30,828 nucleotides of DNA from a virus. Location of the stretch: positions 1 through 30,828 of the IMG/VR virus record IMGVR_UViG_3300036945_001068; one strand, written 5' to 3'. Every line of letters starts with the position of its first letter. Positions within the stretch are counted from its first letter, which is position 1. The notes below the pieces were generated by a model, which was given only the letters and a program-made list of their open reading frames with translations, was not told where the DNA came from and did not search any database. Positions 1 to 30,828 of this stretch are shown one piece after another. A program made the position numbers and the translations under genes.

Positions 1-84
1 CGCGCTCAACTCAATTTCGCTCCAAACCATCACCTGCGGCTCAGGGTGGTCGTGCGGTGAAAGTGGCAACAGAGTTTGTTCCAT
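1..84 (-). CDS. Partial unknown protein, N-terminus only (cut by window edge)
   Basis: A leftward reading frame opens with ATG at 82-84 and stays open to the window edge, giving 28 residues that begin MEQTLLPLSPHDHPEP. A GGA purine run lies a few bases upstream. It starts 17 bases after the stop of the gene before it, so it fits as the next member of the leftward recombination operon. The visible residues are too few for a family assignment. Confidence 0.55.
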   Translation of the reverse strand, partial: MEQTLLPLSPHDHPEPQVMVWSEIELSA

Positions 85-101
85 GGTTTTCCGACGGTAG
101 C

Positions 102-374
102 CTAACAATCAGATGCAGCGGACCCGCTACGCGGCCCGCTGATCTGAGCGTTCGGCGTCACTGACCGAATTGCAGCTCTAATGTTGTCGATGTCCTGCCC
201 GTCCTGTCCGCTGGCATTTGCACGCCGCCGGCTGGACAAAATGGCTTGTACCCGCAACTCAATTGTGATGTCTGCGTCATCAAAAAGTCGGCGCTGCACT
301 GCGGTGTCAACAGCAATTGTGGCGAAAGTAACGGCTACTGCGGGGGCAGCAAATTTTTTTGCTTCTTCGGTCAA
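102..374 (-). CDS. Small unknown phage protein, TTG start
   Basis: This 90-residue protein is in the leftward recombination operon. The start is a TTG at 372-374 whose last bases overlap the TGA stop of the upstream gene (TTGA), with a good GGGAG ribosome site six bases away (381-385). That arrangement supports translational coupling and the non-ATG start. The N-terminus is alanine/valine rich, the middle is basic (SSRRR), and the C-terminus is serine/glycine rich. I recognise no domain and give no function. Position alone suggests a minor early protein expressed from pL. Confidence 0.55.
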   Translation of the reverse strand: MTEEAKKFAAPAVAVTFATIAVDTAVQRRLFDDADITIELRVQAILSSRRRANASGQDGQDIDNIRAAIRSVTPNAQISGPRSGSAASDC

Positions 375-1030
375 AGTGCACTCCCAATTTCAAAGATGCT
401 GCGAGGAATGCCGATCCATTCTTTTGGCGCAGATTTCCATTCATCTGGTCTTTTCACTGCCTGCTTCACTTTCAGGGCAGGAATTGTAAACCTTTTGTCT
501 TCTGTTTTAGGAAGCGCCTGCACCCGTTTATTTTTCCCTTTGTAGTCACGCTTCACGGACAGCGGAACAATTTGCACGCCATCTGGGATTTGGTAGATTG
601 ATTCTCCAACCATCCCGACCCTTTTTAAGGCTTTTCTCTTTACCGCAGAATTAACAGCCGTCAGGCATTCAAGCTCTGATATACCCATAGCCACGGCTGC
701 ATCAGCCACTGAAGACGTTTTTTTGTCTGCCAAAGCATAAAACTTCAGCAGGGTATCAAGATTGCTACCGGCGTTGATCCTTACTATTTTGCCAGCAGTT
801 ATTGTTTTTTGGCGGCGATTGTGCGCCCACATGTAAGAACCTCGCTCGCCAATTCTTACTATTTTCCCAGACTCTTGCAGCAGTCTTAGAGAAAAGAAAA
901 AACAGCTTTTTGTTACGGTTGGCCGCATTGCGGCCCTCAGTTCTGCCGTGTAAATCATTGGCCGGTCTGAAATCAACAAGACTTCTTCTATTTCGTCTTG
1001 CACAGCCAGATTCTCGTTAGGTTTTTTCAT
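371..1030 (-). CDS. Early phage protein with winged-helix-like segments
   Basis: This 219-residue basic protein follows the exonuclease gene by 14 bases in the leftward operon. Residues about 10-70 (a helix-rich stretch, then GKIVRIGERGSYMWA) and about 80-150 (LLKFYALADKKTSSVADAAVAM, then RKALKRVGMVGESIYQIP) each look like a winged helix: helices followed by a short beta hairpin. This suggests tandem DNA-binding domains. The C-terminal 60 residues are rich in lysine and proline and are probably flexible. It could be an accessory recombination factor or a regulator. The fold call is from pattern only, and no specific family is recognised. Confidence 0.6.
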   Translation of the reverse strand: MKKPNENLAVQDEIEEVLLISDRPMIYTAELRAAMRPTVTKSCFFFSLRLLQESGKIVRIGERGSYMWAHNRRQKTITAGKIVRINAGSNLDTLLKFYALADKKTSSVADAAVAMGISELECLTAVNSAVKRKALKRVGMVGESIYQIPDGVQIVPLSVKRDYKGKNKRVQALPKTEDKRFTIPALKVKQAVKRPDEWKSAPKEWIGIPRSIFEIGSAL

Positions 1031-1044
1031 AGCGTTCTATTCCA

Positions 1045-2793
1045 TCAGGCGGTGATGTTTTCTTCCGCTTTGCGCATTGCGTGTTGTGCCAGCGCCATGG
1101 CAATGCGCTTTGCATCGGTGGCGGTGTAGAGCTTTGCGGCTTTGTCGGTGGCGCGGTGCGGTATGCCAAGCGTCGTCGCAACAAATTCGGCGGTCATCGT
1201 CACACCCAGGTGGCGGCAGATTTCGCCCAGGCGGATCGTGGCCGGCTCGCTCGGCTCGGGTTGCGCAGGGGCGGGGCCGGACAGGTCAACCGGCGCAGCT
1301 TCGGGAGCGACTGGCGCCATCGGAATTGCCACTACCTGCGGAAGCTCTGCCTGTTTTTCCAGGGCCAGGGTGCGGCGGCGTGCGTCTTCTTGCTCATCTT
1401 TCAGGCGCTGCGCTTCTGCCGCTTGGGCCACGCGGCGGGCTTCGGCAGCTGCCCGATCGGCTTCGCGGGCCAGCTCAGCCGCTTGGTGGGTGGCAATGCG
1501 GGCACTCACCAGGGTGGCGAAGTCGTCAGCCGGTTTGTGCACCAGCGCGGCCAGGTCGGCAAACAGGTGTTCATAGCCTGCGGCCAGAGTCTTGAAGCTT
1601 CCCAGATTCCCGCGCAGAAGCTGCGCCTGTTCGTTGGCGGCAATCTTGCCGTTCGCCAGCGCCACGCTCAGCTTGTCGTTCATGCTAGCCACTGTCTTCA
1701 GGCCCTTGATGGCCCCGCCAAAGTCCACCGGCGCCAGGCTCAGCCGGGCCGGCGCAAGTTCGGCGTTCAATGTGGCAATGTGGTTCGCCATGGCCACTCG
1801 GGCGGCTTCCACGGCTTCGCCCTTCACATCTTCCTTGCGACGCTTCACCAGCTTGTCCAGGTCCAGGCGTGCGGCGCGCGCTTCGGTCTTGATGTCGTCC
1901 AGGGCTTTGAAAAGCGCATCAATGCTGGCCGTCTGGCTCAAAGCGTGCTCTTTGGCGGCATCAATCCGGGCTTCGACATCCGCGCACCACGTCACCGCCT
2001 TTTCTGCGTCGGCAAAGTCTTGGTCGGTGGACAGGGTTCGGTTGACGGCGCGGATGGCACCCAGGGCCACGGCCTTGAAGTCGGCAAGATTGCTGGCCGT
2101 GACGGCCCCAGTGACTTGCACCAGCAGGGCTGGCAGGGTGTCTGGTGCCTTTCCGACTGGGGCCGGCTCTGCGGCGGCGGGTGGGACGTAGGCCGCAAGG
2201 TCGGCCTCAAACTGGGACCATCCGGCCACGATGGCGGCACGCAATTCGGCTTCAGTGGTGTACCAGCAATGCCGGGCCTCAATCAGCGTGCCGTCATCAT
2301 CAGCCCAGCGCGACGCTGTGAACAGCGCCAGGCCGGCGCCGCTGACCATGCATTGATGCTCAATCTGCACGCGGTAATGCAGCGGAAGAGATGCGCCGAC
2401 ATCGGAGCTGCCGACGCCTTCATTGGGTAGCACAGCGCGTAGCGCATCGTTGATTAACTTGTGCTCCCAACTGGCGCCATCGTCCAGCGTCAGGCCGTCA
2501 AAGCTGGCCGACATGCGGCCATTGCTGCCGGTGACCGGGTAGAGGTATTGGCCGATGATTTGCTCAGCAAGCGGGCGAGCCAGGGCTTCGGCGCGGTGGC
2601 CATCGTCAAAGCGGCGCTGCGTTTCTTGATCGACTTCCGGCGTGATGCCGGTGGCCATTTCATGCAGCAGCTGGCTGCGGGTTTTGTAGGGGCTGCACCC
2701 CATCATTGCCGGTGCATCGCTGGCGTTGAAAACGCCAGACCGGCGGTGTGCGTGCCACTCTGGAGAGCCAGGGATGACGTCGATGGTTTTCAT
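1045..2793 (-). CDS. YqaJ/RecE-type phage exonuclease with coiled-coil and C-terminal domains
   Basis: This is the exonuclease partner of the RecT annealase; the family resects double-stranded ends so that RecT can anneal single strands. Residues 1-205 carry the YqaJ viral recombinase signature: GSPEWHAHRR near the start, E69 in GHRAEALARP, D99 in SFDG, the E110-x-K112 pair in WEHKL, and YRVQIEHQ at 140-147. These are the expected metal-binding and catalytic positions of the PD-(D/E)XK fold. Residues about 215-480 are helical and alanine rich, a probable coiled coil resembling DUF1351-type phage proteins. Residues about 518-582 are a separate small domain of a kind seen at phage protein C-termini (IRLGEICRHLGV to ATDKAAKLY). 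At 582 residues it is far longer than a stand-alone YqaJ enzyme. The start overlaps the recT stop by four bases (ATGA). Confidence 0.88.
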   Translation of the reverse strand: MKTIDVIPGSPEWHAHRRSGVFNASDAPAMMGCSPYKTRSQLLHEMATGITPEVDQETQRRFDDGHRAEALARPLAEQIIGQYLYPVTGSNGRMSASFDGLTLDDGASWEHKLINDALRAVLPNEGVGSSDVGASLPLHYRVQIEHQCMVSGAGLALFTASRWADDDGTLIEARHCWYTTEAELRAAIVAGWSQFEADLAAYVPPAAAEPAPVGKAPDTLPALLVQVTGAVTASNLADFKAVALGAIRAVNRTLSTDQDFADAEKAVTWCADVEARIDAAKEHALSQTASIDALFKALDDIKTEARAARLDLDKLVKRRKEDVKGEAVEAARVAMANHIATLNAELAPARLSLAPVDFGGAIKGLKTVASMNDKLSVALANGKIAANEQAQLLRGNLGSFKTLAAGYEHLFADLAALVHKPADDFATLVSARIATHQAAELAREADRAAAEARRVAQAAEAQRLKDEQEDARRRTLALEKQAELPQVVAIPMAPVAPEAAPVDLSGPAPAQPEPSEPATIRLGEICRHLGVTMTAEFVATTLGIPHRATDKAAKLYTATDAKRIAMALAQHAMRKAEENITA

Positions 2794-3629
2794 TGCCCGG
2801 CTCCTTCAGTAACCTGGTTCGGCGCGTTGAAGTCATCATTAGCCTTGGCTGTAGCGGCACCAAGAGACAAGATGCGGGCCTTTTGTTCTTCGGTAAAATT
2901 TGCTTTTGTACTCAGCATGGCCAGCAATTCGCTGGCAGTTTTTCGACCAGACGCAACCAAGTTACCCCATGACGGCAAATTTGCGGCCATTTGTTCGTCA
3001 GAGTAATCCGGGAGCGGGGGTCGGGCTGGCGGCTGCACCACATCAGCGGGAGGCAGTTCGCGGCGCGGTCCGGCGGCAGGCGGCAAAACTTCTAGCTCGT
3101 CGTCTGTGTAAACACCAAGGATTGCGCCCGGCGCGTACAGGCGCGCCCAGTTGCGTGCTTGGACGTAGCCCATCTGCTGCGCTGGGTTGGTTTTCCACAG
3201 CGGGCTGTTCTTCACCGTAATTTCACGGCTTGCAAGCCATTCGGTCCAAACTATTTCATTTTCTCCGGCTGGAATGAACCCTGCCCGACACTCCAAGGTC
3301 GGCCCACTCCCTTTGTATTCATAATGCGGCCGGCCGCGCACGGCGCCGCTGTTTTGCAAAATTGCAATGATAAGCTGTGCTTCGTATCCAAGTTTTTCAT
3401 TCACCATGTGGGTCTTTTGGGCCACAACATACGGGTCCATTCCCCACCGCATAGCCTGTAACGTCATTGCCATGCAGTCGCTTGGCTTGCCTTGGAAATG
3501 CCTTGGCACCGTAACAGAACCTTGGCTCATCATTTCGGCAAAAGCCACCACCGCTTGCAATTTTGCGGGTTCAAACATTATTTGTGAAACTGCCAAAGCT
3601 GGGCTATATTGCTGCAAATCAGTTGACAT
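2790..3629 (-). CDS. recT: RecT-family single-strand annealing protein
   Basis: This 279-residue protein matches the RecT/Redbeta-type annealase pattern: an N-terminal helical stretch with FAEMMSQG, then CMAMTLQAMRWGMDPYVVAQKTHMV and KLGYEAQLIIAILQ, the family core. The C-terminus (after about residue 195) is proline rich and then helical. I chose the ATG at 3627-3629 because an AAGGA ribosome site sits just upstream. A longer in-frame opening at 3683 would overlap the previous gene and has no such site. It is followed with a four-base overlap by the YqaJ exonuclease, the usual two-gene recombination unit. Expression should come from the pL-like promoter at 4615-4643. Confidence 0.9.
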   Translation of the reverse strand: MSTDLQQYSPALAVSQIMFEPAKLQAVVAFAEMMSQGSVTVPRHFQGKPSDCMAMTLQAMRWGMDPYVVAQKTHMVNEKLGYEAQLIIAILQNSGAVRGRPHYEYKGSGPTLECRAGFIPAGENEIVWTEWLASREITVKNSPLWKTNPAQQMGYVQARNWARLYAPGAILGVYTDDELEVLPPAAGPRRELPPADVVQPPARPPLPDYSDEQMAANLPSWGNLVASGRKTASELLAMLSTKANFTEEQKARILSLGAATAKANDDFNAPNQVTEGAGQ

Positions 3630-3637
3630 AAAAATCC

Positions 3638-3925
3638 TTAAAAAGCCTTTGGGCCAGTTACATATTTCCACAGCGCACGGCATATCCGAGCAACATTCCC
3701 GGCTTGCCGGGTATATTTTGTGGCTGGTTTGCCGGCCCTGGTGTATGGTCCTTCTACCGCACCAGACGCAAGCAACAGGCCCGCGTTCAGCTCGCCGGCG
3801 CCGCTGCGAGCGGCAGCAAGAATCTGCCGCGCCTCAAGGCGGCGGCGCAATTCATCCATTTGAACTTCGCCATGGCCTGTGATGTAGCGGATGGCCGCTT
3901 CAGAATCTTTTTGGCTGGGTTTCAT
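3638..3925 (-). CDS. Small unknown protein upstream of recT
   Basis: This is a 95-residue basic protein. Residues 5-40 (SEAAIRYITGHGEVQMDELRRRL) look like a helix-turn-helix or winged-helix opening, followed by SGAGELNAGLLLASG and RAGKPATKYTR, which could be a beta wing. A small DNA-binding role is possible but is inferred from shape only. The start overlaps the stop of the gene before it by four bases (ATGA at 3922-3925), and recT starts eight bases after its stop, so it is firmly in the operon. Confidence 0.6.
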   Translation of the reverse strand: MKPSQKDSEAAIRYITGHGEVQMDELRRRLEARQILAAARSGAGELNAGLLLASGAVEGPYTRAGKPATKYTRQAGNVARICRALWKYVTGPKAF

Positions 3926-4140
3926 GACTTGGCCTCAATTCTCAGCAGGCTACGAAGGACAACCCGCTTTTCTTCGCGGGCTAGTTTTATTTCCGCGCTC
4001 GGGGGCATGTCCTGAATCAATTTTCCAGCTTTGCCCCAGAAAAATACTTTTTGTCCCGGATTCATCCGGGCGGGGAGCTTGCTTGTGAGCGCCTCCGCCG
4101 GCGCTGCTGATTTTTTGGGTGTGGGTGCTGCGGTGGCCAT
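3922..4140 (-). CDS. Small unknown basic protein of the recombination operon
   Basis: This 72-residue protein has a flexible alanine/proline/lysine N-terminus (ATAAPTPKKSAAPAE), then a compact part with NPGQKVFFWGKAGKLIQDMP and a basic C-terminus. ATG at 4138-4140 overlaps the preceding stop (TGATG) with a G-rich ribosome site seven bases upstream. A TTG one codon earlier is the alternative. The stop overlaps the next start by four bases. No family is recognised. Confidence 0.55.
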   Translation of the reverse strand: MATAAPTPKKSAAPAEALTSKLPARMNPGQKVFFWGKAGKLIQDMPPSAEIKLAREEKRVVLRSLLRIEAKS

Positions 4141-4556
4141 CAATCAGCCCCCCGCGCAAGCCAGGCCATGTGCTCTTCGTCTGCCTCTTCGGCAGCAGAA
4201 TGCAGCGTGTCGCAGACGCCGCGCAAGTGTGGTTTTCCGTCTTCGGCCCCGGGGATGCGGCTGGAAAGACCGCCGACGCTGGCGGCTGCGTCGCGCAGGG
4301 CCATCGCCATTTCGGCGATGTCGTCTGCCAGGGCGTAAGACGCCCCGGCTTTGCGGATGCTGGCGCAAATCTGCGCCACGGGAACGGCTGCTACTTCGAG
4401 CGCAGCCCGAGCGGCTGCCAGCTCCTTTTGGAGCTGGGCCACTTTCACGCCCAGTGCTTCGATGACCGCGCAGCTGTCATCTTCGGCATCGAAGGGGTAC
4501 GCCCCTTCGAACCAGGTCTCCGGCTCACCCAGAGCCAACACGTCCACGTTTCCCAC
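4140..4556 (-). CDS. First gene of the leftward recombination operon, unknown helical protein
   Basis: A 138-residue acidic protein. Residues about 30-75 (VIEALGVKVAQLQKELAAARAALE) form a likely short coiled coil. The rest is alanine rich and helical, ending with AEEADEEHMAWLARG. I chose the GTG at 4554-4556 because AGGGGG lies seven to eight bases upstream. A GTG at 4574 would add six residues but lacks a better site. It is the promoter-proximal gene, about 50 bases downstream of the predicted pL start. I do not recognise it. Confidence 0.6.
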   Translation of the reverse strand: MGNVDVLALGEPETWFEGAYPFDAEDDSCAVIEALGVKVAQLQKELAAARAALEVAAVPVAQICASIRKAGASYALADDIAEMAMALRDAAASVGGLSSRIPGAEDGKPHLRGVCDTLHSAAEEADEEHMAWLARGAD

Positions 4557-4579
4557 TTTGCTACCCCCTCGCACTCACC

Positions 4580-4592
4580 GCCCCGGCGGGGC
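4580..4592. other. GC-rich hairpin in the pL leader
   Basis: GCCCC-GGC-GGGGC forms a five-base-pair stem with a three-base loop in the untranslated leader between the predicted pL start (near 4608) and the first GTG (4556). It has no T run after it in the leftward direction. It might be a pausing or attenuation structure; this is inference only. Confidence 0.3.
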
Positions 4593-4614
4593 CGCTTTGT
4601 GATGCGATGGAGCA

Positions 4615-4643
4615 ATTTTCGCAAAAGCTAAACTTTCAGTCAA
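4615..4643 (-). promoter_or_regulatory. pL-like promoter with embedded operator (O-left)
   Basis: Read leftward, TTGACT (4638-4643) is followed by a 17-base spacer and GAAAAT (4615-4620), preceded by TG at the extended -10 position. The segment from TTGACT to GCGAAA matches the pR region at 7573-7599 at 24 of 27 positions. It contains the 16-base operator-like site TTTAGCTTTTGCGAAA (4617-4632). By lambda analogy, CI bound here would silence the recombination operon. Confidence 0.75.
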
Positions 4644-4743
4644 GCAATTGCTAAACGAGCGGACAAAATTTTTTGCATTGCCGGCTGACCCCAGCAAAGC
4701 AGCAGCAAAAACCATGCTTTTTACTTGGTCTTTGCGCTTTTGC

Positions 4744-4772
4744 TTGCGTTACCGGTAACGATGTCATACATT
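4744..4772 (+). promoter_or_regulatory. Rightward promoter of the accessory cassette with a perfect palindrome
   Basis: TTGCGT (4744-4749), a 17-base spacer and TACATT (4767-4772) make a weak sigma-70-type promoter ahead of the gene at 4819. Between the two boxes lies the perfect 14-base palindrome CGTTACCGGTAACG (4747-4760), placed where a bound repressor would block RNA polymerase. Its sequence is unrelated to the CI operator, so it would need a different regulator. Confidence 0.5.
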
Positions 4773-4818
4773 AATGCGCATGGACAGCGCAGTGCTGAAC
4801 AGCAACCAGGAGATAGAA

Positions 4819-5034
4819 ATGACCCGCATGACCCACAAGGAACTGAACCAAACCGCCGCAAACATCAACGCCAGCAGCAAGGAAGAGCAGCAAGCCTTGG
4901 GGCGCCACCTGCTGGCCCGCCACGGCCACAAGGTCACGTCCGTTGGGCGGGGCCGGATGCAATCCCTGGCCGATGGCTTCGGGGCCGACGCCACCCTGGT
5001 GGAAGAGCTGAACCTGGCCGGCGTGAGCCTCTAA
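4819..5034 (+). CDS. Small unknown protein, first gene of the accessory cassette
   Basis: A 71-residue protein starting MTRMTHKELNQTAANIN. The ATG at 4819 is preceded by a strong AGGAGA site (4808-4813). An in-frame ATG at 4774 has no ribosome site and would put the start inside the likely promoter transcript. The protein is polar and helical (SSKEEQQALGRHLLARHG), ends LVEELNLAGVSL, and has no membrane segment. No family is recognised. It heads a rightward cassette that diverges from the recombination operon and converges on the repressor operon. Confidence 0.6.
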   Translation: MTRMTHKELNQTAANINASSKEEQQALGRHLLARHGHKVTSVGRGRMQSLADGFGADATLVEELNLAGVSL

Positions 5035-5046
5035 TAACACCAAGCG

Positions 5047-5060
5047 GCCCCGCAAGGGGC
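5047..5060. terminator. Hairpin between the first two cassette genes
   Basis: GCCCC-GCAA-GGGGC is a five-base-pair stem capped by a GNRA-type loop, with flanking CCAA/TTGG that can extend it past a bulge. It lies 12 bases after a stop codon. No T run follows, so it is either a weak or factor-assisted terminator or an RNA-stability element. Confidence 0.35.
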
Positions 5061-5088
5061 TTGGACCAGCAACAAAATGGAAAACACC

Positions 5089-5274
5089 ATGCACACCAGC
5101 ATTATTTGAGCAGATGGCGCAAAAGACAAAGCCCAAGAGATCGACACAACGGCAGGCTTTGATGTTGTGTTAGCGGCGGAAACTCTGGGATGCAAAATTG
5201 AGGCCGTTAACATTTGCAGCCCCGGAGAAATTGATTACTACGGCGTAAGTTTGGCGGGAAAGAGAAACGAATGA
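5089..5274 (+). pseudogene. Small gene interrupted by an in-frame TGA
   Basis: From ATG at 5089 the frame reads six residues (MHTSII), then TGA at 5107-5109, then a protein-like open stretch of 54 codons (GFDVVLAAETLGCKIEAV, then SPGEIDYYGVSLAG) to TGA at 5272-5274. That final stop overlaps the next gene's ATG in the ATGA arrangement typical of this genome. A GGA ribosome site lies seven bases before the ATG. The reading is best explained as a real gene of about 60 codons carrying a nonsense change; TGG to TGA would be one step. Readthrough or a sequencing error are alternatives. Function unknown. Confidence 0.6.
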
Positions 5275-5471
5275 GAAAAGCCCCTTCCGGGGCTTTGCCA
5301 GTTGAGCAAAGCCCAAAATCAAACAGCGCCCGCCAAGCTGAATTCAGGAAAAAGAAAAGCGCCGGAGGCGCTTTTAAGCGAGGCGATGTCTGGGCGCATC
5401 CAGACGATTGGGGCAAAATTCGGGCGCTTGAAGAAGAACTTCGGTGCCATAGAGTTAAAATTAATTATTGA
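5271..5471 (+). CDS. Small basic phage protein with RQAEFR and HPDDW motifs
   Basis: This 66-residue protein contains SARQAEFRKKKSAGG and then VWAHPDDWGKIRALEEEL. The pattern (a basic RQ-A-x-R segment followed by a HPxDW segment and an acidic helix) recurs in small phage proteins of unknown role. It resembles a ribbon-helix-helix-like DNA-binding or nuclease-associated protein, but no function is established. ATG at 5271 overlaps the preceding stop by four bases. Two perfect terminator-like hairpins lie inside the coding sequence (5277-5296 and 5355-5375). Confidence 0.6.
   Translation: MRKAPSGALPVEQSPKSNSARQAEFRKKKSAGGAFKRGDVWAHPDDWGKIRALEEELRCHRVKINY
5277..5296. repeat. Perfect hairpin within the 5' end of a coding sequence
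   Basis: AAAGCCCC-TTCC-GGGGCTTT: an eight-base-pair perfect stem with a four-base loop, starting six bases after the ATG of the gene at 5271. The strand reads CTTT at the end, so it resembles a weak intrinsic terminator. It may limit transcription into the PLD-like gene downstream. Confidence 0.5.
5355..5375. repeat. Second perfect hairpin within the same coding sequence
   Basis: AAAAGCGCC-GGA-GGCGCTTTT: a nine-base-pair perfect stem with a three-base loop, ending in four T. It is symmetrical, so it could act as a bidirectional terminator even though it lies inside the reading frame from 5271 to 5471. Confidence 0.5.
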
Positions 5472-5480
5472 GGTTAAAAT

Positions 5481-6107
5481 ATGGCGGTGCAATCTGCAAT
5501 AGCTTCCCGGCGTAAAAAGTCTGTAGAAAGTTTTAAAACTGCCGCTGACTGCATTGGCACAATTGAGCCGGGATCGGCTTTGTTTGCAATAACTCGCGGT
5601 CAGTTTTCGATGATTGATGCTACACTTGCCTGTCTAGATCAGGCCGGCCCGGCAGATATTTCGCTTTGGACTTGGACGGTTGCCGAATATGAAATTGAGT
5701 GCTTGGAAAGGCTGCGCAAAGATGGCCGAGTTAGAAATGCCTTGATGGTGATAGACCACGGGGCACGCAACAAAAATGCTGCGCTGATTCGGCAGTGGAA
5801 ATCCACCTTTGGCGCCGATTCGGTTCGCTATGTTGTGAACCATTCAAAGATTGTTACGATCCGCAGCGAGCGTTTTAGGCTGTTGCTCAGGGGGTCGATG
5901 AATTTGAATTTCAATCCTAGATTTGAACAATTTGATCTTACAGAAGGCGGTGAAGACTACGAAATGGTTAAGCGCATCGAGGCCGAACTTCCAATCCTCG
6001 AAGACGGCGCAAAAGGAGACGCCGTTTACAAAGCTAGCAGGGTTTCGGAGGCATTTGACTCCGAGCAATTATCACTTTTTGCAGGCGTAAAAGTATGGGC
6101 GAAATAA
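5481..6107 (+). CDS. Phospholipase-D-fold protein, possible nuclease
   Basis: This 208-residue protein has one PLD/Nuc-like half-site near residue 120: NHSKIVTI (H-x-K) followed by LLLRGSMNLN (the G-S-x-N element) and then RFEQFDLTE. Single-domain members of this superfamily dimerise to build one active site and include DNA nucleases as well as phosphodiesterases. The aspartate usually four residues after the lysine in HxKxxxxD is not present (the position reads R/S), so activity is uncertain. The N-terminal half (ALFAITRGQFSMIDATLAC, then LWTWTVAEYE) fits the alternating strand/helix fold. A GAGG site precedes the ATG. The next gene overlaps its end by 13 bases. Confidence 0.65.
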   Translation: MAVQSAIASRRKKSVESFKTAADCIGTIEPGSALFAITRGQFSMIDATLACLDQAGPADISLWTWTVAEYEIECLERLRKDGRVRNALMVIDHGARNKNAALIRQWKSTFGADSVRYVVNHSKIVTIRSERFRLLLRGSMNLNFNPRFEQFDLTEGGEDYEMVKRIEAELPILEDGAKGDAVYKASRVSEAFDSEQLSLFAGVKVWAK

Positions 6108-6361
6108 ATTTGTTTAATGAACTTTTAGTTGACAATCCAAAAATAAACCAGATGACTCTTCGAGTTTTTGCTGACACCCTTGGCGTTTACGCTGAGGCGT
6201 CAAAAAACGTCAGAGAAAAAGGGGCCATAGTCCTGCACCCCAGGACTGGCGCCCCGATAGAAAACCCGTATCTAAAAATTCAGTCCGCCAATGGTATTTT
6301 GTTGGCAAAAATGAAAGTTATAAATAGCAGCCGCGTTTTAAAAATGCTTGGCCTTGCTTGA
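6095..6361 (+). CDS. Small protein resembling P27-family terminase small subunit
   Basis: This 88-residue protein shows the P27-type pattern: LRVFADTLGVYAEASKNVREKGAIV, then a conserved G-x-x-x-x-NPYLKI, a helix with LLAKMK, and SSRVLKMLGL at the end. P27 proteins normally recognise viral DNA for packaging and sit beside the large subunit. Here the likely functional small subunit is at 9689, so this copy is an orphan. Its overlap with the PLD-like gene suggests that the two act together. It might be a relic or a decoy, or a DNA-recognition partner for the neighbour; these roles are inferred. Confidence 0.6.
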   Translation: MGEINLFNELLVDNPKINQMTLRVFADTLGVYAEASKNVREKGAIVLHPRTGAPIENPYLKIQSANGILLAKMKVINSSRVLKMLGLA

Positions 6362-6374
6362 TTATATTGTGAAG

Positions 6375-6887
6375 CTACGGCGACAAAACAACTGTAGCCT
6401 CAGCACCGCCTGAAACAATAACAGCTTTTGAAATTGATCCGCCTTGGATGTAACCACCGGCGGACCAATTTATTTTTGTGAACACATAAAATTCTCCGTC
6501 AGCAACTTTATTAAAAACAAAATTGCCTGATGGCGTGCATTTTTCCGCAACAATAGATTGAGAAAAGTCTTTGTCTAAATTGATAAATTCAATTCCTTGC
6601 AGATTTGTAGGTTTGTAGCCGCCTTTTTCTGATCCATAAATGACGCCAGCCCATTTTTTTGCGTAGTCTGTGGCCGGCATCATGTAAACATCAAGCCCGG
6701 CGCATGTGACGACTCCACCGCCTTGCTGCCTTATCAGTGCGCTTCCTGATATTTTATTTTTGCCGGGCATCATCATTTTATCAGCTTGCGCTTTGTCAAA
6801 TTTGACGGATTTTATTTCAACATACTGGTTTGATGCGCACGCGCTAAGCTGTAAAACAAAAAAGGCGATAAAAATATTGCGGTTCAT
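6375..6887 (-). CDS. Predicted lipoprotein co-expressed with the CI repressor
   Basis: A 170-residue protein with a classic lipoprotein signal: MNRN, a hydrophobic stretch (IFIAFFVLQ), then the lipobox L14-S15-A16-C17. The residue after Cys is Ala, then Ser, so outer-membrane sorting is expected if Lol rules apply. The mature part is beta-rich with short turns and has one further pair of cysteines (in VVTCAGLDVY and VAEKCTPSG). The start overlaps the repressor stop by four bases (ATGA), so it should be expressed in the lysogen. That fits a lysogenic-conversion or superinfection-exclusion protein, but no family is recognised. The coding region is AT rich: my hand count of 6481-6600 gives 39 G/C in 120. 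Confidence 0.75.
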   Translation of the reverse strand: MNRNIFIAFFVLQLSACASNQYVEIKSVKFDKAQADKMMMPGKNKISGSALIRQQGGGVVTCAGLDVYMMPATDYAKKWAGVIYGSEKGGYKPTNLQGIEFINLDKDFSQSIVAEKCTPSGNFVFNKVADGEFYVFTKINWSAGGYIQGGSISKAVIVSGGAEATVVLSP

Positions 6888-7537
6888 TTTCTATATTTCC
6901 TGTGTTCAACCATTGTTCCAATAATAATTACTTTTTCCCTGTCAGAATGTATTGTTGCATAGTCGTTATTTAGCGGGACCAATTCAAATATTTCGTTGCC
7001 TCCGTTTCCAATGCCCCTAGGCCTGTATTTTTTGAATGTTGCTTCGTTGCTTCCATTTTTTGCGACAACAAAATCACCCGGCCGTGGAGATATTTCAGGG
7101 TCGATAATTATTTTGTCGCCGGGCTTAAATTCTGGAAGCATTGAATCGCCCTTTATTTCTAGGGCAAAAGCTGACGTTGATATTTCTAAATCTGTTATCA
7201 GAAAATCTTCGTTACTGCAAAGTTGATTTTGCTGCGTTATTTCTTTCATTGCCCCAGCTTGAACATAATCTATTAGCGGAATTTTTCTAGCACCCAGATT
7301 AGAAAGTTGCACGTTTGATTGGTCTGTTGCATCAAGCCACCCCTGAGGCTTTTTTGCGCCCTGTTCAATTTTCCGCGCTGTCTTTTCGCCCAGGTTTCGA
7401 TATCCGCCAAGGTACTGACCCAGTTGTGTCAATGATACCCCCGTGGCTGCTGAAAGACTTTTTTGACTCCCGCTGAAGTCTTGCTCAATGAGCTGACGCA
7501 GACGGGAGATGCGCGTGTCGGTGTCGTGGTGTGCCAT
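6884..7537 (-). CDS. CI-type repressor, helix-turn-helix plus S24 (LexA-like) peptidase
   Basis: The master lysogeny repressor. Residues about 10-60 are a helix-turn-helix (QKSLSAATGVSLTQLGQYLGG). Residues 86-217 are the S24 self-cleavage domain: cleavage site A94-G95 in VQAGAM, catalytic Ser132 in GDSMLPEF, and general-base Lys169 in EATFKKY. Damage-activated RecA would trigger autocleavage in this family. No Shine-Dalgarno is present before the ATG at 7535-7537. A TAAATT box (7544-7549) with TG upstream puts the predicted transcript start on or next to the A of the ATG. One operator copy overlaps this box, which implies autorepression. Confidence 0.92.
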   Translation of the reverse strand: MAHHDTDTRISRLRQLIEQDFSGSQKSLSAATGVSLTQLGQYLGGYRNLGEKTARKIEQGAKKPQGWLDATDQSNVQLSNLGARKIPLIDYVQAGAMKEITQQNQLCSNEDFLITDLEISTSAFALEIKGDSMLPEFKPGDKIIIDPEISPRPGDFVVAKNGSNEATFKKYRPRGIGNGGNEIFELVPLNNDYATIHSDREKVIIIGTMVEHRKYRK

Positions 7538-7545
7538 GACATAAA

Positions 7546-7561
7546 TTTAGCAAAAGCGATA
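7546..7561. promoter_or_regulatory. CI/Cro operator copy at the repressor promoter
   Basis: Read leftward this 16-base site is TATCGCTTTTGCTAAA, matching the pL site at 13 of 16 positions and the perfect pR palindrome at 12 of 16. It overlaps the predicted -10 box of the repressor promoter (7544-7549). Its centre is 38 bases from that of the pR operator, allowing cooperative binding by dimers. Confidence 0.6.
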
Positions 7562-7572
7562 CCAGCATGTGC

Positions 7573-7601
7573 TTGACTGAAAGTTTCGCATATGCGAAAG
7601 T
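7573..7601 (+). promoter_or_regulatory. pR promoter with perfect operator palindrome
   Basis: TTGACT (7573-7578), a 17-base spacer, and a weak GAAAGT box (7596-7601) preceded by TG. Between them is the perfect 16-base palindrome TTTCGCATATGCGAAA (7584-7599). Its close copy in pL and a weaker copy at 7546-7561 define the immunity operator, with half-site TTTCGC. It drives cro and the whole rightward early chain. Confidence 0.8.
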
Positions 7602-7607
7602 GTCGGC

Positions 7608-7859
7608 ATGAACAACCGAAAGACACGCTATCAGCCAGTGCACCAGCTGCGTGCCTGGGTAAGGCAAGAGCGCGGGAAGGCGGCTCATCTTGCTGATGAG
7701 CTGGAGATAAGCAGGCAGTTCCTGTCCCAGATTGCATCCGGGTACAGACGTGCCAGCCCATCGTTGTCGCTTCGGATCGAAGCGGCTACCGGAGGCGCTG
7801 TTAGCCGGCGTCACATGCGCAGCGACAGCGCCGAAATATGGCCGGAGACAACGTCATGA
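7608..7859 (+). CDS. Cro-like repressor (YdaS/Cro family)
   Basis: This 83-residue helix-turn-helix protein is divergent from CI. Residues about 12-60 hold the DNA-binding helices (LRAWVRQERGKAAHLADELEI, then SRQFLSQIASG). The family-typical tail SLRIEAATGGAVSRRHMRSD and IWPE is present, as in YdaS/Cro proteins. No ribosome site precedes the ATG, and the predicted pR start lies at or next to it, so the message may be leaderless. It should bind the same operators and favour lytic growth. Confidence 0.85.
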   Translation: MNNRKTRYQPVHQLRAWVRQERGKAAHLADELEISRQFLSQIASGYRRASPSLSLRIEAATGGAVSRRHMRSDSAEIWPETTS

Positions 7860-8101
7860 CGACATCTGACGAGGTTTTTGCCAGGCGCCGTGACATGACG
7901 CTTGTCACCCGGCTTGCAGACCCATCACCAATGATTAGCCGCACATGCCCAAGATGCGGGCAGCGGAAGACCATGGGCCTGACGGCCGCCCCGGGCCGCA
8001 AGTGGGCGAAGTACCGGGATGCAGGAGAAGGCCGCAAGCGCCTTGTTTTTGGCGGCCATGTGTGCTGCCCGGACTGCGTTTCCGGTGAGGTGAAGCAATG
8101 A
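7856..8101 (+). CDS. Small zinc-finger phage protein
   Basis: An 81-residue protein with two cysteine pairs: C31/C34 in RTCPRCGQRK and C70/C71/C74 in HVCCPDC. This is a probable single zinc ribbon enclosing a basic loop (GRKWAKYRDAGEGRKR). I chose ATG at 7856: it overlaps the cro stop by four bases and has GGAGA seven bases upstream. An upstream ATG at 7838 has no ribosome site. It is likely a nucleic-acid-binding early protein; its role is unknown. Confidence 0.7.
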   Translation: MTTSDEVFARRRDMTLVTRLADPSPMISRTCPRCGQRKTMGLTAAPGRKWAKYRDAGEGRKRLVFGGHVCCPDCVSGEVKQ

Positions 8102-8262
8102 GCAGCCCCCATCAAAAAAGAATTTCTGAAACTTTGCGAGCTTTGCGAAAAGGGGCGAAGCATGCCTTCACAAGCCCGCAGGGTGATGTTTTAGCGGCTG
8201 AGGTGGATATTTTTTATTCTGCCGCTGAAAAAGAAAGGCTGATGAATCATGGCATCGGCTGA
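8098..8262 (+). CDS. 54-residue unknown early protein
   Basis: The frame reads MSSPHQKRISETLRALRKG, then KHAFTSPQGDVLAAEVD and ends YSAAEKERLMNHGIG. It opens with ATG overlapping the upstream stop (ATGA at 8098-8101) and closes 14 bases inside the next gene. The tight packing and protein-like composition support a real gene despite its size. It is mostly helical and basic, with no known family. Confidence 0.55.
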   Translation: MSSPHQKRISETLRALRKGAKHAFTSPQGDVLAAEVDIFYSAAEKERLMNHGIG

Positions 8263-9304
8263 CGCTCGAATAAAACTCGTATCTGGCGCGGCATTGCCAG
8301 ATCCACCATATCCAGCCGACACCAAGGCAAAGGGCTGGAGATTTGATATTGACGTGGATCGGATTGAGCAATCGGACACTTGGGCGATTGCTGAAGCCGA
8401 TGAACGGCCGTGGCTGCTGATGATGTGGGTCACAAGCTGGAAGCAGGTTCCAACGGGCAGCTACCCGGCTGATGACAGGCTGATCGCGGCCAGGATTGGC
8501 ATGCGCCCGTCAGCTTTTGCGGCACACAAAGAGACCCTGTTGCGGGGCTGGTGGCACGCGAGCGACGGCCGGATTTATCACCCGGTCATCACAGGACTGG
8601 TGCTATCTGCGCTGTCTTGGCGGGCAAAGGAGGCTGCACGCAAGGCAGAGTATCGAGCAAAGCAAGAATCAGGAAGGCTTGTAAAACAACAACTTACCGA
8701 ACTTTGTCCCACGGGACAGCCGCAGGACAGTCGCGTGACTCCGCTGGGAGTCCGCACACTATCAGATACAGATACAGATACAGAAATACAAATACACCCC
8801 CCTACCCCCCACGGGGGGGCACCCGTCCGGCATGAAGAAGGCGACCAAGGGCATGCCCCAAAGCAGCGCCGGGCGACTGCCACCAGCAAAGCCAAAGATG
8901 CGCCACCAGCCATGGCGCAAGTCGCCGATTTGCTAAGCGCCGGATTTTCAGAGCAGCAGGCGAAAGATTTCATTGCGCACAAATTAGCTGTCAAAGCGCC
9001 GCTGACTGAGCGGGCATGGTCGGATCATTTGCGCGAATCTGCCGCAGCCGGTTGGTCAGCCGTGGCCGCTGCTGAGAAAGTCATGGCAAAGGGCTGGAAA
9101 GGGTTTGAGGCTAAATATGTGTCAAATCAACAGCCGCCCAATCAACAGCATCAATCTTCCCAAAGCGCAGCAGATGCTGATTTCATCAGAACTAAAAAAT
9201 ACCTTGAATCGCAAAGTCGGCAAACTGAAGCTGACAGAAAAGCTGCTATTGAGGCGGCAAAAAAACTGCGCGGCATTAGATCAGCAAATACTATTGGTGG
9301 ATAA
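8249..9304 (+). CDS. Phage replication initiation protein, DUF1376/winged-helix type
   Basis: This 351-residue protein matches the DUF1376-type replication organisation. Residues 30-125 form a winged-helix-like N-terminal domain (ADERPWLLMMWVTSWKQ, then DDRLIAARIGM). A basic linker follows (RAKEAARKAEYRAKQE), then a low-complexity segment with DTDTDTE and PPTPHGG, and a C-terminal helical region from about residue 225 (MAQVADLLSAGFSEQQAKDF). Such proteins recruit the host helicase to the phage origin, and the origin often lies within the gene. Here CAGATA repeats at 8763-8780 encode the DTDTDT stretch. No separate helicase or loader follows, so it probably uses host DnaB directly; that point is inferred. 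Confidence 0.75.
   Translation: MASADARIKLVSGAALPDPPYPADTKAKGWRFDIDVDRIEQSDTWAIAEADERPWLLMMWVTSWKQVPTGSYPADDRLIAARIGMRPSAFAAHKETLLRGWWHASDGRIYHPVITGLVLSALSWRAKEAARKAEYRAKQESGRLVKQQLTELCPTGQPQDSRVTPLGVRTLSDTDTDTEIQIHPPTPHGGAPVRHEEGDQGHAPKQRRATATSKAKDAPPAMAQVADLLSAGFSEQQAKDFIAHKLAVKAPLTERAWSDHLRESAAAGWSAVAAAEKVMAKGWKGFEAKYVSNQQPPNQQHQSSQSAADADFIRTKKYLESQSRQTEADRKAAIEAAKKLRGIRSANTIGG
8763..8795 (+). repeat. CAGATA hexamer repeats inside the replication gene
   Basis: Three perfect tandem CAGATA units (8763-8780) are followed by the degenerate CAGAAATACAAATAC. A C6/G7 inverted repeat follows at 8805-8819. Lambda-type origins consist of direct repeats within the initiator gene, so this is a candidate origin. 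The repeats could also simply be low-complexity coding sequence. Confidence 0.4.
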
Positions 9305-9308
9305 ATAA

Positions 9309-9692
9309 ATGACAGCCATGCTACAAAAGAGAAACCGCGTGCCCGACAATTTCCGCGCCCTTGGCCGCGAGCCAAGAATAAACGGCGAGCACCGCATGAA
9401 TAAGACCGAGGCAGAATATGCCCTTATGCTGGATGCCGAATACAAAAAAGGCAATATAATTTATTGGGCGTTTGAAGAAGTTAAATTCAGACTCGCTGAT
9501 AATACATTTTACACGCCTGATTTTATGGTCCTGCGGCACGACGGTGCGGTTGAATTCCACGAAGTCAAGGGCGCTCACGTCGAAGAAGACGCAAGGGTTA
9601 AATTCAAGGTTGCCCGTGATTCGCTGCCATTCCGTTTTGTCTGGGCGCAAAAGCTCAAGGGTGGGGCTTGGAATGTTGAGGTTGTCGCATGA
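9309..9692 (+). CDS. DUF1064-type PD-(D/E)XK nuclease
   Basis: This 127-residue protein fits the DUF1064 phage nuclease family. NKTEAEYALMLDAEYKKG provides the first acidic helix, YTPDF supplies D71, and EFHEVKGAH gives the E85-x-K87 catalytic pair. The order (E, then D, then ExK) is the PD-(D/E)XK arrangement also seen in Holliday-junction or branch-resolving enzymes. It lies just before terminase, where phages often encode such a resolvase, so resolving branched DNA before packaging is a reasonable but unproven role. The next gene overlaps it by four bases. Confidence 0.75.
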   Translation: MTAMLQKRNRVPDNFRALGREPRINGEHRMNKTEAEYALMLDAEYKKGNIIYWAFEEVKFRLADNTFYTPDFMVLRHDGAVEFHEVKGAHVEEDARVKFKVARDSLPFRFVWAQKLKGGAWNVEVVA

Positions 9693-10258
9693 CCGGCTCA
9701 AAACGAAATAGCTACGGCCTGACACCCAAGCAGGAGGATTTTGCGCTGGGGTTGGCTTCGGGCCTGAGCCAGGCTGCGGCCTACCGCAAGGCCTACCCGG
9801 CGGCGCTCAAGTGGGCCGACGCGACGGTGTGGCGCGAGGCTTCGCTGCTGGCGGCAAACCCCAAGGTTTCCACGAGGGTGCAAGACCTGCTGGACCGGGC
9901 CGCCAAGTCGCACGAAGTCACCGTGGAGCGGGTAATGATGGAGCTGGCCCGTCTGGCGTTTTTTGACATCCGCAAGTTGGTGGGCGACGACGGCCGGCCA
10001 CTGCCTTTGCAGCAGTTGGACGACGACACAGCCCGAGCGCTTGTCGGCCTTGAAGTTGTGCCCATTGGCAACGACCAGGTTGGCGTTGGCGAGGTGCTGA
10101 AGTTCAAGCTCGCCGACAAAAAGGGCGCGCTTGAGCTGCTGGGCCGCCGCCTGGGGATGTTCAACGACAAGTTGCAGCTTTCAAACCCGGACGGCAGCCC
10201 GCTGGCCCCGACCGTGGTGCGCATCGTCGGCAAAAAGCCTGCCGAGGTGGGCAAGTGA
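9689..10258 (+). CDS. terS: Terminase small subunit
   Basis: This 189-residue protein is of the terminase_2 kind. Its N-terminal DNA-binding part has LTPKQEDFALGLASGLSQ, then AAYRKAYPAA and ATVWREASLLAANPKV (the usual motif around helix 3), followed by RVQDLL. Residues 75-140 (VERVMMELARLAFFDIRKLV) form the oligomerisation region typical of the family, and the C-terminus has a GALELLGRRLGMFNDK stretch. It recognises phage DNA and loads the large subunit. It starts in the ATGA overlap at 9689-9692. Confidence 0.88.
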   Translation: MTGSKRNSYGLTPKQEDFALGLASGLSQAAAYRKAYPAALKWADATVWREASLLAANPKVSTRVQDLLDRAAKSHEVTVERVMMELARLAFFDIRKLVGDDGRPLPLQQLDDDTARALVGLEVVPIGNDQVGVGEVLKFKLADKKGALELLGRRLGMFNDKLQLSNPDGSPLAPTVVRIVGKKPAEVGK

Positions 10259-10398
10259 GCGGCTCGAAAGGCTCCACAGGCTTGCCAGGCCTGTTTTCTT
10301 TGCACGATCTGCGCCATTGTGGTGGGGTGGTAGCTTGTCGCCAAAAAAACGGCGCAATTGAGCTTGTTTGGCTGGCGGGGGTGGTGGCGGATGCGTGA
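10255..10398 (+). CDS. Possible 47-residue gene between terminase subunits
   Basis: A GTG at 10255 overlaps the terS stop (GTGA), and the frame stays open to TGA at 10396-10398, eight bases inside the likely terL start. Without it the terS-terL gap of about 130 bases would be unusually large for this compact chain. The product (SGSKGSTGLPGLFSLHDLRH, then a short hydrophobic tail LVWLAGVVADA) has no recognised family. The overlap pattern supports it; the composition is neutral. Confidence 0.4.
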   Translation: MSGSKGSTGLPGLFSLHDLRHCGGVVACRQKNGAIELVWLAGVVADA

Positions 10399-11629
10399 GA
10401 GCGAAGCCGAGATCATCCTGCCAGACAAGCTGGCCGACCTCTTCAGCCCGCCCCGTGGCGCGGTGCAGTACCGGGGCGCTCGCGGTGGGCGCGGCAGCGG
10501 AAAGAGCTTCAGCTTTGCCAAAATGGCCGCCACCTGGGGCTATGCTGAGCGGCTGCGGGTGCTGTGCGTGCGGGAGTATCAGGCCAGCATCAAAGAGTCT
10601 TTTCACGCCGAATTGAAGGCCGCAATTGAATCTGAGCCTTGGCTTTCGGCTGCATATGACGTGGGGGTTGATTACCTGAAAGGACGCAACGGCACGGAAT
10701 TTATTTTCCGTGGCCTGCACAGGTCTTTGGGGACCATTAAATCAACGGCCAAAATAGATTTGACGATTGTCGAAGAGGCCGAAGATGTTCCTGAAGGTGC
10801 ATGGCTTGCGCTTTTGGCGACTGTGCTTCGCAAAGACAAATCAGAAGCATGGGTTATTTGGAACCCTTCGCTGGACGGTAGCCCTGTTGATAATCGTTTT
10901 GTAAAGAACCCGCCCGAAAGCGCTTTAATCGTAGAGCTGAATTGGTGGGATAACCCGTTTTTCCCGGTCGGTCTTGATTTATTGCGCCGGCAAGATCAAG
11001 CAAGACTGGACCCGGCCACATATGCGCACGTTTGGGAAGGTGCGTATTTGGTCAACAGCGTCGCGCAGGTTCTGCATGGCAAGGTATCGGCAAAAGATTT
11101 CACCCCGGCCGCTGGGTGGGATGGGCCTTATTACGGTGCCGACTGGGGGTTTAGTCAAGACCCTACCGCAGCGGTCAGGTGCTGGGTCAACGACGGCCGG
11201 CTTTTTGTCGAGCATGAAGCGTATGGGGCTGGGGTCGAGCTTGACGAGCTGCCGACGCTTTTCGACGCCAAGCTGCCCGGCGTCCGCCAGCACGTCATGC
11301 GCGGAGACAGTGCGCGACCCGAAACGATTAGCCACTTGCGAGGAAAAGGGTTCCACCGGCTTGTGGCTGCCGATAAGTGGCCAGGAAGCGTCGAAGACGG
11401 GATTGCGTTTCTGCGGGGGTTTTTGGAAATCGTTGTGCACCCGCGTTGCGTGCACACGCTCAAGGAGGCAAGGCTGTGGAGCTACAAGGTAGACAAGTTG
11501 ACCGGGGATGTGCTGCCGGTCCTGGTAGATGCTCACAATCACGCTTGGGATGCGGTGAGGTATGCGCTGCAACCGATCATCCGCAAGCGCCACACGACAT
11601 GGGGCGCGATGAGCGTGCCGGGGCTGTGA
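10391..11629 (+). CDS. terL: Terminase large subunit, PBSX type
   Basis: The packaging motor ATPase and nuclease, 412 residues from the ATG at 10391. Walker A is GGRGSGKS (32-39) and Walker B is IDLTIVEEAED (122-132) with the catalytic Glu. The C-terminal RNase-H-like nuclease shows acidic residues D251 (YYGADWGFSQDPTA), D306 (MRGDSARPE) and D387 (NHAWDAVRYAL). I preferred ATG at 10391 because a G-rich site (GGGGG/GGTGG) precedes it; a TTG at 10358 would add 11 residues. It pulls DNA through the portal, which in this genome is encoded on the opposite strand at 15837-17246. Confidence 0.92.
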   Translation: MRESEAEIILPDKLADLFSPPRGAVQYRGARGGRGSGKSFSFAKMAATWGYAERLRVLCVREYQASIKESFHAELKAAIESEPWLSAAYDVGVDYLKGRNGTEFIFRGLHRSLGTIKSTAKIDLTIVEEAEDVPEGAWLALLATVLRKDKSEAWVIWNPSLDGSPVDNRFVKNPPESALIVELNWWDNPFFPVGLDLLRRQDQARLDPATYAHVWEGAYLVNSVAQVLHGKVSAKDFTPAAGWDGPYYGADWGFSQDPTAAVRCWVNDGRLFVEHEAYGAGVELDELPTLFDAKLPGVRQHVMRGDSARPETISHLRGKGFHRLVAADKWPGSVEDGIAFLRGFLEIVVHPRCVHTLKEARLWSYKVDKLTGDVLPVLVDAHNHAWDAVRYALQPIIRKRHTTWGAMSVPGL

Positions 11630-11934
11630 TGAGCAAAGACAGCCCGCCGGTTAGGCAGATGACAGCCATGCAGCTGCTGCTGGGTGAGCTGCGCGGCGTG
11701 CTTGACGATGCCGCATACAACCGGGTGAGAGTGGTGCTGGATTCGTGGGGCGCGCAGCGTGTCAGCCTGTTGCCAAGCCGGACCATCCGACAGCAGTGGG
11801 CGGCTGAGGCGGTCAAGGCCATGATTGCATCTGGCGCTGAGCGGCCGGCCGTGGTGCAGCGGCTGCGCACAGGGCACGGAATGTCGCGGTCAAAAGCGTA
11901 CCGGTTTTTGAGAGATTTGGAGGGGAATGGATGA
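11629..11934 (+). CDS. Small helix-turn-helix protein after terL
   Basis: A 101-residue basic protein. The start overlaps the terL stop (TGATG) and its own stop overlaps the next start (ATGA). The C-terminal third (AERPAVVQRLRTGHGMSRSKAYRFLRDL) is a clear helix-turn-helix, close in style to Mor-type activators. The middle carries SRTIRQQWAAEAVKAMI. It may be a DNA-binding regulator of late genes or a packaging accessory. Its place between terL and a head gene is unusual for a regulator, so the role is uncertain. Confidence 0.65.
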   Translation: MSKDSPPVRQMTAMQLLLGELRGVLDDAAYNRVRVVLDSWGAQRVSLLPSRTIRQQWAAEAVKAMIASGAERPAVVQRLRTGHGMSRSKAYRFLRDLEGNG

Positions 11935-13793
11935 CGGACGCAGAAGCCGAAAAACTGGTGGCGGATTTTGGCAAAGATGTGGCGGATCGGGCGGCGCAGC
12001 TGCTTGATAAGTTGCTGGCGATGCTCGAATCTGGGGTGCCACCCGCTGAAGCGATATGGTCATGCCAGCGTGGGTTTACCGGCTGGTATTGCCGAGGCCT
12101 CGCCGAAGCATTCGGCGAAGTGCTGAAAACGAATGTCGAGGTGCAGCAGGTGCTGAGCATGCCTGTAGGGGGCATTGCGCTGAGCCAGCGGCTTTATGCG
12201 CACAACAGCGACACCGCATCCCGGGCGCAGGCCATCATCAAAGATCACGCGCAAGGGCTTCACCAGGCGCGTGCGCTGGCCATGCGGCTGTTTGATGGCT
12301 ATGTGCCGGCTGACACGTCAGCACGACCCCTTGAAGGTCGAGCTGTGGCAGATTTGCCCAAGGCATTGCGTGAGCTGGTGCGCAACCCCAAGGCGAAAAG
12401 CGGTCTGCAAGATGTCTTTGCAAGCGCAAAGAAGGCGGCAGGACGGCTCAAGACGACAGCACTCAAAGCGGCTTATTCGGAGCTGCTGGATGACTGGGAG
12501 GCAGGCGCTGCAAGCCTCGCGCTGAAGAGCCGGCTTGAGATTGCCGTGCGCGAGAAGAATCGCTACATTGCAAATCGGATCGCGCATACCGAGCTGGCCA
12601 GGGCGTATGAAGTCAAAAAAGGACAGCAGATCATGCGGGATGACGGTGTGACCGTGGTCCAGGTCCTGCTGAACCCGGCTCACCCCGTCCGCGACATTTG
12701 TGACCTGCATGCCCGAGCCGATTTGTGGGGGCTTGGGCCTGGCCTGTACCCCAAGGCCCAGGCGCCGCAGCCAGTTTTCCACCCGTGGTGCTGGTGCAAG
12801 CTGCGCACGCGGCCCAGCATTTCGGCGATTGCGGCCCGCGAAGTGCCAGGCGGCGCAGCGGCATATCTTCGCGGGCTGAAGCCAGAGCATGCTGGGCAGG
12901 TCATGGGCAGCATTGATCGGGCACAAAAGGTGCTTTCAGGTCACCGGGTTGATGATGTCATCAACGCCGGGGTCGATCCGCTTTACCACCTCAGGCGCTT
13001 GGGTGATGTCGTCCAGGCGCTTGACGACGGGGAGCTTTCGGGATTTGATGTCAGTCCAAAAAAGAAATTTACCCCGCAAAAGACTGCAAAAAAAGCGGCC
13101 GAATGGGCCGTTGCTGCAGGATTGGTTGACAAAGCCGACTATACTGGGGTTCACTCAGATGTTGCGAACGAATTCAATCAATCACTCGCTTACCATGTTG
13201 ATAATTTCCCTGAGTTAAGAAAAAACCAGAAATTTATTGGCACCTGGCAAAGACAGTTCAAATTGTGGCGCGAAAACAAAATAAAAGAATCGATTGCTGC
13301 CATTGTTGCAAGCGGTGCCATGTCTGATATGGGGGCAATTAAGGTGCTGGCTGAATATCATGTGCCAACGCTAAAAATGAACCCTTTGGCTTTTGCTCAT
13401 TCGTGGGATGAAAACACGTACGGCGGCATTGCTGTCAACAAAACAAAGGGGGCTGACGCCGATGCAATGCGCAATTCGCTTCAGTACGTTGTGGACATAC
13501 AGTTCCACCCAGTCGGAACAAATACCATCAAGTCGGTGGCCGATCATGAGTTCGGCCACCAGCTTGATTATTTGTTGTCGCTTAGCAAAGACCCAGAAAT
13601 TCTTGCGGCTTATGATGATGCAAAGCAAGCCGGGATAAAAACCGAAGTGTCAACGTATGCCGGGGAAAACGTCAAAGAGTTTGTCGCTGAATGTTGGGCC
13701 GAATGGCTTAACAACCCGACTCCGCGAAAAATGGCCACGCGGGTGGCTAAAATCATCCAGGAAAAGTATGCAGCATTCAAAACCTCGCCCTGA
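11931..13793 (+). CDS. SPP1-gp7-type head protein fused to an HEFGH metallopeptidase-like domain
   Basis: This 620-residue protein has two parts. Residues about 205-300 are the SPP1 gp7/Mu F-type minor head domain (IANRIAHTELARAYEVKKGQ, then CDLHARADLWGLGPG and the Cys/His-rich FHPWCWCKL). The N-terminal 200 residues are the usual helical region. Residues about 375-620 carry HEFGH at 539-543 in ADHEFGHQLDYLL, followed by KEFVAECWAEW (E583/E587) about 40 residues later, the layout of a gluzincin-type zinc protease. GC falls sharply at the join: I count 80 of 120 G/C at 12661-12780 but 131 of 300 at 13081-13380. The C-terminal domain therefore looks acquired. It could be a capsid-carried enzyme injected with the DNA. 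Confidence 0.8.
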   Translation: MTDAEAEKLVADFGKDVADRAAQLLDKLLAMLESGVPPAEAIWSCQRGFTGWYCRGLAEAFGEVLKTNVEVQQVLSMPVGGIALSQRLYAHNSDTASRAQAIIKDHAQGLHQARALAMRLFDGYVPADTSARPLEGRAVADLPKALRELVRNPKAKSGLQDVFASAKKAAGRLKTTALKAAYSELLDDWEAGAASLALKSRLEIAVREKNRYIANRIAHTELARAYEVKKGQQIMRDDGVTVVQVLLNPAHPVRDICDLHARADLWGLGPGLYPKAQAPQPVFHPWCWCKLRTRPSISAIAAREVPGGAAAYLRGLKPEHAGQVMGSIDRAQKVLSGHRVDDVINAGVDPLYHLRRLGDVVQALDDGELSGFDVSPKKKFTPQKTAKKAAEWAVAAGLVDKADYTGVHSDVANEFNQSLAYHVDNFPELRKNQKFIGTWQRQFKLWRENKIKESIAAIVASGAMSDMGAIKVLAEYHVPTLKMNPLAFAHSWDENTYGGIAVNKTKGADADAMRNSLQYVVDIQFHPVGTNTIKSVADHEFGHQLDYLLSLSKDPEILAAYDDAKQAGIKTEVSTYAGENVKEFVAECWAEWLNNPTPRKMATRVAKIIQEKYAAFKTSP

Positions 13794-13953
13794 AATTCCG
13801 CAAGGAGTAGCGGCAATACTTCAAAAGATTGACGTGTCAGGCGGCATTATCACGAGTGGGCTTTGCGCCACGCCAGAAGATCAGGCTCTTTTTGATGCGG
13901 GGGACGAAGGCAAGCCGCCTAAATCAGCCACGGATGCTGACATTCAAGGCTAG
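13768..13953 (+). CDS. 61-residue unknown protein at the end of the rightward head chain
   Basis: ATG at 13768 with AGGA five bases upstream, overlapping the end of the head-protease gene in another frame by 26 bases. The protein begins MQHSKPRPEIPQGVAAILQ, continues with VSGGIITSG, and ends in an acidic tail. The last 30 bases overlap the 3' end of the leftward tail-terminator gene. No family is recognised. It is the last rightward gene before the inverted block. Confidence 0.55.
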   Translation: MQHSKPRPEIPQGVAAILQKIDVSGGIITSGLCATPEDQALFDAGDEGKPPKSATDADIQG

Positions 13954-14313
13954 CATTTTGTACCCCGCCACCCTGTCCTCATCTGTGATCGTCCCCAAAT
14001 ACTCGCAGATCAAATCTGGGCATGTGTAGCATGACGATATTAAAGATTCCTCCATCGTCAGCCACGCCGAATACACAGCTTCAAGTCCGCCAGATTCTGA
14101 TTCATCAATCGGGTGGCCAAAGTAAATCAACGCTTCGATATTCCGCCTGGAATTGATTGCGTCCGGCGCCAGCTTGCTTGGGACAATGCGGACAATGGGG
14201 TAATCGTCAGGCGAAATTCCGGCTTCAAGGCCGATTTTTGACGTTGCGATGCCCGGGACAGCTGCCAGGTGATCCCGCAGGGTAGTCAGCAGCGATTCGG
14301 CTTTGCTTGTCAT
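13924..14313 (-). CDS. Probable tail terminator/completion protein
   Basis: A 129-residue protein with the pattern of small tail-terminator proteins (gpU-like): an N-terminal helix (AESLLTTLRDHLAAVPG), then beta strands around DYPIVRIVPSKLAP, RRNIEALIYFGHPID, and a closing strand region (GYKMLALNVSI). Such proteins cap the tail tube and form the joint to the head. It is leftward, the last member of an operon that begins with the portal, and its 3' end overlaps the convergent rightward gene. The assignment rests on fold pattern and position. Confidence 0.6.
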   Translation of the reverse strand: MTSKAESLLTTLRDHLAAVPGIATSKIGLEAGISPDDYPIVRIVPSKLAPDAINSRRNIEALIYFGHPIDESESGGLEAVYSAWLTMEESLISSCYTCPDLICEYLGTITDEDRVAGYKMLALNVSIRG

Positions 14314-14316
14314 CGA

Positions 14317-14646
14317 TCAGCACCGCTCAAGGTTAATTCCCCATCCCCATGTGGCGCCGGATGCACCACCTGTGGCCGCGTCTGCTGCGGCTTGCGCCAT
14401 GCGTGCTTGCTGAAGCTGGCTGTCCCACTCTTTGCGGTAGTAGCCGAGTTTTACGGCGTAGGTATCTTCGGACGATGTGCCTTTCTCTATGGCCGTAATC
14501 ACGTAGGCTCTGGTGATTTCAAGCCGGATCACCCATGCCGCAGGCAGCGTGCCGATGTCGGCGACATCCGCAGCAGCCCGAGTTTCAATGTCGGTGGTGA
14601 TGTGCTTAGCCAGGAAGGCATCTGTGTATGTGTGGGCAAGAGGCAT
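14317..14646 (-). CDS. Probable head-tail connector protein
   Basis: A 109-residue protein: helical N-terminus (TYTDAFLAKHITTDIETRAAADV), then WVIRLEITRAYVITAIE and LGYYRKEWDSQLQQARMAQAA, ending in a glycine/tryptophan-rich tail (GGASGATWGWG). The helical bundle and its place directly between the gp10-like and terminator genes fit the small head-tail adaptor or head-completion class. Three bases separate it from the next gene. The sequence is not distinctive, so confidence is modest. Confidence 0.5.
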   Translation of the reverse strand: MPLAHTYTDAFLAKHITTDIETRAAADVADIGTLPAAWVIRLEITRAYVITAIEKGTSSEDTYAVKLGYYRKEWDSQLQQARMAQAAADAATGGASGATWGWGINLERC

Positions 14647-14648
14647 GG

Positions 14649-15086
14649 TTATTTGTCCATCAAAGATTGAATATGCCAGGCAAACATCCTGGGCGCCAGG
14701 TCAGCGGCGCGAATCATCCATGTGTCAGACCGGGTACCGGGGTGGTGAACCTCTTTGGCAAAAGCAAAATTGTCGCCTGCGGGCCATCGCAATGATTTTT
14801 TGTTGCGCGGCCTGATGATGTGCGGCTTGGTGCCCCAATGCACAAATAGCGCATGCGGCGCCGCTTGGGGGTCGTGAAAAATATCCCAGGCCAAACCGTC
14901 AGGGGACTGGAGCTTGTCGATTGATCGCACCAGGGCGCCGCGTTTGTTGTGCGTCGCCGCTTGCTCGGTGATGTATTGCTCTAGGTCTTCGGCGGCGGCT
15001 GCAATGGCGCGGCGAATTGATGCTTCGCCAAGCGCCGCCATTGCTTGCCTGACTTGATTTTCTGCCAGCTTTGCCGTGACGCGCAT
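14649..15086 (-). CDS. HK97-gp10-type head-tail joining protein
   Basis: This 145-residue protein has the gp10-family look: an N-terminal helix region, a central GALVRSIDKLQSPDG segment, then HALFVHWGTKPHIIRPRNKK, SLRWPAGDNF and HHPGTRSDTWM, the recurrent WGTKPHxI...HPG pattern of this class. A C-terminal helix (LAPRMFAWHIQSLMDK) follows. These proteins help join tail to head. Two-base and three-base gaps to the neighbours place it in the leftward operon. Confidence 0.75.
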   Translation of the reverse strand: MRVTAKLAENQVRQAMAALGEASIRRAIAAAAEDLEQYITEQAATHNKRGALVRSIDKLQSPDGLAWDIFHDPQAAPHALFVHWGTKPHIIRPRNKKSLRWPAGDNFAFAKEVHHPGTRSDTWMIRAADLAPRMFAWHIQSLMDK

Positions 15087-15089
15087 GTT

Positions 15090-15827
15090 TTAAGCCATTG
15101 CGGTAAAAACAAATTTTGCGCCTGAAGCTGTGCTAATTCCAATATTGACAACTACATGAGTATATCGTGCTGATATTTTTACCTCTCTAGCAAGAGCGCC
15201 TGACCCACCAACTCCATCAATGTATGCATCGACACCGCTGGCAAGGCAGCAAAAACCTTCTGGGGTTACACCATCATCGCTATGCAAGAAGTAAAGGCGA
15301 TAAATTGCGTTCGGCGCGTTTGCAACAGACAAAACAGCAGAGCTGTAATTACCCCAATCAGGTCCAAGATCAAAAATTACTGTGTAGGGGGACGACACCA
15401 CGTCGATTGTGCAAGACGCGGTGGTGTACCCAGTTCCGCCCGATGTTATGGTAATTGACGTGATGACGCCTGAGGCGTTTGAATTGGCATACCCAGCCGC
15501 CCCGCTGCCGTCGCCAGATATTGTTACCTTAAGCCGAGCTGATATCGGGTAGCCGCTGCCGCCTGAAGATACGGCAATTGCAGTAATGGCACCGCCTGAA
15601 ATAGTGGCCGACCCAGCTGTAAAGCCTGACCCGCTGGACGTACCACCGGCTTTGTTGGCAATGCTGCCAGACACCGCAGGAGATTGCCCCCCAATGGAGC
15701 CGATGGTTTTATCAGTCACCAGCCGGATGTTTGGCGGTCGTGCAAGCGCCCCGTTTTGATCTGCAAGGACGGGCAGCGGAAGAGTTTTGCCAGTAATCAG
15801 CCTGTAGGCTACATTCAAAAATGACAT
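15090..15827 (-). CDS. GGSGY-repeat structural protein, probable capsid decoration or neck protein
   Basis: A 245-residue protein with two glycine-rich beta repeats, about 41 residues apart, ending in GGSGY (89-93) and GGTGY (130-134), with the second preceded by SGVITSITITS. A similar repeat pair (GGTGY at 49-53 and 91-95) occurs near the start of the tail tube protein at 19575. The C-terminal 100 residues (FDLGPDWGNYSSAVLSVAN, then a closing strand region) look like a beta sandwich. This suggests surface or adhesion modules reused across virion proteins. The role is inferred from position between portal and gp10 and from the shared repeats. Confidence 0.55.
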   Translation of the reverse strand: MSFLNVAYRLITGKTLPLPVLADQNGALARPPNIRLVTDKTIGSIGGQSPAVSGSIANKAGGTSSGSGFTAGSATISGGAITAIAVSSGGSGYPISARLKVTISGDGSGAAGYANSNASGVITSITITSGGTGYTTASCTIDVVSSPYTVIFDLGPDWGNYSSAVLSVANAPNAIYRLYFLHSDDGVTPEGFCCLASGVDAYIDGVGGSGALAREVKISARYTHVVVNIGISTASGAKFVFTAMA

Positions 15828-15836
15828 TTTGCTATT

Positions 15837-17246
15837 TCACTTTTTGGGTTGTTGGGCTTGCTCTACGACGGAAGCAATCAAAGCGCTTTTTTCAGCCTCG
15901 TCAACTGAGTCGAATTCGCTGGCAACAATGGCCGTACGTTTTGCTGCAAGCACTTGATCTGGGAATCCGGTATTTTGCATTTCGGCCAGAATAGAAAGCT
16001 CGGTCACGCTGTCCACCAGGTTGAAATCTGTTGGCCACGCGACGGATACTCTGCTTTCAGTCCCTGTGGCCGATGCAAAAAGGCGCCACATTTCCATCTC
16101 AAGCTGCTGCATGCGTAGCGCAAAACTGGACAGTTCGGCGTTAAGCCGTTCAAACCGAACTTTGCGGGCCAGCCCGCTTTCAACCCCGGCGGTTGTGTCT
16201 GACGCTGCATCGTCTTGTGTGATCCTGCGGATTGCAGCTTGACATTCTGCGATTACTTTCAGATGCGTTTCGGCGTTGCCCTGATCTGGCGAAACAAAAT
16301 CTGGCCGCTCGCCTGGGTACGGCAGCATTGAATTAACACCAACTGAAGCCGTGAAAGCCGCCGGGTTGGGCTGCGATGTGTTTTGCGGTATTTGAAAGGT
16401 CAGAATAGAAAAAGTCTGCCCAGCAAGCAATTCGTCAAGACGCGAGCGGTGGTTGTAAATGGCCTTCGATAAATCTGCGACTTGCGCATATTTCCCCAAG
16501 CACGGGAATTTCATCCCTGATTCTGTAAACGGAACGACTGGGCAGGAATTAAAGCCGTGCGGTGCGCTGCGAATAACTTTGCCGACCTGATCCTTTATGC
16601 TCCATTCTTTTGAATCCCAGCGGCGGACAAGAATGCGCATGCCTTCACCGTCGCCAGCGTCTTCAAAAGTTTGAATTTCCACCCATTCAAACCGGCCTGA
16701 TTCTGATATTTCAAACGCCTTGACGTTTTCAGGGTCAACGGCAGACAAATAAGGCACGGCACGTCTGGCGATTTGATCTGCCATTGATTCGGCAGGCGCT
16801 GCTGATGGCATGTCAAGCAGCAGCAGCATTGACCCATACGCCTTGGCTTTCAGGGCAAATTCAGCAAAAAAAGCGTCAAGGCTGTTGCCCCGCATGTCTG
16901 CATTTGCCAGCAGCAGCTGCGTCAAAGGGGCTTGTGTCTCAGAGCGCAGCGGCCGGCGCCGGCTCAAAAAACCGACGAAGCGTTCACACGCTTCGCGCAA
17001 ATGGTTTTCGTACACCGCCATTTCTGCTCGGCTGGCGTACCGCTCTGGCGTCTCGCGTGGGTGCTGCGCAAGGTGGCAAATGCCCGCGATTTTGGGCACG
17101 CGACGGTAAGCGGTGGTGGTGGTGCCGTCGCCAAGCGTCACCGTCACCGGCTGATCTTCGCTCACCACAACGGGGTCGAAGCCGCCCTCGCCGTAAAAGG
17201 CCTCTCGGAGGTATCTGAATCTTTGGAAGGCGCGGGAATGCTGCAT
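15837..17246 (-). CDS. Portal protein
   Basis: This 469-residue protein fits the DUF4055/SPP1-like portal pattern: N-terminal YRRVPKIAGICHLAQHP, a wing (FVGFLSRRRPLRS), then YGSMLLLLDMP, PYLSAVDPENVKAFEI, the stem/clip region with PHGFNSCPVVPF, and the helical crown (LSKAIYNHRSRLDELLAGQ, then ESGLARKVRFERLNAEL). It is the vertex channel for DNA and docks with terminase. I use ATG at 17244-17246; a TTG one codon upstream is equally possible. It heads the leftward block and runs opposite to terL, scaffold and coat genes. Confidence 0.85.
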   Translation of the reverse strand: MQHSRAFQRFRYLREAFYGEGGFDPVVVSEDQPVTVTLGDGTTTTAYRRVPKIAGICHLAQHPRETPERYASRAEMAVYENHLREACERFVGFLSRRRPLRSETQAPLTQLLLANADMRGNSLDAFFAEFALKAKAYGSMLLLLDMPSAAPAESMADQIARRAVPYLSAVDPENVKAFEISESGRFEWVEIQTFEDAGDGEGMRILVRRWDSKEWSIKDQVGKVIRSAPHGFNSCPVVPFTESGMKFPCLGKYAQVADLSKAIYNHRSRLDELLAGQTFSILTFQIPQNTSQPNPAAFTASVGVNSMLPYPGERPDFVSPDQGNAETHLKVIAECQAAIRRITQDDAASDTTAGVESGLARKVRFERLNAELSSFALRMQQLEMEMWRLFASATGTESRVSVAWPTDFNLVDSVTELSILAEMQNTGFPDQVLAAKRTAIVASEFDSVDEAEKSALIASVVEQAQQPKK

Positions 17247-17343
17247 CAAGACAATTTCTCATCCCGGCGTCCCAGGCAATGCGCTGGTTTGGGAAAGCGG
17301 ATCAACAGAATCAAACGCACACCTACACATTTGGAGCGTGCGA
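17247..17343. promoter_or_regulatory. Divergent control region of portal and scaffold genes
   Basis: This 97-base gap separates the leftward portal gene from the rightward scaffold gene. Because no rightward transcript can serve the portal, a leftward late promoter must be here or reach here. I see no convincing sigma-70 boxes on either strand. A GGAG site (17333-17336) serves the scaffold ATG. Confidence 0.4.
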
Positions 17344-18021
17344 ATGGATCTGGCTGCATTGAAAGGCAAGCCTCTGGACGAAAAAACCCATGCCGACTTG
17401 GTGGCCTACGTTGACGGCTTGAAGACCGCCGGCGCAGACGCAGAAGCCAAGTTGCGCAAAGCCGGCACCGAGCATGCGGCCGCTCTGAAGGCTGTGAAGA
17501 CCGAGCGCGATGGCGCTTTTGAGCGCCTGGGCGTCACCACTGCCGAAGAACTGGCCGCGCTGCCCGACGCTAAGGGTCAGGCCGAAGCTGCTGCGCAGGT
17601 GGCCGCGAAGCTGAAGAAGCTGGAGCGCGAGGTGGCCGAAAAGACCCAAACGGTTGCTGACCTGACCGGCAAATACACGGCCGAGCGCCGGGATCGCGCC
17701 ATTGCTGCCGCAGTGGGCAAACAGAATTTTGTTGACCCCGAAGACGCTGCGGCTCTGCTGGGGCGGTCGGTGGTGATCGAGGGCGAAGACTTCTTTTCGA
17801 AGACCGGCGACGGCAAGCTGGTGAAGCTGGAAGACGCTGCCGCCGGCCTGGCCAAGACCAAACCCTACATGGTCAAGCCCAGCGGCACCGGTGGGACCGG
17901 CAGCGGCTACGGCGGCAAAAGTGGCGGGCAGGGGCAACAGCAGATGACCCGGGCTGAATTTGACGCGCTGCCGCATCCCGAGCGGGCCAAGGCCATCAAA
18001 GACGGCGTCGCCCTGGTGTGA
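17344..18021 (+). CDS. Capsid scaffold protein (gp20-like)
   Basis: A 225-residue highly charged protein. Residues about 25-115 form a coiled coil (EAKLRKAGTEHAAALKAV, then AAQVAAKLKKLEREVAEK). A short domain follows, and then a glycine-rich linker (GTGGTGSGYGGKSGGQG) and a basic tail, the usual scaffold layout. ATG at 17344 has GGAG seven bases upstream; a GTG at 17338 is too close to that site. It sits directly before the coat gene, as scaffolds do, and should be lost from mature heads. Confidence 0.8.
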   Translation: MDLAALKGKPLDEKTHADLVAYVDGLKTAGADAEAKLRKAGTEHAAALKAVKTERDGAFERLGVTTAEELAALPDAKGQAEAAAQVAAKLKKLEREVAEKTQTVADLTGKYTAERRDRAIAAAVGKQNFVDPEDAAALLGRSVVIEGEDFFSKTGDGKLVKLEDAAAGLAKTKPYMVKPSGTGGTGSGYGGKSGGQGQQQMTRAEFDALPHPERAKAIKDGVALV

Positions 18022-18052
18022 CACGAGCAAATAAAAAAAGGAATGAGCCGCC

Positions 18053-19183
18053 ATGGCAAATACGCTTACCTCAATGATCCCGGACTTGTACGAAGCGATG
18101 GATGTCATCTCGCGTGAGCTGGTGGGGTTCATCCCCGCCGTCATGCGTGATCACAATGTCGAGCGTGCGGCCGTTGGGCAGTCAGTCCGGTCTTTTGTGG
18201 CCCCGGCTGCCACCGCATCTGACATTTCTCCGGCAATGACTGTGCCGGCGGCTTCCGACCAGCCCATCGGCAATGTCGCGATGACCATCTCCAAATCGCG
18301 AGGCGTTGGTTTCCGTTGGACCGGCGAAGAGCAGCGCGGCCTGAATTCTGGCGCTGGCTACGCGAACATCCGCGTTGCCCAAATTGCGCAAGCCATGCGC
18401 ACCCTGGTGAACGAAATCGAAACCGATTTGGGGGCTTTGGCGGTGTCGGCAAGTCGTGGCTACGGCACCCCAGGCACCACGCCTTTTGCCTCCAACCTGT
18501 CCGACCCTGCTCAGGTCCGCAAGATTTTGAGCGACAACGGCTCCCCGCTGAGCGATTTGCAGCTGGTCATCGACACGGCCGCTGGCGCGAACATGCGGAC
18601 CCTGGCCAATCTGACCAAAGCCAACGAGGCCGGCGGCACCGACATGCTGAGACGCGGCGTGCTGCTGGACGTTCACGGGTTTGCGATCCGCGAATCTGCG
18701 AAAGTCCGCAGCTACACCAAGGGCACGGGCGCCAGCTATTTGAGCAACGGGGCGCACTCGGTCGGTGCCACCGCCATTGCCGTGGATACCGGCAGCGGTA
18801 CTGTCTTGGCCGGCGACACGGTCACCTTCGCAGGTGACGCGAACAAGTACGTGGTGGCCACGGCCCTTGCCGCCGGGGTTGTCACGATTGCCGCCCCGGG
18901 CCTGCGCCAGTCGCTCGCTGACAACGTCGCCATGACCGTGGGCAACAGCGCCACGCAAAACCTGGCTTTTGCCCGCACCGCCCTTGCGCTTGCCACCCGG
19001 GCGCCGGCGCTGCCGGATGAAGGCGACCTGGCGATTGACCGCACGATGATTGTTGATCCGGCGAGCGGGCTTGGCCTTGAAGTTTCGATGTACCCTGGCT
19101 ATCGGATGATCCAGTACGAGGTCGCCGTTGCTTGGGGTGTGCAGTGCTTCAAGCCCGAACACACCGCTTTGCTGCTGGGCTGA
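18053..19183 (+). CDS. Major capsid protein, P22-coat type
   Basis: This 376-residue protein matches the P22 gp5-type coat family. The N-terminus has LYEAMDVISRELVGFIP and DISPAMTVPA, then RGVGFRWTGEEQRGL, AQAMRTLVNEIETDLGALAV, and the MLRRGVLLDVHGFAIRES stretch. Residues about 223-300 form an inserted beta domain (SVGATAIAVDTGSG, then GDTVTFAGDANKYVV), like the P22 I-domain region. The C-terminus (GLGLEVSMYPGYRMIQYEV) is typical. It assembles on the scaffold encoded just upstream. Confidence 0.88.
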   Translation: MANTLTSMIPDLYEAMDVISRELVGFIPAVMRDHNVERAAVGQSVRSFVAPAATASDISPAMTVPAASDQPIGNVAMTISKSRGVGFRWTGEEQRGLNSGAGYANIRVAQIAQAMRTLVNEIETDLGALAVSASRGYGTPGTTPFASNLSDPAQVRKILSDNGSPLSDLQLVIDTAAGANMRTLANLTKANEAGGTDMLRRGVLLDVHGFAIRESAKVRSYTKGTGASYLSNGAHSVGATAIAVDTGSGTVLAGDTVTFAGDANKYVVATALAAGVVTIAAPGLRQSLADNVAMTVGNSATQNLAFARTALALATRAPALPDEGDLAIDRTMIVDPASGLGLEVSMYPGYRMIQYEVAVAWGVQCFKPEHTALLLG

Positions 19184-19189
19184 CGCGCC

Positions 19190-19387
19190 ATGGCCAACCG
19201 CAAACCAGCCCCCAAACCCACCCCGCCGGAAGACGTGCCACCGGTGGGGTGCGTTTTTATGTTTCGCACAGACCCAGACACGGGCGAGCTTGCCCGAATT
19301 GATGTCGATTCTGGGTCCGGGTCTGTCGAGGCGATGCAGGTGCAAGGGTGGGCGCTTCAGCCCCCCGCCGACGCTGAGGTGAATTGA
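19190..19387 (+). CDS. 65-residue unknown protein after the coat gene
   Basis: Basic proline-rich N-terminus (NRKPAPKPTPPEDVPP), then GCVFMFRTDPDTGELARI and VEAMQVQGWAL. It starts six bases after the coat stop and its own stop overlaps the next start (TGATG). It might be a capsid-associated or head-completion peptide, but there is no recognisable domain. Confidence 0.55.
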   Translation: MANRKPAPKPTPPEDVPPVGCVFMFRTDPDTGELARIDVDSGSGSVEAMQVQGWALQPPADAEVN

Positions 19388-19557
19388 TGCCACCCAATCT
19401 TCTTGATGACCCGGGCGGGTTTTCCCAAACCCTCGAAGCCCCCCTGGATGGCGGGCAAGCCCCGGAAATTGTCCCGGCTGAGCCGATGGCGCCGCCACGT
19501 GAAGGTGGCCGCTACAGCTTTGACCCGGCGACCGGCATCTACACCCGAATCGAATAA
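19387..19557 (+). CDS. 56-residue unknown protein before the tail tube gene
   Basis: ATG at 19387 overlaps the upstream stop (TGATG). The product begins MPPNLLDDPGGFSQTLEAP and ends YSFDPATGIYTRIE, with an acidic, proline-rich middle. The terminal DPATGIYTRIE echoes the DPDTGELARID of its upstream neighbour, so the two small proteins may be distantly related. The 17-base gap to the tail tube gene carries the ribosome site AAGGAAGGAAG. Confidence 0.55.
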   Translation: MPPNLLDDPGGFSQTLEAPLDGGQAPEIVPAEPMAPPREGGRYSFDPATGIYTRIE

Positions 19558-19574
19558 GGAAGGAAGGGCCAAAA

Positions 19575-20849
19575 ATGGCACGTCAAGAGCTGCGCAGCCG
19601 TGACATGGTTTTGCTGCTGGGCATTGAATCTGCTTTGGGCAGCGGCAGCGGGGCAAGCATTACCCTTGCCGCTGCGGTGAATGGCGCGGTGCCGGTTGGC
19701 GCCGCCACGGTCACATCAGGCGGCACCGGCTACCCGGCCAGCAAAACCATCTATGTGAACTTCACGATTTCTTCGAACTCGACCGCGATGGGCACGATCA
19801 CGACCGGCAGTACCGGCGTGATTACCGCAGCGGCCGTGCTGGATGGCGGCACGGGCTACGCGCACGCCACCAACACGGCTTCGACCATCAGGGCCGCCAA
19901 CAACTCGGCCTATGGCTCTGACTACGTCGGTTCATCGGGCTTGTCCACTGCCGACGCGATTTTGATCGGCAGCGACATGAAGCTGACGCACGAAAAAATC
20001 GAAGTCAAACGCGATGTGTTGCGGGCTTACATGGGCGGGCAAGAGACGATGGCCGGCGACACCTGGGCGACCATTTCATTCAGCTTTGAACTTGGCGGGA
20101 GCGGCGTTGCCGACACCCCGGCGATGTGGGGCCGCATCATTCGGATTTTGGGCTTCGCTGAATCGGTCACGTCAAGCACCAAAGTCGATTACACCCCGGT
20201 GTCTGACGACTTTCCTTCAGCTGCGGGAACGCTGTATTTCGGCGGAATTAGCAAACGCCTGAAAGGCATACGTGCCCTATCAGCCGAACTCGACATGCCC
20301 GTCGCCGGGCTGCCGACGGGCAAATGCACATTGCTGTGCATGATCGTCAAAAACACCCCTGCAAACCTGCCGACGCCGACTTTTGCGGCCTGGAAGCCGC
20401 CCATCGTCATCACTGACGCGAATTCGGGCGACATCCAATTCGGCTGCACCTACAGCACCTCGACCGGCGCCATTTCTGGTGGCACGTCTTATCCCTCCAC
20501 TGGCCTGAAGCTGAAAATCGACAACTCGGGCAAGTACCGGGCGCTTCTGGGCGGCGGCAGCGGCGTTTACATCTCTGACCGCAAAGTCACCGGCGAAATC
20601 CTCATCGATCAGCTGCCGAGCGAGCGGGTGCAGACGATTGCGGACTGGACGTCGAACACGGCGGCGGCTTTGGGCTTTTCGCTCGGGATCACGGCGGGGT
20701 ATCGCTTGCGGGCGTTTGCTCCGAACCGGGTCATCACTGACGTGGCGCCCGAAGATTTGGATGGCAAGCTGATGACCAAAATCGGGTTTGAATGCCGCCC
20801 GACAGCGGGCAGCACGGGCAACGATGAGCTTCGGCTCGTGACGATGTAA
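19575..20849 (+). CDS. Major tail tube protein
   Basis: This 424-residue protein begins ARQELRSRDMVLLLGIES and carries the tail-tube pattern DMKLTHEKIEVKRDVLRAYMG, then WATISFSFELGGSG, MWGRIIRILGFAE and the paired-strand region ELDMPVAGLPTGKCTLLC. Near the N-terminus two GGTGY repeats (49-53 and 91-95) are inserted, which partly explains its length. It would polymerise around the tape measure to form the tube. The tail chaperone frameshift gene follows, the standard order. A double AAGGA site precedes the ATG. Confidence 0.8.
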   Translation: MARQELRSRDMVLLLGIESALGSGSGASITLAAAVNGAVPVGAATVTSGGTGYPASKTIYVNFTISSNSTAMGTITTGSTGVITAAAVLDGGTGYAHATNTASTIRAANNSAYGSDYVGSSGLSTADAILIGSDMKLTHEKIEVKRDVLRAYMGGQETMAGDTWATISFSFELGGSGVADTPAMWGRIIRILGFAESVTSSTKVDYTPVSDDFPSAAGTLYFGGISKRLKGIRALSAELDMPVAGLPTGKCTLLCMIVKNTPANLPTPTFAAWKPPIVITDANSGDIQFGCTYSTSTGAISGGTSYPSTGLKLKIDNSGKYRALLGGGSGVYISDRKVTGEILIDQLPSERVQTIADWTSNTAAALGFSLGITAGYRLRAFAPNRVITDVAPEDLDGKLMTKIGFECRPTAGSTGNDELRLVTM

Positions 20850-20861
20850 AAGGGGCCACCG

Positions 20862-21221
20862 GTGAGCAAATACAAACTGTCGGTCGGCGCAGTCATTGAA
20901 GTGCCCGTTGTGCTGAAGATCACGGGCCGTGGCGGCAAAGTCGAAGAGCACAAATTCACCTGGCATGCCGACCGCCTGGGGACTGAGTCTTTTGCTGCCG
21001 AAATGCGCGAAGGCCTGACCGTGGTGGACTTTTTGGCCCGGCACGGCAAAAGCTGGACGGGGCAAAAGCTGGTGCTTGAAGACGACGGAACCCCGGCCAC
21101 GTACTCTGAAGATGCGCTTCGCTTTTTGTGCGAAATCCCGTTTGCGCCGGGTGTGATTTTTGAGTCATACCAGGAGCACATCTTCGTTGCACGCGGGGTG
21201 GCCGGGGCAGCAAAAAACTAG
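20862..21221 (+). CDS. Tail assembly chaperone G
   Basis: The short chaperone, 119 residues, with a GTG start preceded by AAGGGG. It has a KYKLSVGAVIEVPVVLKITG strand region, then EEHKFTWHADRLGTESF, EGLTVVDFLARHGKSW and a C-terminal helix part. It ends AAKN then TAG, and the last codons form the slippery heptamer A AAA AAC, exactly in frame. In lambda-type phages G binds tube monomers and the G-T fusion binds the tape measure. The gene sits between tube and tape genes, as expected. Confidence 0.82.
   Translation: MSKYKLSVGAVIEVPVVLKITGRGGKVEEHKFTWHADRLGTESFAAEMREGLTVVDFLARHGKSWTGQKLVLEDDGTPATYSEDALRFLCEIPFAPGVIFESYQEHIFVARGVAGAAKN
21212..21218 (+). other. -1 frameshift slippery site A AAA AAC
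   Basis: In the G frame the codons are GCA AAA AAC TAG, giving the canonical X XXY YYZ heptamer immediately before the stop. A six-base stem, AGCTCG (21220-21225) with CGAGCT (21232-21237), begins one base after the heptamer. That spacing is shorter than usual for a frameshift stimulator. Confidence 0.85.
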
Positions 21222-21664
21222 CTCGGGCCGTCGAGCTTTGGGCCACCGGCGGCTTCGATCTTTCCGGCCCGGGCGACGATGACACCTCAGGGCAGCCTGA
21301 GGCTCAGTCGCGTGAGGCGACTTTGCGCGAGCTGCTGGCTCAAGCCGGCGTCACCCTTGCTGAAGGCGCCACAGTGCGGCCGGTGGCCACATCTGAGCCG
21401 CTTGATTTTTGGCTGTGGCCAGACAGCGAACCGTTTTTTTTGCACCTTTGGCCGGCGATTCAAACGGAGTGGCGCACCGGAATGGCGGGGCCGATTGGCC
21501 TTGACAAAGCGGGTGTCGATTGGCACATCAAGCGGATGGGCTGGCGGCGTCGCAAAGCCGCTGAAGCAAAGCGGGCGGTGATCGTCATGGAGCGGGCCGC
21601 GCTGTCTGCATGGGCAAAGCAGCGCAAAAGGCAAGCGCAAAAATCAAGCGGGAAAGCCCAGTGA
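21218..21664 (+). CDS. T extension of the tail assembly chaperone (-1 frameshift product, DUF1799-like)
   Basis: This frame has no convincing start of its own. After slipping at 21212-21218 translation continues as LARAVELWATGGFDLSG for 148 codons to TGA at 21662-21664, making a G-T fusion of about 267 residues. The C-terminal part (EPLDFWLWPDSEPFFLHLW, then QTEWRTGMAGPIGLD and HIKRMGW) has the DUF1799 look, known as the T part in related phages. The 101 bases between the G stop and the first in-frame TTG are coding only by frameshift, which strongly supports recoding. It recruits the tape measure, whose gene follows. Confidence 0.85.
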   Translation, partial: LARAVELWATGGFDLSGPGDDDTSGQPEAQSREATLRELLAQAGVTLAEGATVRPVATSEPLDFWLWPDSEPFFLHLWPAIQTEWRTGMAGPIGLDKAGVDWHIKRMGWRRRKAAEAKRAVIVMERAALSAWAKQRKRQAQKSSGKAQ

Positions 21665-24600
21665 GCAGCACGACAAACCCCAAAGTTTCTTTGCGCTTTG
21701 CTGTCGAGGGCGCCACGGCAGCACAGCAGCAGCTTGATGCTGTCGGCGAGGCTGCGTCTGAGCTGGCGTCCGAGATTGACAGCGCGGCTCAGTCGGGCGA
21801 GCGCCTGGGCGAATCACTCGGCTCGCGGCTGCCCGAAGCCACTCGCGCAGCAGATGCGGCGGCAGAACGCTTTGTTGCCACCTTGCGCGACCAGGTGGCC
21901 ACCCTTGGCATGGGCGAGGCAGAGCTACTGCAATACCGGGCGGCTGAGCTTGGCGTTGCTGAGCAGGCCGCAGGCCTGATTCAGAAGCTCACCGCAGCAA
22001 AGCAGGCGACCCAAGAAAAAGCGGCGGCAGACGCCAGGGCCGCAATGGCTGCGCTTGAGCATTCGAGGGCGATCCACCAGCAACAGCAGCAGGCACAGAG
22101 CTTCATCGCAAGCCTGCGCGACCAGGTGGCCACGCAAGGCATGGCGGCATCCGATTTGCTGCGCTATCGGGCGGCACAGCTGGGCGTGGCCGAAGAAGCC
22201 CGCGAGCTGATCGGCCAGCTGGACGCGCAATCTGCCGCTATGGCCACAGGCGGTATTTCTGCCGGGCAAATGTCGCAGGCCATGCTCATGCTCCCGATGC
22301 AGATGACCGACGTGGCGGTGAGCATTGCAAGCGGCATGCCAATTTGGTTGGTGGCCGTTCAGCAGGGTGGGCAGCTCAAGGATTCGTTCGGCGGCATTGG
22401 CCCGGCGCTGAAAGCTGCCGGAGGCTATGCCCTTGCCGCCGTCAATCCATTCACCATCCTGGGCGCCGCTGTGGCGGTGGTGGGCGTGGCCGCTTACCAG
22501 GGGTGGGCTGAAAGCAACCGGCTGCGCGATGCGCTGATCATGACCGGCAATGCCGCAGGGGTCACATCTGGGCAGGTGAGCGAAATGGCTGGCCGCGTGG
22601 CCGATGCATCAAAGACCTCGGTCGGTTCTGCCCGCGAAATTTTGGCAAGCCTTGTCGAGACCGGAAAGATTGGTGGCCCGGCGCTTGAGTCGGTGGCCAC
22701 TGCTGCCGGGCATTTTGCGAACGTCAGCGGCAAGACAGCGGTGGAAAGCGCTGAAATGCTGGCCGGGATGGCTGACGGCGTGGCCGACTGGGCTGCAAAG
22801 CAAAACGCGGCCTGGCATTTCCTGACAGCGGCCCAGCTGACCCACATTCGCACGCTCGAACAGGCTGGTCAAAAACAGGCCGCGATGCAAGCCGCTGGCG
22901 ATGCGCTCACTGAGCATCTGCGCGGGCAAACGTCGCAGCTGAGCTACCTTGAAACCGCCTGGCGCGGCACCGGTGCTGCTGCATCATGGGCATGGGACAA
23001 GATCATGGGCTTGGGGCGCTCAAAAGACGGCGCCGCCCAGATTGACGAAGACCTTGCCCGGGTACAGGAGCAACTGGCTGGCATGGAGCGGCTGCGTGCC
23101 CTGGCCGCACGCAACAGCGGCGGGGCAGCGCCAGAAGCATCGGAAGGGTACAAGGCACTAAAAGCGCTTGAAGAGAACCTGATTGCCCGCAAAGCACTTG
23201 CAGAGCGTGGCGCTGCTGCTGCGGCTGAAATTGCAGAGCGTGAGCAAGCAGAGGCCAAAAAAGCAGCTCAAGCGCAAGATGTCAGCGCGGCCGAAATTGC
23301 GGCGTCTTTGTCTGCCGTGGCCGAAAGCTACGAGGCCGCAAAAGTCCGCATCAAGGCCGCACTTGATGCACAGCAAATCACGCTTCAGCAGTCGCTGGCT
23401 CAGACGCTGCAAGTTGATTTGTCAGCCATGTCGTCGAAGCGGCAAGCCGTGCAGTCCGAGCTGGAGCTGCTGGCAAAGCGCGATGACACCCTGGCCCAGC
23501 AAGCACAGCTCAGAGGTCAGCTCACGACACTGGATCAGCAAGCGGCTACGGCGACGACCCGGTATCTTGCCGATGTAGCGGCAGCTTTCCGGGCCGAAGC
23601 GCAAGCCCGGCTGGATGCGTACAACGCGCGGCTGTCGATCCAGGGCGCGGCCACGGTGGCCGACCTGACCGAAGCTGACGCTATCCAAAAGCAGATTCAG
23701 GCCCAGCTGGAACACAACGCCACCGTTGGCGCCACCGTGGAAGCACTGCGCCAGCGCGAGCTGGCCAAGGTCAAAGACGCCCGGGCCACAGCTGAGCAGC
23801 GGCTGCAAGACGCGCTCGCGGCGAATGCTGCGCCCGAGCAAATCGAGGCCATCACACTGCAAGTTGAGGCGCTGCGCCAGCTTGTGAAGGCCAAGCAAGA
23901 CGCTGCCGGCATTGACGCGGCAGCCGATGCGTCCAGCAAGCTCGGGGCGCAAAATGGCGCGGCAGCGCAGGCGCAAAGCAGGCGCGAAGCCCTGGCCAGC
24001 CTGCAATCTCCGCTCGCTGCCCTGGTGGGCACATACGCCGATTTGACGGCCTCACAGGCTGAATGGGGGCGTCAGGCTGAGCTGATTGCGGCGCAGATGC
24101 AGGGCAATGAAGCGCAGCGCAAAAAAGCTGCCCAGGACCAGCTGACGCTGCAAGGGCGCATGACTGCGGGCCAGCTTGCAAGCTATGCATCGATCAGCGG
24201 GGCAGCGAAATCGCTTTTCGGCGAGCAGACTGCCGGCTACAAGGCGCTGGAAGCCAGCGAGAAAGCCTGGCGGCTGTTGCAGCTGGCTGAATCGATGGGC
24301 GTGACCCCGCAGATCATCAAAGACATTCTGGGGGTCACATCGGCTCAGATTGCCGGTGACCAGGCAAAAGCCGCCAGCGCAACAGCTGCCGCCGGGGTTG
24401 ACGTTGCGGCAAGCACTGCCACGGGCACGGCTGCTGCTGGCGCAGCGGTGGCCAAGCAAGCGGCCGGAGGCGACCCGTACACTGCCTTGGCACGCATGGC
24501 GGCAATGGCCGCAGCAATGGCAGCGCTGGGGTATGCCACCGGCGCCATCGGCAGTGGCGGGACTGTGGACCCGGGCAAAACCGGCACCGGCACAGTGCTG

Positions 24601-26616
24601 GGCGACGCCAGCGCCCAGGATCAGGCGCTGCAAGATGGCGTCAAGCTGCTGGCTGATCTGGACACCGAGGCCTTGCGCTACGCGGCCGAAATGACGGCCA
24701 GCTTGCGTGCGATTGAAGGCAGCATCGGCAGCTTGGCGGCTGGGCTTGTCAGGTCTGGATCGATCGATTACGCAGCGGCCGGTGTATCGCCCGGCTTTGA
24801 TCGCAATGCGGCTGGCGATGCAGTGGCGTCAATCTCTGATGTGGTCACAGCCGGGCTGTTTGGTGCCATGCCGGGTGGGAAGATGGTCGGGGCGATTGGT
24901 GATTGGGTGGCCAGCGGATTTGGCACAAAAACTGATGTCAAAGCCGGCGGCGTTTTTGTCGGCAGCACTACGCTGGGCGATGTTCAGGCCGGCGGAATCG
25001 ACGCGCAGTATTACGCCGATGTGACGCGCAAAAAACGGTTTTTGGGGGTCACCTATGACCGCAGCAATTCGACGCTTTTTGATGACGCCGGCACTCAGAA
25101 TCTTGACCAACAACTGACCCTGGCCATCTCGCAAATTGGGGACACCTTGTCCTCTGCCGGCAATGCCCTGGCTGATGACCTTGGGCTGACCGGGGATCAA
25201 ATCGCCAATGCACTTGCAGCCGCAGAAATTGACATCGGCAAGATTGACATCAAAGGCCTGACCGGTGAGCAAATTGCCGAGAAGCTGAACGCGGTGCTGT
25301 CGCAAACGGCCAGCGCAATCGCCGAACAGGCCATCCCTGGGCTGGAAGAATTTGTGCAGGTGGGCGAGAGCTACGCCGACACCGTCATTCGCGTGGCCGG
25401 GGCGTCAGAAGCTGCCCGCCTTGCGCTCAAAAGCGTGGGCGTTGACATGATCGCCCTGCAAGACCTGGCGAACGCTCAGGGCGATGTTGGTGCTGAGCTG
25501 GTGCGCGAGTCCATTGCTGCTGAAGAAGCGGGCAGCGGGATCGCGCAAATCGTTGACGGCTTGAGCGGGTCAGCTGATGAGCTGGTGGCCACGTATGCCG
25601 CGCTGATTGACATCCGCAGCGCACTGATTGGCATCGGTTCGACCGCTGTTGATGTCACCTCGGAAATGATCGCCGGCGCGGGCGGCTTGTCGGCTTTGCA
25701 GTCTGGGCTGGATACCTACGTCAGCAAATTTTTGACCGAAGAAGAGCGGATTTATTTGCAGCGGGTGCAGGTCGGGGAAGAGTTTGCATCGCGTGGCCTG
25801 GCGCTGCCCGACAGCGTTGCGGCGTACAGAGAGCTTGTCGAAGGCATTGATACCAGCACAGCCTCCGGCCAAGAGCTGCTTGGGCAAGTCCTGGCCCTGG
25901 CCGGGGATTTTGCTGAGCTGACCGATGCCACGGCAGCGTGGGATGAAAGCATCAAGAGCGCATCGCAGACGCTGCGCGAAGCCGTTGATCAAGCACTTTT
26001 TGGGGACATGACCACGGCGCAGCAGGTGCAAGATTTGCAGGCGCAGTTTGCCCAGGCCTATGCCGTTGCCAGCGATGCCACGGCATCATCTGGTGACCGC
26101 GCCACGGCTGCCGAGACCATGGCCGACCTGCTGCCGAAAATTTTGGACTTGGCCCGGGAAGACGGATCGATCGCTTACCTTGACCTTCGCGACAGCCTGA
26201 CGGCCATGGCAGACAGCGCCGCCGATTTACTTGATCAGGCTGGCGTGGCGGTCACCACATCGGCGGCAGCCGCTTCCGGGATCGCCGGCATCACCGATGG
26301 CCAAAGCATCGGCGCAAATGCCGGGGGTGATGCACCCTTTGGCGTCAATTCGGCCGAAGCATCAGCAGAGAGCGCGGCGACCACCGTCACTGTGCTGCGT
26401 GACTTGCTTGCTGCGGTGACCGCTCTGCGGCAGACGGTCGAAGACCGGGCAAAGGGATCGGATGAAGCCACCCGAGAAAGCCTCCTGGCCCTTGGTCTGT
26501 CTTTGAGTGCGGCAATCGACGACACCCGCCGGGATTTGTTGGGCGCTGTCGGGGCCGGCACCGACGCGACGGAAAGCGCAGGCCGGGCCATCGTCGCCGC
26601 AATCGAGGAGGCCTGA
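21661..26616 (+). CDS. Tail tape measure protein
   Basis: A 1651-residue protein, by far the longest here. The family-type region is at residues about 195-300: SAGQMSQAMLMLPMQMTDVAV, MPIWLVAVQQGGQLKDSFGG, and a hydrophobic stretch (FTILGAAVAVVGVAAYQGW). Long alanine/glutamine-rich helices occupy about residues 400-900. A second hydrophobic area (AMAAAMAALGYATGA) is near residue 955. GTG at 21661 overlaps the T stop (GTGA) with a GGGA site upstream; an ATG at 21610 is deeper in the previous gene. At the usual ratio of roughly 1.5 angstrom per residue it predicts a tail of about 240 nm, an inference. Confidence 0.88.
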   Translation: MSSTTNPKVSLRFAVEGATAAQQQLDAVGEAASELASEIDSAAQSGERLGESLGSRLPEATRAADAAAERFVATLRDQVATLGMGEAELLQYRAAELGVAEQAAGLIQKLTAAKQATQEKAAADARAAMAALEHSRAIHQQQQQAQSFIASLRDQVATQGMAASDLLRYRAAQLGVAEEARELIGQLDAQSAAMATGGISAGQMSQAMLMLPMQMTDVAVSIASGMPIWLVAVQQGGQLKDSFGGIGPALKAAGGYALAAVNPFTILGAAVAVVGVAAYQGWAESNRLRDALIMTGNAAGVTSGQVSEMAGRVADASKTSVGSAREILASLVETGKIGGPALESVATAAGHFANVSGKTAVESAEMLAGMADGVADWAAKQNAAWHFLTAAQLTHIRTLEQAGQKQAAMQAAGDALTEHLRGQTSQLSYLETAWRGTGAAASWAWDKIMGLGRSKDGAAQIDEDLARVQEQLAGMERLRALAARNSGGAAPEASEGYKALKALEENLIARKALAERGAAAAAEIAEREQAEAKKAAQAQDVSAAEIAASLSAVAESYEAAKVRIKAALDAQQITLQQSLAQTLQVDLSAMSSKRQAVQSELELLAKRDDTLAQQAQLRGQLTTLDQQAATATTRYLADVAAAFRAEAQARLDAYNARLSIQGAATVADLTEADAIQKQIQAQLEHNATVGATVEALRQRELAKVKDARATAEQRLQDALAANAAPEQIEAITLQVEALRQLVKAKQDAAGIDAAADASSKLGAQNGAAAQAQSRREALASLQSPLAALVGTYADLTASQAEWGRQAELIAAQMQGNEAQRKKAAQDQLTLQGRMTAGQLASYASISGAAKSLFGEQTAGYKALEASEKAWRLLQLAESMGVTPQIIKDILGVTSAQIAGDQAKAASATAAAGVDVAASTATGTAAAGAAVAKQAAGGDPYTALARMAAMAAAMAALGYATGAIGSGGTVDPGKTGTGTVLGDASAQDQALQDGVKLLADLDTEALRYAAEMTASLRAIEGSIGSLAAGLVRSGSIDYAAAGVSPGFDRNAAGDAVASISDVVTAGLFGAMPGGKMVGAIGDWVASGFGTKTDVKAGGVFVGSTTLGDVQAGGIDAQYYADVTRKKRFLGVTYDRSNSTLFDDAGTQNLDQQLTLAISQIGDTLSSAGNALADDLGLTGDQIANALAAAEIDIGKIDIKGLTGEQIAEKLNAVLSQTASAIAEQAIPGLEEFVQVGESYADTVIRVAGASEAARLALKSVGVDMIALQDLANAQGDVGAELVRESIAAEEAGSGIAQIVDGLSGSADELVATYAALIDIRSALIGIGSTAVDVTSEMIAGAGGLSALQSGLDTYVSKFLTEEERIYLQRVQVGEEFASRGLALPDSVAAYRELVEGIDTSTASGQELLGQVLALAGDFAELTDATAAWDESIKSASQTLREAVDQALFGDMTTAQQVQDLQAQFAQAYAVASDATASSGDRATAAETMADLLPKILDLAREDGSIAYLDLRDSLTAMADSAADLLDQAGVAVTTSAAAASGIAGITDGQSIGANAGGDAPFGVNSAEASAESAATTVTVLRDLLAAVTALRQTVEDRAKGSDEATRESLLALGLSLSAAIDDTRRDLLGAVGAGTDATESAGRAIVAAIEEA
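21883..22221 (+). repeat. Internal 36-codon duplication in the tape measure gene
   Basis: Two copies of an LRDQVATxGM...LLxYRAAxLGVAE segment (21883-21990 and 22114-22221) are separated by 231 bases, exactly 77 codons. The DNA is also conserved, for example a shared TGCGCGACCAGGTGGCCAC. This is a tandem duplication that changes tail length in whole-codon steps. Confidence 0.75.
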
Positions 26617-28157
26617 TGGCGCTCACGCAAGCCCAATGGATCGCCTGGCTGCGCTCTGATGACGCGGCCCGGTGCGTGCTGGTGGAGGCTGAAGCCTGGG
26701 ACTTTGGCACCGGCGCAGTGGTCGCCCACCGATGGAGCGATGTGGGCTACATCGATTCGGTGGCCGAAGCCGTTTACCTTGACCTTCTGAGGTCATCGCC
26801 CGGCATGCGTGCGAGCTTGCCCGACATTTTTAGGGGGCGGGCGGCTACGTCTTTTGGTGACATAGAGCTGGACAACTTGGACGGCTTGCTGGACGGGCTG
26901 CTTTCAAAAGCCTGGGACCGTCGGCCTGTTCGGGTTTATTTGGGCGATGAATCATGGCAAAGGGCTGATTTTGTTCAAATCTTTGGCGGGGTGGCCGTAG
27001 ATATTTCGGCGCCAGATTCGCAACGCATTGTTATTAAAGTTCGTGATTTGGCCGAAAAGCTGGACAAAAAAATAACTTCAACCGAAATAAGCGGGCACGC
27101 TGCGCCTGTTGTTTTTGGGCTGGTTGCAAATATCACGCCTGTTCTTGTTGATGGCGGAACGCGCAAGTATAAAGTCCATGATGGGGCTGTTGCAAAAATC
27201 AGGCCGCTGTCAAACGGTCAGGCACTTGACGGCTCAAATTACACCGCCAATTTGTCTGACGGTACTTTTACCGTAGTGACAAACTATGAAAACCTTACCG
27301 CCCACGTCGCAGAAGTATCTGGCGGCGACAATTTGGTGACTTACTCGGTCACAAACCCACAAACAACCTGGGGGTCGAGTTTTGACGGGTACCGGCCGTC
27401 TGTCTTGGCCCGGCGTGTTTTGCTTGAGAGAGGCGGGTTTGTTTCTGGAGACATCAATACTTCGGCATGGGATTTGCTTGATGCCGCAATGTCGGGCAAA
27501 TCACCTGCGGGCTGTTTTTCTCCGGGCGCTTCAAGTGCAAAAACCTCCGGCGCCATGCTGGACGATCTTTTGACAGGCTCTGGGTGCTGGTATTACTGCG
27601 GGCGAGACGGTAAATTGACGGCTGGAGTTTTTAAGGCTGCCAGCGGGTCAGATACTAAAGTTTTAAGCATCACCGATGATGATGTGATTGACGCCAAAGA
27701 CGGCATTTCCGTTGACAAGAGAATCATCCCTTATTTGTCTGTAAAATACGGTTACATGAAAAATCAGACCGTATTGAATAACCCTCAAACAAACGACACT
27801 GCCATGAACGGCTGGCGTTGGGATGAGATTTTGTCAAACGGCTACATCCCCGGCACAGCAACAAATTCAAGCGGCCAAGACAAATATCTGTCGTGCGGCG
27901 ACAGCGACACATTGGTGACCCCATACGGATACCCCAATGAGGCGGCGGCTGTTGGTAATTCATTGGCCGATTTTTACAACAAAGTGCGCCATATTTACAA
28001 AATAAGGTGCGGCCTTGTTGGTTTGGCTGTGCAGCTTGGCGATGTTGTGGGTTTGGATGTCGGCCGTTTTGGCTTAATAGGCGGAGCCCCCGGCCTTGTC
28101 GTCGGCTATTATGACAAACTCGCGTCCGAAGAAGTGGAATTGAAGGTGCTGGTGTGA
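26616..28157 (+). CDS. Tail tip/hub protein
   Basis: This 513-residue protein follows the tape measure with a TGATG overlap and a strong GAGGAGG site. The N-terminus has MRASLPDIFRGRAATSFG, IELDNLDGLLDGLLSKAWDRR and VRVYLGDESWQ, a pattern shared with siphovirus baseplate-hub proteins. The middle holds VLARRVLLERGGFVSGD and LDDLLTGSGCWYYCGRDGKL. The C-terminus is a beta domain with VQLGDVVGLDVGRFGL. From about 26990 codon use is visibly AT richer than in the tape gene. It likely forms the ring at the tail end that holds the tip. Confidence 0.65.
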   Translation: MALTQAQWIAWLRSDDAARCVLVEAEAWDFGTGAVVAHRWSDVGYIDSVAEAVYLDLLRSSPGMRASLPDIFRGRAATSFGDIELDNLDGLLDGLLSKAWDRRPVRVYLGDESWQRADFVQIFGGVAVDISAPDSQRIVIKVRDLAEKLDKKITSTEISGHAAPVVFGLVANITPVLVDGGTRKYKVHDGAVAKIRPLSNGQALDGSNYTANLSDGTFTVVTNYENLTAHVAEVSGGDNLVTYSVTNPQTTWGSSFDGYRPSVLARRVLLERGGFVSGDINTSAWDLLDAAMSGKSPAGCFSPGASSAKTSGAMLDDLLTGSGCWYYCGRDGKLTAGVFKAASGSDTKVLSITDDDVIDAKDGISVDKRIIPYLSVKYGYMKNQTVLNNPQTNDTAMNGWRWDEILSNGYIPGTATNSSGQDKYLSCGDSDTLVTPYGYPNEAAAVGNSLADFYNKVRHIYKIRCGLVGLAVQLGDVVGLDVGRFGLIGGAPGLVVGYYDKLASEEVELKVLV

Positions 28158-29521
28158 GGCTGCTACTCTCCGACTCTGTGAAATCAGCCACGATGACCGG
28201 GGTGGCCGCGTCCAACATTTGCAAATACTCTGACACGGTTGATAATTCGGCGTGGGTAAAAGCCATAAGCCCGACCGTGACCGCAAATGCTGCAACTGCG
28301 CCGGATGGGACCAGCACAGCTGAGACGGTTGTTGACGGCTCCCCAGGTGATACCGCCTTTTGGTATGTCAGGCAAACATTTTCAGTGACTGCCGGGCAAG
28401 TTTTGTCGTGTTCAATTTCCGCAAAAGAGTTGGCCGGCAACACCAGCAAAAGGTATTTTGCGTTTTGGATCAATCGGGATGTGCCATCCACTTTGGGCGT
28501 GACGGTTGATCTGGCCACCGGGGCGATTACCTACACCGGGCCTGGCGTGCTTTACGCGGCCGTCACCGCCGAATCGGGCGGATGGTGGCGTGTGAATTTC
28601 ATTGCCCAAGCTCCCGCTACGGAAAGCGTGTGGCTGCGCTTCAATCCGCGTGACGAAGCCACCAAAGCCTCACTGTCTGGCGGCACTGCGTCGCCCGATG
28701 GCGTCAGCGGCTTTGCGGTGTGGCGTGCGCAGCTGTCGGCATTTGGGGCACCCGTGGCGGGGTTGCAGACGACATCGGCGGCAGTCAGTGGCTCCGGGTG
28801 GTCAAGCTCATTTCCACCGGCAAACGTCTTGCTCCCTGGCCGCGCCAGCGTGGCCCGTGGTGCTGGGCTGGCCGGTGCTCAGGCGCTTGTGGCCACTTGG
28901 CCCGCTGACGTAGCTGTGAGCTGTGTCGTCATCAGCAGGCACAACCTTAGCGCGGCCGCAGTGTGGGGCGTGGAGCTATTCGACGCGGCGGGCGCTGTGG
29001 TGGGCTACATGCCAGCGTCGCCGGCCTTGATTGGATCAGCCAGCGGACCAGGCGCCGCCACATCTGCAAAATACCTGTCGTCCCCGGTCATGGCCCGCTC
29101 AATCCGTGTGTGCGTGTTTGACCCCACAAACTCTGCCGGGTATGTCCAAATCGGTCGGCTGATGGCGGGGCAGTTTCTTGAACCTGCCTCAGGTGTTGAA
29201 GTTGGCATGAGATTAATTCTTGCTGACCAAAGCACAATATCAAGGCGTAAATCGGGATTTATTTCAAGCGCTACCGGACGCAAGTCAAGGGGCTTGAGTT
29301 TCTCACTTGTTCAGCTGACTCAATCTGAACGCGCCCAGCTCACACGTCAATTTGCGGCTTGTGGGTTGTCAGCTGATGTTTTTGTGTCCGCATGGCCGGC
29401 GTCTGGCGGCGACACGGAATCAGATTATCAAATGGTCGGCAAGATCACCCGTTTGCCTGCTTTGCAAGCAGATGGGGCCACAGCGTACAGCGCGGCTGTT
29501 GAAATTATGGAGCAAGCATGA
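28154..29521 (+). CDS. Tail tip protein with carbohydrate-binding-like module
   Basis: A 455-residue protein, GTG start in a GTGA overlap. Residues about 20-200 resemble the jelly-roll sugar-binding module seen in phage tail proteins: NICKYSDTVDNSAWVK, then NAATAPDGTSTAETVV and the FAFWINR and WWRVNFIAQ strands. A second beta region (about 205-340) has ANVLLPGRASVARGAG, and the C-terminus (about 345-455) has GMRLILADQSTISRRKSG. The bound ligand is unknown; binding of host surface sugar is the natural inference. It is the distal structural gene before lysis. Confidence 0.65.
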   Translation: MRLLLSDSVKSATMTGVAASNICKYSDTVDNSAWVKAISPTVTANAATAPDGTSTAETVVDGSPGDTAFWYVRQTFSVTAGQVLSCSISAKELAGNTSKRYFAFWINRDVPSTLGVTVDLATGAITYTGPGVLYAAVTAESGGWWRVNFIAQAPATESVWLRFNPRDEATKASLSGGTASPDGVSGFAVWRAQLSAFGAPVAGLQTTSAAVSGSGWSSSFPPANVLLPGRASVARGAGLAGAQALVATWPADVAVSCVVISRHNLSAAAVWGVELFDAAGAVVGYMPASPALIGSASGPGAATSAKYLSSPVMARSIRVCVFDPTNSAGYVQIGRLMAGQFLEPASGVEVGMRLILADQSTISRRKSGFISSATGRKSRGLSFSLVQLTQSERAQLTRQFAACGLSADVFVSAWPASGGDTESDYQMVGKITRLPALQADGATAYSAAVEIMEQA

Positions 29522-29889
29522 ATAACCAAACACCTAGCGCCGACGATTTGCGCCGCGTTGATGATGAACGTTTGCGGCTGTTGGAAAGCCAGATGGGGCA
29601 TTTTGCAGTCTTGATCCGCGACTTGCCCGGGATGCTCAGTGCTGCCGTGAGTGCTGGAGTTCGCTCTGCCGTAACCGACCCGGACACCATCAAGCAAGCT
29701 GGCGCGGCTATCAAGCAAGTCAGCGCAGAAGAAGCAAAGCGGGGGTTTGGTGCATGGGTCTGGAGCCTTGTTCGGCCTAGCCTCACCAAAGTCGCGTTGG
29801 CTTTGTTGATCTTTGCCTTGGCCAGCAAGAGCGCCGGGCCGGTGGCAGCGTTTGGGGTGGTGGATTGGATTTTTGGGGGGCGCAAGTGA
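29518..29889 (+). CDS. Holin-like single-TM protein
   Basis: A 123-residue protein with an acidic helical N-terminus (LRRVDDERLRLLESQMGHF), a polar middle and one hydrophobic segment at about residues 90-116 (KVALALLIFALASKSAG). It starts by ATGA overlap with the tip gene and ends by GTGA overlap with the endolysin. Position and a single C-terminal membrane helix suggest a holin or antiholin. A second holin candidate follows the endolysin, so this one could instead be the antiholin. Confidence 0.6.
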   Translation: MNNQTPSADDLRRVDDERLRLLESQMGHFAVLIRDLPGMLSAAVSAGVRSAVTDPDTIKQAGAAIKQVSAEEAKRGFGAWVWSLVRPSLTKVALALLIFALASKSAGPVAAFGVVDWIFGGRK

Positions 29890-30365
29890 TTGAATTGCTT
29901 TCTCCACATTTCAGTCTGGCGGAATGCACCCGTTCAGATACCGCAGCCCGCATGGGCATTGATAACAACGTCCCGCCGTTGTTGCTTGGGGCAGCAAAAG
30001 AGACCGCTCGGATGATGGAGCGCATTCGCGCCCATCTTTGCAAAGTCGCTGGGCGCGATGTAAGCATTCACATTAGCAGCTGGTATCGGTGCCCGCAACT
30101 TAACACTGCGGTAGGCAGCAAACCCACCAGCGACCACATTAAAGCTGTGGCTGTTGATTGGGTTGCGCCTGGGTTTGGAACTCCGACGGAAATTGCGCAA
30201 GAGCTGGCGACGCAGATGGGGCCGCTAGGCATTGGCCAACTCATCAACGAATTTCCGGATCGGACCGGCTGGGTGCATACATCTTTGCGTGCGCCGGACA
30301 AGGCCATAAACCGCATCATCACCATTACATCTTCCGGGGTCGTGGTGGGCATAAAACCAAGGTGA
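29886..30365 (+). CDS. M15-type peptidoglycan endopeptidase (endolysin)
   Basis: This 159-residue enzyme is of the M15 (L-alanyl-D-glutamate/D-Ala-D-Ala carboxypeptidase-like) zinc family, which cleaves peptidoglycan stem peptides. Zinc ligands are H84 and D91 in SDHIKAVAVDW and H131 in GWVHTSL, with ISSWYRCPQLN upstream as in the family. There is no signal peptide, so release depends on a holin. GTG at 29886 overlaps the upstream stop with a GGGGGG site; an in-frame ATG at 29865 lies inside the previous gene. No spanin is seen in the window. Confidence 0.85.
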   Translation: MIELLSPHFSLAECTRSDTAARMGIDNNVPPLLLGAAKETARMMERIRAHLCKVAGRDVSIHISSWYRCPQLNTAVGSKPTSDHIKAVAVDWVAPGFGTPTEIAQELATQMGPLGIGQLINEFPDRTGWVHTSLRAPDKAINRIITITSSGVVVGIKPR

Positions 30366-30369
30366 CCTC

Positions 30370-30828
30370 ATGGACCTGAAATCGGTACTATCAAAAGTCG
30401 CCCCGTGGCTTGCTGCTGCGGCCTCAGGACCGGCCGGGCTGGCAACGATGGCCGCTACTACCGTGGCCAAGGCATTAGGCGCAGATGGCGGCACGCCTGA
30501 CGATTTGCCGGCTGCTGTGCTGTCTGCCACGCCTGAGCAAGTCGCCGCGCTGCGCCAGGCTGAGCAAGAGTTTCAAATTCGCATGCGGTCGCTGGGGTAT
30601 TCGACACTGCACGAGCTTGAGTCGCTTGCCGCTGCTGACCGGGCAAATGCGCGAGATGCTGCGGTAAAAGGCGGGACGCTGCCGTGGGTCACCGGGTTCG
30701 CAATGACGCTTGTGCTCGCTGCACTTGCGTGCGAAATGACAGTGCTGATGCTCGGATACCCCACCGGCGTCGCTGATGTCATGGCGGGCAGAATACTCGG
30801 CTTTGTCGATGGCCTTGGCATGATGGCC
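30370..30828 (+). CDS. 3-TM holin of the gene-transfer-release type, partial
   Basis: ATG at 30370, open to the window edge (153 codons visible). An N-terminal hydrophobic stretch (APWLAAAASGPAGLATMAATTVAKAL), then ATPEQVAALRQAEQEFQIRM, ELESLAAADRANARDAAVK, and a membrane segment (WVTGFAMTLVLAALACEMTVLM). This order matches the GTA_holin_3TM family. It probably permeabilises the inner membrane for the M15 enzyme. The C-terminus is outside the window. Confidence 0.8.
   Translation, partial: MDLKSVLSKVAPWLAAAASGPAGLATMAATTVAKALGADGGTPDDLPAAVLSATPEQVAALRQAEQEFQIRMRSLGYSTLHELESLAAADRANARDAAVKGGTLPWVTGFAMTLVLAALACEMTVLMLGYPTGVADVMAGRILGFVDGLGMMA

Follow-up and report, generated by a model that had tools for sequence, protein, structure and literature searches.

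The portal and neck genes of the window (the whole stretch of viral DNA that was analysed, 30,828 nucleotides) lie on the strand opposite to that of the scaffold gene, with MuF placed after TerL and before the reversed block. This reversed layout is an old, conserved trait of a phage lineage and not a misassembly. We consider it likely that a leftward late connector operon became fixed in reversed orientation early, and that it is co-expressed with the rightward operon from a shared two-way promoter. With somewhat less assurance we lean towards a wider reading: a large lineage, undescribed in the open-licence papers searched, that combines a reversed connector operon with a two-way late promoter by the scaffold gene, which would be a second and independent switch of the type known from phage P2, and in which two gene orders occur and the coat gene is exchanged.

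Genes of the leftward block

The leftward block covers positions 13924-17249 of the minus strand. Its genes, their rightward neighbours and the gap between the portal and scaffold genes are the following:

9689..10258, plus strand: TerS, terminase small subunit (Terminase_2, 2e-18)
10358..11629, plus strand: TerL, terminase large subunit (Terminase_3, 2.6e-18)
11931..13793, plus strand: MuF-type head morphogenesis protein, 620 aa (phrog_1657, 1.6e-17; phrog_324, 1.7e-16)
13768..13953, plus strand: possible small ORF of 61 aa after MuF, read from the sequence
13924..14313, minus strand: X1 (129 aa), predicted tail terminator, at the end of the leftward operon
14317..14646, minus strand: X2, putative adaptor-like all-helical protein, 109 aa (family alignment; position and fold class)
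14649..15086, minus strand: Neck1, HK97 gp10-like (phrog_5, 2.5e-7; family alignment)
15090..15827, minus strand: virion-type protein of 245 aa with GGSGY repeats, placed between portal and Neck1 in a variable slot
15837..17249, minus strand: portal protein, 470 aa, gene 1 of the leftward operon (phrog_145, 3.5e-51)
17244..17343, no strand: divergent intergenic region, 100 bp between the start codons of portal (ATG 17243) and scaffold (ATG 17344); candidate two-way late promoter
17338..18021, plus strand: head scaffolding protein, probable start ATG 17344 (phrog_194, 1e-13)
18053..19183, plus strand: P22-type major coat protein (phrog_283, 9e-97)
19575..20849, plus strand: tail tube protein with N-terminal GGTGY repeats (Phage_tube_2, 7.8e-12)
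21610..26616, plus strand: tape measure protein (phrog_24, 3.4e-92)

The original prediction had named the leftward genes and described them as a tight operon, which is borne out by five tightly packed, intact ORFs on the minus strand with spacers of 2-9 bp and by their PHROG and fold matches. It had also placed terminase, head protein, scaffold, coat and tail genes on the rightward strand, and TerS, TerL, MuF, scaffold, coat, tube and tape measure are all found there. Frameshifts in the leftward genes, which it had named as a possible refutation, are absent: all five frames of the block are intact.

The portal gene probably starts at ATG 17243. Its product is 30-32% identical to the portals of Nitratiruptor phages NrS-1, NrS-2 and NrS-3 and of the Caudoviricetes genome MW202423, and the nearest IMG/VR relative reaches 49%. 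Neck1, which has homologues in MW202423 and NrS-1, gives a weak match (E 0.032) to 9mu2, a solved protein of the HK97 gp10 family. For X1, the AlphaFold model (pLDDT 88.9) matches lambda gpU in Foldseek at 3.5e-6, and a comparison with VIA gives Z 13.0 and an rmsd of 2.8 over 118 residues, so that a gpU-type fold spans the whole protein; one member of the X1 family matches the tail terminator family phrog_78 (0.0017). On the strength of the model, X1 is a predicted tail terminator of the lambda gpU fold. X2 is conserved in 62 inverted loci and is modelled as four helices (pLDDT 84.5), for which the fold search returned nothing significant (best Z 7.0); its position and helix content suggest only an adaptor-like protein. 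PDB profile searches produced no strong match for X1, X2, portal or Neck1. X1 and X2 of the window have no counterpart in Pfam or PHROG, and they exemplify the connector genes that annotation based on gene order will overlook or misname in these phages. Given the identities of portal, Neck1, X2 and the gpU-fold X1, the block is a connector operon that runs from the portal through the tail terminator.

The possible 61-aa ORF at 13768-13953 shares 30 bp with X1, the two meeting tail to tail at the 3′ end of X1. A small ORF occupies the equivalent place in NrS-1 and NrS-3, the likeness being one of position only.

Gene orders and portal phylogeny

Single-sequence portal scans of genome and viral contigs yielded no relative of the window portal, whereas alignment-based scans did. 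By combining scans with portal alignments and automatic gene maps (IMG/VR, MAG and cultured phages), we collected 85 loci with an inverted, near-full-length portal, which fall into 66 portal clusters at 90% identity. For MuF, X1, X2, Neck1, portal and scaffold alike, the closest relatives of the window proteins all belong to inverted phages.

Two gene orders predominate (> rightward, < leftward). Type A, to which the window belongs, reads TerL> MuF> <X1 <X2 <Neck1 <portal scaffold> coat>, the portal being gene 1 of the operon. In type B, the order of NrS-1, the layout is TerL> MuF> <portal <Neck1 <X1 <X2 scaffold> coat>, and the portal is the last gene of the operon. Three loci (type D: L064, L074, L100) have <portal scaffold> coat>, with Neck1> X2> X1> lying beyond the tail genes. 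There are also minor forward forms, TerL> MuF> portal> in L007, L077, L079 and L080, and neck-portal-MuF-scaffold in L023 and L108; as these six belong to the same clade, the reversal cannot be a strict requirement.

A portal tree built from 117 rows groups the inverted lineage in a single clade of 91 rows (SH-aLRT 98, by a quick method). Of these 91 rows, 85 are inverted, and the window portal lies within the clade, nested with L005 and L050. Type A (66 rows, starred) and type B (25 rows, SH-aLRT 92) are sister groups, with the exception of one A-like row, L093, at the base of B. The whole tree requires no more than four orientation changes. The most parsimonious history would be one old inversion at the base of the clade followed by about three later re-orientations, the counts of orientation changes not polarising the tree by themselves.

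These comparisons alter how the gene order of the window is to be read. The layout is shared with relatives and is an old trait of the lineage, so that it does not set this prophage apart. The claim that flipping the block back does not restore the usual order took a lambda/HK97-like arrangement as benchmark and does not survive: the four forward relatives with TerL-MuF-portal show that a flipped block puts the portal in the position proper to the lineage. Two oddities are left: the neck and terminator genes accompany the portal, and type B phages arrange these genes differently on that strand.

The reversed genes are under purifying selection and are functional in this orientation across the lineage. 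For the leftward genes of close pairs, dN/dS values are mostly 0.03-0.25; exceptions are the portal in the pair L095/L099 (0.34) and a few saturated pairs. These values come from pairs of relatives, the window having no close relative for such pairing and contributing its own intact frames.

The nearest relatives of the window coat protein (58-65%) are phages of canonical gene order, and L005, the closest portal relative of the window, carries a coat of another family, phrog_247 instead of phrog_283. These differing families, for which a coat tree was made, indicate that the coat gene has been exchanged beside a stable connector block. The slot between portal and Neck1 is variable, and in type A phages its content ranges from 0 to about 6 kb of genes that are unrelated and in part resemble fibre genes. 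The GGSGY-repeat protein of the window, for which the loci compared contain no homologue, occupies this slot, and for that reason we take it for an accessory protein of the virion or of adhesion; its repeats match phrog_460/438 and other repeat-bearing structural (virion) families. Its assignment as head closure protein Hc2 was considered and dropped, since the match lies in the repeats, the tail tube has like repeats and the slot is variable.

The divergent gap and late expression

Portal and scaffold together begin procapsid assembly. According to the mechanism that we propose, the connector block was reversed early in a siphophage lineage with coats of family phrog_283 or phrog_247, and a shared late promoter would lie in the ~100 bp between the portal gene (or X2) and the scaffold gene. 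Late in infection, an activator would bind the shared element, and from this one site two transcripts would be produced, the left one encoding the ring proteins and the right one scaffold, coat and tail. Portal and scaffold would in this way be induced at the same moment, while the ring proteins, needed in 6-12 copies, would be placed on a transcript apart from coat and scaffold, of which there are hundreds of copies. The original prediction had argued that the block demands a leftward late promoter of its own and that it converges with rightward MuF, and we agree on both points.

Candidate evidence for such a promoter comes from type B phages. With longest-ORF starts as reference, the divergent gap often measures about 100 bp in type B phages and ranges over roughly 30-140 bp in type A phages. 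In type B it contains a near-palindrome, TTTTTCCAAAAA, located 51-53 bp from the scaffold gene and about 50 bp from the start of X2. Its core is invariant in 12 aligned gaps, and a TACAAT-like hexamer lies downstream on the scaffold side. Where inserts split the operon (in L017 at Neck1/portal; in L027 at X2/X1 and at Neck1/portal), extra copies of TTTTTCCAAAAA are found 49-51 bp upstream of the next gene, either portal or X1, and a further copy occurs ~47-50 bp upstream of a gene that follows the tape measure. The pattern gave 14 matches in the 13 virus records scanned and its reversed control 0; L010, L011, L022 and L094 do not carry the type B element in exact form. The TTTTTCCAAAAA element is probably a two-way late promoter of the kind known from phage P2. 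In five type A relatives of one subclade (L034/L015/L092/L102/L107), a different, CTATGATAATGCGTTATTCTATAG-like dyad occupies the gap.

The gap of the window gave none of these signals. A sigma-70 scan of positions 8100-21700 found 3 sites against a shuffled mean of 5, none of them in the divergent gap; no inverted or direct repeats occur in 17230-17350; BLASTN of the gap against the window returned chance 9-14-mers only; and an EM motif search among the window's nearest relatives (its subclade) recovered coding sequence, namely scaffold start codons, and no promoter. A search for a late activator gene found none. Since the gap holds neither a sigma-70 site nor a dyad, we infer from homology of layout only that the window, a type A phage, may use its own version of the shared promoter.

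Alternatively, the inversion could be an old event that brought no regulatory benefit, each side having gained an independent promoter; the layout would persist through co-evolution of the ring proteins and because recombination seldom breaks up the block or turns it round again. Three later re-orientations in the clade, the type D phages with neck genes apart from the portal, and the failure to find a shared element in the window gap are all compatible with this account. It is nevertheless unlikely in our judgement, as one element in the middle of the type B gap serves the starts on either side, and short divergent gaps are found repeatedly in types A and B.

A benefit of another kind would arise on the convergent side of the block, if read-through from terminase-MuF met read-through from the block and the overlapping late RNAs tuned the level or timing of the portal. 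MuF and X1 of the window do make tail-to-tail contact with no clear terminator between them, and several relatives have short or slightly negative convergent gaps. The length of this gap varies, however, attaining 1.8-2.9 kb in several other relatives, and a promoter on the scaffold side makes read-through unnecessary, so that we regard such antisense timing as quite improbable. Least credible of all is an assembly error or a chimera of two phages, for which only the oddity itself and the nature of the window, an IMG/VR-type virus record (30.8 kb) with linear ends, could be adduced: cultured phages and many independent assemblies have the same layout, and a reversed portal in at least 66 distinct relatives rules out the assembly error that the original prediction wanted checked. 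The reading that we retain is that of a reversed connector operon sharing a two-way late promoter with the scaffold operon.

Head-gene order in tailed phages is widely regarded as near-fixed. A whole clade departs from it here, and its re-flipped or relocated members are natural experiments. The lineage makes it testable whether portal and scaffold need joint induction, and whether the copy number of the connector has to be independent of that of the coat.

Comparison with known phages

No description of inverted portal or connector genes was found in the open-licence papers searched, and novelty is claimed provisionally; the VarioGold and Serratia phage papers report no inverted portal. The same layout is present in cultured phages. 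In the temperate Nitratiruptor siphophages NrS-1, NrS-2 and NrS-3, portal, Neck1, X2 and X1 run opposite to terminase, MuF, scaffold, coat and tail, as in the window, from which they differ in the order of the block (X2-X1-Neck1-portal) and in the coat family, phrog_247. The main text of the 2022 comparison of Nitratiruptor phages (PMC9723563) does not mention the portal, the opposite orientation or inverted genes. One NrS-1 product bears the name "44 kDa structural protein", which is taken from GenBank only.

Caudoviricetes sp. ctgwJ031 (MW202423, Manatee Spring) has the block of the window in type A order together with a phrog_283 coat; it differs in having another gene in the portal-Neck1 slot, and its coat is only 34% identical. 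The coat family of the window is also found in Acinetobacter phage vB_AbaS_qsb1 (58% identical) and Klebsiella phage 5 LV-2017 (about 49%). Unlike the window, both have the order TerL-portal-MuF-scaffold-coat-neck-terminator on a single strand.

A direct regulatory precedent is phage P2, whose portal gene also runs opposite to scaffold and coat, operon P-Q being leftward and O-N-M-L rightward. According to the P2 record, the divergent promoters pP and pO, with starts at 3016 and 3127, share one activator site at 3057-3087, between the two operons. Membership of the window in the P2-like group (Peduoviridae) was rejected, as its TerL is rightward and its portal is not detectably homologous to gpQ (BLASTP E 0.27, a comparison of sequences only). 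The leftward genes of P2 are TerL and portal, without neck and terminator genes, whereas in the window TerL is rightward. As the inverted genes are not the same ones and BLASTP finds no relationship between the portals, the divergent layouts of P2 and of the lineage of the window look independent.

Coat gene and variable slot of the connector block

The same connector block, the leftward operon that includes portal and Neck1, is adjoined by either of two coat families, phrog_283 or phrog_247. The window coat gene was compared with L005:8160-9113, and its closest relatives are phages of canonical order.
18053-19183, coat gene
15090-15827, leftward, protein of the slot between portal and Neck1
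19575-20849, tail tube protein

GGSGY/GGTGY repeats occur both in the slot protein and N-terminally in the tail tube protein. In the type A loci L052, L053, L056, L072, L082 and L098, where portal opens the operon as it does in the window, this slot is hypervariable and spans 3.5-6 kb; its genes are unrelated and mostly not annotated, and in L015 and L020 they are fibre-like.

Putative late-promoter element and type B loci

Where genes are inserted in the reversed operon, the gene that follows is preceded, at a distance of about 50 bp, by an extra copy of the putative late-promoter element, and one copy in L027 is located between two divergent genes.
L027:7270-7281, extra copy
L027:9866-9877, extra copy
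L017:9865-9876, extra copy

Two type B blocks (portal last), L035 and L037, are on contigs binned as Methanocaldococcaceae and Gracilibacteria; because of their tree position, both are possibly mis-binned phages of Campylobacterota.

Other window genes and the MuF C-terminus

5481-6107, endonuclease gene, adjoining the next ORF
6095-6361, second small-terminase-like ORF, weak (Terminase_4, 3.1e-4; phrog_83, 0.0015), 3.3 kb ahead of the main TerS
20862-21221, tail chaperone
11931-13793, rightward, MuF protein
13545-13559, HEFGH motif

No gene is clearly identified in the stretch between tail chaperone and tape measure, and region 20862-21610 may encode a programmed frameshift product. The C-terminal part of MuF, for which Pfam gave no family match, contains HEFGH, by its residue pattern (HExxH) a zinc-metalloprotease-type motif. 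Temperate phages are known to have MuF proteins that carry additional enzymatic domains at the C-terminus.
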